A stretch of 64,000 nucleotides of DNA from Massilia sp. H6 (GTDB taxonomy: Bacteria > Pseudomonadota > Gammaproteobacteria > Burkholderiales > Burkholderiaceae_D): NCBI RefSeq assembly GCF_024802625.1, contig NZ_CP103371.1, positions 2,356,001-2,420,000 of the forward strand. Reading direction: 5' to 3'. Below, one piece after another: positions 1 to 64,000 of this stretch. A program made the translations under genes and the position numbers. Below the pieces are notes generated by a model. That model worked only from the letters and a program-made list of their open reading frames with translations. It searched no databases and was not told where the DNA came from. Position 1 is the first letter of the stretch, and the number at the start of each line of letters is the position of its first letter.

Positions 1-385
1 ACATGTCGCGGCCGATTACCAGTAACGGCGCGTCGTCGCCGCTATCGATCATGGCGATGCGCCATTCGAACCAGACATCGCGCTCGCCGCAGCGCAGGCG
101 CGCTTCGACCACGGCCGGTTCGCCGCTGGCGGCGCAGCCGGCCAGTGCCTGCTGCAGCGCGAGTCGGTCGACATCATGGACCAGCGCGGCGAGGGAGTGC
201 TTGTGCGGCTCGGCGCCGCTCAGGGCGTGTGCGCGCCGGCTCGCGACCCTTAGCAGGCCGCCAGGCGTGACGCGAAACACGGCGTCGCCGGCGGCTTCCA
301 GCAGGCTCTCGATCAGCGCCAGCCCCGCCGGCTTGGGTGTCCTGGACGCGCATGACAGCGGTGCGACGGTGGAACTGGTGTGCAT
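1..385 (-). CDS. PAS-domain signalling protein, N-terminal part only
   Basis: This partial gene runs off the left edge of the window. About 128 residues are visible from an ATG whose first base is at 385. The text LLEAAGDAVFRVTPGGLLRV, followed about 70 residues later by DVWFEWRIAMIDSG and LLVIGRDM, is typical of a PAS sensor domain. In this family the domain is followed by a histidine kinase, GGDEF/EAL or chemoreceptor output domain. The output module lies outside the window, so the signalling type cannot be assigned. The upstream Shine-Dalgarno is weak, so the start is uncertain. Confidence 0.7.
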   Translation of the reverse strand, partial: MHTSSTVAPLSCASRTPKPAGLALIESLLEAAGDAVFRVTPGGLLRVASRRAHALSGAEPHKHSLAALVHDVDRLALQQALAGCAASGEPAVVEARLRCGERDVWFEWRIAMIDSGDDAPLLVIGRDM

Positions 386-734
386 TCTTGTGGTTCTGCC
401 TCAGGGTTCAGCCTCCTGGTCGCCGTGGCACCGGCGCCAGCAGGCGTATTCCAGCCGTATCTCAATCTTGTAAGCCTATCAAGCGACTGGTCGCGACAGC
501 ATCGAAAGATTCCAAAAAGCACTAATCAAGACAATGACCTGCACGCCAACGCTTCTTCTTGCGCTAGCGCAGCTGCTTGCGTTGCCAGGCGCTTTACGTT
601 AGCGTGCTTGTTGCTTAGACAAGTGCGCCCGCATCTGCCATTGTCGCCGATTCTTGCAACTTAGCAAATTATTGCTTGCGTGTTCGCCATCAAATTGATG
701 CTTACGTGCAACATCACGCCGAAAGACCCGTGGA
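386..734. other. Intergenic region between divergent genes
   Basis: About 350 bases separate the PAS-domain gene (minus) from the acyl-CoA dehydrogenase gene (plus), so promoters for both should lie here. The sequence is less GC-rich than the flanking genes. It contains the perfect palindrome GCGCTAGCGC at 561-570 and an imperfect inverted repeat around 601-627. I see no convincing -35/-10 pair, RNA gene or terminator. Confidence 0.5.
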
Positions 735-2417
735 ATGACCGATTTCTCGACCCATGAAGTGCTCAATCAGGCCGCACCGTTCGCGGACATCAACCTGTTC
801 GGGTGCGACCTTGCCTTGCGTGAAGCGCTCGAGCGCGAAGGGGCCGGCTGGGCCGCCGCGGGTCTCGATACGCTGGGCGCCGACCTGGGGCGGGCCGAGC
901 TGCAGGAGCTGGCGCGCCTGGCCAATGCACACTCACCGCGCCTGAACAGCTACGACCGCGCCGGTAACCGGATCGACGAGATCGAGTTTCATCCCGCCTG
1001 GCACCGCTTGATGTCGCTGATGATCGGCGCCGGCGCGCATTCGCGTCCGTGGCAGGAGCCGCGCGCCGGCGCTCAGGTGGCGCGCGCGGCCCAGTACCTG
1101 TTGTTCGGCCAGGTGGAAAATGGCGCGCAGTGTCCGGTGACGATGACCTTTGCGTCGGTGCCGGCGCTGCGCCGCCACCCGGCGCTGGCAGCCCAATGGC
1201 TGCCCAAGATCCTGTCGAACGAGTACGACCCGCGCTCGCTGCCGGTGGCGCGCAAGCGCGGCGCCCTGATCGGGATGGGCATGACCGAAAAGCAGGGCGG
1301 CAGCGACGTGCGCGCCAATACGACCCGGGCCACGCCGATGCCGGCGCCAGAAGCGCACAGCCGCTTCGGGGCGGCGGGCGAGGGCGCCTGCCGCATTGTC
1401 GGCCACAAGTGGTTCTTCTCGGCGCCGCAGTCCGATGCCCACCTGATCCTGGCGCAGTTCGATGGGCAGGACAGTTCCGGACTCTCGTGCCTGTTCGTGC
1501 CGCGTTACCTGCCGGACGGCAGCCGCAATGCGATTCGCGTGCAGCGGCTCAAGGACAAGCTGGGCAACCGCTCCAACGCGTCATCGGAAGTCGAATTCGA
1601 GAACGCGGTCGGCTGGATGATCGGGGCGCCGGGCCGTGGCATCCCGACCATACTCGAAATGGGCGGGTATACCCGGCTCGACTGCGTGCTGGGGAGCGCG
1701 GGCATCATGCGCGCGGCGCTGTGCCATGCGCTGCAGCACGCGCGCGGGCGCAGCGCCTTCGGGCGGGTGCTCAGCGAGCAGCCGCTGATGCAGAACGTGC
1801 TGGCCGACCTGGCCCTCGAATCCGAGGCCGCGACCGCATTCGCGCTGCGCCTGGCACGCTGCTTCGATGCGCCCGACGATCCGTGCGAGGCGCTGCTCGG
1901 GCGGATTCTGGTGCCGGCCGGAAAATACTGGATCTGCAAGCGCGGCCCGGCCTTCGGCGCCGAGGCGATGGAAGTCATGGGCGGCAATGGCTATGTCGAG
2001 GATGGGCCGTTGGCGCGCATCTATCGCGAACTCCCGGTCAACTCGATCTGGGAGGGTTCCGGCAATGTGATGTGCCTGGACGTGCTGCGCGCGCTCGGCA
2101 AGTCGCTGCCGCAGGCGCGCGCGGCGCTGGCCCAGGAGTTGATGCCGGCCTATGGCCTCGACGCCCGCTTCGCCGACTATGCCGGGCGCCTGCTCGACGA
2201 GCTGCCGGCGCTGGTGGCCGACGAGGGCGGCGCGCGCAGGCTGGCCGAACGCCTGGTGCTGGCAGTACAGGGCGCGCTGCTGCTGCGCCATGCGCCCGGC
2301 TTCGTATCAAGTGCCTTTGTTGCATCGCGCATTGCCGTGGAGCCGGGCGGGGCCTTTGGCCGCTTGCCGGCGTCGAGCGACTGCGCGTCCATCCTGGCCC
2401 GCGCGCTGGCATGCTGA
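735..2417 (+). CDS. aidB: AidB-like acyl-CoA dehydrogenase
   Basis: The 560-residue product is a flavin-dependent acyl-CoA dehydrogenase of the AidB subgroup, which is longer than the usual 380-residue enzymes. The N-terminal text NLFGCDLALREALEREGA and the RIDEIEFHPAWH block near residues 79-90 match AidB proteins. MTEKQGGSD (183-191) is the FAD-proximal motif. IWEGSGN (438-444) carries the Glu expected at the catalytic position (E440). AidB in E. coli belongs to the Ada alkylation response and binds DNA, but no ada or alkB lies nearby, so the physiological role here is inferred from family only. The ATG at 735 follows a weak GTGGA ribosome site. Confidence 0.85.
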   Translation: MTDFSTHEVLNQAAPFADINLFGCDLALREALEREGAGWAAAGLDTLGADLGRAELQELARLANAHSPRLNSYDRAGNRIDEIEFHPAWHRLMSLMIGAGAHSRPWQEPRAGAQVARAAQYLLFGQVENGAQCPVTMTFASVPALRRHPALAAQWLPKILSNEYDPRSLPVARKRGALIGMGMTEKQGGSDVRANTTRATPMPAPEAHSRFGAAGEGACRIVGHKWFFSAPQSDAHLILAQFDGQDSSGLSCLFVPRYLPDGSRNAIRVQRLKDKLGNRSNASSEVEFENAVGWMIGAPGRGIPTILEMGGYTRLDCVLGSAGIMRAALCHALQHARGRSAFGRVLSEQPLMQNVLADLALESEAATAFALRLARCFDAPDDPCEALLGRILVPAGKYWICKRGPAFGAEAMEVMGGNGYVEDGPLARIYRELPVNSIWEGSGNVMCLDVLRALGKSLPQARAALAQELMPAYGLDARFADYAGRLLDELPALVADEGGARRLAERLVLAVQGALLLRHAPGFVSSAFVASRIAVEPGGAFGRLPASSDCASILARALAC

Positions 2418-2522
2418 CAATGCAGTTTCTTGTCTAAATGTGCAGAAAAAAAGGACAAACGGCGGCGCGGCTGGGATAATGCCGGTCTGCTGCTTCACAC
2501 CTCATTGCGTTTGACACCGACC

Positions 2523-3173
2523 ATGAAACAAGACCCGCGTTTTCCCAAGCTATTCATCCTCGACCACCCGCTCATCCAGCACAAGCTGTCGCACATGCGC
2601 GAGCACGATACCTCGACCCGCACCTTCCGCGAACTGCTGCGCGAAATCACGCTGCTGATGGGGTATGAGATCACGCGCGACCTGCCGCTGACCACGCGCC
2701 AGGTGCAGACCCCTTTGGTAACCATCGACGCGCCTGTCATCGCAGGCAAGAAACTGGCGATCGTGCCGATCCTGCGCGCCGGCATCGGCATGAGCGACGG
2801 CCTGCTCGAACTGGTGCCGTCGGCCCGCGTAGGCCATATCGGCGTCTACCGCGATCCGGAGACCCACGAGCCGGTCGAATACCTGGTGCGCCTGCCCGAT
2901 ACCAACGAGCGCACCTTCATCCTGTGCGACCCGATGGTCGCTACCGGCAATTCGGCAGTGCATGCGGTCGACGTGCTCAAGAAGCGCGGCGTGCCGAGCG
3001 AGCACGTGATGTTCCTGGCCCTGGTCGCGGCGCCCGAAGGCATCGAGGTATTCCAGAAGGCGCATCCGGACGTGAAGGTGTTTGTCGCCTCGCTCGACTC
3101 GCACCTGAACGAGCACGCTTATATCGTGCCGGGCCTGGGCGACGCGGGCGACCGTATCTTCGGCACCAAATGA
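2523..3173 (+). CDS. upp: Uracil phosphoribosyltransferase
   Basis: The 216-residue cytosolic enzyme converts uracil and PRPP to UMP in pyrimidine salvage. The PRPP-binding loop [12 protein letters not shown] lies at residues 134-145, and the uracil-binding C-terminal text [18 protein letters not shown] is complete. An upstream in-frame extension exists, but the ATG at 2523 gives the family N-terminus ([10 protein letters not shown]) and normal length. A possible -10 (GATAAT) lies near 2475 without a clear -35. The Hpt-domain gene starts 25 bases downstream. Confidence 0.95.
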
Positions 3174-3198
3174 CGGCCCACATGGGCGCGGGTGCGCG

Positions 3199-3549
3199 AT
3201 GAGGCAGGACGCCGACAAGGGCTTCTTCTCGCGGCTGGCTTCGTTCAACGACAGCTTTTCGAGCCGGCTGCCGGCCACGCTGGAACGGATCGGGGTGGTC
3301 GCTGCAGGACTCGATCCGCGCGCACCGGCGCCGGCCGCCGACGAATTGCAAGCGATGCTGCATACCGTGGCGGGCTCTGCAGCAACCTTCGGCTACCGCG
3401 GGCTCGGCCACCATGCGCGCGCCCTGGAGCAGCGCCTGCGCGTGCTGATGGCCTTCGATGCGGTGGCTGCCAGCGACTGGGCGATGTGGGTGGCAGAACT
3501 CGATGCCTTCGTCGAAGCCGGCCGGCGCGATCCGCGCGCACTCAATTAG
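3199..3549 (+). CDS. Stand-alone Hpt (histidine phosphotransfer) protein
   Basis: This 116-residue protein is essentially a single histidine-phosphotransfer domain. The motif LHTVAGSAATFG (residues 54-65) matches the Hpt signature HTLKGSA, and His55 is the expected phospho-acceptor. It is followed by the usual second helix text LGHHARALEQRL. Such proteins shuttle phosphate between hybrid sensor kinases and response regulators. No kinase or regulator lies beside it, so its partners are unknown. The canonical Lys of the HxxKG motif is replaced by Ala, which is tolerated in some Hpt domains. Confidence 0.75.
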   Translation: MRQDADKGFFSRLASFNDSFSSRLPATLERIGVVAAGLDPRAPAPAADELQAMLHTVAGSAATFGYRGLGHHARALEQRLRVLMAFDAVAASDWAMWVAELDAFVEAGRRDPRALN

Positions 3550-3773
3550 TTACTGCATTAATTCGACCATAAGGTTAATGCTCTAACGCAACGATTCAAT
3601 GCGCGGTCGTTTGATACCGCGCAAACTTACTCTCACTCATTGCCCTATATTTTATGTACTGCCGAATGCAAAAGACGCGCTGGTAAAAGTTGAAGTAAGG
3701 AATTTTTATCGAGATGCTTGCCAGCGCGAGAATTTTTATTTTGCGGACATGGGATTTATTTGTTTTTATTCGG

Positions 3774-3891
3774 TATAATACGGGATCGTTGGGTTGTAGG
3801 TAGTAGTGCAGTCTGTCTGTCATTCCTTTCTTGCTTCTTCAAACGATCTTAAACGGGCGCAAGCCCAACTTAACTGAAATAGGAAATTGTA
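3774..3891 (+). promoter_or_regulatory. cspA promoter -10 and long 5' leader
   Basis: A consensus -10 TATAAT lies at 3774-3779 in an AT-rich stretch. No good -35 is present at 16-18 bases. The start codon of the cold-shock gene is about 105 bases downstream of the expected transcription start, so the mRNA would have a long untranslated leader, as cspA-family mRNAs do. AGGAA at 3881-3885 is the ribosome site. The rest of the gap back to 3550 shows no gene that I can support. Confidence 0.6.
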
Positions 3892-4095
3892 ATGGCAACT
3901 GGCATCGTAAAATGGTTCAATGATTCGAAGGGTTTTGGCTTCATCACCCCTGATGAAGGCGGCGAAGATCTGTTCGCTCACTTCTCGGCGATCCAAAGCA
4001 ATGGCTTCAAGTCGCTGCAAGAGAACCAGCGTGTTTCGTTCGATGTGACCACTGGCCCTAAGGGCAAGCAGGCCGCGAACATTCAGCCGCTGTAA
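3892..4095 (+). CDS. cspA: Cold-shock protein, CspA family
   Basis: The 67-residue protein is a complete single cold-shock domain that binds single-stranded RNA or DNA as a chaperone. It has the family start [18 protein letters not shown] with the RNP1 core KGFGFI. RNP2 reads DLFAHF, a common betaproteobacterial variant of VFVHF. The AGGAA ribosome site lies seven bases before the ATG, and a strong intrinsic terminator follows. The gene is therefore monocistronic. The long leader suggests temperature-responsive translation, as in the family. Several Csp paralogs usually occur per genome, so the paralog number cannot be given. Confidence 0.93.
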
Positions 4096-4113
4096 TCGCT
4101 CTCCAGCGATAGC

Positions 4114-4143
4114 AAAAATCCCCGGACTGCCGGGGATTTTTTT
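4114..4143 (+). terminator. Rho-independent terminator of cspA
   Basis: An ATCCCCGG/CCGGGGAT stem with a three-base loop is followed by seven T residues, starting 18 bases after the cspA stop codon. Confidence 0.92.
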
Positions 4144-4196
4144 CGTCTGGTGGTTTCTTGCCGCCGAGGCCGCTCGGCCGGCGGCCCCTGGCTGTC

Positions 4197-5102
4197 TTAG
4201 CGCACCTGCCAATAGTCCGGCTGTGCGTAATGCCGCCGCAAGAACTCCACGAAGACCCGGATCCGCAGTGGCAGGTGCTGCCGCTGCGCAAACACGGCGT
4301 GGATGTCGTTGCCCGGAGCGGCAAACCGGTCCAGTACCGTGCACAGTTCTCCGGCGGCGATCTGGGCGCCGACTTCCCACATCGAGCGCCACGCCAGGCC
4401 CTTGCCGGCCAGCGCCCAGGCGTGCAGCACCGCGCCGTCGTTGCACTGCATATTGCCGCCCACCTTGAGGACGACCGGTTTGCCATTGTCGAGAAAGGTC
4501 CAGCCGCGCTGGCTGCCGGCGCTGCTGATGGCCAGGCAGTTATGTTTCGCCAGGTCGGCCAGGTCGTGCGGCGTGCCGTGACGCTTCAGATAGGCGGGCG
4601 AGCCCACTACCACGCGCTGGTTGTCGGCCAGTTTCGCGCCGACCAGGTTCGAGTCGCTCAAACTGGCAATGCGGATCGCCACGTCGACGCCTTCGCCGAG
4701 CACGTCGACCAGGCGGTCGGTCAGGTTCAGGTTGACGGTGAGCTCGCGGTGCTCGGCCAGGAAGGAAGGTAGCAGCGGCGCCACGTGCTGGCGGCCAAAG
4801 CCGGCCGGGGCCGATACCAGCAGATGCCCGGTCGCGTTCGCGCTGCGCTCGGCCGCCGCGGCCTCGGCTTCCTCGAGCTCGGCCAGGATGCGCTGGCAAT
4901 GCTCCAGAAAGGCTGCGCCTTCGTCGGTAAGTACTAGCCGGCGCGTGGTTCGCTGCAGCAGCTTGACCCCAAGCCGCGCTTCCAGCGCGTCGAGGCGGCG
5001 GCCGATCATGGCCGGCGCAATGCCTTCGGCGCGCGCCGCCGCCGACAGGCTGCCGCGCGCCACCACGTCGACGAAAGTCGATATCTGCCTGAATTTACCC
5101 AT
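4197..5102 (-). CDS. LysR-family transcriptional regulator
   Basis: The 301-residue protein has an N-terminal winged HTH. FRQISTFVDVVARGSLSAAA followed by GRRLDALEARLGVKLLQRTT fits the LysR pattern. A periplasmic-binding-like effector domain follows from about residue 90. The start at 5102 is preceded by GGGAG at correct spacing; a longer in-frame reading has no ribosome site. The gene is transcribed divergently from malate synthase with about 170 bases between the starts. LysR regulators often control the divergent neighbour, so regulation of aceB is plausible but inferred. The effector is unknown. Confidence 0.88.
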   Translation of the reverse strand: MGKFRQISTFVDVVARGSLSAAARAEGIAPAMIGRRLDALEARLGVKLLQRTTRRLVLTDEGAAFLEHCQRILAELEEAEAAAAERSANATGHLLVSAPAGFGRQHVAPLLPSFLAEHRELTVNLNLTDRLVDVLGEGVDVAIRIASLSDSNLVGAKLADNQRVVVGSPAYLKRHGTPHDLADLAKHNCLAISSAGSQRGWTFLDNGKPVVLKVGGNMQCNDGAVLHAWALAGKGLAWRSMWEVGAQIAAGELCTVLDRFAAPGNDIHAVFAQRQHLPLRIRVFVEFLRRHYAQPDYWQVR

Positions 5103-5270
5103 GGCGACTCCCAATCCATCCTGTAATCTGATACAAAAACACACAGATGTAGTGAGAAAATGTATCGTTTAGCTATCTGAAAGTGAATATACTGGATGAC
5201 AAGACAAACGCCAAGCCGCGCTGCCCCCGGCATGGCGCGCACCGTTTCTACTTTCACTGGAGAATATGCA

Positions 5271-6860
<1,590 letters not shown>

Positions 6861-6894
6861 GCGTTGTTGGAAGAGGGCGGCGGCGCCGTCCTCT

Positions 6895-7686
6895 CTAGGA
6901 AAATACGTTCTTCCATTGTCGCAAGGCGGCAAATGCCTCTAGCGGCGTCGCGCCGACCGGTAGCTTGCCAGCCTCCACCAGAGTGCGCACGATCCCCGGC
7001 TCGGTGTAGCGCAAAAAAGGATTGGTGCCTTTCTCCAGCCCGATTGTCGACGGTACCGTCGGCAGCCGCGTTCCGCGCCGGGCCGTGGCGTCTTGCATGC
7101 GCAAGGCCAGTCCTTCATTGCCGGGCTCGACCGCCTGCGCGAACCGCAGGTTCGCTACCGTATATTCGTGTGCGCAGTACACCAGCGTCTCGTCTGGCAG
7201 CGCGGCCAGCTTGGCGAGCGAGTCGGCCATTTGCCGTGGCGTGCCTTCGAACAGCCGCCCGCAGCCGCCCGCGAACAGGGTATCGCCGCAGAACAGCCAG
7301 TGTGCACCGGGCGTGCGGCGCACGTAGGCAATATGTCCGAGCGTGTGGCCCGGTACCTCCAGCACGTCGAGTTGCAGGTCGAGGCCGGCCACGTCGATGC
7401 GCTCGCCTTCGCCGAGGGCATGGCTGACCAGCTCGATGCCGTCGTTGCGCGGCCCGTAAACCGGCACCGGCCACTCGGCCAGCAGGCCAGGGACGCCGCC
7501 GATATGGTCAGCATGGTGATGGGTGAGTAAAATGGCGGTAAGCGACAGCTGGTGCGCGGCCAGCGCAGCGCGCACCGGTCCGGCATCGCCTGGGTCGACT
7601 ACCGCCGCGTGGCGTCCATCGTGGATCAGCCACAGGTAGTTGTCGTTGAAGGCGGGGACGGTCAGTATCGACAGGGTAGGTGTCAT
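6895..7686 (-). CDS. gloB: Hydroxyacylglutathione hydrolase (glyoxalase II)
   Basis: The 263-residue metallo-beta-lactamase-fold enzyme hydrolyses S-lactoylglutathione to lactate and glutathione, completing methylglyoxal detoxification. The binuclear metal motif THHHADH lies at residues 55-61. The C-terminal substrate-binding part ends with [10 protein letters not shown] and the small helical tail normal for GloB. It converges with aceB; a near-palindrome without a T tract lies between them. It is divergent from the methyltransferase gene with a 23-base gap, the same arrangement as E. coli gloB-yafS. Confidence 0.93.
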
Positions 7687-7709
7687 AGGAAGTAAACCAA
7701 AGGGATGGC

Positions 7710-8483
7710 ATGGACAGCGCGGTATCCGAGAAATCCATTATAGCGCTCGACAACTGGCTGCAATCGCCCGCCGGGGCATACGTGCGTGCGTTCGAACAGG
7801 CTTGCCTCGACGAACTCACGGCCGACATTTTCGGCTTTAATGCGCTGCAGATCGGCGTGCCCCAGCTCGATGCGCTGGCGGCCAACCGCATGCCCAACAA
7901 GTGGCAGGCCGCCACTCGCACCTCGAGCGACGACGAGCTGGCCTTTGCCGCCAACGGCAGGCAGGTGGCGGTGGCGCTCGATTTTGCCGAGCTACCGTTC
8001 GCCTCGCACAGCATCGACCTGGTGGTGCTTCCGCATGTGCTCGAGTTCGCTACCGAGCCGCACCAGGTATTGCGTGAAGTCGAGCGGGTCTTGATTCCTG
8101 AGGGGCAGGTGATCATTTGTGGCTTCAACCCGGCCAGCCTGTGGGGCATGCGCCAGGGCGTCGGCCGCGTGACCAATAACGGCTACCTGCCGGCCTCGGG
8201 CGAATTCATTTCTATGCCGCGCCTGAAAGACTGGCTAAAATTGCTCAATCTCGGCGTCACGCGCAGCCATTTCGGTTGCTACGCGCCGCCGTGCCGGACC
8301 GCGCACTGGCTAAGCCGGTTCGCCATGATGGAAACGGCTGGAGCGCGCTGGTGGCCCTACCTGGGCGCCGTGTACGTGGTCCACGCCATCAAGCGGGTCA
8401 AGGGCATGCACATCATCGGACCTGCATGGAACAAGAAAACAAGCAAGCGGCCGCAGGCAGTGCCGGCGGCGAACAGGGAATGA
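7710..8483 (+). CDS. SAM-dependent methyltransferase domain protein (YafS-like)
   Basis: The 257-residue protein has a class I methyltransferase fold whose SAM-binding N-terminal part is diverged. The clearest marker is the post-II text [20 protein letters not shown] followed by [20 protein letters not shown]. The position between gloB and rnhA matches E. coli yafS. The substrate is unknown in the family. Its TGA overlaps the rnhA start codon (ATGA), suggesting translational coupling. The C-terminal tail is basic (KKTSKRPQ). Confidence 0.8.
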
Positions 8484-8968
8484 GCGACATGCACGACAAC
8501 GAGACAAGCGCGAGCCAGGCCGCGCAGGGCACGACCAGGGTCGAGATCTTCACCGACGGCGCCTGCAAGGGCAATCCGGGCACCGGGGGCTGGGGCGCGC
8601 TGCTGGTGGCCGATGGCCACGAAAAGGAAATCTTCGGCGGCGAACCGAACACCACCAACAACCGCATGGAGTTGCGCGCCGTGATCGAGGCGCTGGGCGT
8701 GCTCAACCGGCCATGCGAGATCGTGCTGCATACCGACAGCCAGTACGTACAAAAAGGCATTTCGGAATGGATCCATGGCTGGAAGGCGCGCGGCTGGAAG
8801 ACCGCCGCCAAGGAGCCGGTCAAGAACGACGACCTGTGGAAGGCGCTCGACCTGGCGCAGCAGCAGCACGCGGTGGAATGGCGCTGGGTGCGCGGCCATA
8901 ACGGCCATCCGGGCAACGAACGGGCCGACGTGCTGGCCAACCGCGGCGCGGCCTCGGTGCGGCGCTAG
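8480..8968 (+). CDS. rnhA: Ribonuclease HI
   Basis: The 162-residue enzyme degrades the RNA strand of RNA-DNA hybrids. All four acidic catalytic positions are visible: Asp in [11 protein letters not shown], Glu in NNRMELRAV, Asp in LHTDSQYV and Asp in [10 protein letters not shown]. About 15 extra residues precede the domain. The start at 8480 overlaps the upstream stop as ATGA. An ATG at 8426 and one at 8489 are alternatives. It sits directly before dnaQ. In E. coli rnhA and dnaQ are divergent, whereas here they are co-directional. Confidence 0.95.
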
Positions 8969-9053
8969 GGCAGTTTTCGCAGGACGCGGCCTGTTATACT
9001 AGCGCCCGCCTGCAGCACCGTTCATCCACGCTTCATCTTTCCAGGTAACGCCC

Positions 9054-9761
9054 ATGCGCCAGATTGTCCTCGATACCGAAACCACCGGCCTGAATCCCCG
9101 TACCGGCGATCGCGTCATCGAGGTTGGCTGCGTCGAGATCTTCAATCGCAAGCTGACCGGAAATAACTTCCACCGGTATATCAATCCAGAGCGCGACTCG
9201 GACGAAGCGGCGCTGGCTGTCCACGGCCTTACCACCGAATTCTTGCGCGACAAGCCGAAGTTCCACGAGATCGCCGAAGAACTGCGCGCGTTCGTGCAGG
9301 GCGCGCAAGTGATCATCCACAACGCACCGTTCGACCTCGGCTTTCTCAATGCCGAGTATGCGCGCCTGGGCCTGCCACCATTCAGCGGTTATTGCGCCGG
9401 CGTGATCGACACCCTGGTCCAGGCCAAGGAGCTGCACCCGGGCAAGCGCAATTCGCTCGACGCGCTGTGCGACCGCTACGAAGTGTCAAATGCCCACCGC
9501 AAGCTGCACGGCGCGCTGCTCGACTCGGAGCTGCTGGCCGATGTCTACCTGTCGATGACGCGTGGGCAAAATACGCTGACGATGGACGTCGCCAGCGAAC
9601 ACCATGCCGATGGCGGCCTGGTCGACGCTGGCCCCTTGGGCGAGATCATCGTGGTCGCGGCCAGCTCGGTAGAACTGGGCGAGCACGAGCAGGTTCTTGC
9701 CGGGCTCGACAAGAACGTGAAAGGCAGCTGCGTGTGGCGGAATTATTCCCCGCGGGGGTGA
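9054..9761 (+). CDS. dnaQ: DNA polymerase III epsilon subunit (proofreading exonuclease)
   Basis: The 235-residue protein is the 3'-5' proofreading exonuclease of the replicative polymerase core. ExoI (LDTETTGLNP), ExoII (IIHNAPFDLGFLN) and the ExoIIIe His/Asp pair (HGALLDSELLADVY) are all present. The C-terminal third is variable and would bind the alpha subunit. It is distinguished from the second DnaQ-like protein at 25269 by these residues and by its position next to rnhA. The ATG at 9054 is preceded by CCAGGTAACGCCC, with AGGT as the ribosome site. Confidence 0.95.
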   Translation: MRQIVLDTETTGLNPRTGDRVIEVGCVEIFNRKLTGNNFHRYINPERDSDEAALAVHGLTTEFLRDKPKFHEIAEELRAFVQGAQVIIHNAPFDLGFLNAEYARLGLPPFSGYCAGVIDTLVQAKELHPGKRNSLDALCDRYEVSNAHRKLHGALLDSELLADVYLSMTRGQNTLTMDVASEHHADGGLVDAGPLGEIIVVAASSVELGEHEQVLAGLDKNVKGSCVWRNYSPRG

Positions 9762-9798
9762 CGGGCGCCTGATTCTGTGCCATAATACGCCTCGTTTT

Positions 9799-9873
9799 GG
9801 GAGGTTAGCTCAGGGGTAGAGCACTGCATTCACACTGCAGGGGTCGCAAGTTCGAAACTTGCACTTCCCACCA
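9799..9873 (+). tRNA. tRNA-Val (anticodon CAC)
   Basis: A 75-nt cloverleaf with encoded CCA. The acceptor stem GGGAGGT pairs with ACTTCCC, allowing one G-U pair. The anticodon stem CTGCA/TGCAG encloses loop TTCACAC, giving anticodon CAC (codon GTG). The T-loop TTCGAAA is canonical. A -10-like CATAAT precedes it at 9781-9786. Confidence 0.96.
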
Positions 9874-9880
9874 GAATTTT

Positions 9881-9937
9881 CGTCCGGATGTGTCCGCCGG
9901 ACGCGCACAAAGCCAGCAGCGATGCTGGCTTTGTGCG
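9881..9937 (+). other. Tandem hairpins between the two tRNA-Val genes
   Basis: Two adjacent perfect inverted repeats follow the first tRNA. The first has 7-bp arms at 9881-9887 and 9897-9903. The second has 15-bp arms at 9904-9918 and 9923-9937 with a four-base loop. No T run follows, so they are not standard intrinsic terminators. They could aid termination or 3' end processing of the first tRNA transcript. Confidence 0.6.
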
Positions 9938-9965
9938 TTAGCGAATCTAGCGAAGGTCGCAGGCA

Positions 9966-9994
9966 TTGATAATTTTCAATAGTTAAGGCATAAT
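9966..9994 (+). promoter_or_regulatory. Promoter of the second tRNA-Val gene
   Basis: TTGATA at 9966-9971 and CATAAT at 9989-9994 are separated by exactly 17 bases. The tRNA begins 10 bases after the -10 hexamer, so it appears to have its own promoter. Confidence 0.75.
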
Positions 9995-10004
9995 ACTCGC
10001 CATC

Positions 10005-10079
10005 GGGAGGTTAGCTCAGGGGTAGAGCACTGCATTCACACTGCAGGGGTCGCAAGTTCGAAACTTGCACTTCCCACCA
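10005..10079 (+). tRNA. tRNA-Val (anticodon CAC), second identical copy
   Basis: The 75 bases are identical to the tRNA at 9799-9873, including the encoded CCA and the CAC anticodon. It has its own sigma-70-type promoter and an intrinsic terminator, so the duplication is probably a gene-dosage pair. Confidence 0.96.
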
Positions 10080-10094
10080 AAATTCGCTGTAGAT

Positions 10095-10131
10095 AAAAAG
10101 GCTTGCACCCACCGGTAGCAAGCCTTTTTTT
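10095..10131 (+). terminator. Rho-independent terminator after tRNA-Val
   Basis: AAAAAGGCTTGC pairs with GCAAGCCTTTTTT around an 11-base loop, ending in seven T residues. The A-rich left side may also serve the converging permease gene on the minus strand. Confidence 0.9.
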
Positions 10132-10140
10132 CGCGCCTGC

Positions 10141-11166
10141 TCAGGGGCGGGTCTGCTCCGCGCGCAGCCAGCCGTACAGCACGGCCATCATGAATGGACC
10201 GACAAACAGGCCGATCACGCCCATGGTCGAGACGCCGCCCAGCAGGCCGAACAGCACAGCCAGGAAGGGCAGGTTGACCCGGCGTCCGATCAGCTTCGGC
10301 CGGATGAACTTGTCGACCATGAATAGCTCCACCGCGCCCCATACGAACAGGCCGAGCGCAGCGCCAGCATGGCCTTGTCCGAGCAGCAGCAGCGAGACCA
10401 ACGTAAACGACAGTGGCGCCCCGCCCGGGATCAGGGCCAGGTAGCCGGTGATCACTCCCAGCAGCGCCGGAGCCGGAGCACCTGCAATCGCATACGCGAC
10501 GCCCAGCACGATACCTTCCAGGATCGCGATCGAGCACAGGCCCAGCGCGGTGCCGCGCACCGACAGCGGCAGGATCCGGCGCAGGTTGGCGTAATGCTCG
10601 GGCAGCAGGCGGGCCCCGGCGCCATCCACATAGCGCACCACGGTGGGGCCGTGCAGGTAAAGGATGAACAGCGTGAGCAGGGTCAGGAACAGGTAGAGCG
10701 CATTGGCAAGGATGGTCGAGCCCCAGAAGCGCGCCGCCCCGGACAGGTGCGGCAAGACATCCCCGAGCGTGGTCTGGATCAAAGCATTGAGGCCACCCGG
10801 CACCGCCAGGTGTTCGTTCCACCAGGCGATCACGCGCTCGGATACCAATGGCACCTCGACCAGCCACAAGGGAGCGGCGACGCCGACTTCGTTGAGCCGC
10901 GCCAGCAGGCGCTGCACGCCCGCCAGTTCGTGGCCGAGCGCCTTGATCAGCAGCAGCGACGGGCCAAAGAAGCCAATGACCAGCATCAGCAGCAGCAGGC
11001 TGGCACTGGCCACGGGGGGCAAGCCGCGCGCCACCAGGCGGTCGCGCAGCGGCCAGGTGATCACCGCGAGCAGGCCGGCCCAGGCCAGCGAGCCAATGAA
11101 GTGTTGCAACAGAAAGCCCAGGGCGATGGCGAACGCCAGCGGCAAGACATAGGAGGAATAACGCAT
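10141..11166 (-). CDS. AI-2E family transporter (YdiK/PerM-like permease)
   Basis: The product of about 341 residues is strongly hydrophobic, with about eight membrane segments. It shows the family pattern: an N-terminal hydrophobic pair, a soluble middle segment (around PLWLVEVPLVSERVIAWWNE), then hydrophobic segments including VSTMGVIGLFVGPFMMAVLY, the conserved C-terminal text. Family members range from autoinducer-2 exporters to Na+/H+ antiporters, so the substrate cannot be stated. I chose the ATG at 11166; a TTG start at 11226 would add 20 polar residues. Neither has a good ribosome site. Confidence 0.82.
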   Translation of the reverse strand: MRYSSYVLPLAFAIALGFLLQHFIGSLAWAGLLAVITWPLRDRLVARGLPPVASASLLLLMLVIGFFGPSLLLIKALGHELAGVQRLLARLNEVGVAAPLWLVEVPLVSERVIAWWNEHLAVPGGLNALIQTTLGDVLPHLSGAARFWGSTILANALYLFLTLLTLFILYLHGPTVVRYVDGAGARLLPEHYANLRRILPLSVRGTALGLCSIAILEGIVLGVAYAIAGAPAPALLGVITGYLALIPGGAPLSFTLVSLLLLGQGHAGAALGLFVWGAVELFMVDKFIRPKLIGRRVNLPFLAVLFGLLGGVSTMGVIGLFVGPFMMAVLYGWLRAEQTRP

Positions 11167-11436
11167 CTGACCCGGCCCGCGGTCAGTCGCGTCCGGGGGC
11201 GCCGTAGCGCCGTCCTGGGAATGCAAGTGTGCGGGCGAGCCTGGTCGCGTGGAGAAGTGCGGAGTGATTCATGATGCCCAAAGCGTGCCTGTCAACGATG
11301 CGTGGAAGGGGGCGCGGCGCGCCGCCCCCTGCAGCATAAAGCACTTGGCTCGTCCGGTAAAAGGGAAGATTACCGAAAGATCACTTCGAAAAAACAGAAA
11401 AGCGGCCGGAGCGGCGCATTTGCCGGCCCGCAAGCG

Positions 11437-11703
11437 TCAAGCGTGCAGGTCTTCATCCTTGAGCGTGCCGTTGGCGTACAGGCGCAGCAAGATGGCAACC
11501 GGCGGCGGAATCATCACGCCGGTCTCGAAACGGCTGCCGCTGGACTGGGTAACACCGAAGCGGCTCCAGAAGCGTTCCTGGCTTTCACGCTTGCGAATGC
11601 GCAGGCGGCGCAACTCATGCGGCGCGGATGGCCACGGCGCGGCCTGCTGCGGAGCGACCGCGAATTCCATGCCAAATTCTTCGTCCATTTGTTTGCCAGC
11701 CAT
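11437..11703 (-). CDS. Small helix-turn-helix (Cro/XRE-like) protein
   Basis: The 88-residue protein has one DNA-binding-like domain. RIRKRESQERFWSRFGVTQS resembles helices 1-3 of a Cro/C1 HTH, with QSSGSRFETG as the recognition-helix region, followed by PPPVAILLRLYANG as the closing helix. The start at 11703 is preceded by GGAAGGA at good spacing; a longer reading from 11730 has no ribosome site. Targets are unknown. It stands alone, transcribed away from the APC permease gene. Confidence 0.65.
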   Translation of the reverse strand: MAGKQMDEEFGMEFAVAPQQAAPWPSAPHELRRLRIRKRESQERFWSRFGVTQSSGSRFETGVMIPPPVAILLRLYANGTLKDEDLHA

Positions 11704-11934
11704 TGCGACATCCTTCCGTTGTTCGATCAAGTTCTAACGCGCGCTGTGCGGTTCCATTCCGCGCTGCATGCGCTGCAGTAAAGACATGATCGTAATCAAA
11801 AAGATTGGGCGAATGTTCTCGAAATGTCACTGCCGAGTAATTCTTCTAACTTGCTATCGAGGCAAGAAAAACTGCTACTGGCAGGCCGCCAGCAGCGCGC
11901 AGCAGAAGATTTCGTCGCGTTTCATGGTTTTACT

Positions 11935-12124
11935 TTGATTCCAAACAATATTCTGGTGATAATGTTACATCTGCGAAATCCACCCCGCAGGCACGGCGAA
12001 GTCGGTTCCAGGGTCCGGCATGGCGGGCAAGTCCGGCATGCACGGAGCGCCGGGGCACGAACTGCCCCGGCGACATAATTAGAAGCCGTGGAACCACACT
12101 ATTTCTTTGATTGGAGAACAAGCA
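11935..12124 (+). promoter_or_regulatory. Promoter and structured leader of the APC permease gene
   Basis: TTGATT at 11935-11940 and GATAAT at 11958-11963 are 17 bases apart. The expected transcript has a leader of about 155 bases. It includes a perfect 10-bp hairpin with a five-base loop (12048-12057 with 12063-12072) and two copies of TCCGGCATG. The ribosome site GGAGAA lies before the GTG start. I do not recognise a known riboswitch. The remainder of the gap (11731-11934) shows nothing I can assign. Confidence 0.6.
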
Positions 12125-13525
12125 GTGAGTCTTTTTAGAACCAAAAATCTCGACGCCATGCTGGCGACAGCCCAGAAGCCGGGCGGCCTCAAGAAGGTGC
12201 TCGGCCCGGTTGACCTTGTGCTCATGGGTATCGGGGCGATTGTCGGCACCGGTATCTTCGTGCTGACCGGCACCGGCGCCGTCACTGCAGGCCCGGCCTT
12301 GACCCTCTCCTTCATGATCGCGGCACTGGCTTGCGGCTTCGCCGCCCTGTGCTACGCCGAATTCGCATCGAGCGTGCCGGTGGCCGGTTCGATCTATACC
12401 TATAGCTATTTCACTCTCGGTGAGATCGTCGCCTGGATGATCGGCTGGGACCTGCTGCTCGAATACGGCCTGGCCACTTCCACCGTCGCGGTCGGCTGGT
12501 CCGGTTATTTCCAGTCCCTGCTTAAAGGCATAGGCGTGGTACTGCCGGAAGCGCTGCGCGCGGCGCCCGGCGCCCAGCCTGGCGTGGCAACGCTGTTCAA
12601 CCTGCCAGCCTTCCTGATCATGATCCTGCTGACCTGGATGCTGTCGCTGGGGGTGCGCGAATCGGCCCGTATCAACAACGTCATGGTCTTGATCAAGACT
12701 GGCGTGGTGATCCTGTTCATCGTGGTCGGCGTCAACTACGTCAAGCCCGAGAACTGGCAGCCCTTCATGCCGTTCGGCTTTGGCAGCGTGATGAGCGCCG
12801 CTGCGCTGGTGTTCTTCGCCTTTATCGGTTTCGATGCCGTTACTTCGGCCGCCGAGGAAGTCAAGAACCCGTCGCGCGACCTGCCGATCGGCATCATCGG
12901 TTCGCTGGCGGTCTGCACCGTGCTGTATGTGATCGTGGCCTCGATCATGACCGGCATCGTGCCCTTCATGAATTTCAAGGGTGTCGACCATCCGGTCTCG
13001 CTGGCCCTGCAGTACGCCGGTCAGGACTGGGTCGCCGGCTTCGTCGACCTGGCCGCGATCCTGGGCATGAGCACCGTGATGCTGGTGATGGCCTACGGCC
13101 AGACCCGCATCCTGTTCGCCATGTCGCGCGACGGCCTGCTGCCGCGCAAGCTGTCGGAAGTACATCCGAAATACGGCACCCCGTTCTTCGCCACCTGGAT
13201 GGTCGGCATCGTCTTCGGCCTGATCGCCGCGGTGGTCAAGCTCGAGGTGCTGGCCGAACTGGTCAATATCGGCACGCTGGCAGCCTTCACGCTGGTATCG
13301 GTGGCCGTGATCATCCTGCGCAAGAAGCGTCCCGACCTGCCACGCGCCTTCCGTTGTCCTGGCGTGCCAGTGGTTCCCGGGCTGGCGATCGTGTTCTGCC
13401 TGGCCTTGATGTCCTTCCTGAGCTGGCATACCTGGGTGGCCTTCGGCATCTGGCTTGTGCTCGGCCTGGTGGTGTATTTCGGCTACGCCCGCAAGCGCTC
13501 GCTGCTGAACGACACCGTGGCATAA
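12125..13525 (+). CDS. APC-superfamily amino acid permease
   Basis: The 466-residue inner-membrane protein has about 12 hydrophobic segments. The N-terminal motif LVLMGIGAIVGTGIFVLTGT is the conserved unwound-helix substrate site of the APC superfamily. FFAFIGFDAVTSAAEEVKNP is the matching helix 6 region. It resembles the cationic amino acid transporter (CAT/YfnA) group, so cationic or branched amino acids are likely substrates. I chose GTG at 12125 because GGAGAA lies at ideal spacing; the frame also opens six codons earlier. A terminator follows. Confidence 0.85.
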   Translation: MSLFRTKNLDAMLATAQKPGGLKKVLGPVDLVLMGIGAIVGTGIFVLTGTGAVTAGPALTLSFMIAALACGFAALCYAEFASSVPVAGSIYTYSYFTLGEIVAWMIGWDLLLEYGLATSTVAVGWSGYFQSLLKGIGVVLPEALRAAPGAQPGVATLFNLPAFLIMILLTWMLSLGVRESARINNVMVLIKTGVVILFIVVGVNYVKPENWQPFMPFGFGSVMSAAALVFFAFIGFDAVTSAAEEVKNPSRDLPIGIIGSLAVCTVLYVIVASIMTGIVPFMNFKGVDHPVSLALQYAGQDWVAGFVDLAAILGMSTVMLVMAYGQTRILFAMSRDGLLPRKLSEVHPKYGTPFFATWMVGIVFGLIAAVVKLEVLAELVNIGTLAAFTLVSVAVIILRKKRPDLPRAFRCPGVPVVPGLAIVFCLALMSFLSWHTWVAFGIWLVLGLVVYFGYARKRSLLNDTVA

Positions 13526-13564
13526 ATTCCAGCCATGTCTGCAGCCGCACCAGCGGCTGACCCG

Positions 13565-13597
13565 ACGCCCGGCCAGCCTCGCTGCCCGGGCGTTTTT
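13565..13597 (+). terminator. Rho-independent terminator after the permease gene
   Basis: ACGCCCGG pairs with CCGGGCGT around a 13-base loop, followed by five T residues, 40 bases after the stop codon. Confidence 0.8.
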
Positions 13598-13809
13598 GTT
13601 GCTCCCACGTCCAGGGCAGGGCGGTGGCGATGTGCGATACTGGCGAATCTCATGCATTGAACTTTAAACAAGGTTTCGCCAGCTCTTCAATTGTTACTTT
13701 TGTAATCCCTCTCTTACATCGCAGCAGGCTGCCAACCGATTCTCGGCGGACAGTTCAGTCTGGATAATGGCGGTATCGTCGCACCAGACCATACAAATTT
13801 CCGAGAGAC

Positions 13810-15285
13810 ATGAACTCAATGCTGTCAGACGCCACGACCGTTGCCGACCCCGCCGACCTTGCCGACCCTGCCGCCGCCGCCGCCCCCGCGACCCGGGAGC
13901 GCGCCCGCGCGCTGTATTTCTCGCTCTACCACAACCCGCGTGCCACGCCGCAAGAGGCGCGCGCCTACGTTGCCGACCAGATCGCCGCGGTCCAGGCCCT
14001 GCCTGCCGATCTGCCGCCCACGCTGGCGCAGCTGCCGGCCTGGGTCGAGGAGCGCACCGACGCCGTCGGCCAGGAATACCGCGACTACCTTGCCGCGCGC
14101 AAGATTGGCGCGCCGCGCCGCTATTTTTCCTGCCGCTCGCACGCCCTCTACTTCATCAAGGCGGTGGCCCCGACCAAGCTGGTTGACGGCGCCTGGCTGT
14201 ATGGCCTGCTCAAGCACTGGGACAATCCGGCCTACCATGGGCTGATCAAGACCTATATCGAAGAACTGGGCGAGGGCCTGCCCGACAAGAACCACGTCAC
14301 GCTCTACCGCAAGCTGCTGGCGACCCATGGCTGCGACGGCTGGGAGGGCCTGGACGACGCGCATTTCGTGCAGGGCGCGCTGCAACTGGCGCTCGGCCAC
14401 CATGCCGACCATTTCCTGCCCGAGGTGATTGGCTACAACCTCGGCTACGAGCAGTTGCCGCTGCACCTCTTGATCACGTCGTACGAACTCAACGAATTCG
14501 GCATCGACCCTTACTACTTCACGCTGCACGTCACGGTCGATAACGCCGCCAGCGGCCATGCGCAGAAAGCAGTGCAGGCGCTGACCGACCTGATGCCGCG
14601 CGTGGGCGACCGCGACGCCTTCTACCGGCGCGTGCTGGACGGCTACCGCCTGAACGACCTGGGCGCGAGCACCAATTCGGTGATCGCCGAATTCGACCTC
14701 GAGGACGAGCTGGTGCAACTTCTGGCCGCCAAGAGCAAGGTCGGCAAGAACATGCATTCGGATTACTGCCGCGTGGCCGGCCGTTCGGTCAACGACTGGC
14801 TGGCTACGCCGGCCCAGGTGCCGGACTTTCTGGCGGCGCTGGAAAAAGCCGGCTGGATCAAGCGCGGCGAAGACGTCGAGCACAGCCGCTTCTGGGGCCT
14901 GGTGAGCGGCGAGAAGGCCGAGATGTTCGGCGTCTTCAGCGCCTACGAACTGCAGGTGCTGCGCGACTGGATCACCACCACGCCCCAGGGCACCCGCGCC
15001 GAAGGGCCGCGCGTGATGACCTGGCGCGCGCGCCAGCGCACCCTCGACAACCTGGGCCAGCAGTGCGATCGCAGTGCCGCCTTTCCGGAGCGTGGCCTGA
15101 TCCGCCGCCATCCGCGCCTGGAACAACCCGACAACGAGCTGCGCCTGCTCGAAGAGCAGGTCGCCGGCGCGGCCGGCAAGCAGCAGGCAATGGAGCTGCT
15201 GGGGGCCTTGATGTCGCCCGAGGTGCACCATACGGCCGCCGGCCTGATGGCTACCCGGATGTATACGCGCTTGTTCGATGCCTGA
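13810..15285 (+). CDS. Iron-containing redox enzyme family protein (heme-oxygenase-like diiron fold)
   Basis: The 491-residue protein matches the heme-oxygenase-like diiron oxidase pattern. Candidate metal ligands cluster in helices: Glu and His around 151-162 (EELGEGLPDKNH), Glu205 in the PEVIGYNLGYE helix, then LHVTVDNAASGH with His240, Asp244 and His250. The N-terminal 35 residues are Ala/Asp-rich and low complexity. Family members perform oxidations or N-oxygenations on varied substrates, and none can be assigned here. The gene lies 95 bases before cphA on the same strand, so co-transcription with cyanophycin synthesis is likely but unproven. ATG at 13810 follows GAGAGAC. Confidence 0.7.
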   Translation: MNSMLSDATTVADPADLADPAAAAAPATRERARALYFSLYHNPRATPQEARAYVADQIAAVQALPADLPPTLAQLPAWVEERTDAVGQEYRDYLAARKIGAPRRYFSCRSHALYFIKAVAPTKLVDGAWLYGLLKHWDNPAYHGLIKTYIEELGEGLPDKNHVTLYRKLLATHGCDGWEGLDDAHFVQGALQLALGHHADHFLPEVIGYNLGYEQLPLHLLITSYELNEFGIDPYYFTLHVTVDNAASGHAQKAVQALTDLMPRVGDRDAFYRRVLDGYRLNDLGASTNSVIAEFDLEDELVQLLAAKSKVGKNMHSDYCRVAGRSVNDWLATPAQVPDFLAALEKAGWIKRGEDVEHSRFWGLVSGEKAEMFGVFSAYELQVLRDWITTTPQGTRAEGPRVMTWRARQRTLDNLGQQCDRSAAFPERGLIRRHPRLEQPDNELRLLEEQVAGAAGKQQAMELLGALMSPEVHHTAAGLMATRMYTRLFDA

Positions 15286-15380
15286 AGTGTCGCGGCGAGC
15301 GTCCTAAGTCGTGCGTACGTGCTTGATGCGGGCTGGTCTGTCGGCCGGCCTGCGCCCATAAATATTACAAGGATCTATTC

Positions 15381-18017
15381 GTGCAAATCCTGGAACAACG
15401 CTTCTTGCGCGGACCCAACGTCCACGCCGATACCCCTTGCCTGCTTAGCGTCGTCGACCTAGAAGGCCTGTATGGCCTGTCGTCGACCCAGCTCCCCGGC
15501 TTTAACGACGCCCTGCTGGCGGCGCTGCCTTCGCTGCACGGCCAGTTGCTCGCCACCGGCCAGCGCGGCGGCTTCGCCCAGCGCCTGCGCGAAGGCACCT
15601 ACCTCGGGCGCGTGATCGAGCAGGTCATGCTCGATTTGCAGGATCAAGCCGGGGCGCCGGCGCCGGCCAATTATGGCCGTACCCGCCCCGTGATCGGGCA
15701 CCCCGGCCAGTTCCGCATCGTCTGCGCGTATTCGCAGGAAAGGCTGGCGCAGCCGGCCTTCCAGCTGGCGGTCGACCTGGTCGAGGCGCTCGCCAACGCA
15801 GAAGCGTTCGACCTGGCCCCAGGCCTGGAAGCGCTGCGCACGATCGTCGCGCGCTACGCGATCGGCACCAGCACCGCGGCGGTACTGGCGGCGGCGCACG
15901 AGCGCGGCATCCCGACCCAGCGCGTGACCGACGACGCCAACCTGTTCCTGTTGGGCTGGGGGGCGCGCCAGAAACGCTTGCAGGCCACCACCACTGGCGA
16001 AACCAGCTTCATCGCGGTGAAGATCGCCAGCGACAAGCAGCTGACCAAGTCGCTGCTGGCCGAAGCCGGGGTGCCAGTGCCGGAAGGCTCGACCGTGACC
16101 AGCCTGGAACAGGCGCAGCGGGTGGCCGCGCGCATGGGTGCGCCGGTCACCCTCAAGCCGCTCGATGGCAACCAGGGCAAGGGCGTCACGGTCGACGTGC
16201 GCGACCCCGAGGGCGTGGCACGGGCCTTTGAATTTGCACGCCAGTTCGGCCGCCGCATCATTGTCGAGCGCTTCGTCGAGGGGCGCGACTACCGGGTGCT
16301 GGTGGCCAACGGCGCGGTAGCGGCTGCGTCCTGCCGCCGCCCGGCGCACGTCGTCGGTGACGGCATTGCCAGCATCCGCGCGCTGGTCGAGCGCGAGAAC
16401 CGCAATCCGGCGCGTGGCGCCGGCCATGCCAATATCCTGACCAGGATCGCGCTGGACGAGCACGCGGCCGACATGCTGCGCAGGCAGGGGCTGGACGCCG
16501 ACAGCGTGCTGCCGTTTGGCGTGCCAGCCGAGTTGCGTGGCAACGCCAACCTGTCCACCGGCGGCACCGCCGAGGACGTGACCGACCTGCTGCCGGAATC
16601 GACCCGCCTGCTGTGCGTGCGCGCCGCGGCCAAGATCGGACTGGACGTGGCTGGCATCGACATTGTCTGCCATGACATCGCACTGCCGCTCGACGCCCAG
16701 CGCGGAGCGGTCATCGAAGTCAATGCGGCGCCCGGTATCCGCATGCACCAGTATCCCAGCAGCGGCAGCGCGCGCGATGCCGGCGCCGCTATCGTGCAGG
16801 GCCTGATGGGCGACTCCGACGGGCGCATCCCGACGATCGCCATTACTGGTACCAACGGCAAGACCACCACCACGCTGCTGATCGGTCACACGGCGCGCAT
16901 GGCGGGGATGGTGGCCGGCGTGACCACCACCGAAGGCGTGTTTATCGACGGTAAGCAGATCGCCAAGGGCGATTGCACCGGCTACTGGTCGGCGCGCACC
17001 GTGCTGGGTTCGCCCGATGTCGAGATCGCGGTGCTGGAAACGGCGCGCGGCGGCATCCTCAAGCGCGGCCTGGCCTTCGACCGCTGTGACGTCGGCGTGG
17101 TGCTCAATATCGCGGCCGACCACCTTGGGCTCGATGGCGTGGACACGATCGAAGACCTGGCCCAGGTCAAGGCCGTGATCGCCACTTCGGCCTCGAAGGC
17201 GGTGGTACTCAATGCCGAAGACCTGCTGTGCGTCGCGATGGGGCGGCGCGTCAAGCCAAATACCGAAATCGTTTATTTCTCGATGGACCCGGAAAACCCG
17301 ACCCTGCTGCAGCACTTCGAAGAAGGCGGGCGCGGCGTCTATCTGCAAGATAACGCGGTGGTCGTGGCCGACGCCAACCTGCACCAGGAATTGCTGCGGG
17401 TCGAGAGCATGCCGGTCGCCTTTGGTGGCCGGGCACGCTTTAACATCGCCAACAGCCTGGCCGCGGCGGCCGCGCTGATGGCCGCCGGGTTCAGTAACCT
17501 GGAGATCGCCTCTGGCCTGTCCACCTTTGTCTCGAACGGGCGCACCAATCCGCTGCGCACCAATATGTTCGACATCCGCGGGGTCACCGTGATCGTCGAC
17601 TACGCGCACAATCCGGCCGCCTACCGCGCGATGGCCGAAATGGCGCGCGCCTTGCTACCCGGCCAGCTGGTAGGCATCGTCACCGCGCCGGGCGATCGCC
17701 GCGACCAGGACCTGAAAGAAGTCGGGCGCGTCTGCGGCGAACGTTTCGACGAGCTGGTGGTGTACGAATCGCAAAGCCGCGGCCGTCCCATGGGCGAAGC
17801 CGTCGACCTGATCCTGCAAGGCGCGCAAGATGCGGCCGGCATCAGCGACACGCTGCACCGGGTGCTCGAGGTGGGTGATGCCATCCGTCACGGCCTGTCG
17901 CTGTGCCGTCCAGGCGACGTGCTGGTCTTCGCCTGCGGTTCGTCGCTGGAAGTGTTCGTCGAAGCCTTGCGGGTGAACGATCCGGAAAGTGCCGACCTGG
18001 TGGCCGCGCAGGTGTAG
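15381..18017 (+). CDS. cphA: Cyanophycin synthetase
   Basis: The 878-residue enzyme polymerises aspartate and arginine into cyanophycin, a cytoplasmic nitrogen reserve. Domains in order: an N-domain (about 1-160); an ATP-grasp domain with KPLDGNQGKGV near residue 259, which adds Asp to the backbone; and a Mur-ligase-like domain with the P-loop GTNGKTTTT near residue 490, which adds Arg to the side chain. STGGTAEDVTDLLPE and VIEVNAAPGIRMHQYPS are conserved ATP-grasp segments. The start is GTG at 15381 with AAGGA upstream. A second synthetase faces it at 18831-21434. Confidence 0.94.
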   Translation: MQILEQRFLRGPNVHADTPCLLSVVDLEGLYGLSSTQLPGFNDALLAALPSLHGQLLATGQRGGFAQRLREGTYLGRVIEQVMLDLQDQAGAPAPANYGRTRPVIGHPGQFRIVCAYSQERLAQPAFQLAVDLVEALANAEAFDLAPGLEALRTIVARYAIGTSTAAVLAAAHERGIPTQRVTDDANLFLLGWGARQKRLQATTTGETSFIAVKIASDKQLTKSLLAEAGVPVPEGSTVTSLEQAQRVAARMGAPVTLKPLDGNQGKGVTVDVRDPEGVARAFEFARQFGRRIIVERFVEGRDYRVLVANGAVAAASCRRPAHVVGDGIASIRALVERENRNPARGAGHANILTRIALDEHAADMLRRQGLDADSVLPFGVPAELRGNANLSTGGTAEDVTDLLPESTRLLCVRAAAKIGLDVAGIDIVCHDIALPLDAQRGAVIEVNAAPGIRMHQYPSSGSARDAGAAIVQGLMGDSDGRIPTIAITGTNGKTTTTLLIGHTARMAGMVAGVTTTEGVFIDGKQIAKGDCTGYWSARTVLGSPDVEIAVLETARGGILKRGLAFDRCDVGVVLNIAADHLGLDGVDTIEDLAQVKAVIATSASKAVVLNAEDLLCVAMGRRVKPNTEIVYFSMDPENPTLLQHFEEGGRGVYLQDNAVVVADANLHQELLRVESMPVAFGGRARFNIANSLAAAAALMAAGFSNLEIASGLSTFVSNGRTNPLRTNMFDIRGVTVIVDYAHNPAAYRAMAEMARALLPGQLVGIVTAPGDRRDQDLKEVGRVCGERFDELVVYESQSRGRPMGEAVDLILQGAQDAAGISDTLHRVLEVGDAIRHGLSLCRPGDVLVFACGSSLEVFVEALRVNDPESADLVAAQV

Positions 18018-18036
18018 CAGGCCTTCAGCCGCGTAG

Positions 18037-18064
18037 CCGCAGGTCAGTCTTGCCTGACCTGCGG
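18037..18064. terminator. Hairpin between convergent genes, possible bidirectional terminator
   Basis: A perfect 11-bp stem (18037-18047 with 18054-18064) with a six-base loop lies between the cphA stop and the outer-membrane-protein stop. It lacks a T run on either strand, so intrinsic termination is uncertain. Confidence 0.5.
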
Positions 18065-18068
18065 TGGC

Positions 18069-18614
18069 TTAAAACTCGAAGTTGATCCCCAGCGTCCAGG
18101 CGTCGGCCTTGGCGCCGGTCTTCTTGTCCTTGCCGAAGCGTTCGTATTCGGCGCTGATGGCCACGCCCGGCTTGATCGCATACTGCAGGCCGAAAGCGCC
18201 GTAGATGCCGGTGTCGGTGTCCTTGCGTACGCCGGGCATTCCAGAAACGCCAAGTTTGCGCTGATTGTGCGCCACGCCCAGTTTGCCGAAGGCCGACAGC
18301 GTTTCTGTGAGTGGGCGCATCAGGCGGGCGGCGACATAGGTGCCGAATCCGCCAAGGTCGATGGTGCGCGCGTCCGGCGCCGCCGTGGCTTTGCGCAGGT
18401 CGATATACCCGCCTTCGACCGCCAGGCTGTCGCTGAACGCGACCCCGCCAAATATCTTGGTTCCAACTTTCACCGAGCTACCGTGGCGCTCGCTCGCGCT
18501 GGCGCCCACGCCAGCGTAGGCTTTGGTCGGTGCGACCGGCGCGCTGGCCTGCGCGGCTTGGGCGGCGCCTGCCAGGGCGATACCGTAGCCGAAGGCGACA
18601 ATGATTTTCTTCAT
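18069..18614 (-). CDS. Outer-membrane beta-barrel protein (OmpA/OmpX-like)
   Basis: The 181-residue protein begins with a signal peptide (MKKIIVAFGYGIALAGAAQA) and ends with LGINFEF, whose terminal Phe is the outer-membrane assembly signal. The body alternates short polar and hydrophobic strands (GGVAFSDSLAVEGGYIDL, GTYVAARLM, GIYGAFGLQYAI, VAISAEYERF), consistent with an eight-stranded barrel. I chose the ATG at 18614, which follows GGAAAAG. It sits between the two convergent cyanophycin synthetase genes but has no evident link to them. Function beyond the barrel is unknown. Confidence 0.8.
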   Translation of the reverse strand: MKKIIVAFGYGIALAGAAQAAQASAPVAPTKAYAGVGASASERHGSSVKVGTKIFGGVAFSDSLAVEGGYIDLRKATAAPDARTIDLGGFGTYVAARLMRPLTETLSAFGKLGVAHNQRKLGVSGMPGVRKDTDTGIYGAFGLQYAIKPGVAISAEYERFGKDKKTGAKADAWTLGINFEF

Positions 18615-18783
18615 TACTTTTCCATCCATCTTTTCTTGTGTGCTTGCCGCTACTTCAGTGTCTTATTTTGTTGCCAGTTGTAGGTTGGAATCAGGATACA
18701 CGTGTGTCCAGCGCAATTTGTAACAAATTGCTAGTAGATACGCTTATAGATACATATGCATCTATAGGTTTAAGTAATACATA

Positions 18784-18808
18784 AGGAAAAAGCCCCACGC
18801 GGGGGCTT
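18784..18808 (-). terminator. Rho-independent terminator of the minus-strand cyanophycin operon
   Basis: Read on the minus strand, AAGCCCC pairs with GGGGCTT around a five-base loop and runs into TTTTT. It lies 23 bases after the stop codon of the second cyanophycin synthetase. Confidence 0.9.
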
Positions 18809-18830
18809 GATCGGGTCGGACGAGCAGGGC

Positions 18831-21434
18831 CTAGACGGCTTCGGCTTCGATCCTGCGCGCCAGTTCCGGCCGGGTCGGGCGCAGCGCCTCGGTCAGTTCC
18901 GAGATCGACGATCCGCAACCGAACACCAGCACGTCGCCTGGCCGGCATAGCGACAGGCCATGGCGAATCGCGCGGTGCACGTCGAGTTCGACCGTCAGCG
19001 CGTCGGCGGCGATGGCCAACCGCGCACCGCGTGCCAGCAGCGCCGCGGTCTCACCCTCAAACCGCCCGCGGTTCTCGGACTCATAAATCACCAGGTCGTC
19101 GAAGCCGGCCGCGCAGGTGCGGCCGATGTCGACCAGGTCGGCATCGCGCCGGTCGCCCGGCGCGGCCACCACGCCCACCAGCCGGCCGGCGCTCATGGCG
19201 CGCGCACTGTCGGCCAGGGCCGAGTAGGCGGCGCAATTATGGGCATAGTCGACGATCACGGTGACGCCGTCGACGTCGAACAGGTTCGAGCGCAGCGGAT
19301 TGTTCTTGCTGTCGGAGACAAAGCTGCGCAGACCGTCCGCGATGTCGTCATTGCTCAGGCTGGACGCGCTCAGGGCGGCGGCCGCGGCCAGCGCGTTGGC
19401 GATGTTGTAGCGCGCCGCGCCGCCTAGCGCGACCGGCATCTGGCGCACGTCGAGCAGGGCTTCGTGGCGGGCGCCGTTGGCCAGCACCAGGGTGCTGTCC
19501 TGCAGGTAGACGCCGCGGCCACCTTGCCCGAGGTGGCGCAGCAGGGTTGGGTTATCGGGGTCGAGCGAGAAATACAGCACTTCCACGCCCTCGCGCAGCT
19601 TGCCGGCCATCGCCACGCAATAATCGTCGTCGGCGTTGAGCACCACCGCGCGGGTGGCGCGCCGGGCCACCACGGCCTTTACTTTTGCCAGATCGGCCAG
19701 GTTCTCGACGCCATCCAGGCCCAGGTGGTCGCTCGACACGTTCAGCACGACCGAGACGTCGCAGCGGTCGTAGGCCAGGCCGCGCTTGAGAATACCTCCG
19801 CGCGCCGTTTCCAGCACCGCGAACTCGACTCCCGGATCGGACAGGATGCTGCGCGCCGAATGATAGCCGGTGCAATCGCCCTTCATGGTGCGCTGACCAT
19901 CGATGTACACGCCTTCGGTGGTCGTGACGCCGGTTCTAAGGCCAGCCATGCGGGTGGCATGCGCGATCAGCAAGGTGGTGGTGGTCTTGCCGTTGGTGCC
20001 AGTGACGGCAACCGTGGGAATGCGGCCGTCGCAGTCGCCGAACAGGGCCTCGACGATGGCGTCGCCGGCGTCGCGCGCGGCGCCGCGGCTTGGGTATTGG
20101 TGCATGCGGATGCCGGGCGCCGCGTTGACCTCGATGATGCCGCCGCGCTGGCCGCGCAGTGGCTGCGAGATGTCCTGGCAAACAATGTCGATACCGGCGA
20201 TGTCCAGGCCGATGGTGCGCGCGGCGCGGATGCACAGGTCGCGGGTTTCCTCCGGCAGCAGGTCGGTCACGTCTTCAGCGGTGCCGCCGGTGGACAGGTT
20301 GGCATTGCCGCGCAGGTCGGCGCCGACGCCGGCCGGCAGCACGGTGTCGAGATCGTAGCCCTGCTTGGCGAGCGTCTCTTCGGCCAGCGCGTCCATCGGA
20401 ATCCTGGTCAGGATATTGGCGTGCCCTTCGCCGCGCGCGGGATTGCGGTTTTCGAGTTCGACCAGCTCGCGGATGCTCGAGCGACCGTCACCGAGCACGC
20501 CGGGCGGGCGCCGCCACGAGGCCGCGGCCACCTTGCGGCCGGTCACCAGCACGCGGTAGTCGCGGCCGGCCAGGTGTTCTTCGACAATGATGCGGCGCCC
20601 GTAACGGCGCGCATGCTCGAAGGCGCGCGCCACCTCGTCGGGGGTGGCGCAATTGGTGGTCACGCCCTTGCCCTGGTTGCCGTCGAGCGGCTTGATGGTG
20701 ACCGGGCGCGCCAGGCGCAGGGCCACGCGCTGCGCATCCTCGACCGTGTTCACGGTCGAGCCGCCCGGCACCGGCACGCCGACGCCGTCGAGCAGGGCCT
20801 TGGTCAGCTGCTTGTCGCTGGCAATGCCGACCGCGATCGCGTTGGTGGCGCCGGTGACGGTTGCCTGCAAGCGCTTCTGGCGGCTGCCCCAGCCGAGCTG
20901 GAACAGGTTGGCGTCGGCGGTCAAGCGTTGGACCGGGATGCCGCGCCGCAGCGCCGCCTGCACCACCGCGCCGGTGCTGGTGCCAATGGCGTGGTCCTGG
21001 GCGAGCTCGCGCAAGCGCTCGACCGTGGCGCCCAAGCCCGGGTCGCGTCCGGTGGCCACGGCGTCGACCAGGTCGAGCGCGCAGCGCAGCGCCGCTTCGG
21101 CGACCTGCTCGATGGTGTAGCCGCATACGATGCGGCGCGATTCCACAGGTGGCTGCCCCGCATTGTGCGCAGCCACCGGCACGGTGGTACTGAAACTGCC
21201 AGCGGCGCCGGCCAGGCGCTGCAGTTCCATCAGCACCGGTTCGACCGCGTCGACCAGCGGGGCGTCGTCGGCCAGGCGCACGGCGGCGTCTGGCGCCAGT
21301 GCCGGCAGCAGCGCGTACAGGCGGCTGGCGAAGCCGGGCACCTTGGTAGCGTTATCTTCGATGACTGCCATCAGGCAGGGGCTGTCGGCGTACAGGTGGG
21401 GGCCGCGCAGCAGGCGTTTTTCCTTGAGTTTCAT
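18831..21434 (-). CDS. cphA': Second cyanophycin synthetase homolog
   Basis: The 867-residue paralog of the 15381-18017 product has the same order of domains. It retains the ATP-grasp segment KPLDGNQGKGV and the Mur-ligase P-loop GTNGKTTTT, so both ligase sites look intact. Its N-domain is shorter and diverged (MKLKEKRLLRGPHLYADSPC). Several Burkholderiales carry two cphA homologs. Whether this copy is a polymerase, a dipeptide-recycling enzyme or a hetero-oligomer partner cannot be decided from sequence alone. Its start overlaps the cphB stop by four bases, and a strong terminator follows, making it the last gene of iaaA-cphB-cphA'. Confidence 0.9.
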   Translation of the reverse strand: MKLKEKRLLRGPHLYADSPCLMAVIEDNATKVPGFASRLYALLPALAPDAAVRLADDAPLVDAVEPVLMELQRLAGAAGSFSTTVPVAAHNAGQPPVESRRIVCGYTIEQVAEAALRCALDLVDAVATGRDPGLGATVERLRELAQDHAIGTSTGAVVQAALRRGIPVQRLTADANLFQLGWGSRQKRLQATVTGATNAIAVGIASDKQLTKALLDGVGVPVPGGSTVNTVEDAQRVALRLARPVTIKPLDGNQGKGVTTNCATPDEVARAFEHARRYGRRIIVEEHLAGRDYRVLVTGRKVAAASWRRPPGVLGDGRSSIRELVELENRNPARGEGHANILTRIPMDALAEETLAKQGYDLDTVLPAGVGADLRGNANLSTGGTAEDVTDLLPEETRDLCIRAARTIGLDIAGIDIVCQDISQPLRGQRGGIIEVNAAPGIRMHQYPSRGAARDAGDAIVEALFGDCDGRIPTVAVTGTNGKTTTTLLIAHATRMAGLRTGVTTTEGVYIDGQRTMKGDCTGYHSARSILSDPGVEFAVLETARGGILKRGLAYDRCDVSVVLNVSSDHLGLDGVENLADLAKVKAVVARRATRAVVLNADDDYCVAMAGKLREGVEVLYFSLDPDNPTLLRHLGQGGRGVYLQDSTLVLANGARHEALLDVRQMPVALGGAARYNIANALAAAAALSASSLSNDDIADGLRSFVSDSKNNPLRSNLFDVDGVTVIVDYAHNCAAYSALADSARAMSAGRLVGVVAAPGDRRDADLVDIGRTCAAGFDDLVIYESENRGRFEGETAALLARGARLAIAADALTVELDVHRAIRHGLSLCRPGDVLVFGCGSSISELTEALRPTRPELARRIEAEAV

Positions 21435-22309
21435 TGAATGGGCGTCCGTTTTGTGATTATTTCCAGCATGTCGATCAAAGGCAGGGGCAGTCGGTTCGAG
21501 GCCGGGTCGTCGCTGCCGGGCAGCGCATACTTGCTGCCGGCCGGCAGCAGGTGCAGTCGTACGTCGATCAGTTCGGGGGTGGCGCGGTCCTTGATGTCGG
21601 CCACATTGGTGGTCATGGAGCGTCCGTCCACGATGGTCACGGCGCCCTGGCCCAGCACTTCGATGCCGACCCCGCGTTCGATGACCAGGGCGGTGTCTTC
21701 GTCGATGCCGATCCCCTGCAGGTAAGGGTTCTGGGCCACCACCGACAACAGGCGCGACAGGCGCTGGCGCTCCGAGAAGTGCTGGTCGATCACCACCCGG
21801 TGCAGGAAACCGAGGCCGGCGCCGAGGCTGACCGATCCTTTCTCGGGATGCAGTTCGACCCGGCCCTGGGCCAGCATGTGGCCAGACATCGCCGAAGCCC
21901 CGGCACTGGTGCCGCCGATGGTGGCGCCGCGCAGCTTGAGCGCGATATGCATCTCGGCATCGAGCGCGGTGCCGCCGATCAGCGCCAGCAGGCGCTTCTG
22001 GTCGCCGCCGGTCATGAAGATGCCGTCTGCCTCGGCCACCTGGGCTACGAATTGCGCGCTGTTGGCATCTTGCCTGCTGGTCAGCTCGAGATGGCTGTGG
22101 CGGCTCACGCCCAGCATGCCAAAGGCGCTGTCATAGACCTGCCACATCTCGTCGGCGACCGTGCTGGCCGCGGTAATCACGACGATTTTCGCGCCGCTAC
22201 CACCGCACAGTTCCACGAAGCGCGACAGGATGGCCATGTCGTGCTTGCGGTCCTCGTGGCCACCGATAATCACGAGGTGGCCGTTTCTTGCTGGTGCTGG
22301 TTCGCTCAT
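21431..22309 (-). CDS. cphB: Cyanophycinase
   Basis: The 292-residue peptidase (family S51) cleaves cyanophycin into beta-Asp-Arg dipeptides. The nucleophile Ser135 lies in IGGTSAGASA. FMTGGDQKRLL (98-108) and GHEDRKHD near the N-terminus are family features. I chose the ATG at 22309, which overlaps the stop of the upstream isoaspartyl peptidase gene as ATGA. A signal peptide is absent, so it is the cytoplasmic type acting on the cell's own reserve. It is followed directly by the second synthetase gene, placing synthesis and breakdown genes in one operon. Confidence 0.94.
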   Translation of the reverse strand: MSEPAPARNGHLVIIGGHEDRKHDMAILSRFVELCGGSGAKIVVITAASTVADEMWQVYDSAFGMLGVSRHSHLELTSRQDANSAQFVAQVAEADGIFMTGGDQKRLLALIGGTALDAEMHIALKLRGATIGGTSAGASAMSGHMLAQGRVELHPEKGSVSLGAGLGFLHRVVIDQHFSERQRLSRLLSVVAQNPYLQGIGIDEDTALVIERGVGIEVLGQGAVTIVDGRSMTTNVADIKDRATPELIDVRLHLLPAGSKYALPGSDDPASNRLPLPLIDMLEIITKRTPIQ

Positions 22310-23217
22310 CGCTGTGTCATCCTTGAAGTTGGCATGGTTCGGTTGCTGCAGGATCCGGCTTCGTGGCGGCTCACGGCGATCAGCCCGATGGTGATATCCG
22401 GGTCGAACAGCTCGACGCCGCGCCGCAGGGCGTCCTGCAAGGGCATGCCGCCGGCGATCCAGCCGTAGACGGTGTGCGCCAGCAGGTGACGCACGATATG
22501 CTCGCCGATGCCGCTGGCCGCTACCGCGCCTTCCGGCCCGGCATAGAAGCCGCTGCCGATGATCGGGCCGTCGCCGACCCGGCCCAGCAGCGAAGGCGCC
22601 GAGCCGCCGGTCGAGCAGGCCACCGCGAAATGGCCATCGGGCCCGCGCACTACCGCGCCGACCGTGTCGCAGGCGGTACCGGGCGGCAGCTGCAGCGGGG
22701 TCTTGTAATTCCAGAAGCGCTCGAACAGCTGGTTCGTCACGCCCGGCATGACCGGCACCGAGCCGGCCAGTTCTGTCATCAGCTTGCGGTGCGCCGCGCG
22801 CTGGTGATCCGACGCCGGTGCGCTGTCGGCCATGCCGATGGTGCGGGCAAAGCGCTGGGCGCCTTCGCCGGCGAGCAGCCAGTGCGGCGTGTCGGCGATG
22901 GCGCGTGCCAGGCGCACCGGGTTCTTTACCGAGCGCACGCAGGCGACCGCACCCAGGCGGCCACGGGTATCCATGATCGACGCGTCCATTTCGATGGTCG
23001 CGCCGTCCAGGCAAAGCACCGAGCCGCTGCCGGCATTGAAGCGGCCGTCGTCTTCGAGTGCGGTCACGGCGGAGATGGCGGCATCGAGCGCATCGCCATT
23101 GGCTTCGAGTTGCGCCAGCGCGCGCCGGGCGGCCAGTACGCAGCCGTCCTCATGGTCGAGCGAAGCGCCGGCGCCGCCATGAACTACGACGGTGCCAGCC
23201 GTTGGGGGGATGCTCAT
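22306..23217 (-). CDS. iaaA: Isoaspartyl peptidase / plant-type L-asparaginase
   Basis: The 303-residue Ntn-hydrolase is made as a precursor that cleaves itself before the nucleophile Thr185, found in ACDTVGAVV. The N-terminal VVHGGAGASL and RFNAGSGSV segments are family hallmarks. In this context it should split the beta-Asp-Arg dipeptides released by cyanophycinase into aspartate and arginine, completing cyanophycin catabolism. That role is inferred from the operon. The C-terminal tail (HEAGSCSNRTMPTSRMTQR) is unlike the family and overlaps the start of cphB. Confidence 0.9.
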   Translation of the reverse strand: MSIPPTAGTVVVHGGAGASLDHEDGCVLAARRALAQLEANGDALDAAISAVTALEDDGRFNAGSGSVLCLDGATIEMDASIMDTRGRLGAVACVRSVKNPVRLARAIADTPHWLLAGEGAQRFARTIGMADSAPASDHQRAAHRKLMTELAGSVPVMPGVTNQLFERFWNYKTPLQLPPGTACDTVGAVVRGPDGHFAVACSTGGSAPSLLGRVGDGPIIGSGFYAGPEGAVAASGIGEHIVRHLLAHTVYGWIAGGMPLQDALRRGVELFDPDITIGLIAVSRHEAGSCSNRTMPTSRMTQR

Positions 23218-23344
23218 CTGGTCGGTATTCCAAGGGTAAGGTGTTGCAGCGTGACAAATGTTGTCATGCAGTCAATGCGGCATTATCCGTGCCTGCAGTT
23301 GCTTGCCATATCGGCAATGTCGCCGTGCTCGTGTAAGAGCTTGC

Positions 23345-23851
23345 TTACAGGGATAATGTCGGGGAGGTACCGGGCACGGCGCCGGCGCGCAGGGCCGTGC
23401 GTAGGGCCCGCACCAGCTCAAGCCGGGCCGACGCTGTCAGATAACGTCCCACCTCGACCCGCTGCCTGCCGGATTCGATTACTACCAGGGTGCGCATGCG
23501 GTCATCGGCCAGGCTGATGCGAACGCGCGCAGGGTCCAGCCGCACCGCCGCGCAGCGCGCGCCATCGGCATGTTCGATGAGCAGGCTGCCCGGCTCCAGG
23601 CGGATCCGCTCGTGGTCGAGCGCGTGGCGGCAGTAATGCAGCAGTGCTGCGCCCAGCCCCGCGCTCTCGAGCAGGGCGAAGGCCAGCACCATCCAGGCCC
23701 CGCGCAGCGTCATCGCCAGCGCAATGCCGAGCGTGGCGCAGCACAGCAGGGCGTACACCAGCAAGGCCTGGCGCGGCGTCATCGAACAGTTGCGCTTCAT
23801 GAGCCACTCGCGCGGAGCGGCTAAAGCGCCGGGGCAGGGGTCCGAACTCAT
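23345..23851 (-). CDS. DUF2244 family membrane protein
   Basis: The 168-residue protein starts with REWLMKRNCSMTPRQ, the DUF2244 signature. Two adjacent hydrophobic segments follow (ALLVYALLCCATLGIALAMT and a second near GAWMVLAFALLESAGLGAAL). The rest is a soluble beta-rich domain ending with the conserved VEVGRYLTASARLELVRAL. The family has no known function; members often lie near cytochrome oxidase genes, but none are here. The exact start within the first 17 residues is uncertain. Confidence 0.75.
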   Translation of the reverse strand: MSSDPCPGALAAPREWLMKRNCSMTPRQALLVYALLCCATLGIALAMTLRGAWMVLAFALLESAGLGAALLHYCRHALDHERIRLEPGSLLIEHADGARCAAVRLDPARVRISLADDRMRTLVVIESGRQRVEVGRYLTASARLELVRALRTALRAGAVPGTSPTLSL

Positions 23852-23972
23852 CGTTTGCTGGGGCGTGCGTGAGAAGTGTCAGTTTGCCACAATCGGAAAA
23901 ACCGCCACGCCCCGGCCGGCTATTGCGCCGCTTATCTGTTACCATACCGCCCCTTTATAGACGAAGGTTCTT

Positions 23973-25253
23973 ATGGCGCTCGCTTGCGGCCTCGATTTCG
24001 GTACGTCGAATTCCACGGTCGGGTGGCTGCCCGGCAGCAGCCTGCAGCCGGGTGCCGGCCTGTCTGCGGCGCAATCGCTGCTGGTGCTCGAAGACGGCAA
24101 GGTGACCCTGCCATCGGTGGTGTTCTTCAACGCCGACGACGAGCAGGTCAGTTATGGACGGGCGGCGCTGGCCGACTACCTCGAAGGCTACGAAGGCCGC
24201 CTGATGCGCTCGCTAAAGAGCCTGCTCGGCACCAGCCTGATCGACGGCCAGACCGAGGTCGCGGGCCGTGCCTTGCCATTCAAGGCGCTGCTGGGCCAGT
24301 TCATCGGCGAGGTCAAGCAGCGCGCGCAGCAGCAGGCGGGGCGTGAATTCGACTGCGCCGTGTTCGGCCGCCCGGTCTTTTTCATCGACGACGACCTCGA
24401 AGCCGACCGCCGCGCCCAGGCTACGCTCGAAGAAGTGGCGCGCGCCGTCGGCTTTCGCGAGATTTCTTTCCAGTACGAGCCGATTGCCGCCGCCTTCGAC
24501 TACGAGTCGCAGATCGACCGCGAAGAACTGGTGCTGATCGCCGACATCGGCGGCGGCACCTCCGACTTCTCGCTGGTACGCCTGGGCCCGCAGCGGGCGG
24601 GCCGGGTCGAGCGGCGCGACGATATCCTGGCCAATGGCGGTGTACACATCGGCGGTACCGATTTCGATAAATACCTGAGCCTGGCGAGCGTGATGCCGCT
24701 GCTTGGGCTTGGCAGCAGCATGCTCTCGGGCGCGGCCATTCCGTCGAGTTATTACTTTAATCTGGCCACCTGGCACACGATCAACCAGGCGTACACGCGC
24801 AAGAGCAGCGCGCAGCTGGCTGACCTGGTGCGCGAGGCGGCCGAACCGGCCAAGCTGGCGCGCCTGCAGCACCTGATCGACGAGCGCGCCGGCCATTGGC
24901 TGGCGATGCAGGTCGAGGCCGCCAAGATCGGCCTGTCGGACAGCCCGTCAGTCACGCTCGATCTCGACCGCCTGGCGCCGCCGCAGTCGCTGACAGTGCA
25001 GCGCGCCCAGTTCGAGCTGGCGATCGGGCCGATGGTCGACAGCATTGGCGCCACCGTGCTGCGCCTGTTTTCCGAGGCCGGGGTGGAGCCCGAGGCCGTC
25101 GATACGGTATTCTTCACGGGTGGCTCGAGCGGGGTCGGGCTGCTGCGCGAGCGCATCGCGGCGCTGGTGCCGGGCGCGCGCAAGGTCGAAGGCGACCTGT
25201 TCGGCAGCATCGGTGCCGGCCTGGCGCTCGACGCGCTGCGCAAATTTGGATAG
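23973..25253 (+). CDS. yegD: Hsp70-family protein, YegD-like
   Basis: The 426-residue protein is an actin-fold ATPase with the Hsp70 phosphate-1 motif GLDFGTSNSTVGW near the N-terminus, phosphate-2 text LIADIGGGTSDFSLV, and the adenosine motif FFTGGSSGVGLL near the C-terminus. It lacks the substrate-binding beta domain of DnaK, which defines the YegD group. Its role is not established; it is assumed to be a specialised chaperone-like ATPase. The ATG follows GAAGG. The exonuclease gene begins 16 bases after its stop, so the two probably share a transcript. Confidence 0.88.
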   Translation: MALACGLDFGTSNSTVGWLPGSSLQPGAGLSAAQSLLVLEDGKVTLPSVVFFNADDEQVSYGRAALADYLEGYEGRLMRSLKSLLGTSLIDGQTEVAGRALPFKALLGQFIGEVKQRAQQQAGREFDCAVFGRPVFFIDDDLEADRRAQATLEEVARAVGFREISFQYEPIAAAFDYESQIDREELVLIADIGGGTSDFSLVRLGPQRAGRVERRDDILANGGVHIGGTDFDKYLSLASVMPLLGLGSSMLSGAAIPSSYYFNLATWHTINQAYTRKSSAQLADLVREAAEPAKLARLQHLIDERAGHWLAMQVEAAKIGLSDSPSVTLDLDRLAPPQSLTVQRAQFELAIGPMVDSIGATVLRLFSEAGVEPEAVDTVFFTGGSSGVGLLRERIAALVPGARKVEGDLFGSIGAGLALDALRKFG

Positions 25254-25268
25254 GCAAAAAAGGAAACC

Positions 25269-25931
25269 ATGAGTGTGTTTGAACGCCCGATTGTGATGCT
25301 CGACTTCGAGACCACCGGCTTGTCGCCCGAGATGGGCGACCGCATCACCGAAGTGGCCGCGCTGCGCATCGTCGGCGGCGAAATCCGCGAGCGCTACGTC
25401 TCGCTGGTGAACTGCGGCGTGCGCATCCCGTCGTTTATCACCTCGCTCACGGGTATCACCCAGCAGATGGTCGATACGGCGCCCTCGGCCGGGCGCGTGA
25501 TGCCCGAGCTGCTCGACTTTATCGGTGGCGACATGCTGTCGGCCCACAATGCCAGCTTCGACGAGAAATTTTTAAAGGCCGAAGGCTGGCGCATCGGCCG
25601 GCCAACCGCCCATACCGGCCTGGTTTGCTCGCTCAAGCTGGCGCGCCGCCTGTACCCCGGACTGCCCAGCTACAAGCTCGGGAATTTGTCCGAGCGCCTC
25701 GGCATTGCCTTCCGCGGCAGCGCCCACCGGGCCGAAGCCGATGCCGAGGTGGCCGCCGAGGTGCTGCTGCACGCGGCGCGCCATCTCGGCCGCACTTGCG
25801 GGCTCGAGCGCGTGGCGCCCGACCTGCTGGTGTCGGTCAACAAGGTTGCCGCGGCCAAGGTGCCGGTGTTCCTGGATAAATACGCGCTGCTCGAGCGGCA
25901 GCGCCTCGAGCAGGCCCGCGCCGCCGCTTGA
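25269..25931 (+). CDS. DnaQ-like 3'-5' exonuclease
   Basis: The 220-residue DEDDh exonuclease shows MLDFETTGLSP (ExoI), LSAHNASFDEKFL (ExoII) and HRAEADAEVAAEVLLHAARH (ExoIII). It is not the polymerase subunit, which is at 9054. A C-terminal extension of about 45 residues (VNKVAAAKVPVFLDKYALLE) is additional. Substrates could be DNA or RNA ends; none can be assigned. AGGAAACC precedes the ATG, and it is probably co-transcribed with yegD. Confidence 0.82.
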   Translation: MSVFERPIVMLDFETTGLSPEMGDRITEVAALRIVGGEIRERYVSLVNCGVRIPSFITSLTGITQQMVDTAPSAGRVMPELLDFIGGDMLSAHNASFDEKFLKAEGWRIGRPTAHTGLVCSLKLARRLYPGLPSYKLGNLSERLGIAFRGSAHRAEADAEVAAEVLLHAARHLGRTCGLERVAPDLLVSVNKVAAAKVPVFLDKYALLERQRLEQARAAA

Positions 25932-25944
25932 GCAATTGCGCGCT

Positions 25945-26106
25945 TAGAACCTATCCCAGTAGGTTATGAGTCGTTGCTGGCGCGCCTGACAGACGGGTGC
26001 TGCGTTGCTCGTCGTTGCATGGCTCGCCATGCGGCCTCCTCGCGCCTTGCCCGCGCCTGCCATGCATCGCCATCAACTTCCTCCTCCCTATTGGGATAGG
26101 TTCCTA
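25945..26106. repeat. 162-bp inverted-repeat-bounded intergenic element
   Basis: The arms TAGAACCTATCCCAGTAGG (25945-25963) and its near-perfect complement (26087-26106) bound a GC-rich core with internal small palindromes (for example GCATGGCTCGCCATGC near 26017). The right arm overlaps the stop codon of the TonB-receptor gene. It has no ORF of note. The shape suggests a dispersed non-autonomous repeat (MITE- or REP-like) or a large termination structure; only one copy lies in this window. Confidence 0.65.
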
Positions 26107-28074
26107 GAACGCCGCGCGTACCCCCACCGTGATATTGCGCCCAGGCAGCGAGGCGACATCCTTGAGCACCGAGGTGGAGATCCGGATGTCCTCGTCGAGC
26201 AGGTTCTTGCCGATGATGAACCAGGTCAGGTCGACCTTGCGCAATCGCTGCACATACGCCAGGTTCGCATCGAGCTGGGTATAGGCCGGGGTCGGGGTCG
26301 ACTCAAAAGCGGCCAGGCGCTCCTGCTTCAGGGCGCGCAGCAGTGACAGTCCGCCGCGCAGAGCGCCTGCCTTGTAGCCGATTTCCGCGCCCAGGCGCTT
26401 GGCGGGCTGGAGCGGAAGGCTGCCGGCATCGTCGAGCGAACCGCGCGACATGTCGCCGAACAGCCGCAGCGAGGTTCCCTCGTTGTGCAGGTTATAGCTG
26501 ATCTCGGCTTCCGCGCCGCGAATCGTGGCATTTGCCTGGCGGAAGCTGCGCTCACGCAGCTCGTCACCCGGATTGCCCTCGTCGTCGAGCAGGGTATCGC
26601 TCACTTCGCCATAAATAAAGTCGCGCACGCGGTTCTGGAACAGGTTTGCCTGCCAGCGCACCAGGCCGGTCGTCTTGCGCAAGGACAGCTCGATATTGCG
26701 CGAGGTTTCTTTTTTGAAGTCCGGGTTGCCGATGTCGAAGGTCAAGGTCGATTCGTGCGGACCACCCGAATACAGCTCGTCGGCGGTCGGTGCACGCTGC
26801 GCGAACGAGGCCGTCAAGCCGGCGTTGTAGCCCGCAGCCACCGGAACAATCGCCCCGGCGGAATACGACAGCAGGTCGAAGTTGCGGCGGCGCGCGCCTT
26901 CGGGGTCGCGCTCGACGGTTTCGACACGCACGCCCGTGTTAACGCGTACCCGGCCAAATTCGCGCTCTTCGACCAGGAAGGCGGCGAAGGTGTCCGATAC
27001 GGTCACCGGCACGGTTGCCGATTCGCCGCTGTCGGCGGACAGGCCGGAAAACCGGGCGTGCTCGGTCTGCACGCCAAAGCTGCCGGACCAGCCGGCCACC
27101 GGCTTGTGCTTGAGCTCCAGGCGGCTTTCCAGCGCGCGGTTGGAAAACACCGTTTCTGCCTCGCCCGCGTCGTTCAGTTCGACGTGGCCATAATCGTTAT
27201 AGCCCAGCTTCAGGCGCAGCGTGTCGAAGCCCGGCAGCGGCGCGTCGAGCTGGCTGTCGATGTCGTAGCGGGTCTGGTCCAGGTCGATCTGCGCCCCTTC
27301 GCCACCAGGAATGCCGTATTTTTTCTTCAGTGAACTGACCGAGGCGCCCGCGTAGCCGCGCTCGCCAATGTAAGACGCGCCGGCCGCCAGGGTGTGCTGG
27401 CGCAGGGCCGAGTTGGGCAGGGTGTCGCCATCCGGAGCACCCGGCACGTGGTAATCCTTGGCCTTGCGCCCGCTGCCATCGACATGCAGCGCCGTCTTGC
27501 CAACCGATGCATCGCCCGAGAACGATACGGCGCGCCCATGGTCGACCGTGCTGTAGCGGGTTTCGACCACACCGCTGGGCACGTCATGGTGTTCGGTCGG
27601 GATGCGCTCGTTGACGACGTTGACCAAGCCGCCGATCGCCCCGGAGCCATACAGCAGCGCCGCCGGTCCGCGCAAAATCTCGATCTGGCGCGCGGTCGCC
27701 GGTTCGCCGGTTACCGCATGGTCGTTCGACAGGCCCGACAGGTCGGACACCGCCATGCCGTTTTCCAGCACCTTGACGCGGTTGCCTTCCAGCCCGCGAA
27801 TGATCGGGCGCGATGCGCCGGCGCCAAATGCCGATGCCGACACCCCGAGCTCGCTGGACAGGGTCTCACCCAGCGAGCTGCCGAGCTTGCTGCGCAGTTC
27901 ATGGCCGGCCAGGACCTTGGCCGGGGTCAGGATCTGGTCGCCTTCGGAAGCGCGAAATGGCGTGGCCGTGACGATCACGGTGGCAATCGGCTCAGCCGAG
28001 GTGGATTGGGCAAACGACAACGGGGCGAGAGCGCTCAAGACTGCGCTCGCCAGGAGGGTAGGCTGGACGTGCAT
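26104..28074 (-). CDS. TonB-dependent outer-membrane receptor, ZnuD-like
   Basis: The 656-residue protein has a signal peptide (first 23 residues, ending SFAQS) and a TonB-box-like segment (ATVIVTATP). The plug domain shows RPIIRGLEGNRVKVLENGM and RQIEILRGPAALLYGSGAIGG, followed by a 22-strand-type barrel ending in RAAF with a terminal Phe. The plug sequence and a His-containing loop (TEHHD) resemble the ZnuD/zinc receptor group, so zinc or another metal is the likely ligand. That is an inference. A DUF2946-like gene precedes it, and its stop codon lies in a repeat element. Confidence 0.82.
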   Translation of the reverse strand: MHVQPTLLASAVLSALAPLSFAQSTSAEPIATVIVTATPFRASEGDQILTPAKVLAGHELRSKLGSSLGETLSSELGVSASAFGAGASRPIIRGLEGNRVKVLENGMAVSDLSGLSNDHAVTGEPATARQIEILRGPAALLYGSGAIGGLVNVVNERIPTEHHDVPSGVVETRYSTVDHGRAVSFSGDASVGKTALHVDGSGRKAKDYHVPGAPDGDTLPNSALRQHTLAAGASYIGERGYAGASVSSLKKKYGIPGGEGAQIDLDQTRYDIDSQLDAPLPGFDTLRLKLGYNDYGHVELNDAGEAETVFSNRALESRLELKHKPVAGWSGSFGVQTEHARFSGLSADSGESATVPVTVSDTFAAFLVEEREFGRVRVNTGVRVETVERDPEGARRRNFDLLSYSAGAIVPVAAGYNAGLTASFAQRAPTADELYSGGPHESTLTFDIGNPDFKKETSRNIELSLRKTTGLVRWQANLFQNRVRDFIYGEVSDTLLDDEGNPGDELRERSFRQANATIRGAEAEISYNLHNEGTSLRLFGDMSRGSLDDAGSLPLQPAKRLGAEIGYKAGALRGGLSLLRALKQERLAAFESTPTPAYTQLDANLAYVQRLRKVDLTWFIIGKNLLDEDIRISTSVLKDVASLPGRNITVGVRAAF

Positions 28075-28143
28075 GATTATTCCTGAAAAAAAAGAGAGGC
28101 AAACGCGCGCGCTAGGCGCAGGCGCGTCGAGAATTCAAGGCAA

Positions 28144-28500
28144 TCAGGCGAACGGCGGAGCGCGGGAGTGAAACTGAATGGTGGGCGGTGCATCCCAAGA
28201 ACGATAGGTGGCCAGCAAGACCAGCGCACGCCCGCCCGGCAAGAGCGCGGCGCTGCAGCCTGGCCGGTCCAGGGCCGGCGCCACCGTGGCGGCGTCGTAA
28301 GCCAGGCACGAATGCTGCAGCGCTTTCTGGTGGGTGTTAGCGCCAGTGCCAGCGCCGGCACTGGCTGGCGCCAGCACCGCTTGCGAGCGGTGCGCAACCC
28401 GGTGCGCCAAGCCTTGCCAGTGCGCGAAGACCATCGCCACCGTCAGGAGCAACACCAAGACCCAGCGGGTGGATCGCATGCGTGAAAGCAGAACAACCAT
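28144..28500 (-). CDS. DUF2946-like small secreted or membrane protein
   Basis: The product of about 118 residues has one N-terminal hydrophobic segment (WVLVLLLTVAMVFAHWQGLA), then a segment with His and Cys residues (HRVAHRS, QHSCLAYDAA). It ends in FHSRAPPFA, the typical C-terminus of DUF2946 proteins, which often neighbour metal-uptake or copper genes. It lies 69 bases before the ZnuD-like receptor on the same strand, so a joint role in metal acquisition is plausible. Starts at 28545, 28500 and 28479 are all possible, and none has a clear ribosome site. A TATAAT -10 on the minus strand lies near 28585. Confidence 0.55.
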   Translation of the reverse strand: MVVLLSRMRSTRWVLVLLLTVAMVFAHWQGLAHRVAHRSQAVLAPASAGAGTGANTHQKALQHSCLAYDAATVAPALDRPGCSAALLPGGRALVLLATYRSWDAPPTIQFHSRAPPFA

Positions 28501-28781
28501 CGATATCGTGTATGCCGGAAGGGCCTTGCCTGCACATTGCGGCATGGTAATTGAACCCAAAAGACTGAAGCCTTAAGACGCGCATTATAAGGCAGGCATG
28601 CCAAACCGTTGGATTGTTGCATCTCTCGAGTGCGGGGCGCACCGCTGGCCGGTCGTCACGATTGTGCCGACGCAAACCCGGCGCGCGCTGCCGTCTTAAA
28701 ATTTTTACAACGACGGGTGTGCTGCTGTCCTTTGCTTTACCCGCGTGCCGAGTCACCGAGGTCGTTGCAGGGGGGGTATGG

Positions 28782-30167
28782 ATGAATCGCCAGAACGCGC
28801 CGCGCGAAGGATACGAAGTCTTCCTGTGGTTTCATCCTGCCGCCGTGCGTGGCAACCCTTATGCGCAATACAACCTCGGCCTGCTCTATAAACAGGGCGA
28901 GGTCATCGAGCGCAACGATGGCCTCGCGCTCAAGTGGATGAAACGCGCAGCGCAGCAGGGCCTGGCGGCGGCGCAAAACCACCTCGGGGCCATGTATTGC
29001 AACGCACGCGGCGTCCGGCGCAGCGACGAGCTCGCAGCTTGGTGGTTCGGGCGTGCGGCCGCCCAGGGCGACGCCTCCGCCCAGCAGAACCTGGGCCTGC
29101 TCTACCGCAAGGGCCGCGGCGTACCGCAGTCGCACGACAGCGCCTTCGGCTGGTTCTACCGCGCCGCCGAGCAGGGGCTGGCCAGTGCCCAGAACGTGCT
29201 CGGCGAATGCTACCTGCGCGGCCTCGGGGTCGTGGCCAGCCATCCGCTGGCCATGGCCTGGTTTCGCAAGGCGGCGCGCCAGGGCCACGCCCCGGCCCAG
29301 CTCAACCTGGCGCTCATGTACCGCCGCGGCGACGGCATCGTCGCCGACGACGCGCAGGCGCTGTGCTGGTTTCGCCAGGCCGCTGCCCTGGGCGATCCGG
29401 TTGCCCAGCGCTATCTCGGGCTGGCCTATGCGCACGGCCAGGGCGTGCAGCCCGACCCCGAACGCGCCGTGGCCTGGCTCGAGCGTGCGGCGCTCAGGAA
29501 CGATACCGACGCCCAATACGCGCTGGCCACGCTGCTGGCGGCCGGCCACGGCTCGGGCGACGACGAGCGCGCCCTGGCGTGGTTCGTGCGGGCCGCCGAC
29601 CGCGGCCACGCCCAGGCGCAATACTGCGCCGGCGCCATGCTCGCCAGCGGCCGTGGCGCCCCTTGCGACCCCGGGCGCGCGTTCGCGTACTATGTGCGCG
29701 CCGCCGAGCAGGGCGCGGCCAACGCCCAGTTCAGCCTGGGCGTCATGTATGCCAAGGGCGAGGGCGTGCCACGCAACGAAGCGCGCGCCGCCGAGTGGTA
29801 TCGGCGCGCGGCGCAGCAGGGCGACGCCAGCGCCCAGAACAACCTTGGCGTACTGTACGCCAACGGCCAGGGCGTGCCGCACGACGATACCCTGGCCGCC
29901 TACTGGTACCAGCAAGCGGCCGATCAGGGCCATGCGCTGGCCCAGTACAACCTCGGCGGCATGGTCAACAGCGGCCGCGGCGTCGAGCGCGATCCGCTGC
30001 GCGCCACTATGTGGATGCTGCTTGCCGCCGGCGCCGACAACTCCTCGCACCAGCCGCGCGACAGCGCGCCGGGCAAGCCCTGGGCCAGCGTCGGCGCATG
30101 GGGCAGGGTGCTGGCCGGACGGGTCCCGGGTGGGCGCCGCCAGCGCCGGCCCAGCCCCGGCCACTAG
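28782..30167 (+). CDS. Sel1-like tetratricopeptide repeat protein
   Basis: The 461-residue protein consists almost entirely of about eleven tandem 36-residue Sel1-like repeats, each close to DAxAQxNLGxxYxxGxGVxxD followed by AxxWxxRAAxQG. This is a helical scaffold for protein-protein contacts. No signal peptide or catalytic domain is visible. I chose the ATG at 28782, preceded by a run of seven G residues as ribosome site; the upstream in-frame extension (from 28614) does not look like repeat sequence. The C-terminal 25 residues are basic and Pro/Arg-rich. Partners are unknown. Confidence 0.8.
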   Translation: MNRQNAPREGYEVFLWFHPAAVRGNPYAQYNLGLLYKQGEVIERNDGLALKWMKRAAQQGLAAAQNHLGAMYCNARGVRRSDELAAWWFGRAAAQGDASAQQNLGLLYRKGRGVPQSHDSAFGWFYRAAEQGLASAQNVLGECYLRGLGVVASHPLAMAWFRKAARQGHAPAQLNLALMYRRGDGIVADDAQALCWFRQAAALGDPVAQRYLGLAYAHGQGVQPDPERAVAWLERAALRNDTDAQYALATLLAAGHGSGDDERALAWFVRAADRGHAQAQYCAGAMLASGRGAPCDPGRAFAYYVRAAEQGAANAQFSLGVMYAKGEGVPRNEARAAEWYRRAAQQGDASAQNNLGVLYANGQGVPHDDTLAAYWYQQAADQGHALAQYNLGGMVNSGRGVERDPLRATMWMLLAAGADNSSHQPRDSAPGKPWASVGAWGRVLAGRVPGGRRQRRPSPGH

Positions 30168-30311
30168 GGCCTTACATCGGCAGCGGAAGTGCGTTGCACG
30201 ATCCGCCCCGGCCCGCCCACCCGTAGGCGAGCCCGAAAATTCGCGTTATGATGGCCGGCGGCGCCGAGTACGCTCCAAGCCGACCCCATGAATAACTCGA
30301 ATGAGAAGCAC

Positions 30312-32483
30312 ATGACCCTGAGACACGCAACGCTCGTCACCCTGCTGGCCGCCGCATTCGTCGCCACCCCGGCGCTGGCGCACACCTGCCCCGCCAACGG
30401 GACCCCGCTGGATTACCCGGTGACCAAGACCTCTGGCCAGACCGACAATTATCATGGCACCACGGTGGCCGACCCCTATCGCTGGCTGGAAGACGCCAAC
30501 AGCGCCGACACCAAGCAATGGGTCACCGCGCAGAACAAGCTGACCCAGGCCTACCTGGCCGAGATTCCGCAACGCGCGGCCATCCGCGCGCGCCTGACCA
30601 AGCTGTGGAATTACGAGCGCTTCAGCGTGCCTGGCAAGGAAGGCGGCCAGTATTTCTACACCCGCAACGACGGCTTGCAGAACCAGTCGGTCCTGTTCAC
30701 CCAGAAAAGCCTGGGCGACACCCCGCGCGTGCTGCTCGACCCGAACACCCTGGCCGCCGACGGCACCGTTGCCCTGGCCGGCATCGAAGTGAGCCCCGAC
30801 GGCAAGCTGCTGGCCTACAGCACCGCGGCCTCGGGTTCGGACTGGAACGAGATCCGGGTGCGCGACATCGCCACCGGCAAGGATCTGGAAGACCACATCA
30901 AGTTCGTCAAGTTCTCGAGCACGGCCTGGACCAAGGATGGCAAGGGCTTCTTCTACAGCCGCTACGACGAGCCGAAAGAGGCGACCAAGCTGGCCGACGT
31001 CAACTATTTCCAGAAACTGTATTTCCACCGCATCGGCACCCCGCAAAGTCTCGACACCCTGGTGTACGACCGTCCCGACCAGAAGGAATGGGGCTTCGGT
31101 GGCCAGACCACCGACGATGGCCGCTACCTGGTCATCACCACGACCAAGGGCACCGCGCCGAAATACCGCGTGTCGTACAAGGACCTGAGCAAACCCGATG
31201 CGAAAGTTGTCGACCTGATCGACAACTTCGACGCCGGCTATACCTTCATCGATAACATTGGCAGCGTGTTTTATTTCAGCACCGACCGCAATGCGCCGAA
31301 AAAACGCATCGTGGCGATCGACGTCACCAAGCCTGCCCCATCCAACTGGAAGGAAATCGTCGGCGAAAACGCCGATACCCTCGTTGGCGCCGACATCATC
31401 AACAACCAGCTGGTGCTCGAATACCTGAAAGACGCGCGCAGCGTAGTGCGCGTGCATGCGCTCGATGGCAAGCCGGTGCGCGAGATCGCCCTGCCTGGCA
31501 TCGGCTCGGTAGGCGGCCTGGCGGGCAAGCGCGGCGACACCGAGACCTTCTACTCGTTTACCGGTTATACCACCCCGACCACGATCTATCGCCTGGACAT
31601 GAAGACCGGCAAGAGCACCGTGTTCCGCCAGCCGAAGGTCGATTTCACGCCGGCCGATTATGAAACCCGCCAGCAGTTCTACACCAGCCGCGACGGCACC
31701 AAGGTGCCGATGTTCATCGTGTCGAAAAAAGGCCTGAAGCTCGACGGCTCGAACCCGACCTACCTGTACGGCTACGGCGGCTTCAATGTCGCGCTGACCC
31801 CGTCCTTCTCGCCGGCCAACCTGGCCTGGATGGAAATGGGTGGCGTCTACGTGGTGGCCAACCTGCGCGGCGGCGGCGAATATGGCGAAGCCTGGCACCA
31901 GGCCGGTACCAAGCTGCAGAAACAGAACGTGTTCGACGACTTTATCGGTGCGGCCGAATGGCTGATCGCCAACAAGGTGACCTCGCCCGAGAAACTGGCG
32001 ATCGGCGGCGGCTCCAACGGCGGCCTGCTGGTGGGCGCGGCCATGACCCAGCGTCCGGAACTGTTCGGCGCGGCGATTCCCGCCGTGGGCGTCATGGACA
32101 TGCTGCGCTTCCACAAGTTCACGATCGGCTGGGCCTGGACCTCGGACTACGGCTCCTCGGAAAACCCCGAAGAGTTCAAGGCCCTGGTCAAGTATTCGCC
32201 GCTGCACAACCTCAAGAAAGGCAGCTGCTATCCGGCCACCATGGTCACCACCGCCGACCACGACGACCGCGTGGTTCCCGCGCACAGCTTCAAGTACGCC
32301 GCGGCGGCCCAGGCCGCGCAAGGCGGGGCCGCCCCGATCCTGATCCGCATCGATACCAAGGCAGGGCATGGCGCGGGCAAGCCGACCACCAAGCTGATCG
32401 AAGAAGTGGCGGACCGCTGGGGCTTCCTGGCGCGCGAGCTGCGCGTTGGAGATGGCGAGAAAGCGGTGGGCGGTAATCACTAA
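30312..32483 (+). CDS. Prolyl oligopeptidase (S9 family), secreted
   Basis: The product of about 723 residues has a signal peptide (MTLRHATLVTLLAAAFVATP then ALAHT). After it come the N-terminal propeller entry text DPYRWLEDANS, a beta-propeller, and a catalytic alpha/beta hydrolase domain. The triad is visible: Ser568 in GGGSNGGLL, Asp in DHDDRVVP and His in KAGHGAGKP. It cleaves peptides after proline, probably in the periplasm. An in-frame ATG at 30288 would add eight residues; I prefer 30312 for the signal peptide and GAGAAG just upstream. A -10-like TATGAT lies near 30247. Confidence 0.92.
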   Translation: MTLRHATLVTLLAAAFVATPALAHTCPANGTPLDYPVTKTSGQTDNYHGTTVADPYRWLEDANSADTKQWVTAQNKLTQAYLAEIPQRAAIRARLTKLWNYERFSVPGKEGGQYFYTRNDGLQNQSVLFTQKSLGDTPRVLLDPNTLAADGTVALAGIEVSPDGKLLAYSTAASGSDWNEIRVRDIATGKDLEDHIKFVKFSSTAWTKDGKGFFYSRYDEPKEATKLADVNYFQKLYFHRIGTPQSLDTLVYDRPDQKEWGFGGQTTDDGRYLVITTTKGTAPKYRVSYKDLSKPDAKVVDLIDNFDAGYTFIDNIGSVFYFSTDRNAPKKRIVAIDVTKPAPSNWKEIVGENADTLVGADIINNQLVLEYLKDARSVVRVHALDGKPVREIALPGIGSVGGLAGKRGDTETFYSFTGYTTPTTIYRLDMKTGKSTVFRQPKVDFTPADYETRQQFYTSRDGTKVPMFIVSKKGLKLDGSNPTYLYGYGGFNVALTPSFSPANLAWMEMGGVYVVANLRGGGEYGEAWHQAGTKLQKQNVFDDFIGAAEWLIANKVTSPEKLAIGGGSNGGLLVGAAMTQRPELFGAAIPAVGVMDMLRFHKFTIGWAWTSDYGSSENPEEFKALVKYSPLHNLKKGSCYPATMVTTADHDDRVVPAHSFKYAAAAQAAQGGAAPILIRIDTKAGHGAGKPTTKLIEEVADRWGFLARELRVGDGEKAVGGNH

Positions 32484-32505
32484 ATCGTCACGCTGAAATG
32501 AAATG

Positions 32506-32529
32506 GCCGCCTGGGAAACCTGGCGGCCG
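32506..32529. terminator. Hairpin after the prolyl oligopeptidase gene
   Basis: GGCCGCC at 32506-32512 pairs with GGCGGCC at 32523-32529 around a ten-base loop that can itself extend the stem (GG/CC). No T run follows, so it may act as a weak or Rho-assisted bidirectional terminator between the convergent genes. Confidence 0.45.
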
Positions 32530-32586
32530 GCGGTGCTTTCATCGGTATGCGTATGGCAGCGCACCTAGATTGCCTCGCGCGCGCAT

Positions 32587-35500
32587 TCAGATGCGCTTGC
32601 CTCCCGCTTGAGTGCGGGCTGGCTGCAGCCTGCGTGCCAGCTTCCTGAGGTTATCGGTGATGTGTTCGCGGGTCCGGGCAATCCGGGCCCAGCTCTCGTC
32701 GGGGCCCTGGTCTCGCGTGCTCAACGCGCCATATAGGCGCGCCAGCTCCTCGATGTCGGTCACGATGGCATCCAGCTCCGAGGGCTTGAGAGCGATACCC
32801 CTGGTCGCATCAGCATAGCCTTGCAGGATATTCTCGAAGGCGGCTTGGCCGCCCGGGCCGTCGTCCCCGAGTATCCCGGTGATCAGGGTTTCCACCAGCA
32901 AGGCCTTTGCCCTGAGTAGCGCCGCGGCGGCGTTGCCTGACTGGCCGGTATCGGCGTCGTGCGCACATAGCCGCGCGAAGGTGATCGCCGGACCTTGCGC
33001 CTCTGGAGTAGTGTGGAGGCCCGCGAGAGCCTCCAGCGCGAGCCTGCTCAGGGCCAGTTGGGGAGCGAAATGCCCCAGTGCCGGACTGCCTTCGGCTACC
33101 TTGTAGGCGTCGGTAGCGTGCCTGAGTTCCTCTTCCATCTGGTCCTGTATCCAAGTGGCTTGCTCGATCCGCCGACCGCAAGGGGCCAGCAAATGACGTG
33201 CGTGCACGCTGGCCTTGCGGCGGTGGATCCTGCCGCGCAGCGCCTGGCGCTGGCACTTCGGCGGGGCCGTCGCAGGAACGGCCAGCCCGGCAGTGGCTGG
33301 CGGCTGGTCCGGGCCGGCGCGCCCCAGGCACCGCTCCCCGGCGTCGACGCTGGACAGGCGATCGAGTGCCACTAGTCGTAACAGTGCCCGCTCGAGCAGT
33401 AACCCGCTTTCTTCCAGGTCCTGTTGAAGCTTTATTTGGTCCACCTCTTCGCCGTTTTCGCGGGTGAGCGCGCGCTCGGCGCACTGTTCCCCGTATTGGG
33501 CTTCGACTTCCGCCAATTGTTCGATGTTGCGGACCGACACTTGTCCGAACTTGTCTTCCAGCTGTACAGCGCGCAGGAACGCATCGTAGGCCTGCCTGAT
33601 CTGGTTCAGCTCGCGCCTGGTGGCCCCTATGGCAGCATGCAGTTCCGGGCGCTCCAGCCATTTGGGCTGGCAGCGCTTGGTTAACAGCAGTTCGAGTTGC
33701 TTTGTGATCAGGGCACTGTCTTTGTCGGCAAATGCCTCGCGCCGGTGCGAGAGGCGAACCCGCAAATCGCTTAAGGCATCCAGCATTTCTTCCAGGCTCA
33801 CGAATTGGGTTTCCTTGACCGGTCCGTCGGCATTGTCGGTGCCGGCTTCCGCCATCCAGCCGGGGTCACCGTAGGCCTGGAAGGCGCCCCAGGTAAGGTC
33901 GGCCCGGTTTTCATCCCAAACGGTCTTTCGCGCGGCCTTGACTGCCTCCCCGAACTGCTTGCGTTGACCCAGCAGTTGCTCGTAGAACGTAGTGCCGAAC
34001 ATTCGCGCAAGGGCGTCGTCGACCGCCCAGCCGGCCACCAATACGCAGCGCACACCGATCTCGATGAGCTCGCGTGCGATGCTGGCGGCCAGGCGGTTGC
34101 TCTGCCGTCCACCGTCGAACTGGCCGCTGTGGCAGGAATTCAGGAAGACTAGTTCAGGTACCACCTCCATGGCGGCCACTTCAGCCGCGGTGATCAAGAG
34201 GCCGTCCGACAACACGACGCCGCTGCGGAAGCGGCCGTCCTTGTGCTTGATGTTGTACACACCGTGACCGGAGACATGCAGAATGCGCCATGGCTGGCGG
34301 TACAGTGCCGCCAGTACGTGAGTGGCGTCGGTGGGCTCGCCCCTGCCGCCGTCGACACGGGGGCCATGGCGCTCGGACGAACGCGCCAGCGCCGTGGCCT
34401 GCGTTTGCGCCGCGGAGTCGGACTGTGCATGCGCGCCGACGTCTCCGATCTCGCCAATTAGGCCTTCGACCTCGTAACCGTGCTTGGTCAGCACCTGTTG
34501 GATCGTGCTGGCCTCGTCGCGTGCGCCACGTAACGGGGCAAGGCTGCCGTTCGTACGGGAATTGCCTCCGCTATCGGCAAAAGCTGTGCGGAAACCTCGC
34601 ACCGACGGGTTGCCGATGACCAGCGCGCTGTAGGCGATCGCCTGCACTACCTGCGGCCGGTAGCGCAGGGCGGAGAGCTGACGAACCACGGAAGCGCGTA
34701 CTGCCAGCGGCGTTTGCTCGTGGTCAAGGTCGTTGCCACCGTCTGGGGCGCTGTCCGCCAGCATCAGTTCCCACGGCAGGTTGGCCGTATAGCCGTCAAC
34801 CACCAGCACCAGGCGGTCGAGCTGGCGCACAGCATCCTTGAAGTCGTGGGGCACCATCAGCTGGAATAGCATACGGCCGAAATCAGGATTCCATTTGTGG
34901 CTGTCGATCTGCTGCCGTACCAGTGTTTCGATCAGGCTCGGTTGACGCTGCTGCACCGTGGTCTCGGCGCGCGCCCGGGAGCCGATATACATGAAGCGCA
35001 GCCGGTCGGCGATCGGTGCTTCCTTCTGTCCGGTCGGTATCGGCAGCGGCTCGGCAAACGCGTGCTCCTCGGCATGGCTGGCATCGGTGATGATGATGCG
35101 GGGCCAATAGCTGGCTTCGGTGGTGTCATGCAGACGCTGTCGCACGCCTTCGCCGCTCACGAGTTCGTCACATACGCTGAGTTCGGTATGCTGTTTGTAA
35201 GCGATTTGCTTCAGCCTGTCGCGTAGATCGCGCAGGGCATAAACGGCGGCGATGGCCGTATCAAGGTAGAGCTCGACGATATTGAGTACGCCAATCCGGA
35301 TGTTCAGCCCGGTCCGCTCGTGGAAGCGCTCGTTAGCGGACATGACGCCGCGCACCAGCGCCTCGACCGACGAGGCGACCGACAGGTTGGCGGACGAATT
35401 GAAGCCCAGCAGCAAAGATGAGAGTTCCAGCTGGCGCTCATCCTTGCCGAGCACGTCCATGACTTGAAGGAGGAAGCGCAGGGCGCCGACGCGCACTGCC

Positions 35501-38500
35501 TCGGTAAGCTCGGAAGCGCTAAGCGTGCCGTCGTAGCGCCCCAGCCCGGCGACCACGGCACCGCTCAGGCGGCCGCCGGGTTTGCTCGAGCTGGCGTCGC
35601 GCAGCACGACGGTTGCGCTACCGCGCGCGCCGGCATACGCGCCCAGGTTGTAACGCCTGCTCAGGTCGCCATCCAGCAGCTCGCGGTCGATCTGCGCCTC
35701 TGCGCCGGAGATCGGATCCTGTTCGTAGTGCCCCACCATGATAGGGCTGGACACGAAGCGCAGGTCCATTGCCCGCACGGTCACATCCAGTCGGCGTAGC
35801 GGTCCGGCCGGCACCCGGCTTCGCAATGAGCCGCCGACCAGGCAGCGCTGCACTGCCTCCGTATCGGCGGCGGTCGGCGGGGCAGCGTCGTAGAGGACCG
35901 TGCCGCTCATGTCCGCGGGGCGCGTCGGCGGCTCGTGTGCTAGCAGACGCGTTGTCCCGGTTTTGAGCAGTTCCAGGATGGCCGGAAAATGCTCCTGCGT
36001 GGCCAGCAAGTCGCCATGGCGCGCCGGCATAAAGTAGTAACTATCGATCCAGGGCAGGCGCCCGGATTCCCACGTGACGATGCCGTCGCCGGCTGCCGTG
36101 CCGAGCAGGCCCGCCTGCGCCTCGGCGATCCCGCATGGCGTGCTCTGCGCAACGCCGAAGACGTAGATCGTCTTCGGTTCGGCGCCACTTGGCAAAGGCG
36201 TTTCGCCACGCTGCTCAAGCTGGGCGTCATGCGCGGCCAGCCACCCGGCTTCGGACAGCAAGGCCTGATTCGGCACGGCACCGCAGTTCTCACCGAACCA
36301 GCGGTCGGAGAACAGCTCAGACAATTTCCGCCAATAAGCTTCGTTGTAGTAGTTGCGATCGCTTGCGCCAGGGGCGATATCGAACGCGTCGGCAAAGTCG
36401 CGCGTAGGAAGCATTGAAAGCATGCCAGGGAAAGCAGCGAAGGTCGACAGCAGGTCGTGGAAATTGGTGCTCCTGAACTGTTGCCGCCAGAGCGAGCGCA
36501 AGCCATCGCCCTTGCCCAGCAGATCGGCCACCACGGCATGTGTGCCGCGGTTGGCAGTGCCGAGCATCACGATCCGCGCGCCGTCGCGCCGCATCAGTAC
36601 CTCCAAGATCCGCTGTTCGGAGGCATGGGTGCAGGCTCGCACCAGCAGGCCGCCCATCCCGTGTGCGATCAGCCTTACCGGCTCCGGGGTATCGCGAAAA
36701 CGTTCGAGAAAGCTGGCCAGCCGTTCGCCCAGTTTCCTCAGTGGCTGGCGCCAGTCGTAGGGGAAGGTGAACACTTGGTGGGTTGGGACAAGCTCAGCGC
36801 ACAGTTTCGCGTACAGGACGTCGATCACCTCGGTTGCCTCGACGTTGCGTCCGTTCAGTGCGAGCAGTTCCAGTCCCCTGTCGCCCGGGACCGGTGGATA
36901 CCACAGCTGCGTATGTTTCTCTTTCAGGTGCGAAGCCATCATGTCGGGCAAGACCACCACTATCGGCAGGCGCGCCGTACCGCCATTACCACGCCGTTTG
37001 GCGACTTCCAATTCCTTGGTAATGGCTTCGCGCCCCGGAATCGCGATAAAACGATCCAGCTTGGTGGGATCGCGGCTGATCAGCCAGTCTCGCAGCGCCA
37101 GGCGGCTGGAGCTGTTGCTGCAATAGCGGAAGTGGGAAACGTGGGCCCCGCGTTCGAACAATACCCTGGCCTTGGCCTGGGGCGCGATACCGGCCAGCAT
37201 GGCGGGGGTGTCGACAACGAGGTCATTGTCCTGCTTGTCGAACAGGACGAAATCTGTGAGCGCCACGCGCAGGCGGCTGAGCATGTCACCACCATCGACG
37301 TCGCCGGCAATCACAGCCATCTGGATGTCCGGTTTGACCAGCGCCTCGGACAGGAACTGGGCCAGGGGCGAATCCGGCAGCATGGCCTCGATGCCGGGTA
37401 CCAGGTGCGGGTCGGTGCGGCGCTTGGCGATTTCGATGACTGCACGACGGAATATCCGATATAACACGCTGGTGTACAGGAAGGGGACGGCATGCAGAAG
37501 TGTTAGCAAGCCCGACAGGAAAACATCAAAGTTTCCACTGGCCAATAGAGTACCGTTGGCCGGGCTTGCGATGCGGGCATACCTGCGGATGACGAGTTTG
37601 CGCTCACGTAATTCCCCGGCAAGCTTCAGCAGCAGTTCCCGCTGCTCGCCATAGGCGTCTTCGAGCCCGCGCAGGATGTCTCTGCGCTGCTTGGCGTCGC
37701 GCGTGCCGGGCGAGTGGAATGGATACCTATAATGCTCGATCTGGGCGCCGAAGTCGGCGAGGCACAGCAGGTCGGCAACCAGTCCCCCACGGGAGTGCGA
37801 CACCAGAGAAATGTGGGCGCCGTGGGGCAGGGATTGGACCAGTTCGAGTGCGTTTTCGATCGGACTTTGCGACAGGGTTCGGTGTTCGAACCCATAGATA
37901 TGGTCCCCATAATGCCCGCAGAGGTCGTTCCAAAGCTCTGGTTCGGCCGTCCGCAGATGACCGAAGCTGCCGAGGGTGCTTGAGCCGGTTCCATGCACGA
38001 AGACGAGTAGTTCAGCATCCGGCGGCGGTTGATCACCGGGTGTGGTGAGGATCACGCTGGCGAGCTCGTCGACATCGTCCGCCTGGTATTTCCAACGGCA
38101 CAAGCCGTGGTAGGTCTGGCGCCCCTCGATGGCTGCCATCAGTGCCTTGGTGCCGAGCCAGGAGATGCCGTCCTGCGCCAAGTCGATACCTTGCAACAAG
38201 GTGTCCTCGATGCTATCCGGCACCGCGATCAGGCTGATCTTGGAGATGACCCCCTTTAACATGGCCAAGGCACCGCGATGCCTGCCGGTGTCCGGCCCCA
38301 GCTTGTCGAGATCGGACAGAGTGCTGTTCCGAGACTGGCTCGCGCCGGCACGATCCAGTGCCTCCTTCAGCCGGCTGGGGTTAGCAACGAGTGTGCCGCC
38401 GTCGGCCAGCTCGAGGACGACGATCTGGCCGGGCTCGACTTGCAGGGAGATCCGTGTCGCTTCCGTATCGCGGGTGGCGGGGCTGACATCGATGACGTCC

Positions 38501-38685
38501 AACACCACCAAGCCAGGGGGCAGAAGGTCGTCATCTGCGTCCTGGGCCGTGGGGGCAGCGCCTGGATCCGGTGTCGCGGTTCGCCGCGGTCCGGTACGCA
38601 GGAAGGCGGCGGGCATAGGCTTTGAGTCGAGCCTGCGTCCTGTAATCGTCAAGCTTATCGGGCGGTCGACAGCACTATCGGACAT
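32587..38685 (-). CDS. Giant multi-domain CHAT protease with two alpha/beta-hydrolase domains
   Basis: The 2032-residue protein starts at an ATG preceded by GAGGAG. Domains by my reading: N-terminal unassigned region (1-215); alpha/beta hydrolase 1 (about 220-520) with LLVFVHGTGSS and VSHSRGG, nucleophile Ser298; hydrolase 2, LCAT-like (about 573-900), where the elbow reads IAHGMGG, so Gly676 replaces Ser; a macro-like domain resembling the N-domain of M17 peptidases (about 966-1090) with AVVAGLGRYDGTLSASEL; a CHAT caspase-like protease (about 1285-1610) with His1474 in HVSGHGVY and Cys1518 in FLNSCHSG; and a helical, TPR-like C-terminus. There is no signal peptide. Function is unknown. CHAT proteases act in defence and regulated cell death, and that role is only a hypothesis here. 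Confidence 0.88.
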   Translation of the reverse strand: MSDSAVDRPISLTITGRRLDSKPMPAAFLRTGPRRTATPDPGAAPTAQDADDDLLPPGLVVLDVIDVSPATRDTEATRISLQVEPGQIVVLELADGGTLVANPSRLKEALDRAGASQSRNSTLSDLDKLGPDTGRHRGALAMLKGVISKISLIAVPDSIEDTLLQGIDLAQDGISWLGTKALMAAIEGRQTYHGLCRWKYQADDVDELASVILTTPGDQPPPDAELLVFVHGTGSSTLGSFGHLRTAEPELWNDLCGHYGDHIYGFEHRTLSQSPIENALELVQSLPHGAHISLVSHSRGGLVADLLCLADFGAQIEHYRYPFHSPGTRDAKQRRDILRGLEDAYGEQRELLLKLAGELRERKLVIRRYARIASPANGTLLASGNFDVFLSGLLTLLHAVPFLYTSVLYRIFRRAVIEIAKRRTDPHLVPGIEAMLPDSPLAQFLSEALVKPDIQMAVIAGDVDGGDMLSRLRVALTDFVLFDKQDNDLVVDTPAMLAGIAPQAKARVLFERGAHVSHFRYCSNSSSRLALRDWLISRDPTKLDRFIAIPGREAITKELEVAKRRGNGGTARLPIVVVLPDMMASHLKEKHTQLWYPPVPGDRGLELLALNGRNVEATEVIDVLYAKLCAELVPTHQVFTFPYDWRQPLRKLGERLASFLERFRDTPEPVRLIAHGMGGLLVRACTHASEQRILEVLMRRDGARIVMLGTANRGTHAVVADLLGKGDGLRSLWRQQFRSTNFHDLLSTFAAFPGMLSMLPTRDFADAFDIAPGASDRNYYNEAYWRKLSELFSDRWFGENCGAVPNQALLSEAGWLAAHDAQLEQRGETPLPSGAEPKTIYVFGVAQSTPCGIAEAQAGLLGTAAGDGIVTWESGRLPWIDSYYFMPARHGDLLATQEHFPAILELLKTGTTRLLAHEPPTRPADMSGTVLYDAAPPTAADTEAVQRCLVGGSLRSRVPAGPLRRLDVTVRAMDLRFVSSPIMVGHYEQDPISGAEAQIDRELLDGDLSRRYNLGAYAGARGSATVVLRDASSSKPGGRLSGAVVAGLGRYDGTLSASELTEAVRVGALRFLLQVMDVLGKDERQLELSSLLLGFNSSANLSVASSVEALVRGVMSANERFHERTGLNIRIGVLNIVELYLDTAIAAVYALRDLRDRLKQIAYKQHTELSVCDELVSGEGVRQRLHDTTEASYWPRIIITDASHAEEHAFAEPLPIPTGQKEAPIADRLRFMYIGSRARAETTVQQRQPSLIETLVRQQIDSHKWNPDFGRMLFQLMVPHDFKDAVRQLDRLVLVVDGYTANLPWELMLADSAPDGGNDLDHEQTPLAVRASVVRQLSALRYRPQVVQAIAYSALVIGNPSVRGFRTAFADSGGNSRTNGSLAPLRGARDEASTIQQVLTKHGYEVEGLIGEIGDVGAHAQSDSAAQTQATALARSSERHGPRVDGGRGEPTDATHVLAALYRQPWRILHVSGHGVYNIKHKDGRFRSGVVLSDGLLITAAEVAAMEVVPELVFLNSCHSGQFDGGRQSNRLAASIARELIEIGVRCVLVAGWAVDDALARMFGTTFYEQLLGQRKQFGEAVKAARKTVWDENRADLTWGAFQAYGDPGWMAEAGTDNADGPVKETQFVSLEEMLDALSDLRVRLSHRREAFADKDSALITKQLELLLTKRCQPKWLERPELHAAIGATRRELNQIRQAYDAFLRAVQLEDKFGQVSVRNIEQLAEVEAQYGEQCAERALTRENGEEVDQIKLQQDLEESGLLLERALLRLVALDRLSSVDAGERCLGRAGPDQPPATAGLAVPATAPPKCQRQALRGRIHRRKASVHARHLLAPCGRRIEQATWIQDQMEEELRHATDAYKVAEGSPALGHFAPQLALSRLALEALAGLHTTPEAQGPAITFARLCAHDADTGQSGNAAAALLRAKALLVETLITGILGDDGPGGQAAFENILQGYADATRGIALKPSELDAIVTDIEELARLYGALSTRDQGPDESWARIARTREHITDNLRKLARRLQPARTQAGGKRI

Positions 38686-39051
38686 GGCAAACTCCTCGGG
38701 CTGAATCATGCGGTGACGAGCGGCAGGTCAACGGCCCACTCACCTTTGGATGCCCGGCCGCGACCGCATGGCAGTAGTCGATAGCAGCGCAGTCAGGCGA
38801 TTTGTTACAGGCAGCGGATCAAACGTGAGGGTTTCTTGGAGAGGGTGGCAATTCAGTTATTATGGTTGTCGGAATGACACTGCTATGCAAGTTAAGATTA
38901 GCGGCATCGCAAAAGGTTCACGCCCGACTGCGTGAGGCGAACCGGCGGTGCTGGAGAAAACCGACGCGTCGGAGCCATCCTCGGATTTCTCCGCATTGTC
39001 CGGTACGTCTTCGGCGTTGTCACCCGGCGGGCAACGAGGCCGTCCCGATGG
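38686..39051. other. Intergenic region upstream of the CHAT gene
   Basis: About 365 bases lie between the CHAT gene start and the stop of the XRE-cupin regulator, both on the minus strand. A short AT-richer segment (about 38850-38900) contains a minus-strand CATAAT and a TTGCAT 20 bases upstream of it, a suboptimal promoter spacing. No ORF, RNA gene or terminator is convincing. Confidence 0.4.
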
Positions 39052-39627
39052 TCAGCGTTGCACAACCACCAGCAGCGCCTTCGCCTCCGCCTTGCCGGCA
39101 TTCCTGATCACATGATCATGGTCGGCCGGATACCTGGCCGTTCCGCCATGCTTGATCTTGCGTTTTTCAAGCCCTACCTCGAGCTCGATCGCGCCGCTCA
39201 ATACCGTCAGGTGCTCGCTGGTGCCCGGATCGTGCGCCTGCGATTTGAGCTCGCCGCCGGGCGCCAGCGTCAGTTCGTACCATTCGTACTTGCCCGCCAG
39301 GTCCATCGGGCCCAGAATGCGCAAGGAGTAGCCGGCGTGGGCGCCAGGCAGGGTCGGGGTTTCGTGGGCGTCCACCACGCGGATCAGGTCCACGCTGCGC
39401 ACCTCGGACGACAGCAGCTCGCCGATCTGCACGCCCAGCGCATTGGCCAGGCGCCAGGTGATGGCGATGGTCGGATTGGCTTTCTCGCGCTCGATCTGCG
39501 ACAGCATCGACTTGGACACCCCCGCGATCCGCGACAGGTCTTCGAGCGTCAAGCCGCGCGCCAGGCGCATGCGCTGCAGCGTGGCACCGACTTCCGGCGG
39601 GGCGTTATTGGTGATGGTTTTCGTCAT
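39052..39627 (-). CDS. XRE-family regulator with C-terminal cupin domain
   Basis: The product of about 191 residues has an N-terminal HTH (LQRMRLARGLTLEDLSRIAG then VSKSMLSQIEREKANPTIAI) and a cupin sensor domain (GTSEHLTVLSGAIELEVG, RYPADHDHVIRN). This architecture is common in repressors or activators of amino acid and polyamine catabolism. It is divergent from kbl-tdh across an intergenic region with three palindromic operators, so it likely controls that operon and itself. The ligand could be threonine or a derivative, which is an inference. A GTG at 39642 is an alternative start. Confidence 0.85.
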   Translation of the reverse strand: MTKTITNNAPPEVGATLQRMRLARGLTLEDLSRIAGVSKSMLSQIEREKANPTIAITWRLANALGVQIGELLSSEVRSVDLIRVVDAHETPTLPGAHAGYSLRILGPMDLAGKYEWYELTLAPGGELKSQAHDPGTSEHLTVLSGAIELEVGLEKRKIKHGGTARYPADHDHVIRNAGKAEAKALLVVVQR

Positions 39628-39688
39628 TGCGGTCGTTGTCACTATCTTGCTCGCTGCGGCTTGCCAAGGTGTTTAGCTAGGGGTAATA

Positions 39689-39741
39689 TTCGATATATCG
39701 AATTTTAGTTCGACATACAGAACTCGGTTCGTTGAATCGAA
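39689..39741. promoter_or_regulatory. Array of three 14-bp palindromic operators upstream of kbl
   Basis: Three copies of the same motif lie at 39689-39702 (TTCGATATATCGAA, extendable to a perfect 16-bp palindrome at 39688-39703), 39709-39722 (TTCGACATACAGAA) and 39728-39741 (TTCGTTGAATCGAA). The starts are 20 and 19 bases apart, about two helical turns, so bound dimers would sit on one face of the DNA. The third copy overlaps a plausible -35 (TTGAAT 39732-39737), with TACAAC at 39754-39759 as -10 and a 16-base spacer. The flanking XRE-cupin regulator is the likely binder. Confidence 0.75.
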
Positions 39742-39818
39742 CGAATCCAACGGTACAACACCGCCAGCCGCCGGTCAAGCCGGCATTGGCCAAACCAGAC
39801 TACCAGGGAGTGGGACAC

Positions 39819-41024
39819 ATGAGCGACCAAGCATTCTATAGCGGCCTTCAGACCAAACTCGAGGCGCTGCGCGACGACGGCCTGTTCAAGCCAGAGCGCG
39901 TGCTGGCATCGCGCCAGGGCGCGCAAGTGATCGCGCAGGATGGCCGCACGCTCATCAACATGTGCGCCAATAACTACCTGGGACTGTCAGGCGACCCGGA
40001 GACCCAGAAGGCGGCAGCCGCTGCCCTCGAGAAGTATGGCTATGGTTTATCGTCGGTGCGCTTCATCTGCGGCACCCAGACCGTGCACAAGGAACTCGAA
40101 GCCAGGCTCTCGACCTTCTTGGGCACCGAAGACACGATCCTGTACGCGGCGGCCTTCGATGCCAACGGCGGCTTGTTCGAACCGCTGTTCGACGAGAACG
40201 ATGCCATCATCTCGGACGCGCTGAACCACGCCTCGATCATCGACGGCGTGCGTCTGTGCAAGGCCGCGCGCTACCGCTACGCCAACAACGACATGGCCGA
40301 CCTGGAACAGCAGCTGATTGCCGCCGTCGATGCCGGCAAGCGCCACAAGATCATCGTCACCGATGGCGTGTTCTCGATGGACGGCACCATCGCCCAGCTC
40401 GACAAGATCGTCGAACTGGCGCAGAAATACGGCGCGCTGACCATGATCGACGAGTCGCATGCATCTGGCTTCATGGGCGCGACCGGACGCGGCACCCACG
40501 AACACTGCGGCGTGATCGGCAAGATTGACATCATCACCGGCACCCTGGGCAAGGCCCTGGGCGGCGCCATGGGCGGCTTTACCTCCGGCCGCAAGGAAGT
40601 CATCGAGACCCTGCGCCAGAAGTCGCGGCCCTACCTGTTCTCGAACACGCTGGCCCCGATGATCGCCGGCGCCAGCCTGGCGGTGCTGGACCGCATCTCG
40701 GCCTCGACCGCGCTGCGCGACCGCCTGATGGACAACACCGCCTACTTCCGCCAAGAGATCGAGCGCATCGGCTTTACCATCAAGCCGGGCACCCACCCGG
40801 TGGTGCCGGTGATGCTGTTCGACGCGCCGGTTGCGCAGAAATTCGCGGCCCGCATGTTCGAGCTGGGCGTGCTGCTGTCGGGCTTCTTTTATCCGGTGGT
40901 GCCGATGGGCCAGGCGCGCGTGCGCGTGCAACTGTCGGCCGCGCATACCCGCGAGCAGCTCGACACCGTGCTGGCCGCCTTCGAGCAGGCCGGCCGCGAA
41001 CTCGGCATCCTCAAGAACACTTAA
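39819..41024 (+). CDS. kbl: Glycine C-acetyltransferase (2-amino-3-ketobutyrate CoA ligase)
   Basis: The 401-residue PLP enzyme converts 2-amino-3-oxobutyrate and CoA to glycine and acetyl-CoA, the second step of threonine degradation. The PLP lysine is Lys245 in TGTLGKALGGAMGGF, and MIDESHASGFMGATGRGTHE is the cofactor-binding segment. I chose the ATG at 39819, preceded by GGGAGTGGG; the 29 in-frame residues upstream do not match the family. It forms an operon with tdh (24-base gap) under the operator array. Confidence 0.95.
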   Translation: MSDQAFYSGLQTKLEALRDDGLFKPERVLASRQGAQVIAQDGRTLINMCANNYLGLSGDPETQKAAAAALEKYGYGLSSVRFICGTQTVHKELEARLSTFLGTEDTILYAAAFDANGGLFEPLFDENDAIISDALNHASIIDGVRLCKAARYRYANNDMADLEQQLIAAVDAGKRHKIIVTDGVFSMDGTIAQLDKIVELAQKYGALTMIDESHASGFMGATGRGTHEHCGVIGKIDIITGTLGKALGGAMGGFTSGRKEVIETLRQKSRPYLFSNTLAPMIAGASLAVLDRISASTALRDRLMDNTAYFRQEIERIGFTIKPGTHPVVPVMLFDAPVAQKFAARMFELGVLLSGFFYPVVPMGQARVRVQLSAAHTREQLDTVLAAFEQAGRELGILKNT

Positions 41025-41048
41025 ATAGAGCAACAGAACGGACACCAC

Positions 41049-42005
41049 ATGGAACGCATCCTCATCATCGGCGCAAACGGCCAAATCGGCAGCGAACTGG
41101 TCACGGCATTGGCGCTGCAACACGGCCAGGACAACGTGATCGCCTCGGACATCGGCAGCAACAACGTGTATGGCGCCGCGCGCTATGTGCAGCTGGACGT
41201 GATGGACAAGGACCGAATGGCCAGCCTGATCGCTGCCGAGGGTGTGACCCAGGTCTACCAGCTCGCCGCGCTGCTGTCGGCCACCGGCGAGAAAGCGCCG
41301 CTCAAGGCCTGGTCGCTGAACATGGACGGCTTGCTCAACATCCTTGAAATAGCGCGCGAACGTGGCGAGGCCGGCAAGCCGCTGAAGGTCTTCTGGCCGT
41401 CGTCGATCGCCGCCTTTGGCCCGAACACCCCGTTTGACCATACCCCGCAATACACGGTGATGGACCCGACCACGATCTACGGCATCAGCAAGCTGGCCGG
41501 CGAGCGTCTGTGCGAGTACTACCACAGCAAGTATGGCGTCGATGTGCGCTCGATCCGCTATCCGGGCATCATCAGCTACAAGTCGCCTCCGGGCGGCGGC
41601 ACCACCGACTATGCGATCGCCATCTTCCACGCCGCGCTCAAGGGCGAGACCTACGAATGCTTCCTGGGACCGGACACGACCCTGCCGATGATCTACATGC
41701 CCGACGCGATCCGCGCTACCATCGAGCTGATGGATGCCGCGCCCGAGCAAGTGCTGATCCGCTCGTCGTACAACGTGGCCGGCGTGTCGTTCAACCCGCG
41801 CGAACTGGCGCTCGCCATCCAGCAGGCACTGCCAGAATTCCAGGTCGCCTATCAACCGGACAGCCGCCAGGCGATCGCCGATTCGTGGCCCCGGAGCCTG
41901 GACGACAGCCGCGCGAGTGCCGACTGGGGCTGGAAGGCCCGTATCGGCATCGAAGAAATGGTTGCCAGCATGCTCGAGAACATCGACGTCGGCATCACGG
42001 CCTAG
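41049..42005 (+). CDS. tdh: L-threonine 3-dehydrogenase, SDR (epimerase-like) type
   Basis: The 318-residue NAD-dependent enzyme belongs to the extended short-chain dehydrogenase family, not the zinc MDR family of E. coli Tdh. The Rossmann motif GANGQIGSE opens the protein, and the catalytic Tyr-x-x-x-Lys is YGISKLAGE near residue 143. Segment IRYPGIISYKSPPGGGTTDY is characteristic of this threonine dehydrogenase group. It oxidises threonine to 2-amino-3-oxobutyrate for Kbl. The TAG stop is the only stop in this frame before sdaA. Confidence 0.92.
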   Translation: MERILIIGANGQIGSELVTALALQHGQDNVIASDIGSNNVYGAARYVQLDVMDKDRMASLIAAEGVTQVYQLAALLSATGEKAPLKAWSLNMDGLLNILEIARERGEAGKPLKVFWPSSIAAFGPNTPFDHTPQYTVMDPTTIYGISKLAGERLCEYYHSKYGVDVRSIRYPGIISYKSPPGGGTTDYAIAIFHAALKGETYECFLGPDTTLPMIYMPDAIRATIELMDAAPEQVLIRSSYNVAGVSFNPRELALAIQQALPEFQVAYQPDSRQAIADSWPRSLDDSRASADWGWKARIGIEEMVASMLENIDVGITA

Positions 42006-42068
42006 GCGTCGTCGCCGCCGCCGCACTTCCATCACCACCATCACCACTACAATAATCGAGACAAACAG

Positions 42069-43457
42069 ATGGACATGAGTGTATTTGATCTGTTCAAGAT
42101 CGGGATTGGCCCGTCGAGCTCCCATACGGTGGGCCCGATGGTGGCGGCGCGCCGCTTTTTGCTCGAATGCGGTCCGCTCGATGCGGCGGTCGGCGTCGAA
42201 GCACACCTGTACGGTTCACTCGCGCTGACCGGCGTCGGCCACGCGACCGACAAGGCGGTGATCCTGGGCCTGATGGGCGAGACACCGCAGGACATCGATC
42301 CGGATTCGGTCGAGGACAAGCTGGCCGAGGCCGAACTCGACGGCGTGATCCGGCTGCTCGGCGCGAAAGAGGTGCCGTTCACCCAGAAAGCCAACCTGGT
42401 CTGGCACAAGGCCTCGACCCTGCCCGAGCACCCGAACGGCATGCGCTTCGTGCTGCAGCTGGCCGATGGCAGCCTGATCGAACGAATCTATTATTCGGTT
42501 GGCGGCGGCTTCATTACCGCGGCCGGCGAAAGCCAGGCGCGCGCGGAGCAGCCGCCGAAGGCCGACATTCCCTATCCGTTTGCGACCATGGAGCAGCTGT
42601 TGGCGCTGGGCCAGCAGCACGGCCTGGCGATCCCGCACATGCTGCGCGCAAACGAACTGGCGCGCATGAGCGAAGCCGAGCTCGATGCGGGCCTGGACCG
42701 GATCTGGGCCGTGATGCGCGACTGTATCGCCCACGGCCTGGTGACCGAAGGCCAGCTGCCTGGCGGCCTGAACGTCAAGCGGCGCGCGGCCAAGCTGTGG
42801 AAGGCGGCGCATTGCGACCTGGGTAACCGCATCAACGAATTGCCGCACGATTCGACCCACCAGGTGACGCTGTACGCGATGGCCGTCAACGAAGAAAACG
42901 CCGCCGGCGGCCGGGTCGTCACCGCGCCCACCAACGGCGCGGCCGGCATCATTCCGGCGGTGGTGCGGTATTACGCCGAAGACTGCTGCCCGAGCGACGC
43001 GGCGGCCGGCATCCGCGTGTTCTTGCTGACCGCCGCCGCGATCGGCATGCTGTGCAAGAAGAATGCCTCGATCTCGGGCGCCGAAGTGGGCTGCCAGGGC
43101 GAAGTCGGCGTCGCGTGCGCGATGGCCGCGGCCGGCCTGGTGGCGGCGCTGGGCGGCTCCAACGAACGCATCGAGAATGCGGCCGAAATCGGTATCGAGC
43201 ACCACCTCGGCATGACCTGCGACCCGATCGGCGGGCTGGTGCAGATCCCCTGCATCGAGCGCAACGGCATGGGCGCGATCAAGGCGATCACCGCCGCCTC
43301 GCTGGCCCTGAAAGGCGACGGCACCCACTTCGTCAGCCTGGACAACGTGATCGAGACCATGCGCCAGACCGGGGCCGACATGCAGGTGAAATACAAGGAA
43401 ACCTCGTTGGGCGGGCTGGCGGTGCATGTCATCACCGTCAACCACGCCGCCTGCTAG
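42069..43457 (+). CDS. sdaA: L-serine ammonia-lyase (iron-sulfur type)
   Basis: The 462-residue enzyme deaminates serine to pyruvate with a 4Fe-4S cluster. It is the fused single-chain form. The N-terminal text SVFDLFKIGIGPSSSHTVGP and the Cys-bearing segments GAEVGCQGEVG and MTCDPIGGLVQIPCIERNG are present. With kbl and tdh it forms a pathway from threonine through glycine and serine towards pyruvate; the glycine-to-serine step (glyA) is elsewhere. The start may be 42069 or 42075; both have weak ribosome sites. Confidence 0.94.
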   Translation: MDMSVFDLFKIGIGPSSSHTVGPMVAARRFLLECGPLDAAVGVEAHLYGSLALTGVGHATDKAVILGLMGETPQDIDPDSVEDKLAEAELDGVIRLLGAKEVPFTQKANLVWHKASTLPEHPNGMRFVLQLADGSLIERIYYSVGGGFITAAGESQARAEQPPKADIPYPFATMEQLLALGQQHGLAIPHMLRANELARMSEAELDAGLDRIWAVMRDCIAHGLVTEGQLPGGLNVKRRAAKLWKAAHCDLGNRINELPHDSTHQVTLYAMAVNEENAAGGRVVTAPTNGAAGIIPAVVRYYAEDCCPSDAAAGIRVFLLTAAAIGMLCKKNASISGAEVGCQGEVGVACAMAAAGLVAALGGSNERIENAAEIGIEHHLGMTCDPIGGLVQIPCIERNGMGAIKAITAASLALKGDGTHFVSLDNVIETMRQTGADMQVKYKETSLGGLAVHVITVNHAAC

Positions 43458-43463
43458 GACCGA

Positions 43464-44858
43464 CTAGTCCTGCTTCTTGACAAAGGCCGCGATCCGCGCC
43501 AGCGCGATCGGGGCGATCGTTTCCTCGATCCGGTCGTATTCGTCCGTATTGCCCGTCTTGGCCGTCTGGAACAGGTGGTTCAGCGAGGGCAGCACCGCCG
43601 ACTCCACCTGGCGATTGCCGCCGGCCCGCAATGCGCCGATGATGCCGGCCAGGTTTTCCCTGGCCGGCACCTGGTGGTCGAGGCTGCCATTGAGCGCCAA
43701 TACCGGTACGGCAACCTTGCGCCAGTCGGCTTGCGTATTGCTCAGCATGGCGGTGCGCAGATGCGGCTTTTCGGCCTCGGACAGCGACAGCGAGCCGACA
43801 TCCATCCGGTACTTCTTTATCAGTGCCCGGTCCTTGGCTGGCAGACGCGCGACCAGGGCCTTGAGCGCTGCCACGCGCGGTTGCGGCTCGGGATGCGCGA
43901 CAATCGTTTGGTACCAGGTGCGCACATACTTCATCAGCTGCCGCACCTCGGCCGGCGACGCGCCATTGTCCCTGGCGTGAATGCGGTCCTGCAGCAGGAG
44001 CAACCCGTGACCAGACATGCCTACTCCAGCGAGCGAGACGATGAAATCCACCGCGTCCGGCTGGCGCGCCGCCACCGCCGCGGCAATGCCGGGGCCTTCG
44101 CTCAGGCCGACGATGCCGACACGATTGAATTGCGCGCGTGCCTGCATCGCCCCCATGATCGCCGCGAGGTCGTCCACCAGCTGGGCCGTGGTCAGTCCGG
44201 CATAGTTGCCGGTCGAGCGACCGTTGCCGCGCTTATCGTAGCGCAGCACGGCAATGCCCTGGCGCGCCAGGTAGTCGGCCATCACCGCAAAGTGCTGGTG
44301 CCCGGCCATTTCGCTGTCGCGCGTCGCCGGCCCGGTGCCGGTGACCAGCACCGCCAGGTTCGCACGCGTGCTGGCACGGGGCGTGCTCAAGGTAGCGCTG
44401 AGCACCGTGCCATCCGCGCTCGTGAATGCCAGTTCCTGTTCGTCGTAGGGGAAAGGCCGGGTCGGGGTTTGCGCCCGCAGCTTGCGCGGAAATTGCGCGA
44501 CCCGGTGTAGCGCAAAGGCGAACACGCCGTCGCCCTGCGAAAACACGCCATTGAAGTGGTCGTCGGCCCAGGTCAGTGTCAAGGTGGCGACGTCCAGGTC
44601 GAGTTCGACCGTGTCGCCGTCTTCCCTGATGCGCGACACCGGCTGGTCGTAGGCGCCCTGGTCAGGACTGGCGATGCTGGCCCACAGCGAGCCGTCAGCG
44701 CGGGTATGAAATTCGGCGCCGATCTTCAGGGTCGGGCCGTTAGGAATGGCCATGTCGCCGAGCCAGCGGCCCTGGTGGTCCTTGAGGGGGCCGGCGTGGG
44801 CGCTCAAGGCGAAGGCAAGCAGCAGGGCCAGGCCAACTGGGGTGCGGAATCGTGTCAT
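43464..44858 (-). CDS. Secreted alpha/beta hydrolase
   Basis: The 464-residue protein has a signal peptide (TPVGLALLLAFALSAHA), a beta-rich N-terminal domain of about 120 residues, and an alpha/beta hydrolase domain. The oxyanion text LVTGTGPATRD, the nucleophile elbow GLSEGPG, the acid in LNGSLDHQVP and the His in LPSLNHLFQ give a full triad. It resembles the broad group of periplasmic esterases or peptidase-like hydrolases. The substrate cannot be assigned. I chose the ATG at 44858 because the signal peptide starts there. It converges with sdaA with only six bases between them. Confidence 0.82.
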   Translation of the reverse strand: MTRFRTPVGLALLLAFALSAHAGPLKDHQGRWLGDMAIPNGPTLKIGAEFHTRADGSLWASIASPDQGAYDQPVSRIREDGDTVELDLDVATLTLTWADDHFNGVFSQGDGVFAFALHRVAQFPRKLRAQTPTRPFPYDEQELAFTSADGTVLSATLSTPRASTRANLAVLVTGTGPATRDSEMAGHQHFAVMADYLARQGIAVLRYDKRGNGRSTGNYAGLTTAQLVDDLAAIMGAMQARAQFNRVGIVGLSEGPGIAAAVAARQPDAVDFIVSLAGVGMSGHGLLLLQDRIHARDNGASPAEVRQLMKYVRTWYQTIVAHPEPQPRVAALKALVARLPAKDRALIKKYRMDVGSLSLSEAEKPHLRTAMLSNTQADWRKVAVPVLALNGSLDHQVPARENLAGIIGALRAGGNRQVESAVLPSLNHLFQTAKTGNTDEYDRIEETIAPIALARIAAFVKKQD

Positions 44859-45004
44859 GGTGGGTTCGCTCTCGGTGGGTTGATGGACATGCAAGGCCTG
44901 CATCGTGCATGCCAATTGTGGAGGAACCATGGAGCACGCCGGAGCGCCGATGCCAGGCGCTATAATCGGGTTTCCACTCCTGCCACCACCGGATCGTCCA
45001 AGCC

Positions 45005-46480
45005 ATGCAATATGTGTCCACCCGCGCGACCAGCGCTTCCGCAGAACGCAATCCCCAGCAGTTTTCCGACATCCTGCTTGCGGGCCTGGCCCCGGATGGT
45101 GGGCTGTATTTGCCTGAGGAGTACCCGCAGGTCACCGCCGCCGAACTCGACGCATGGCGCGCGCTGTCCTATGCCGATCTGGCCTACGAGATCCTGCGCA
45201 AGTTTGCCACCGATATTCCCGACGCCGACCTGCGCGCGCTGACCGCCAAGACCTACACCGCGCAGGTGTATTGCAACGCGCGCGCGGATGAATCCACCGC
45301 CCAGATCACGCCGCTGCGGGTGCTGGAAGATGGCCCGCAGGGCAAGCTGATCCTGCAGGCGCTGTCGAACGGACCGACCCTGGCCTTCAAGGACATGGCG
45401 ATGCAACTGCTCGGCAACCTGTTCGAGTATGCGCTGGCCAGGAACGACGATGCGCTCAACATCTTCGGCGCCACCTCGGGCGACACCGGCAGCGCCGCCG
45501 AATACGCGATGCGCGGCAAGCGCGGCGTGCGCGTGTTCATGCTCTCGCCACACGGAAAGATGAGCGCCTTCCAGAGCGCCCAGATGTTCAGCCTGCAAGA
45601 CCCGAATATCTTCAACATCGCCGTCGAAGGCGTGTTCGACGATTGCCAGGACATGGTCAAGGCGGTTTCGAACGACCTGGAATTCAAGGCGCGCCACAAG
45701 ATCGGCACCGTCAATTCGATCAACTGGGCACGGGTGGTGGCGCAAGTGGTGTATTACTTCCGCGGCTACCTGGCGGCCACCACCGCCAGCGACCAGAAAG
45801 TCTCGTTCACGGTCCCGTCGGGCAATTTTGGCAATATCTGCGCCGGCCACATCGCGCGCATGATGGGCCTGCCGATCGACCGGCTGGTGGCCGCCACCAA
45901 CGAGAACGACGTGCTCGACGAATTCTTCCGCACCGGCCGCTATCGGGTGCGCAAGGCCGCCGAAACCTTTCATACCAGCAGCCCGTCGATGGATATCTCG
46001 AAAGCCTCCAACTTCGAGCGCTTCGTCTACGACCTGGTGGGGCGCGACCCCGCGCGCACCCACGCGCTGATGCACAAGGTCGAGCAGGAAGGGGGCTTCG
46101 ACCTGTCGGGCCAGCCGGGCAGCGATGGCGACGAATGGAAGCGATGCGGCCAGTACGGTTTCGCCTCGGGCAAATCGACCCATGCCGACCGCCTCGATAC
46201 CATCCGCGAGGTCAATGACGATTACGGCATCACCATCGACACCCATACCGCCGACGGCATCAAGGTCGCGCGCGCGCACCTGAAGCCTGGCGTGCCGATG
46301 ATCGTGCTCGAAACCGCGCTGGCGGCCAAGTTCAACGAGACCATCCTGGACGCGCTGGGTACCGACGCCGAACGACCGGCTGGCTTCGAGAATATCGAAG
46401 CACTGCCGCAACGGTTTGTCGTGATGCCCGTCGACGTCGAGCGCATCAAGTCGTACATCGCCCAGCACACGGGGCTGTGA
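45005..46480 (+). CDS. thrC: Threonine synthase
   Basis: The 491-residue PLP enzyme converts O-phosphohomoserine to threonine. The PLP lysine is Lys129 in TLAFKDMAMQ, and the phosphate-binding loop is ATSGDTGSAAEYAM. Length and the N-terminal text MQYVSTR fit the long bacterial/fungal type. A TATAAT -10 lies at 44961-44966 without a good -35. moeA starts 13 bases downstream, as is common in betaproteobacteria; hom, the usual upstream partner, is not adjacent here. Confidence 0.95.
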   Translation: MQYVSTRATSASAERNPQQFSDILLAGLAPDGGLYLPEEYPQVTAAELDAWRALSYADLAYEILRKFATDIPDADLRALTAKTYTAQVYCNARADESTAQITPLRVLEDGPQGKLILQALSNGPTLAFKDMAMQLLGNLFEYALARNDDALNIFGATSGDTGSAAEYAMRGKRGVRVFMLSPHGKMSAFQSAQMFSLQDPNIFNIAVEGVFDDCQDMVKAVSNDLEFKARHKIGTVNSINWARVVAQVVYYFRGYLAATTASDQKVSFTVPSGNFGNICAGHIARMMGLPIDRLVAATNENDVLDEFFRTGRYRVRKAAETFHTSSPSMDISKASNFERFVYDLVGRDPARTHALMHKVEQEGGFDLSGQPGSDGDEWKRCGQYGFASGKSTHADRLDTIREVNDDYGITIDTHTADGIKVARAHLKPGVPMIVLETALAAKFNETILDALGTDAERPAGFENIEALPQRFVVMPVDVERIKSYIAQHTGL

Positions 46481-46493
46481 GGTGAAGGCGCCC

Positions 46494-47705
46494 ATGCTCT
46501 CCGTGCGCGAAGCGCTCGACCGCCTGCTTGCCGCCGCGCGCGCGGTCGATGGCAGCCAGACCGTGCCCACGCTCGAGGCCAACGGCCGCGTGCTGGCCGA
46601 AGACCAGCGCGCGACCCTGAACGTACCATCGGCCGACAATACCTCGATGGATGGCTACGCGGTACGCGCGCTTGACTGCGCCAGCGGCAGCGCAAGCTTG
46701 CGCGTGACCCAGCGTATTCCGGCCGGCAGCGTTGGCCAGCCGCTCGAACCGGGCAGCGCCGCGCGCATCTTCACCGGCGCCCTGGTGCCGCCCGGCGCCG
46801 ATGCCGTCGTGATGCAGGAGCAGTGCGAAGCGCTGGGCGACACGGTGATCGTGCGCCATGCGCCCAAGCCGGGCGAATGGATACGCCGCAGCGGTGAGGA
46901 CGTGACCGCCGGTGCCGTCGTTCTGCCGGCCGGCACGCGCCTGCGCAGCCAGGAACTGGGGCTGGCAAGCGCCTGCGGGCTGGCCCGGCTGCCGGTGCGG
47001 CGCCGGGTGCGCGTTGCGGTCTTCTTTACCGGCGACGAACTGGCGATGCCGGGCGAGGCGCTCAAGCCGGGCGGGGTGTACAACTCGAACCGCTTTACGC
47101 TGCGCGCACTGCTGGAAAACTTCGGCTGCGCGGTCACCGATTTCGGCATCGTGCCCGATTCGCTGGACGCGACGCGCGCGACCTTGCACCAGGCCGCGCA
47201 GGAGCACGACCTGATCATCACCTCGGGCGGCGTGTCGGTGGGCGAGGAAGACCACATCAAGCCGGCGGTCGAGGCGCAAGGGCGGCTGGACATGTGGCAG
47301 ATCGCCGTCAAGCCCGGCAAGCCGCTGGCGTTTGGCGAGGTGTGGCGCGACGGCGGGGATACGGCGTTTTTCATCGGCTTGCCGGGCAACCCGGTATCGA
47401 GCTTTATCACTTTCTTGCTGTTCGTGCGGCCCTTCTTGCTGCGCCTGCAGGGCGTCACAGGTTCGGTCGAGCCGCGCGGCTATGCGGTGCGCGCCGACTT
47501 TGCGCTGCCCAAGGCCGACCGCCGCAACGAATTCTTGCGCGTGCGCCTGAACGCGGCAGGGGGCCTGGACCTGTTTCCGAACCAGAGCTCGGGTGTGCTG
47601 ACCTCGACCGTGCGGGGCGATGGCCTGGTGGACAATCCGCCCGGCCAGGCGATCGCCGCGGGCGACATTGTGCGCTTCATCCCGTTTGCCGAACTACAGC
47701 ACTAG
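46494..47705 (+). CDS. moeA: Molybdopterin molybdenumtransferase
   Basis: The 403-residue enzyme inserts molybdate into adenylated molybdopterin. It shows MDGYAVRALD, the central TSGGVSVGEEDHIKPAVE loop (MPT-binding) and LPGNPVSSFITF. I chose the ATG at 46494 because GAGGTG lies eight bases upstream; a GTG at 46482 would overlap less well with a ribosome site. It is followed by moaD with a seven-base gap, so the two are co-transcribed after thrC. Confidence 0.94.
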   Translation: MLSVREALDRLLAAARAVDGSQTVPTLEANGRVLAEDQRATLNVPSADNTSMDGYAVRALDCASGSASLRVTQRIPAGSVGQPLEPGSAARIFTGALVPPGADAVVMQEQCEALGDTVIVRHAPKPGEWIRRSGEDVTAGAVVLPAGTRLRSQELGLASACGLARLPVRRRVRVAVFFTGDELAMPGEALKPGGVYNSNRFTLRALLENFGCAVTDFGIVPDSLDATRATLHQAAQEHDLIITSGGVSVGEEDHIKPAVEAQGRLDMWQIAVKPGKPLAFGEVWRDGGDTAFFIGLPGNPVSSFITFLLFVRPFLLRLQGVTGSVEPRGYAVRADFALPKADRRNEFLRVRLNAAGGLDLFPNQSSGVLTSTVRGDGLVDNPPGQAIAAGDIVRFIPFAELQH

Positions 47706-47712
47706 GAACACC

Positions 47713-47970
47713 ATGAAAATCACATTGCGGTATTTTGCTTCCGTGCGCGAAGCAGTAGGCCTGGCCCAGGAAGCGATCGCATTGCCTGGCGAGGCCGCCA
47801 CCGTCGGCGAAGTACGCGCCGCCCTGGTGGCGCGAGGTGGCGCATGGGCCGAGGCGCTTGGCCCTGAGCGCCCCTTGCGCATGGCGCACCAGCAAGTGAT
47901 GTGCGGGCCGGAGCAGCCAGTGGACGATGGCGCCGAGGTGGCGTTTTTTCCGCCCGTGACCGGCGGATAG
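47713..47970 (+). CDS. moaD: Molybdopterin synthase small subunit (sulfur carrier)
   Basis: The 85-residue ubiquitin-like protein carries sulfur as a C-terminal thiocarboxylate for molybdopterin synthase. The terminal Gly-Gly (FFPPVTGG) and the start MKITLRYFASVREAVG are diagnostic. AGGA precedes the ATG at 47713. The large subunit gene moaE, which often follows, is not here; the next gene is convergent. Confidence 0.93.
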   Translation: MKITLRYFASVREAVGLAQEAIALPGEAATVGEVRAALVARGGAWAEALGPERPLRMAHQQVMCGPEQPVDDGAEVAFFPPVTGG

Positions 47971-47995
47971 GGCGCCTGGGGCGGCCCTACCCGGT

Positions 47996-49036
47996 TCAGG
48001 TCAGCGCGATCGACTGCTCGGCCAGTTCGAGCAGCCTGGCGCAATTGGCGTTACGTTCGCCGAACTCGCGCCAGGCATTGGCGCGCGCGATCGACTGCCA
48101 TTTGCGCAGCGCTTGGGCATTCATGTCGACCACCTGGGCGCCGGTTGCCTGGAATACCGATGCCACCGCGGCGTCATCGGCGCGCGCCGCTTTTAGTGCA
48201 AAGGCTTCGAGGTCGGCCCCCACCGCCATCACCGCCGCCTGCTGCTGCCGGCTCAGGCGCTCGAACACGCTGCGCGACATCATGAGCGGCTCGAACATGA
48301 ACCAGTAGGCGCCGCCGCGCGCGGTGGTCAGCGAGCGCGCCGCTTCCTGCAAGCGGAACGAGATCAGCGAGGTCGACGAGGTAAGCGCCGCGTCGAGCGT
48401 GCCGGCGCGCAGCGCGGCCTGGATGTCGTTGGATGGCATGTTGACCACGCTGGCACCGGCATCGAGCAGCAGGCGGTCCATTTCGTGCGAACCGCCGCGC
48501 ACCTTGAGGCCGGCCACGTCTTCCGGGTGCAGGATTGGCTTGCCGCGCGAGGCGACGCCGCCGGCCTGCCAGATCCAGCTCACCACCACCAGGCCCTGTT
48601 CGTTCAGGATACGGGTCAGCTCGCGCCCGACCGGGGCGTTCTTCCAGGCGAAACCCTGTCCGTACGATGTGACCAGGCCGGGCATCAGGCCGATGTTCGC
48701 TTCAGGCAGTTCGCTGCCGGCATACGACAGTGGCACCAGCGCCATGTCCAGGGCGCCGCTGCGCAGCGCCGGAAACTGGGCGTTCGGACCCATCAGGCTG
48801 GAGCCGGGATAGATCGAGAATTTCAGGCCGCCGCGGGTGCGGCGCTCGACGTCGGCCGCGAACATGCGGCACAGGCGGTCGCGGAAATCGCCCTGGGCGA
48901 TGCTGCCGCCCGGGAACTGGTGCGAAATTTTCAGATTGTTTGGCTGCGCCCATGCGGACTGCATCCATAACGGCGTGGTCGCGATTGCGCCCAGCACCGC
49001 CCTACGGGACATTGCTGCCCTGGTCATTACCGACAT
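47996..49036 (-). CDS. TRAP-type transporter substrate-binding protein (DctP family)
   Basis: The 346-residue periplasmic binding protein has a signal peptide (SRRAVLGAIATTPLWMQSAW then AQ). DctP-family text follows: KISHQFPGGSIAQGD, PGSSLMGPNAQFPALRSGALDMA and LKVRGGSHEMDRLLLDAGAS, which contains the carboxylate-binding Arg. Family ligands are organic acids. The start at 49036 has GGAGG at ideal spacing. No dctQ or dctM permease gene is adjacent, so it is an orphan that may work with a remote permease or in signalling. Confidence 0.85.
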   Translation of the reverse strand: MSVMTRAAMSRRAVLGAIATTPLWMQSAWAQPNNLKISHQFPGGSIAQGDFRDRLCRMFAADVERRTRGGLKFSIYPGSSLMGPNAQFPALRSGALDMALVPLSYAGSELPEANIGLMPGLVTSYGQGFAWKNAPVGRELTRILNEQGLVVVSWIWQAGGVASRGKPILHPEDVAGLKVRGGSHEMDRLLLDAGASVVNMPSNDIQAALRAGTLDAALTSSTSLISFRLQEAARSLTTARGGAYWFMFEPLMMSRSVFERLSRQQQAAVMAVGADLEAFALKAARADDAAVASVFQATGAQVVDMNAQALRKWQSIARANAWREFGERNANCARLLELAEQSIALT

Positions 49037-49239
49037 ACACATCCTCCAAGATGGTGAAACAACACGCCCTCCGAATCGTGGCGGCCTCGTGCGTAACATC
49101 CCGGTGTCAAGTCGCCGGTCGTTACACGGGTGCCATCGTTCGTTGTAGCGCGTACAAGAATATTCCTGTCAGATATATTGTCAAGAAGTATCTTGCAGGC
49201 ATGCAGCCTGCATGCCCGTTTCAACCTGGAAGAGGGCGC

Positions 49240-49470
49240 TCAGCGCTTGCCGGCGGTCCCGCCGCAGCGCGCATCGGCGCTGCCCTTGTGGCACTGGTAA
49301 TAGCGCGAGCCGATGAAGATGGCCGACGCCAGCACGGCCCAGGCCAGCGACTGGCGGGCGCCAGTCTCGAAGGCTTCGCCGCGTATCAGTACGTCGATCG
49401 CGACCAGCAGGGCGAACATCGAGCCGGTGGCCAGCAGGTACTGCCCGGCCCAGTAAAGTAGTTTGCGCAT
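49240..49470 (-). CDS. Small membrane protein of unknown function
   Basis: The 76-residue protein has two hydrophobic segments (WAGQYLLATGSMFALLVAID and SLAWAVLASAIFIGSRYY), then a short Cys-containing tail (QCHKGSADARCGG). AGGAG lies eight bases before the ATG, which makes a real gene likely. It ends the minus-strand cluster of small regulator and membrane genes from 50148. I do not recognise a family. Confidence 0.6.
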   Translation of the reverse strand: MRKLLYWAGQYLLATGSMFALLVAIDVLIRGEAFETGARQSLAWAVLASAIFIGSRYYQCHKGSADARCGGTAGKR

Positions 49471-49493
49471 TTAAATTCTCCTAAGTGTGGTGC

Positions 49494-49565
49494 TCAAGGA
49501 CGAGAGATGCGGTTGCGGACAGCATCGGCCAGCGCATCGGTCTGGTCGATCATCGGGAAAATCAT
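49494..49565 (-). CDS. 23-residue micro-ORF overlapping the XRE regulator stop
   Basis: The ATG at 49565 overlaps the TGA of the XRE regulator as ATGA, and the frame ends 23 codons later. The peptide is MIFPMIDQTDALADAVRNRI then SRP. There is no independent ribosome site, so translation would depend on coupling. It may be a real small protein or a chance frame; I cannot tell. Confidence 0.25.
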   Translation of the reverse strand: MIFPMIDQTDALADAVRNRISRP

Positions 49566-49765
49566 GAAGACTCCGGGTCGGGGCTGAAGATCGATTCGAT
49601 CGGCTGGCCGAACAGGCGGGCGATGGAAAAGGCGAGCGGCAGGCTCGGATCGTAGCGCCCGGTCTCGATCGCGTTGACACTCTGGCGCGAGACCTGGAGC
49701 AGTTCGGCCAGTTCGGCCTGGCTCCAGCCGCGCTCGGCCCGTAGCGCCCTTATATTGTTGTTCAT
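49562..49765 (-). CDS. Small XRE-family transcriptional regulator
   Basis: The 67-residue protein is a bare HTH: NIRALRAERGWSQAELAELL then VSRQSVNAIETGRYDPSLPL and LAFSIARLFGQPIESIF. This size and sequence match YozG/Cro-like regulators encoded with a small membrane protein. Its start overlaps the stop of the membrane-protein gene (ATGA), so both are translated together. Two palindromic sites flank the operon promoter, which suggests autoregulation. Confidence 0.88.
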   Translation of the reverse strand: MNNNIRALRAERGWSQAELAELLQVSRQSVNAIETGRYDPSLPLAFSIARLFGQPIESIFSPDPESS

Positions 49766-50148
49766 CGCCGGCACACACCGCGGATTACCGTTGCAACGAT
49801 GGTGGAAGCGCACAACACAACCCATACCCAGAACATCGACAACTGGGGAAACCCGGCGTTCTCCAGGAAGCCATAGGTGACCGCCAGGCCGGCCGTGATG
49901 CCGGCTCCCAGGCTGACCGATTCGAGCAGGAGCCGGCGCATGTATTCGTCCACGCGCCCGATGTGGCGCGCGATCGCCCACAGCATCAGCCCGAAGCCGA
50001 TCATCGGCGAGACCAGCAGCAAGGTGCGCAGCATGCCGGGCTCCATCGGGCGGCCGATGCGAACTGCCACTACCAGCAGCACCGTGTACAGCAGGCCGGA
50101 ACCGAGCATCTCGCGAAAATAGGCAGTCTTGATGCGTTTCTCGTACAT
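49762..50148 (-). CDS. Four-helix membrane protein paired with an XRE regulator
   Basis: The 128-residue protein has about four hydrophobic segments (GSGLLYTVLLVVAV, LLLVSPMIGFGLMLWAIARH, ESVSLGAGITAGLAVTYGFL and MFWVWVVLCASTIVATVI). I chose the ATG at 50148, preceded by GGAGG. Pairs of this kind, a membrane protein followed by a small overlapping HTH regulator, are widespread, and the membrane partner may sense a stress or sequester the regulator. Its function is not established. Confidence 0.75.
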   Translation of the reverse strand: MYEKRIKTAYFREMLGSGLLYTVLLVVAVRIGRPMEPGMLRTLLLVSPMIGFGLMLWAIARHIGRVDEYMRRLLLESVSLGAGITAGLAVTYGFLENAGFPQLSMFWVWVVLCASTIVATVIRGVCRR

Positions 50149-50160
50149 GGCAGCCTCCAA

Positions 50161-50216
50161 GTAAAGTATGCTTTACATCGTAGGCGTAAATACTGCGCAT
50201 GTCAAGCTCGCTTTAC
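50161..50216 (-). promoter_or_regulatory. Promoter flanked by two operator-like palindromes
   Basis: On the minus strand a -35 TTGACA (50200-50205) and -10 TACGAT (50177-50182) are 17 bases apart. A perfect-arm palindrome GTAAAGTATGCTTTAC (50161-50176) sits at the expected transcription start. A related copy GTCAAGCTCGCTTTAC (50201-50216) overlaps the -35. The spacing of 40 bases between sites is about four helical turns. The downstream XRE regulator probably binds here to repress its own operon. Confidence 0.75.
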
Positions 50217-50276
50217 ATCTTCAGGCGTGGCGCATTCCCGGCTACAATGCCGCTCCCTTGATCACCGCTATCAAAC

Positions 50277-51521
50277 ATGCCCGAGTCCCGCCAGAACCTT
50301 CACCGCGTCGCCGTCATCGGCGCCGGCCCTGCCGGCCTGATGGCGGCCGAGACGCTGGCGGCCGGCGGCGTGCAGGTAGACGTGTACGACGCCATGGCCT
50401 CGAGCGGCCGCAAGTTTCTGCTGGCCGGGAAGGGCGGCATGAACATCACCCATTCCGAGCCCTTGCCGGCCTTTCGCGCTCGCTACGGCGCGCGCCAGGC
50501 CGAGGTTGCGCGCTGGCTGGAGGGTTTCGACCCGCAGGCCGTGCGCGCATGGATCCACGCACTGGGTGTCGATACCTTCGTGGGCAGCTCGGGCCGGGTG
50601 TTCCCGACCGAGATGAAAGCCGCCCCCTTGCTGCGTGCCTGGCTGCAGCGCCTGCGCGGGGCCGGCGTGCGCTTTCACACGCGGCACCGCTGGCTGGGCT
50701 GGCAGGATGGGCGCCTGCGCCTGGCCACGCCCGATGGCGACCTGTTGGTCGATGCCGACGCTACCCTGCTGGCCCTGGGCGGCGCGAGCTGGGCCCGGCT
50801 TGGGTCGGATGGCGCCTGGGCGCCGCTGCTGCAAGAGCGCGGGGTCGAGGTCGCCCCGCTGCTGCCGGCGAACTGCGGCTTCGATGTCGACTGGAGCGCG
50901 CATTTCAGCGCCCGGCATGCCGGCGCGCCGCTCACCACCGTGGCCATCGCCTGGCGCAACCGCGAGGGCGTCATCGAGCGCCGCCAGGGCCAGTTCGTGG
51001 TGACCCAATCGGGTATCGAGGGCAGCCTGGTGTATGCGATCTCGGCGCTGCTGCGCGACCAGATTATCGAGCACGGCAGCACCACCATCTGGCTCGACCT
51101 CTTGCCCGACCTGGACGCCGCCCGGGTGGCGGCCCAGGTGCAGCATCCGCGCGGTTCGCGCTCGCTGGCGAGCCATCTGCAAAGCCGGCTCGGGATCAAG
51201 GGTGTCAAGGCCGGCCTGCTGCACGAATGCCTGTCCAGACAGGACTACGCCGATCCGGCCCGGCTGGCGGCGGCGCTCAAGGCGCTACCGCTGGTGCTGC
51301 GCCGACCACGCCCGATCGACGAGGCGATCAGCAGTGCCGGCGGGGTGCGCTTTGAAGCGATGGAAGAGGGCAGCGCGATGCTGCGCGCACTACCCGGGGT
51401 GTTCGTGGCCGGCGAGATGGTCGACTGGGAGGCGCCCACTGGCGGCTACCTGCTCACCGCCTGCTTCGGCAGCGGCCGCGCCGCCGCCCGCGAGCTGCTC
51501 GACTGGCTGGAGCGTGCCTAG
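50277..51521 (+). CDS. NAD(P)/FAD-dependent oxidoreductase, TIGR03862 (HI0933/YhiN-like)
   Basis: The 414-residue flavoprotein begins with a dinucleotide motif (VAVIGAGPAGLMAAETLAAG). The family marker GRKFLLAGKGGMNITHSEP follows near residue 45. The C-terminal FAD-binding segment VFVAGEMVDWEAPTGGYLL is present. The HI0933 family has no established substrate. It is divergent from the XRE/membrane-protein operon with about 130 bases between starts. Confidence 0.85.
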   Translation: MPESRQNLHRVAVIGAGPAGLMAAETLAAGGVQVDVYDAMASSGRKFLLAGKGGMNITHSEPLPAFRARYGARQAEVARWLEGFDPQAVRAWIHALGVDTFVGSSGRVFPTEMKAAPLLRAWLQRLRGAGVRFHTRHRWLGWQDGRLRLATPDGDLLVDADATLLALGGASWARLGSDGAWAPLLQERGVEVAPLLPANCGFDVDWSAHFSARHAGAPLTTVAIAWRNREGVIERRQGQFVVTQSGIEGSLVYAISALLRDQIIEHGSTTIWLDLLPDLDAARVAAQVQHPRGSRSLASHLQSRLGIKGVKAGLLHECLSRQDYADPARLAAALKALPLVLRRPRPIDEAISSAGGVRFEAMEEGSAMLRALPGVFVAGEMVDWEAPTGGYLLTACFGSGRAAARELLDWLERA

Positions 51522-51523
51522 CC

Positions 51524-51544
51524 GATGATCGATCATCGATCATC
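51524..51544. repeat. Overlapping GATCATC palindromic repeat
   Basis: Immediately after the flavoprotein stop codon the unit GATGATC / GATCATC repeats three times, giving overlapping palindromes such as GATGATCGATCATC (51524-51537). The location suggests a terminator-like structure, but no T run follows. Confidence 0.4.
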
Positions 51545-51659
51545 GCGCGGCTCCCTTTGACAGTGCGAAGCAATCGCAAGTGTAAAAGGGTCACACCTGG
51601 GCCGCAATCGACCCAAATCGGTTGCGCGAGCTGGTCAATGCCATTGCCACCCTGTTCGC

Positions 51660-51971
51660 TCAGTCGGGAGCTGCCGTTACCAGAAGGTCGGCAACGACCT
51701 CACCCTGAAGCGGGCCATCTACAAGTTCGGCGCATGCACGCATTTGCTTGCGCAACTCGACCATGCGAGTAGTCGGCTCGGGCTGTGTAGCCCACACGAG
51801 TTCGGACGGCCATTGGGCATACGCAAAATAGTGGCCGTCAGCGCACCGATGCAGACGTGACCCCAGAGCGCCTCGCTCGTCGCGTATGAGCTCGGTGAGT
51901 TCCCGCCAGGCGTGCTCGAAGTCTCGCTCATGACCAGAGGTCACTTTCCATTTGAAGTAAATCGCGTACAT
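51660..51971 (-). CDS. Antibiotic biosynthesis monooxygenase (ABM)-fold protein
   Basis: The 103-residue protein has the ferredoxin-like ABM fold pattern. It opens with YAIYFKWKVTSGHERDFEHA, continues WRELTELIRDERGALGSRLH, and then YFAYAQWPS. Family members range from quinol or heme-degrading monooxygenases to stress proteins; the reaction is unknown here. AGGATCTC precedes the ATG at 51971. The flanking DNA (51545-51660 and 51972 onward) looks like debris, so the gene sits at the edge of the accessory region. Confidence 0.7.
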   Translation of the reverse strand: MYAIYFKWKVTSGHERDFEHAWRELTELIRDERGALGSRLHRCADGHYFAYAQWPSELVWATQPEPTTRMVELRKQMRACAELVDGPLQGEVVADLLVTAAPD

Positions 51972-52409
51972 GAGATCCTGTTGGGTGTATGGCCGAACCG
52001 TACCGGTCGAACTTCTAGCTTCAGGCTGGGGTCAAAGATCGTTTGTTTTATTGCCCTCATGCAATCTTCTCCAGGAGGTGGATTTTCTACCTATTCAGGT
52101 GTCCGGGCAATTTAGACCACAGCAGTGGGAACTGGTCGGATGGAACTGGCCACAGAAACGAAAAGTGCTGGGAGGGAAACGGCGAATGCCGCGCGGTAGC
52201 CAGCTTCCGCGAAGAAAACATTGAGAAGCGCGAGCCGAAGCGGCGTTTCTCAAACTTTCCCGCGCATGGGGGTGTTTTGACGGACTGCGTGTTGCATGTT
52301 CGCCGACTACTTGCAGGGCCAGCTTCTACGTGCAGCCAATGTACGACGCTCAAGCCAGCTCGTCAACCGCGCAGCCGGGCCTGGGCCAGCAACGGCCAGG
52401 ACAGGCGTT
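51972..52409. other. Degraded intergenic sequence before the Rhs remnant
   Basis: About 440 bases hold only short overlapping frames with no family I recognise. The segment probably contains remnants of earlier insertions, but I could not identify a terminal repeat, transposase motif or RNA gene in it. Confidence 0.4.
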
Positions 52410-53503
52410 GCTGGCGCTGTGCTGGTGCACTGGCTTCGCCCATTCTTAGGAAGGCACGGCCTTACGGAAAACGACCCGGACCATGTACGGCTGGGACGGC
52501 GACATGCTGGCCCTGGAAAGCAGCGTGCGCCAGGGCTATGCGGCGGACGAACGGACCGTGCACTATGTGTACGAGCGCGACAGCTTCGTTCCGCTGGTGC
52601 AGGCCACCCGAAGCCGGGCACTTCGACTGGCCCCTACCACCGATGTGAAAGCGCTGCTAGCGGGCAACGACGGCAAGTACGATATTGCTCTTGATCCGCT
52701 GTGGAATGGTGAGTACGAACATGAAGCCGAGCCGTTCGGTAAGGAAGAGATCGCCTTCTATCAATGCGATCATCTGGGTACGCCGCAGGAGTTGACGGAC
52801 TGTGAGGGCAAGGTCGCGTGGTCGGCGCAGTACAAGGCGTGGGGACAGCAAAGGAGGCGATCAGCGATGCGGCGAACAGGGCTGGGATATGGAATCCGAT
52901 TCGGTTCCAGGGACAATACTTTGATGAAGAGACCGGACTACATTACAACCGGCATCGTTACTCGATTCCGACATGGCGCGCTACCTCACGCAAGATCCGA
53001 TTGGTCTACTCTGCGGCATCAATATTTATGCATACGCCCCGAACCCTGTCGGTTGGATAGGTCCGCTCGGGCTATCTGGCAATTCGGCACAGAGAAGAAC
53101 ATCCCGTCGTGTTGCAGAAAAGAATGATCCATGTGAAGAGAGAATGGCTGCGAAAGCTGCAGGTTGGAAAAAACCCGATGGTAATCGGTGGTATCCACCT
53201 AATGATGGGTTTCATGGAGCGCCAACTAGAAAGAAATTGGCCGTTGGTACTAAACTGGATCGTTATGGTGGAGAACACGGTCGTATTCTAGCTCGAAATT
53301 GTGCTTCGTACGAGGGACGTGCGTCGCCACCTGGGACCGATAAACTAGCCCCATATCATCAATATGAAGTCACCAAGCGAATTGCCGTAAAATCGGGGCC
53401 AGCAACACCATGGTTTGATGAGGTTGGGAAGGGCGCCCAATATGAGACTGAAAAGTCAGTAGAACAGTTAATTGCTTTAGGTTGCTTAATGAGAATTTCA
53501 TGA
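52410..53503 (+). pseudogene. Rhs-repeat protein, truncated and frameshifted C-terminal part
   Basis: The conserved Rhs core end is spread over four frames. Order: ILRKARPYGK | TTRTMYGWDGDMLALES...FYQCDHLGTPQELTDCEG KVAWSAQYKAWG | AKEAISDAANRAGIWNPIRF...GLHYNRHRY | MARYLTQDPIGL...NIYAYAPNPVGW. Single-base deletions explain each break: in the A run at 52468-52471, in GGGG at 52841-52844, and at 52962-52963. The N-terminal shell is missing. Rhs proteins form cocoon-like carriers for polymorphic C-terminal toxins. The carrier here is dead, while the last frame remains open through the toxin domain. Confidence 0.85.
52973..53503 (+). CDS. Surviving Rhs tail with TNT-type (NAD glycohydrolase) toxin domain
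   Basis: The open 176-residue frame begins with the Rhs delimiter (MARYLTQDPIGL, APNPVGWIGPLGLSG) and ends in a TNT/DUF4237-like domain of about 105 residues. NRWYPPNDGFHGAP, KLDRYGGEHGRIL, EGRASPPGTDK, PYHQYEV, TPWFDEVGKGAQYE and KSVEQLIALGCL follow the family order. Arg in DRYG and Gln in GKGAQY align with residues important in the tuberculosis necrotizing toxin. The family hydrolyses NAD(P)+. Whether this tail is ever expressed without its carrier is unknown. The downstream immunity candidate overlaps its stop as ATGA. Confidence 0.75.
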   Translation: MARYLTQDPIGLLCGINIYAYAPNPVGWIGPLGLSGNSAQRRTSRRVAEKNDPCEERMAAKAAGWKKPDGNRWYPPNDGFHGAPTRKKLAVGTKLDRYGGEHGRILARNCASYEGRASPPGTDKLAPYHQYEVTKRIAVKSGPATPWFDEVGKGAQYETEKSVEQLIALGCLMRIS

Positions 53504-53817
53504 TTATCGAGTTACCAGAGTTTGACTTTGAAATTCCCCACCCAAATCCAGTGGCAATCGAGCCATTGCTCCGTAGAGTCCGCCAGTTTCTTGACGCAAA
53601 AGGAGTAGGCAGAAATGAATACGCCCTAGGTAGCCAAATCGCGGCTGGATTTGGCGAGCTTGTTATTAAGAAGATAAATAGCTTTTGGCTAGTATATAAC
53701 ACCGAACGCGGAACAAATTTTGATCTGGCGGTATTTTCAAATGAGTTTCAATCGGTCAACTATTTTATTTTTCGACTAACAGGTGAAAAAGAGAAGATCG
53801 ATTGGTCGACTATCTGA
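53500..53817 (+). CDS. Candidate immunity protein for the TNT-type toxin
   Basis: The 105-residue acidic-to-neutral protein (MIIELPEFDFEIPHPNPVAI at the start) overlaps the toxin-domain stop by ATGA, the normal position of an immunity gene for an Rhs toxin. It has no signal peptide or membrane segment and is rich in aromatic residues near its end (FRLTGEKEKIDWSTI). I do not recognise an immunity family. The assignment rests on position. The gene is AT-rich relative to the rest of the window, consistent with horizontal acquisition. Confidence 0.6.
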   Translation: MIIELPEFDFEIPHPNPVAIEPLLRRVRQFLDAKGVGRNEYALGSQIAAGFGELVIKKINSFWLVYNTERGTNFDLAVFSNEFQSVNYFIFRLTGEKEKIDWSTI

Positions 53818-53945
53818 CAAGCACAGCGGGAAGTTTATTTTTGATGAGTTGATCAGATTGCTCGGCTAGAATCAATATTCATATCTAAAGCCTGCGGTAG
53901 GTTACTTACGCGGCGAACACTTGTGCCAACGAATAGAGGAGTGTC

Positions 53946-54602
53946 ATGTCTAAAAAATCAGACAACGATAACCGTTCCAATCAATTAAACCCCAACCATG
54001 CCGAGTATACGAACTGTCGTGGCGCAGGCAAGGGGAGGGGTGGCGGTGAAATTGATGGCGATTATGATGAGCCTGGAAGGGGGAGAAGGAATTGGTCAGG
54101 ATATTCTTCCGCCATCGGTTCCGAGCGTATTGAGAGAACCCGGTACTACTTTGCGGCTACGGCTTTCGACGGAACGGCAGCGTATGTTCGATTCCAGACT
54201 GAAGTAACAGTCACCAGCTTTTCTCGGGGCAGCGAAAAGGCCCGCGATCTCGCAGAGAATGCAAAAGACGCTCTACTCGGTCACCTGCGGCGGAAATGCC
54301 CGCTCGGCGTCGCCTACTGGCGTCTTGCAACCGATGAAAGCCGGGGTGAGTTTTTTTGGTACATGCCCCCTCTAACCGATAACGAGTTCACAAGAATGCC
54401 GGAAATTTATGGAGCGGTCGAGCGGCAAAAAATGTCGACCTGGTATTCCACGGTTCGAACCCAATCGCAACAGTTAGACCTCTTGTTCGATTGGGGGAAA
54501 CACAATGATGCAGTCGATCTAGGAGTCATCAAGAGTGACGTCTTCACGATCGCTCCGGAAACTTACGCCTTGGCAAACTGGCAAATCCAGGAGTATCCCT
54601 AA
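53946..54602 (+). CDS. Hypothetical protein, unknown family
   Basis: The 218-residue protein starts with a hydrophilic, Asn/Gly/Arg-rich tail of about 60 residues (MSKKSDNDNRSNQLNPNHAE). A compact domain of about 155 residues follows: YYFAATAFDGTAAYVRFQTE, VTSFSRGSEKARDLAENAKD, GVAYWRLATDESRGEFFWYM and STVRTQSQQLDLLFDW. There is no signal peptide, membrane segment or recognised catalytic motif. It lies 128 bases downstream of the toxin-immunity pair in the accessory region. An inverted repeat GCCTAATT/AATTAGGC follows at about 54687-54715. Confidence 0.55.
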   Translation: MSKKSDNDNRSNQLNPNHAEYTNCRGAGKGRGGGEIDGDYDEPGRGRRNWSGYSSAIGSERIERTRYYFAATAFDGTAAYVRFQTEVTVTSFSRGSEKARDLAENAKDALLGHLRRKCPLGVAYWRLATDESRGEFFWYMPPLTDNEFTRMPEIYGAVERQKMSTWYSTVRTQSQQLDLLFDWGKHNDAVDLGVIKSDVFTIAPETYALANWQIQEYP

Positions 54603-54810
54603 CCTCTGCCGCGCAATCCAGATATGACCGGTTGAGGGCTACCTGCCCAGACTTAAAGCGTCCGCTTCTACTTCCCACTGCCTGCCTAATTCTGTTAAAA
54701 AATAAAATTAGGCGCTTTCGGGAGAGTGGCGGCGGTTTAAACGTGCGATACCCTCAGATTGAAATATTTAATTCGACGCTAGCGCCGTACATATCCGGAT
54801 TATTAGGAAA

Positions 54811-54945
54811 CTAACTTAATATTAGTGCGAGTAAAATAATGGTTGAGGACAGTGTCCAAAAGAGCCAATTCAAAAATTTGCTTTTTCTCGTCTTTATATT
54901 TACAAAAATTTCAATTATTAAACTGAAGATTGTTTCGCCAAACAT
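54811..54945 (-). CDS. 44-residue membrane peptide
   Basis: A short frame starts at an ATG preceded by GGAGGA at ideal spacing, which is a very strong ribosome site. The peptide begins MFGETIFSLIIEIFVNIKTR, has a basic middle (RKSKFLNW) and ends with a hydrophobic helix (LFWTLSSTIILLALILS). Codon use is AT-rich, unlike the chromosome. It could be a small membrane protein or a type I-toxin-like peptide; sequence alone does not decide. An in-frame extension to 55023 is less likely. Confidence 0.45.
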   Translation of the reverse strand: MFGETIFSLIIEIFVNIKTRKSKFLNWLFWTLSSTIILLALILS

Positions 54946-55023
54946 TTCTTCCTCCTGTTGATTTGAAATGATTTTAGCATTGAGAAGCCGTATATTTCTT
55001 TGCTTCGCATTGATGAAAAGCAA

Positions 55024-55530
55024 GCATCAATAGAAAATCAACCTTTCTAGACTAAGGCTGGAAGGTCGGTGATCCGCGATTTTGCGTTTGAGATATGTGT
55101 TGCTGATCCAGCGGTTGCTCAACTTTTCCGATGAGCAGATTGAGTTTCAACGCGGCTGGTGGATTTGTCGCATCTGCTGGGCGAACTCGGCACGCGCAGC
55201 CAGCACGCCCACCGACAGTGCGTTCACGCGATCAGGGCATTGCGCAACGATGTTTCCTTGAATTGGACTACGAAGCAGCGACGAGGGCACTTGATGACGC
55301 GATGGCGATCATCAATCATTTCGCTGTTCAAGAGCATGAGGAGCCTTGCCAACTACCTGGCGCGTCTTGAAGCAGAGTGCCAGTGCCAGCGGCAGCGCGC
55401 CGCCGCGCCCTGCCAGCTTGGTAGCGGGCAAGCGGCGAAGCGCCGTCAGGACCTGACCGCACTTCGCATCGTTAAAGATTGGGGCGGTGGATTGAAGATG
55501 TTTCCTCGTCCCGCTCCGGGGCATCGGTCG
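55024..55530. other. Gene-free stretch in the accessory region
   Basis: About 500 bases between the membrane peptide and the PEP-CTERM remnant. Several frames are open on both strands but none shows a ribosome site or a recognisable domain. The GC content returns to a high value around 55370-55450. I see no tRNA, terminator or transposon end. Confidence 0.4.
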
Positions 55531-55950
55531 TTACAGTGTGGACTTGCCCTTGCGGCGCGTCGACGCGATACCTGGCAGTGCAATCCCGAACAAGGCCAGT
55601 GTCGCCGGCTCCGGGACCTTGGTGCCTTCTACTTCGAAAGCGGTAACAAGGCCCGGTTGATCGCTGAAACCGTTTTGGCTATTGATACCACCAAATACGC
55701 GGCCAAGGCCGGAAGTAGTCGAGTAGACTGCATCAAGAGACGTAGCGATATTGCCGCTATTGAGTTTAATGTCCATCAGCAAGCTGCTCACACCATCATA
55801 GTAAAACGTGTCGGCAACATCGATAACGAAATTGAAGCTCGGATTAGGGCCCCGCGCTTGAGCAGAAAACGTCTGCACGCCGCTCATCACAACGATGCCA
55901 ATGCCGAGGTTGGATGCAAAGTTTTTGCTCAGAACAATCGTGTAAAAATT
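55531..55950 (-). pseudogene. C-terminal remnant of a PEP-CTERM exported protein
   Basis: The last 139 codons of a frame end with VPEPATLALFGIALPGIAST then RRKGK. This is a PEP-CTERM sorting signal: VPEP motif, hydrophobic helix and basic tail. The preceding text (FYYDGVSSLLMDIKLNSG, GLGRVFGGINSQNGF) fits the beta-rich body of such surface or exopolysaccharide-associated proteins. The N-terminus and signal peptide are gone, and upstream the frame runs into IS3 transposase sequence, so an insertion probably truncated the gene. Confidence 0.65.
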
Positions 55951-56015
55951 TCCGACAAGAAGGCGATGATTCTCGGTGCAACATGGACTGCCTGTGAGTC
56001 CTTCCCGGTGAATGC

Positions 56016-56755
56016 TCAAGCCGCCAGGCGCAACTCCTGTACTACCGGCAACATGTACGTAATGTCTGTGCCCCACGCGTGGCTCGGCGCACTCGGTTCG
56101 CTGCTCGAGCAGGTTTTCGGCAATTGGCAGGCTATGGTGCGAGTTCGTCGAGGCGACGATCTCGCGCAGCTGCCGGCAGCGCAAGCCCATTTCACGCCGC
56201 AAGCGTGCGATCCGGTCTCGGCCCGCGATGAAGCCATGCTCCCGCAGTTCGGGTTGTACACGCTGCGTGCCGTAGGAGTCGCGGCTCTGCCGGTGCTCGG
56301 CCTGGATAGCCACCTTCAGCACCGCATCCTGCCGGGCTCGCGGGGTAGACCGCATGCGCAGCGAGGCATAAAATCCGCTACGCGAAACCTCAAACGCGCG
56401 GCACAGTCATTCGACCGGATAGTCGGGTCGCATTGCCTTCACCTGCGCGTACCGGGCAGCGACTCCCATGCAAAGTACGCGGTGGCATTTTGATATTTCC
56501 ACCTCGACATTGGCATTAGCTAACTCCTTGCGCAGCCGCGTCACTTCTGCTTCCAGCTCGGCCACGCTTCTGCCGCCTAGGACTGCTGCCGCGCCGTCGC
56601 CTCGTCTGGCTGCGACCCAAGGAGTTCGCCAGCGTGCCCTTCGGCAGAGCCAGGCTTACGCCAGCCTCTTCCAGCGACATTCCTTGCTCCAGCACCGGCT
56701 TGACCGCCTCGGTGCGGAACTCTTTCATGTAGGTGAGTTTTTCTGATTTGCTCAT
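56016..56755 (-). mobile_element. IS3-family insertion sequence remnant (orfA and part of orfB)
   Basis: On the minus strand orfA starts MSKSEKLTYMKEFRTEAVKP and continues VLEQGMSLEEAGVSLALPKG, an IS3-type HTH. A small insertion near 56615-56625 shifts the frame; the other frame continues VAELEAEVTRLRKELANANV and VEVEISKCHRVLCMG. orfB follows with SRDSYGTQRVQPELREHGFI and RIARLRREMGLR, then ends in AWGTDITY, the start of the DDE catalytic core. The rest of the catalytic domain is missing. The element is dead, and I could not identify its terminal inverted repeats. Confidence 0.8.
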
Positions 56756-56812
56756 GTTGACTCCCTTTAGTCAGTTTACCAAACAGGAGTGTTCGAAACT
56801 CTCAGGCTACCT

Positions 56813-57223
56813 CACCGTTTCGTGGTGCTGGCCAAGATGGACAATGCCGGCACCCGCTCGGTCGTCGACAGCTTCTCCGCTGTCCTTAATCGTCAGCCAG
56901 CGGCGCTGCGCAAGTCCATGACGTACGACCAGGGCCGCGAGATGCACGGCCACAAAATCCTGAGCTAGCGCACCGGCGTGCAAATTTACTTTGCCGACCC
57001 ACACAGCCCATGGCAGCGCGGCTCTAACGAAAACACCAACGGTTTGCTGCGACAGTACATGTCGAAAGGCTCTGACTTGTCGATCTACTCCCGGGACGAG
57101 CTCGACGCCATCGCGTTATCCCTCAACACCCGCCCCAGAGAAACGCATGGATGGAAAACACCGCTCGCCGTTTATACCGAGCATATGGCCAGGTTACAAA
57201 TGCAGGCCGATTCGGTTCATTAA
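56813..57223 (+). pseudogene. IS30-family transposase C-terminal remnant
   Basis: One frame reads VVLAKMDNAGTRSVVDSFSA, KSMTYDQGREMHGH, then an in-frame TAG at 56966-56968, then VQIYFADPHSPWQRGSNENT and NGLLRQYMSKGSDLSIYS up to TAA. YDQGREM and the PWQRGSNENTNGLLRQ block with its Glu are the second and third parts of the IS30 DDE site. The N-terminal half is missing, cut where the IS3 remnant begins. The amber codon and truncation make it non-functional. Confidence 0.85.
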
Positions 57224-57347
57224 CCCGGTGTTACAATTGGTTCTTGAGACCGCCCGGTTATGTGGAATAAGCGCGCGCGAATAAGGTTTCGACATGGCTA
57301 GAAGTACAACAGGCTTGGTTCATTTAAATTTTCATCGGAGATGATAA

Positions 57348-57611
57348 TTGGAAATTGCAGGAATACCAGCGATACTTATTGGGTGGGGCGTGCTTGCCAT
57401 AGCTTTCTGCGTGTTTGTACTCGCCTGGCGGCGGCGTTGGAAAATGGCCCTCTGGTATGATCTTATCGGCACGGTCCTGATTGTAATCGCGGGAATGCAT
57501 TTCGATGTGAAGGACCATATCGTCGTGAGTGTTGGCCTCGGTATGACCGCAATATTCAGTCTGATGGAATTCAAGCGCACGCATCCAAAGAAGAATCGCT
57601 ACGAATTGTAA
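57348..57611 (+). CDS. Small two-helix membrane protein
   Basis: The 87-residue frame starts at TTG, preceded by GGAGAT at good spacing. It encodes two or three hydrophobic segments (IPAILIGWGVLAIAFCVFVL, IGTVLIVIAGMHF and IVVSVGLGMTAIFSLM) and a basic end (KRTHPKKNRYEL). No family is recognised. It lies between the IS30 remnant and the DUF2807 gene and may be part of the acquired segment. Confidence 0.5.
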   Translation: MEIAGIPAILIGWGVLAIAFCVFVLAWRRRWKMALWYDLIGTVLIVIAGMHFDVKDHIVVSVGLGMTAIFSLMEFKRTHPKKNRYEL

Positions 57612-57735
57612 ATATATGGGTGGTCCGCTTTGGGTGTCTGACGACTTACTTTCGAGCGAAAGTAAGAAGCTGCTCGAAACAGGCGCATGCTACGACCGAG
57701 AAGCCGATCGTGCGAGAGCAAACAGTGAAGCGCGC

Positions 57736-58542
57736 TTAATCCGAAAACGTGACGCTGCCGGTGCCGGTGCGCCTGACGCTGCGCTCGGCCGGGTTGCCAA
57801 ACACCTCGATGTCGCCGCTGCCCGAGAGCGTTGCCGCCATCGTGCGCCGGGCCTGTACCGTGGTGCTGCCCGAGCCGGTCTGGTCCACCTTGACCGTAGC
57901 GGCGCGCAGATGGCGCGCCTCGAGTTGGCCCGAACCGCTGGCCGTGGCCACCAGTTCGCGGGTGCTGCCGACCACGGTCATGCGACCGGAACCGGTCAGT
58001 GCGACCTCGACGCTGTCGGCGCCGGCCCCGGCGTTCAGTTCCAGCTCGCCACTGCCGCTGAGCGCTGCCCGCACGTGGCGGAAGCGCCCGTTCAAGCGCA
58101 GGCTGCCCGGTCCTTCCATGCGCACCTCGATCCGTTCGCCCGAAAATCCATTGACGCTGCTCGCGCCGCTGCCGTCTACGGCCACGCCCGCCAGGCTTGG
58201 CAGTACCAGTTCGACTTCGAGCGGACGGCGGTGGCGCAGCAGCATGCCGCGGATGCCGATGTGCAGCACAGCGCCCTCGGCACTCACGTCCACGTTGCCC
58301 AGCAGGCGAGATTCGCCGCGCACCTCGAGCGATGGCGTGGGGCCATAGCGTAGCGTCAGGTCGATCGGGCCGTTCAGTTCCACCGCGTTGACGCCGGCCG
58401 GCAGCGCGCGGGTTTCGCTGGCGAACTCGCGGCCCTCGGTGGCCGCTGCCACACCGTTGGCGCGCAGTACCCCATAGGCCAGGGCGATCAGCACGCAGGC
58501 CAGCAGCAGCAGGGCAAATCCGACTTTCAGCAAAGAGCGCAT
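57736..58542 (-). CDS. DUF2807 (auto-transporter adhesin head GIN-type) protein
   Basis: The 268-residue protein has an N-terminal hydrophobic segment (VGFALLLLACVLIALAYGVL). A right-handed beta-helix-like DUF2807 domain follows, with repeated GSG turns (LSGSGELELN, LTGSGRMTV, ASGSGQLEA, QTGSGSTTV, LSGSGDIEV). The family is exported and poorly understood. It is translated right after the HAAS/DUF1700 protein with a one-base gap, the usual pairing in this family. Confidence 0.85.
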   Translation of the reverse strand: MRSLLKVGFALLLLACVLIALAYGVLRANGVAAATEGREFASETRALPAGVNAVELNGPIDLTLRYGPTPSLEVRGESRLLGNVDVSAEGAVLHIGIRGMLLRHRRPLEVELVLPSLAGVAVDGSGASSVNGFSGERIEVRMEGPGSLRLNGRFRHVRAALSGSGELELNAGAGADSVEVALTGSGRMTVVGSTRELVATASGSGQLEARHLRAATVKVDQTGSGSTTVQARRTMAATLSGSGDIEVFGNPAERSVRRTGTGSVTFSD

Positions 58543-58543
58543 C

Positions 58544-59350
58544 TCACGCCCCCTTCAGCAGCGAAACGTTCATGCGGATATAGCGTTTGAGTCCGACAAA
58601 GGTATAGCGGGTGAGCAGCAGCGACAGCAGAAATAGCACGATTCCGCCCAGCACCATCGCCAAACCGACGCCTGTCTGGGTAGTGCGCGACTCGCGGTCC
58701 AGGTCGGTGGTGATCCGGATGCCACTCTCGGCCACCCTTTCGGCGCGGCGGATCACCCCCCCGGAGCGCCCCAGCGCGTCCGCAGGCTCGTCCGCTGCCG
58801 CCGGCCCCGGCTCCGGGCCCGGTTCTTCTTCGTCGTGGATCTCGATGCCGTGTTCGCCGAACGAGATGCGGGTGCGCATGTTGCCGACGGTTTCGCGGCG
58901 CTCGCCGTCGTCGCCGATCACCACCCGATGCAATGGATTGTCGAGCACCAGTTCACTGGCGCCGGCCAGTGAACTGGCGGTAATGGCGATCCCGGAGGCG
59001 TAAAAGCCGATCGCGCAGGCGTAGAGCGCGACCAGCAGTGCGGCGTAAACCGCGGCCGGGATCGCCATGAACAGGTTAAAGACCACCAGCCCGGCGCCGC
59101 CCACCAGCACGCGCAAGGCGTTGGCCGGGGATTTTTTCTCGGCGAAGGCGTGCATGTGGGCGCTGGCGCGCAGCGTAACCGCCACCTTGCGCGGGTCGCC
59201 CAGTTCTGCTGCGATGCTGTCCTGGCTACGGCCAGCCGCAATGCCGTCGACGAAGCGCTGCTCGTACCAGCCCAGCGTTTTGGCCTGCGTCTCCGGCGGC
59301 AAGCCCGTCATGGCGCGCTTGAGCGCGTCGAGATATTCCAGTTTGCCCAT
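58544..59350 (-). CDS. HAAS/DUF1700 family membrane protein
   Basis: The 268-residue protein starts with a HAAS helical domain (LEYLDALKRAMTGLPPETQA, WYEQRFVDGIAAG, ELGDPRKVA). Membrane segments follow (VLVGGAGLVVFNLFMAIPAA and a second near ALYACAIGFYASGIAI), then an acidic linker (DEEEPGPEPGPAAADEP) and a C-terminal membrane helix (VGLAMVLGGIVLFLLSLLLT). Such proteins usually follow a PadR regulator gene, but none is present upstream here. I chose the ATG at 59350. Function is unknown, probably membrane stress related. Confidence 0.82.
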   Translation of the reverse strand: MGKLEYLDALKRAMTGLPPETQAKTLGWYEQRFVDGIAAGRSQDSIAAELGDPRKVAVTLRASAHMHAFAEKKSPANALRVLVGGAGLVVFNLFMAIPAAVYAALLVALYACAIGFYASGIAITASSLAGASELVLDNPLHRVVIGDDGERRETVGNMRTRISFGEHGIEIHDEEEPGPEPGPAAADEPADALGRSGGVIRRAERVAESGIRITTDLDRESRTTQTGVGLAMVLGGIVLFLLSLLLTRYTFVGLKRYIRMNVSLLKGA

Positions 59351-59369
59351 GTGCTGCTCTACCTTTTGA

Positions 59370-59462
59370 TCAGTGATGCCCGACAACCGGAATGCTGTCG
59401 ATCGCGCTGGCCGCGTCCACGGCCAGCGGCGCGAGCGTACGCAGGCCAGGCCGGGAGTTCAT
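59370..59462 (-). CDS. 30-residue small ORF upstream of the HAAS gene
   Basis: An ATG at 59462 is preceded by GGGAAGG at good spacing and opens a 30-codon frame (MNSRPGLRTLAPLAVDAASA then IDSIPVVGHH) ending 19 bases before the HAAS start codon. It occupies the place where a PadR regulator normally sits. It could be a leader peptide or the degraded start of a lost gene. Confidence 0.3.
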   Translation of the reverse strand: MNSRPGLRTLAPLAVDAASAIDSIPVVGHH

Positions 59463-59496
59463 GGCGCCTTCCCTGTCAACGAATATGTCGATACTG

Positions 59497-60936
59497 CTAG
59501 CTTACGCAAGCGCGCGGCTGGTCGCCAGGGTCGTGCGACAGGCTGCGCAATTCGCGGGACAGGGTGCCCGGCGCGCCGATAGCCGTCGCCGCACCGATCC
59601 CGCTACGCACCGCCGTCTCCAGCGTGGCCGGGTAGTCGCTGGCGGTGAAGTCGCCTGCCAGAACCAGTCCTGGCAGCGCGGTATCGTTGCCGGGGCGCGC
59701 CAGGCCGGGCGTGCACGAGAAGGTGGCGCGCTTTTCGGTGATGACCCGGCTCCAGTGCGGCGCAGCCAGTTCAGGACGCCGCAGCTCGTGTGCCAGCTGC
59801 GCGGCGATGGCGGCGGCCAGCGCATCCTGCTGGAGTTGGGCAGCGTCGCCGGCGGCGCTGACCACCACGGCGAGCAGTCCCGCATGGGCCGGGTCGAGCT
59901 GGCCGCGGTCGAAGACGAACTGGCCCCAGCGGCCCAGCGCGGGGTTGTCCAGCAGCGCGTAGAACGGCAGCTCGAGCGCCAGCGCAGGATCGTATTGCAG
60001 GTAGCAGGTAGCGATGGCTTCGTAGTTTAGGGCCGCGAGCTGGGCTGCGAGCTGCGCCGTTTCCGGATAGGGGGAGAGCAGCGCCGCCGACTGCGCCGCC
60101 GGCGTGGCCAGCACGACCGCGTCGAAGCGGGCGTCAAGCACGGCGCCAGCGTCCGCGGCGTCGCCCTGCACCGAGCAGCGCCAGTGCTCGCCGTCGCGGG
60201 TGAGGGCATCGATTCTGGCGCCGGTGACAACGGCGCCGCCATGGCGCTCGACAAAGGCCGCCGCCGCCTGCGGAAACAGGGCGCCCATATCGCACTGCGG
60301 CAGCAGCATGTCCGAGGCGGCGCGGCGCCTGGCGCCCAGGCTGTCGCGCAGCACCGCCAGGAACACCCGGGCCGAGGCGCGCGCGGGCGGCGTATTCAGG
60401 GCGGCGATGCACAGCGGGTGCCACAGCAGCCGATTCAGGCGCGCGCTCTGGCCGAAGCGTTCCAGCAGTTCATCCACCGTGCAATCGTTGTACAGCTGCC
60501 AGCCCATCCACCTGGCGGCGCTGTGCAAGCGCGCCAGCGCCAGCTTGTCGGCGCGCTCCAGGCCCTTGGTGCGCAGCAGCGCGCCAATCAGGTGAAACGG
60601 CGCCGGCCAGCGCGGGGCGACGAAATCCATGCCGCCGCCGACGCCCGGAAACGGATAGCGCATCTGCACCGGCAGGCGCAGCAGGGCGGTATCCGGGTCG
60701 ACACCTACCAGGCGCAGCAGGCGCAGCGTCTCGCCATAGGCGCCGAGCAGGATGTGCTGGCCGTTATCGAGCGTCTTGCCGTGCACTTCGACCGCGCGCG
60801 CACGACCACCCAGGCTGCGCGCAGCCTCGGCCAGCGTGACCCGGTGGCCTGCGCGCGCCAGTTCAACCGCCGCCGCGCAACCGGCCCAGCCGCCGCCGGC
60901 GACCAGGACCCGCAGCCCGGCGCTAGGTGCGGACAT
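59497..60936 (-). CDS. hpnE: Hydroxysqualene dehydroxylase
   Basis: The 479-residue FAD amine-oxidase-type enzyme reduces hydroxysqualene to squalene, the last step of the HpnCDE route. The dinucleotide motif VLVAGGGWAGCAAAVELARA opens the protein. The family segment KTLDNGQHILLGAYGETLRL and the C-terminal FAD contact VLAGDFTASDYPATLETAVR are present. It overlaps the hpnD stop region by 14 bases, so the operon order is hpnC-hpnD-hpnE. No shc cyclase is in the window. Confidence 0.93.
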   Translation of the reverse strand: MSAPSAGLRVLVAGGGWAGCAAAVELARAGHRVTLAEAARSLGGRARAVEVHGKTLDNGQHILLGAYGETLRLLRLVGVDPDTALLRLPVQMRYPFPGVGGGMDFVAPRWPAPFHLIGALLRTKGLERADKLALARLHSAARWMGWQLYNDCTVDELLERFGQSARLNRLLWHPLCIAALNTPPARASARVFLAVLRDSLGARRRAASDMLLPQCDMGALFPQAAAAFVERHGGAVVTGARIDALTRDGEHWRCSVQGDAADAGAVLDARFDAVVLATPAAQSAALLSPYPETAQLAAQLAALNYEAIATCYLQYDPALALELPFYALLDNPALGRWGQFVFDRGQLDPAHAGLLAVVVSAAGDAAQLQQDALAAAIAAQLAHELRRPELAAPHWSRVITEKRATFSCTPGLARPGNDTALPGLVLAGDFTASDYPATLETAVRSGIGAATAIGAPGTLSRELRSLSHDPGDQPRACVS

Positions 60937-61756
60937 AAGTCTTCCAGGCCAGCCACAGCTTGCGCAGTGGCGTAAGCGAGATACGCTGGTTCAGCACATG
61001 GAAGCCGTCGCGTTCGATCTCGTCGAGCAAGGTGCGGTAGATGGCGGCCATCATCAGGCCCGGACGCTGGGCGCGCCGGTCTTCTTTCGGCAGCAGCGCC
61101 AGCGCCTCGTCGTACATGCGCTGCGCGCGCTCGGCCTGGAAGCGCATCAGCGCGTCGAACTTCTCGCTGTGGCGAAAGGCCAGCAGGTCGGCTGCGGTGA
61201 CGCCGAACTGCTGCAGCTCGTTCACCGGCAGATAGATGCGGCCCTTGCGCGCGTCGTCGCCGACGTCGCGGATGATGTTGGTGAGCTGGAAGGCCAGCCC
61301 GAGCTTCTCGGCATACGCCAGGGTCTGCGGGTTGGTGTAGCCGAATATGCTGGCCGACAAGATGCCGACCACGCCAGCGACGCGCCAGCAGTATTTCTGC
61401 AGTCCGGGATAGTCGAGGTAGCGGCTCTGGTCGAGGTCCATTTCCATGCCGTCGATGATCGCCTGCAGATGCTGCTCTTCTAGCAGGTAGGGGGCAAGGT
61501 GCGGTTGCAGCGCCTGCGACACCGGGTGCGTGGGCCTTGCCTGGTACATGCTGGAGATCTCGGTGCGCCACCAGGCCAGCTTGATGCGCGCCACCGACGG
61601 GTCGCTCGCTTCGTCGACGGTGTCGTCGACTTCGCGGCAGAACGCATACAGCGCGGTGATCGCGCGCCGACGCTCCTGAGGCAGGAACAGAAAGCTGTAA
61701 TAGAAGCTGGAGCCGCTCTGGACGGTTTTTTGCTGGCAGTATTCGTCGGGGGACAT
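60923..61756 (-). CDS. hpnD: Presqualene diphosphate synthase
   Basis: The 277-residue squalene/phytoene-synthase-fold enzyme joins two farnesyl diphosphates to presqualene diphosphate. Both Asp-rich motifs are visible: REVDDTVDEASD and NIIRDVGDDARKGR. YYSFLFLPQERRRAITALYA is the conserved N-terminal segment. The start at 61756 gives normal length but has no strong ribosome site; a longer in-frame reading extends into the hpnC region and is not family-like. The intergenic gap to hpnC is about 100 bases. Confidence 0.93.
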   Translation of the reverse strand: MSPDEYCQQKTVQSGSSFYYSFLFLPQERRRAITALYAFCREVDDTVDEASDPSVARIKLAWWRTEISSMYQARPTHPVSQALQPHLAPYLLEEQHLQAIIDGMEMDLDQSRYLDYPGLQKYCWRVAGVVGILSASIFGYTNPQTLAYAEKLGLAFQLTNIIRDVGDDARKGRIYLPVNELQQFGVTAADLLAFRHSEKFDALMRFQAERAQRMYDEALALLPKEDRRAQRPGLMMAAIYRTLLDEIERDGFHVLNQRISLTPLRKLWLAWKTYVRT

Positions 61757-61860
61757 GGTCTTGTTACTTATTGGTCGAAGCGAAAATGGGTGATGCGAAC
61801 CCGCTATCTTAGCCGATGCCGGCACTGCCCAGCGAACGCGGCTGGCTTGATGCGGCCGCC

Positions 61861-62670
61861 CTACATGCGCAGCGCGCCCCAGAGCACCGCCAGCCAGTCG
61901 GTGCCGGCCAGCGTGGGCCGGCGCCGGAATACGTCGTAGTCGGCGCGCTCGATGGCGTCCAGGATGCGCAAGCCGCCCTGGACGATCAGGCGCAGCTCCC
62001 AGCCGACCCGGCCCGGCAGGCGGCGCGCCAGTGGGGCGCCGCCAAGCATCAGCGCGCGCGCGCGGTCGACCTCGAAGCGCATCAGCGCGCGCCAGGCCGG
62101 ACTGGCCGGGCTGGCCGCCAGGTCGGCCGCCGATACGCCGTGGCGCTCCAGGTCTTCGAGCGGCAGGTAGATGCGGCCCTTGGCGAGATCGATCGCGACG
62201 TCCTGCCAGAAGTTGATCAGCTGCAAGGCGGTGCAGATGGCGTCCGAATCGCGCAGGTTGCGCTCGTCCACCGCATCGTAGAGCGCCAGCATCAGCCGTC
62301 CGACCGGGTTGGCCGAGCGCCGGCAATAGTCGAGCAAGGTGGCGTAATCGGCGTAGCCGGTGGTGACCACGTCCTGGCGAAAGGCCGACAGCAAGTCGTG
62401 CAGCGGCGCCAGCGGCAGGCGAAACTCGGTGACCACGCTGGACAACCGGGCCAGCATCGGTTCCGGAGGTGTTTCTCCACGCCCGATCGCGTCCAGGGCA
62501 TGGGCGTAGTGCGCCAGCGCCGCCAGCCGCTCGGGCGCGCTGGCCTCGCCCTCGTCGGCGATATCGTCGGCGCTACGTGCAAAGGCATAGATCGCCTCGA
62601 CCGCGGGCACCAGGCGGCGCGGCAGCAAGAAGGACGCAACCGGGAAGTTCTCGTAATGCTCGACGGGCAT
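61861..62670 (-). CDS. hpnC: Hydroxysqualene synthase
   Basis: The 269-residue squalene-synthase-fold protein converts presqualene diphosphate to hydroxysqualene. Its motifs are RSADDIADE (first Asp-rich site) and LINFWQDVAIDLAKGRIYLP (second). MPVEHYENFPVASFLLPRRL is the typical HpnC start. It is first in the hpnCDE operon. The product squalene feeds hopanoid or sterol-like lipid synthesis; the cyclase gene must be elsewhere. Confidence 0.93.
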   Translation of the reverse strand: MPVEHYENFPVASFLLPRRLVPAVEAIYAFARSADDIADEGEASAPERLAALAHYAHALDAIGRGETPPEPMLARLSSVVTEFRLPLAPLHDLLSAFRQDVVTTGYADYATLLDYCRRSANPVGRLMLALYDAVDERNLRDSDAICTALQLINFWQDVAIDLAKGRIYLPLEDLERHGVSAADLAASPASPAWRALMRFEVDRARALMLGGAPLARRLPGRVGWELRLIVQGGLRILDAIERADYDVFRRRPTLAGTDWLAVLWGALRM

Positions 62671-62801
62671 ATTTGACTGTTGCCTCTAAAGCGGGGTTGA
62701 CATGGTTTTCCACGATTATAATTGCTCAGTAACAAATACAAATTACAAAATGCCGACACCGATTGCCCATGCCCGGGCATCGCCACGACAAAGGGTCCAC
62801 C

Positions 62802-63953
62802 GTGTTCCAGTCTTTCCGTCTTTCACTGACCGTACCGCTGGCAGCGCTGGCTGTGGCCATGCTCGCCGGCTGCGACAAGCCAGCCCCCAAGGCCGACGAC
62901 GTGCGCCCGGTGCGCGTGATCGAGCTGGCTCGCGATAACGGCACCGAACGGGTTGAATTTTCGGGGGACGTGCGCCCGCGCTACGAATCGCGCCTGGGCT
63001 TCAGGGTCGGCGGCAAGATCGTCGAGCGCAAGGTCGACGTCGGCGCCAGCGTGAATCGGGGCCAGGTACTGATGCGACTCGACCCGCAAGACCTGCGCCT
63101 GGCCGAAGCGCAGGCGCAGGCCGCGCTGCGCGCCGCCGAGACCGAGCGCGAACTGGCCCAGGCCGATTACCGGCGCCACCAGGACTTGCGTGCCCAGAAT
63201 TTCGTCAGCCAGTCGGCACTCGAGGCCAAGGCGTCCGCGCTGAAGGCGGCCCAGGCCCGGGTCGATGCGGCGCGCGCCGGCTTGCGCGGGCAGTCGAACC
63301 AGACCGGCTACGCCAATCTCGAAGCAGACGCCGACGGCGTGGTGACCGCGATCGAGGCCGAAGTCGGCCAGGTGGTCGGCGCCGGCACCCCGGTAGTGCG
63401 GGTGGCGCGCACCGACGAGAAAGAAGTCGTGATCGGCATCCCCGAAAGCCGGATCGGCCAGTTGCGCAATGTCAGTCAGGTCAGCGTGCGCCTGTGGGCC
63501 GACCGTGACCGTGTCATTCCAGGCAAGATCCGCGAAGTCTCACCGGTGGCCGATCCGGCCACCCGCACCTATGCCGTCAAGGTGGCCTTGCCGCCCGGCC
63601 AGGACGTGCGCCTTGGCATGAGCGCCACGGTGGAACTGGCCAGCAACGCCGCCGCCGGCACGGCCGCGCTGCGGGTGCCGCTCAGCGCCCTGGTGCACGA
63701 CCAGGGGGCCACGAGCGTCTGGGTGGTCGCCAAGGACCGTTCGGGCGCCGCCACGGTGCAGCTGCGCCCGGTCCAGGTGGCGGGCCAGTCCGGCAACGAC
63801 CTGCTGCTCTCGGGCGGCGTGCAGCCGGGCCAGACTGTGGTCACTGCCGGCGTGCACCTGCTCAAGCCGGGCCAGCGGGTGCGCATCCTCACGGCCGACA
63901 TCGCGCGCCGTGCCGATACCGAGGCTGCGGCAGCAAAAGGTGGCGCTCGATGA
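62802..63953 (+). CDS. RND efflux periplasmic adaptor lipoprotein
   Basis: The 383-residue membrane-fusion protein links an RND pump to an outer-membrane channel. A lipobox LAGC (Cys24) follows the signal helix (LSLTVPLAALAVAM). The body has the lipoyl half (VEFSGDVRPRYESRLGFRVG), a coiled-coil hairpin (about 85-145) and the second lipoyl half (YANLEADADGVVTAIEAEVG). I chose GTG at 62802 because AAGGG lies at correct spacing and the signal peptide begins there; ATG 62769 and TTG 62763 are alternatives. It overlaps the permease start by ATGA. Confidence 0.88.
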   Translation: MFQSFRLSLTVPLAALAVAMLAGCDKPAPKADDVRPVRVIELARDNGTERVEFSGDVRPRYESRLGFRVGGKIVERKVDVGASVNRGQVLMRLDPQDLRLAEAQAQAALRAAETERELAQADYRRHQDLRAQNFVSQSALEAKASALKAAQARVDAARAGLRGQSNQTGYANLEADADGVVTAIEAEVGQVVGAGTPVVRVARTDEKEVVIGIPESRIGQLRNVSQVSVRLWADRDRVIPGKIREVSPVADPATRTYAVKVALPPGQDVRLGMSATVELASNAAAGTAALRVPLSALVHDQGATSVWVVAKDRSGAATVQLRPVQVAGQSGNDLLLSGGVQPGQTVVTAGVHLLKPGQRVRILTADIARRADTEAAAAKGGAR

Positions 63954-64000
63954 AGGGCTTCAACCTGTCGCGCTGGGCGCTCGAACACATTCCGCTGACG
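63950..64000 (+). CDS. RND efflux permease, N-terminus only
   Basis: Seventeen residues are visible (MKGFNLSRWALEHIPLT) before the window ends. The start overlaps the adaptor stop as ATGA. The text resembles the cytoplasmic N-terminus of RND inner-membrane pumps, and the adaptor upstream makes that assignment likely. Confidence 0.75.
   Translation, partial: MKGFNLSRWALEHIPLT

What the first reader, a model, noticed from the sequence alone, without database searches (positions are those of the whole stretch)
32587..38685. A 2032-residue CHAT protease fused to two alpha/beta-hydrolase domains and a macro-like domain
Seen in the sequence: an intact hydrolase elbow (VSHSRGG), a second hydrolase whose elbow reads IAHGMGG and so lacks the Ser, a segment like the M17-peptidase N-domain (AVVAGLGRYDG), a CHAT His/Cys pair (HVSGHGVY, FLNSCHSG) and a helical tail. 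Known: CHAT proteases act with sensors in defence and cell death, and hydrolase domains can be lipases. Inference: this may be a self-contained sensor-protease-lipase executioner. The dead hydrolase may act as a sensor or regulator.
Basis: partly seen in the sequence, partly recalled or inferred. Interest (0 to 1): 0.8.

Follow-up and report, generated by a model that had tools for sequence, protein, structure and literature searches.

The report
Lipase-protease giant with apparent cut sites
A very large bacterial protein joins two lipase-type domains to a caspase-like protease; its relatives often sit beside a second caspase-like gene and carry a conserved arginine in loops around the enzymes, which suggests that proteases cut the chain to free the lipases.

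Summary
The 2032-aa ORF (38685..32587, minus strand) is intact: N-terminal beta domain, DUF7379 hydrolase with Ser298-Asp488-His518, LCAT-like hydrolase with Gly676 for Ser but Asp867 and His890 kept, macro-like domain (weak fold support only), CHAT protease (His1474/Cys1518) and helical TPR tail. It belongs to a sporadic family (24 of 399 genomes of its order). The 'dead' hydrolase is a minority state (Gly in 7 of 87 aligned rows, query included; 0 of 18 held-out relatives). (1) In 49 of 72 relatives with enough flank a metacaspase-type gene lies directly upstream. (2) Loops around the enzymes are unconserved except for an Arg followed by a small residue (34, 72, 137, 565, 922), beyond composition shuffles; 72 and 922 replicate fully in 18 held-out relatives, 137 by column, 34 and 565 not clearly. 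Best reading: a chain of enzymes cut by Arg-specific caspase-fold proteases to release lipases. Cleavage, lipid substrate, trigger and cell death are inferred. The window copy is a solitary insertion among core genes, has no adjacent metacaspase, and its site 922 reads Arg-Pro. Defence linkage is weak.

The parts
32587..38685 (-). Whole gene: N-beta domain, hydrolase 1, hydrolase 2, macro-like domain, CHAT, TPR-like tail (2032 aa)
38350..38685 (-). N-terminal beta domain, residues 1-112
   Evidence: AlphaFold2 strands
38584..38586 (-). Arg34, candidate cut site (here R-R-T); did not replicate in held-out relatives
38470..38472 (-). Arg72, candidate cut site (R-D) in an ordered loop of the N-terminal beta domain
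38275..38277 (-). Arg137, candidate cut site (R-G) in a disordered linker before hydrolase 1 (132-140 pLDDT <50)
37051..38118 (-). Hydrolase 1 (DUF7379), residues about 190-545; Ser298, Asp488, His518
36991..36993 (-). Arg565, candidate cut site (R-G) between the two hydrolases, at the end of a predicted helix (552-566); replication weak
35941..36972 (-). Hydrolase 2 (LCAT-like), residues about 572-915; Gly676 in place of Ser, Asp867 and His890 kept
36658..36660 (-). Gly676, position of the nucleophile Ser in 80 of 87 aligned rows
35920..35922 (-). Arg922, candidate cut site between hydrolase 2 and macro-like domain; here followed by Pro, the only R-P of 87 rows
35044..35796 (-). Macro-like domain, residues about 964-1214
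   Evidence: weak fold match only; sequence negative:
33859..35001 (-). CHAT protease, residues about 1229-1609; His1474, Cys1518, Asp1557
32590..33795 (-). Helical TPR-like tail, residues about 1631-2032
32484..39050 (.). Approximate inserted segment between a core prolyl oligopeptidase gene and the next core genes; empty in the 5 congeners looked at

Best explanation
It belongs to a family of multi-enzyme zymogens. Two lipase-type hydrolases are held on one chain with a macro-like domain, a CHAT protease and a TPR tail. On an unknown signal, Arg-specific caspase-fold proteases (the metacaspase-type enzyme encoded directly upstream in many relatives, and/or the chain's own CHAT domain) cut after conserved arginines in loops around the enzymes (922, 72 and 137 best supported; 34 and 565 weaker). 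That would free or unlock the hydrolases, which attack membrane lipids and stop or kill the cell. Shown by sequence: architecture, catalytic residues, operon-like adjacency, Arg-small pattern. Inferred: cleavage, which protease cuts, lipid substrate, signal, outcome. The window copy is a solitary, laterally gained member with one active-looking hydrolase; it may depend on its own CHAT, or on a C14 protein encoded elsewhere in its genome.
For: Architecture and residues. Metacaspase-type gene directly upstream in 49 of 72 relatives with at least 900 nt of flank and in 7 of 18 held-out, in loci of four phyla by record title (Pseudomonadota, Cyanobacteriota, Nitrospirota, Thermodesulfobacteriota). 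Its nearest named solved relatives are metacaspases; the Cys-x-x-Asp, Ser-Gly-His and Asp-x-Cys positions have no exception among the 51 domains with a residue there (one locus counted twice). PMC5756287 (passages) says non-caspase C14 enzymes characterised so far strictly prefer Arg/Lys at P1. The residue after the Arg is G/S/A/D/T/N in 64 of 67, 81 of 84, 74 of 74, 78 of 81, 86 of 87 against 0.34-0.42 nearby. Alignment-light test: stretches holding R[GSAD] 69/81, 80/84, 84/84, 83/86, 86/88, above all 500 shuffles each, while E[GSAD] is as expected. R[GSAD] ratio is 1.35-1.87 in these five stretches, 0.90 in neighbour genes, 0.93 in the CHAT-TPR linker. Held-out columns: site 72 R+G/S/A/D in 15 of 18 (one R-E, one A, one gap), 137 in 17 of 18, 922 in 18 of 18; held-out shuffles: 72 in 16 of 17 (max 14) and 922 in 18 of 18 (max 17) exceed all 500.
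Against: No cleavage is shown. In the held-out set, site 34 (8 of 13, shuffle mean 7.3) and 565 (17 of 18, mean 12.9, max 18; Arg in the aligned column in 10 of 18, followed by a small residue in 7) do not separate from chance, and 137 (18 of 18, mean 13.3) ties the highest shuffle. The model puts Arg565 at the end of a helix (552-566) and Arg72 in an ordered hairpin loop, and several low-confidence stretches carry no such site (for example 161-170, 481-490). Windows away from the sites also show some excess of R[GSAD] (529-555 z 4.6, 769-795 z 3.5, 1849-1875 z 3.4). Arg sites mostly persist where no C14 gene is found: 6 of 24 genomes of loci without the adjacent gene and G021, sequences; some of these genomes may be incomplete. 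So the adjacent enzyme cannot be the only cutter, or the Arg has another role. The window copy has R-P at 922, Gly676 and no adjacent metacaspase. Distances of the two proteins correlate only modestly (r 0.39). Some conserved Arg inside domains are also followed by small residues (269, 299, 683, 1065, 1237, 1239). The five sites were found and first tested on the same alignment.
Confidence: 0.46

Rival explanations
1. Self-processing: the CHAT domain, related to the Arg-specific separases, cuts its own chain; the metacaspase is an optional upstream trigger or acts on other proteins.
For: CHAT His/Cys intact in 84 of 84 rows with residues and 18 of 18 held-out, while the metacaspase is adjacent in only part of the family; Arg sites mostly persist in genomes without a detected C14 gene; a separase is among the fold matches (5mz6, rank 44, E 0.029). 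Arg specificity of separase is recalled.
Against: The frequent adjacency of a metacaspase-type gene is then unexplained; the best-matching CHAT structures are Csx29/TPR-CHAT, whose natural substrate is another protein, Csx30 (start of abstract in the listing).
Confidence: 0.25
2. The Arg-small pattern is structural: each Arg caps a domain edge or binds a neighbouring domain, and the small residue follows from a turn. The chain works uncut as one scaffolded complex, with CHAT acting on an outside substrate.
For: Site 72 lies in an ordered hairpin loop and 565 at a helix end; some conserved in-domain Arg also precede small residues; two of five sites do not replicate clearly.
Against: Sites 34 and 137 lie in or beside stretches with pLDDT <50 and 922 in a dip to 74, with few other conserved residues nearby; shuffles and the CHAT-TPR linker control show no general bias.
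Confidence: 0.18
3. The window gene alone is a decaying stray copy without function.
For: Solitary insertion, Gly676, R-P at 922, no adjacent metacaspase.
Against: Full-length 2032-aa frame, CHAT and hydrolase 1 residues intact, tail still aligned in frame; Gly676 with Asp/His kept arises four times on the tree, which is unlike random decay.
Confidence: 0.1

Closest known systems
Csx29 / TPR-CHAT of Craspase (type III-E CRISPR)
   Same: CHAT protease with a TPR-type helical part; best PDB fold match of the C half (8eex, E 1.9e-6)
   Different: No hydrolase domains there (recalled); none of the 20 window ORFs scanned with Pfam shows a CRISPR family; about 12% identity in the fold alignment
Caspase plus alpha/beta-hydrolase pairs of NTP-dependent conflict systems (Kaur et al. 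2020, PMC7159879, passages)
   Same: A caspase-superfamily protease paired with an alpha/beta-hydrolase, said to operate together
   Different: Here two hydrolases are on one chain with CHAT, and many relatives have a separate metacaspase; the word CHAT does not occur in that text. MoxR/vWA partners are not among the families seen, but one search lists only 25 of 135 families
LCAT / group XV phospholipase A2
   Same: Hydrolase 2 by family profile (4x90 E 2.2e-5) and the N half by fold (4xx1 first, E 7.1e-7; aligned range not printed)
   Different: Bacterial, within a giant chain; nucleophile Ser replaced by Gly in the window copy
Metacaspases / orthocaspases (C14)
   Same: The upstream partner of relatives: GSU0716 3bij E 3.5e-77, Metacaspase-1 4f6o E 9.9e-47
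   Different: Absent next to the window copy

Membership tests
CHAT peptidase (PF12770) | CHAT profile with catalytic His and Cys | tested here: met
   E 1.7e-32 over positions 3-289 of 289; His1474 and Cys1518 in 84 of 84 rows with residues
DUF7379 alpha/beta-hydrolase | Profile above cut-off and Ser-Asp-His triad | tested here: met
   101.8 bits against 33; Ser298 84 of 85, Asp488 86 of 86, His518 86 of 86 rows with residues
LCAT-like lipase | Fold and profile | tested here: met
   Fold, family profile; the single-sequence Pfam score is 18.1, below the cut-off of 21
LCAT-like lipase | Nucleophile Ser (active enzyme) | tested here: not met
   Gly676 in the window copy; Ser in 80 of 87 aligned rows
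Macro / M17 N-domain | Fold and sequence profile | tested here: inconclusive
   Weak fold match to PARP14 macro domains, E 5.5e-3; sequence negative
Craspase (type III-E CRISPR) | TPR-CHAT next to Cas7-11 | tested here: not met
   No CRISPR family in the 20 window ORFs scanned
Known anti-phage systems of PADLOC-DB 2.0.0 | Match to a model | tested here: not met
   0 families at E<=1
Metacaspase-paired conflict module | Adjacent caspase gene | tested here: not met
   Window: the 222 nt between 38710 and 38931 end at an opposite-strand ORF without Pfam match. Family: 49 of 72
Metacaspase-paired conflict module | Cleavage of the partner and cell death | not testable with these tools
   needs biochemistry

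The most novel reading that the evidence does not exclude
A bacterial polyprotein executioner: a metacaspase-to-CHAT proteolytic cascade cuts one giant chain at several arginines and releases two lipases at once, a bacterial counterpart of caspase cascades with membrane lipids rather than a pore-former as the target.
Probability: 0.33. Interest if true: 0.85.

Novelty: new variant of a known kind. Interest (0 to 1): 0.65.

Why it matters
Caspase-fold proteases and alpha/beta-hydrolases are repeatedly paired in bacterial conflict genes (PMC7159879, passages), but to my knowledge how such a pair works is not established. This family gives a concrete, testable link: named arginines where a protease should cut, and named lipases that should be released. 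It would tie bacterial metacaspases to a specific co-encoded substrate.

Tried and rejected
A frameshift in the tail (residues 1785-1850 looked odd): rejected, in frame with relatives. Phage or viral origin: no match. PADLOC and NCBIfam: nothing useful. A defence-island signature around relatives without the metacaspase: in 89 neighbour proteins of those loci, TIR in 5 and nSTAND1 in 2; the answer lists only the 25 commonest of 135 families, so rarer ones are unseen. The 89 were picked by hand: 88 of the 150 candidates printed (of 167), plus one from L111; L108 and L109 were left out there (two L109 neighbours were scanned). Loci with the metacaspase were not scanned this way, beyond the few proteins. 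My first gene picks missed some metacaspases, so I switched to a profile search over all frames. The pdb_via library was not available. Papers: passages of PMC7159879, PMC8195603, PMC10907252, PMC5756287, PMC3501461; start of the abstract of PMC6426788 and PMC11106740 in listings; the rest only as listings. I saw no description of this family in the listings of searches; the library lacks most subscription papers. Recalled, not from a call: the assignment of metacaspase S1-pocket residues (GCxxD, SGH, DxC), separase Arg specificity, absence of hydrolase domains in Csx29, and a guess that the host is an Oxalobacteraceae-type bacterium.
Full report
Observation. The gene is real and intact: minus strand, 38685 to 32587, 2032 aa. 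Pfam finds CHAT (E 1.7e-32), DUF7379 (E 5.8e-29) and a sub-threshold LCAT match (E 0.0017). A profile of relatives finds group XV phospholipase A2 and LCAT for the second hydrolase, and the predicted fold of the N half puts human LCAT first. The C half matches Csx29/TPR-CHAT first, then TPR proteins, with PARP14 macro domains at rank 16 and a separase at rank 44. The macro-like call rests on that one weak fold match (sequence negative).

Family. The best 80 became loci L033-L112, mostly about 1770-2080 aa where the contig allows. In the order of the host 24 of 399 genomes hold the family at E<=1e-50, the host included; one (G777) has only a partial match. In the phylum sample 4 of 398, the host included. 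Ten plasmid records match, none over 80% of the query.

Catalytic residues. In 88 rows (query plus 87 relatives) hydrolase 1 has Ser298 in 84 of 85, Asp488 in 86 of 86 and His518 in 86 of 86 rows with a residue. Hydrolase 2 has Ser at 676 in 80 and Gly in 7 (the query among them) of 87 rows with a residue, with Asp867 and His890 in 88 of 88. CHAT His1474 and Cys1518 are in 84 of 84. On a FastTree tree of 82 rows (shorter rows dropped, among them one with Gly), with that column left out, Ser/Gly needs four changes. So the dead elbow is derived, always to Gly in this set, with the other two triad residues kept; why is unexplained.

Genomic setting. The window neighbours scanned are housekeeping genes or have no Pfam match. 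The prolyl oligopeptidase gene beside it has a match in all 61 genomes of the genus sample. In the five best-matching congeners fetched (L028-L032; the other 55 were not looked at) that gene and the next two core genes are adjacent with no CHAT gene between (junctions), so this looks like an insertion of about 6.5 kb holding one gene. No repeat at the junctions stood out in 32400-38950; transposases were not searched for specifically. No metacaspase lies next to it. The host genome has one C14 match, in a 992-aa ORF about 460 kb away, which also carries a hydrolase-like elbow (GHSAGA, read by eye).

Upstream metacaspase. Of the 80 genome-contig loci, 72 have at least 900 nt upstream; 49 of these have a metacaspase-type gene on the same strand directly upstream. 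The 8 loci with short flanks were dropped. Seven further loci (four plasmids, three genomes found through the genome search) have none. Among 18 held-out relatives 7 have it directly upstream and one more has a match about 1 kb up. The best 80 are by construction the closest to the query alignment, so 49 of 72 need not hold for the whole family. The partner's nearest solved relatives are GSU0716 and metacaspases, and its catalytic and presumed specificity-pocket residues show no exception. PMC5756287 (passages) states that non-caspase C14 enzymes characterised so far strictly prefer Arg/Lys at P1. Ten of 51 partner domains have A-C-x-F-D for G-C-x-N-D and look like a second subtype, so the partner may have been exchanged. 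Adjacency needs at least 11 changes on the tree, 7 rows with short flanks not counted.

Arg-small sites. Scanning for columns conserved in otherwise unconserved surroundings gave 29 columns; Arg and Leu are the commonest (6 each of 29; Arg is 38 of 430 among all conserved columns). Five of the six Arg (34, 72, 137, 565, 922) lie in the N-terminal half in loops or linkers around the enzymes (the sixth, 1813, is in the tail) and are followed by a small residue in 64/67, 81/84, 74/74, 78/81 and 86/87 cases, against 0.34-0.42 nearby; with rows thinned to 48 at 60% identity the excess stays (p from 8.7e-9 to 5.9e-23 for the GSADTN set, ignoring relatedness). Shuffling each stretch 500 times never reached the observed number with R[GSAD]. 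Of 68 low-conservation windows the six with the highest scores cover sites 137, 34, 72 and 565, but windows without a site also reach z 3.4-4.6; 922 is not in those windows. The CHAT-TPR linker and neighbouring genes show no excess. In 18 held-out relatives (33-81% identical to the nearest training row; two others dropped as near copies) sites 72, 137 and 922 keep R+G/S/A/D in 15, 17 and 18 of 18 columns; in the shuffle test 72 and 922 exceed all 500, 137 ties the highest, 34 and 565 do not separate. The N-half model is least certain at 35-38, 45-50 and 132-140 and dips at 561-570 (66) and 921-930 (74), but Arg565 is at the end of a predicted helix, site 72 sits in an ordered hairpin loop, and other dips hold no site.

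Against the metacaspase as the only cutter. Of 24 genomes whose CHAT locus lacks the adjacent gene, 18 have a C14 gene elsewhere and 6 have none detected; G021, same genus as the host, has none. Their Arg sites mostly persist (L105 lacks the 34 and 565 sites). Either the CHAT domain processes the chain, another protease does, or the Arg has a structural role. I keep all three open.

Verdict. The executioner idea gains a mechanism-level hypothesis (protease-released lipases) but no direct proof; the sensor idea and the dead-hydrolase emphasis do not hold for the family. Defence is plausible by analogy with caspase-hydrolase conflict genes (PMC7159879, passages) but weakly supported here.

Noticed in passing
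window 52000-58000: Stretch of lower G+C (0.51-0.59 against about 0.65) with an RHS protein fragment and ORFs without Pfam match among those scanned; looks like an RHS remnant island.
   Followed up: no
window 15381-18017 and 18831-21434: Two convergent cyanophycin-synthetase-like genes side by side.
   Followed up: no
L120:5835-8813 (host genome, about 460 kb away): 992-aa ORF with a C14 domain at 688-947 behind a hydrolase-like GHSAGA elbow, followed by a 619-aa ORF without Pfam match.
   Followed up: partly
L051, L090, L103 (cyanobacteria): Three relatives share a downstream gene, TPR-S in the one scanned (L051); L051 and L090 also have a second caspase-like match further downstream.
   Followed up: partly
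L018:4410-9348 (Ensifer plasmid pB): nSTAND1 gene and a periplasmic-binding-protein gene directly upstream of a relative without metacaspase; upstream neighbours of other such relatives include a solute-binding protein (L017) and TIR proteins (L081, L089, L109).
   Followed up: partly
alignment position 676: Nucleophile Ser replaced by Gly with four changes on the tree, by no other residue in 87 rows, with Asp and His kept.
   Followed up: partly
L033, L035, L048-L050, L053, L062: A second metacaspase subtype (GLNxVSxxAYGGW) stands in the same place in Paucibacter/Rhizobacter-type loci, as if the partner had been swapped.
   Followed up: no
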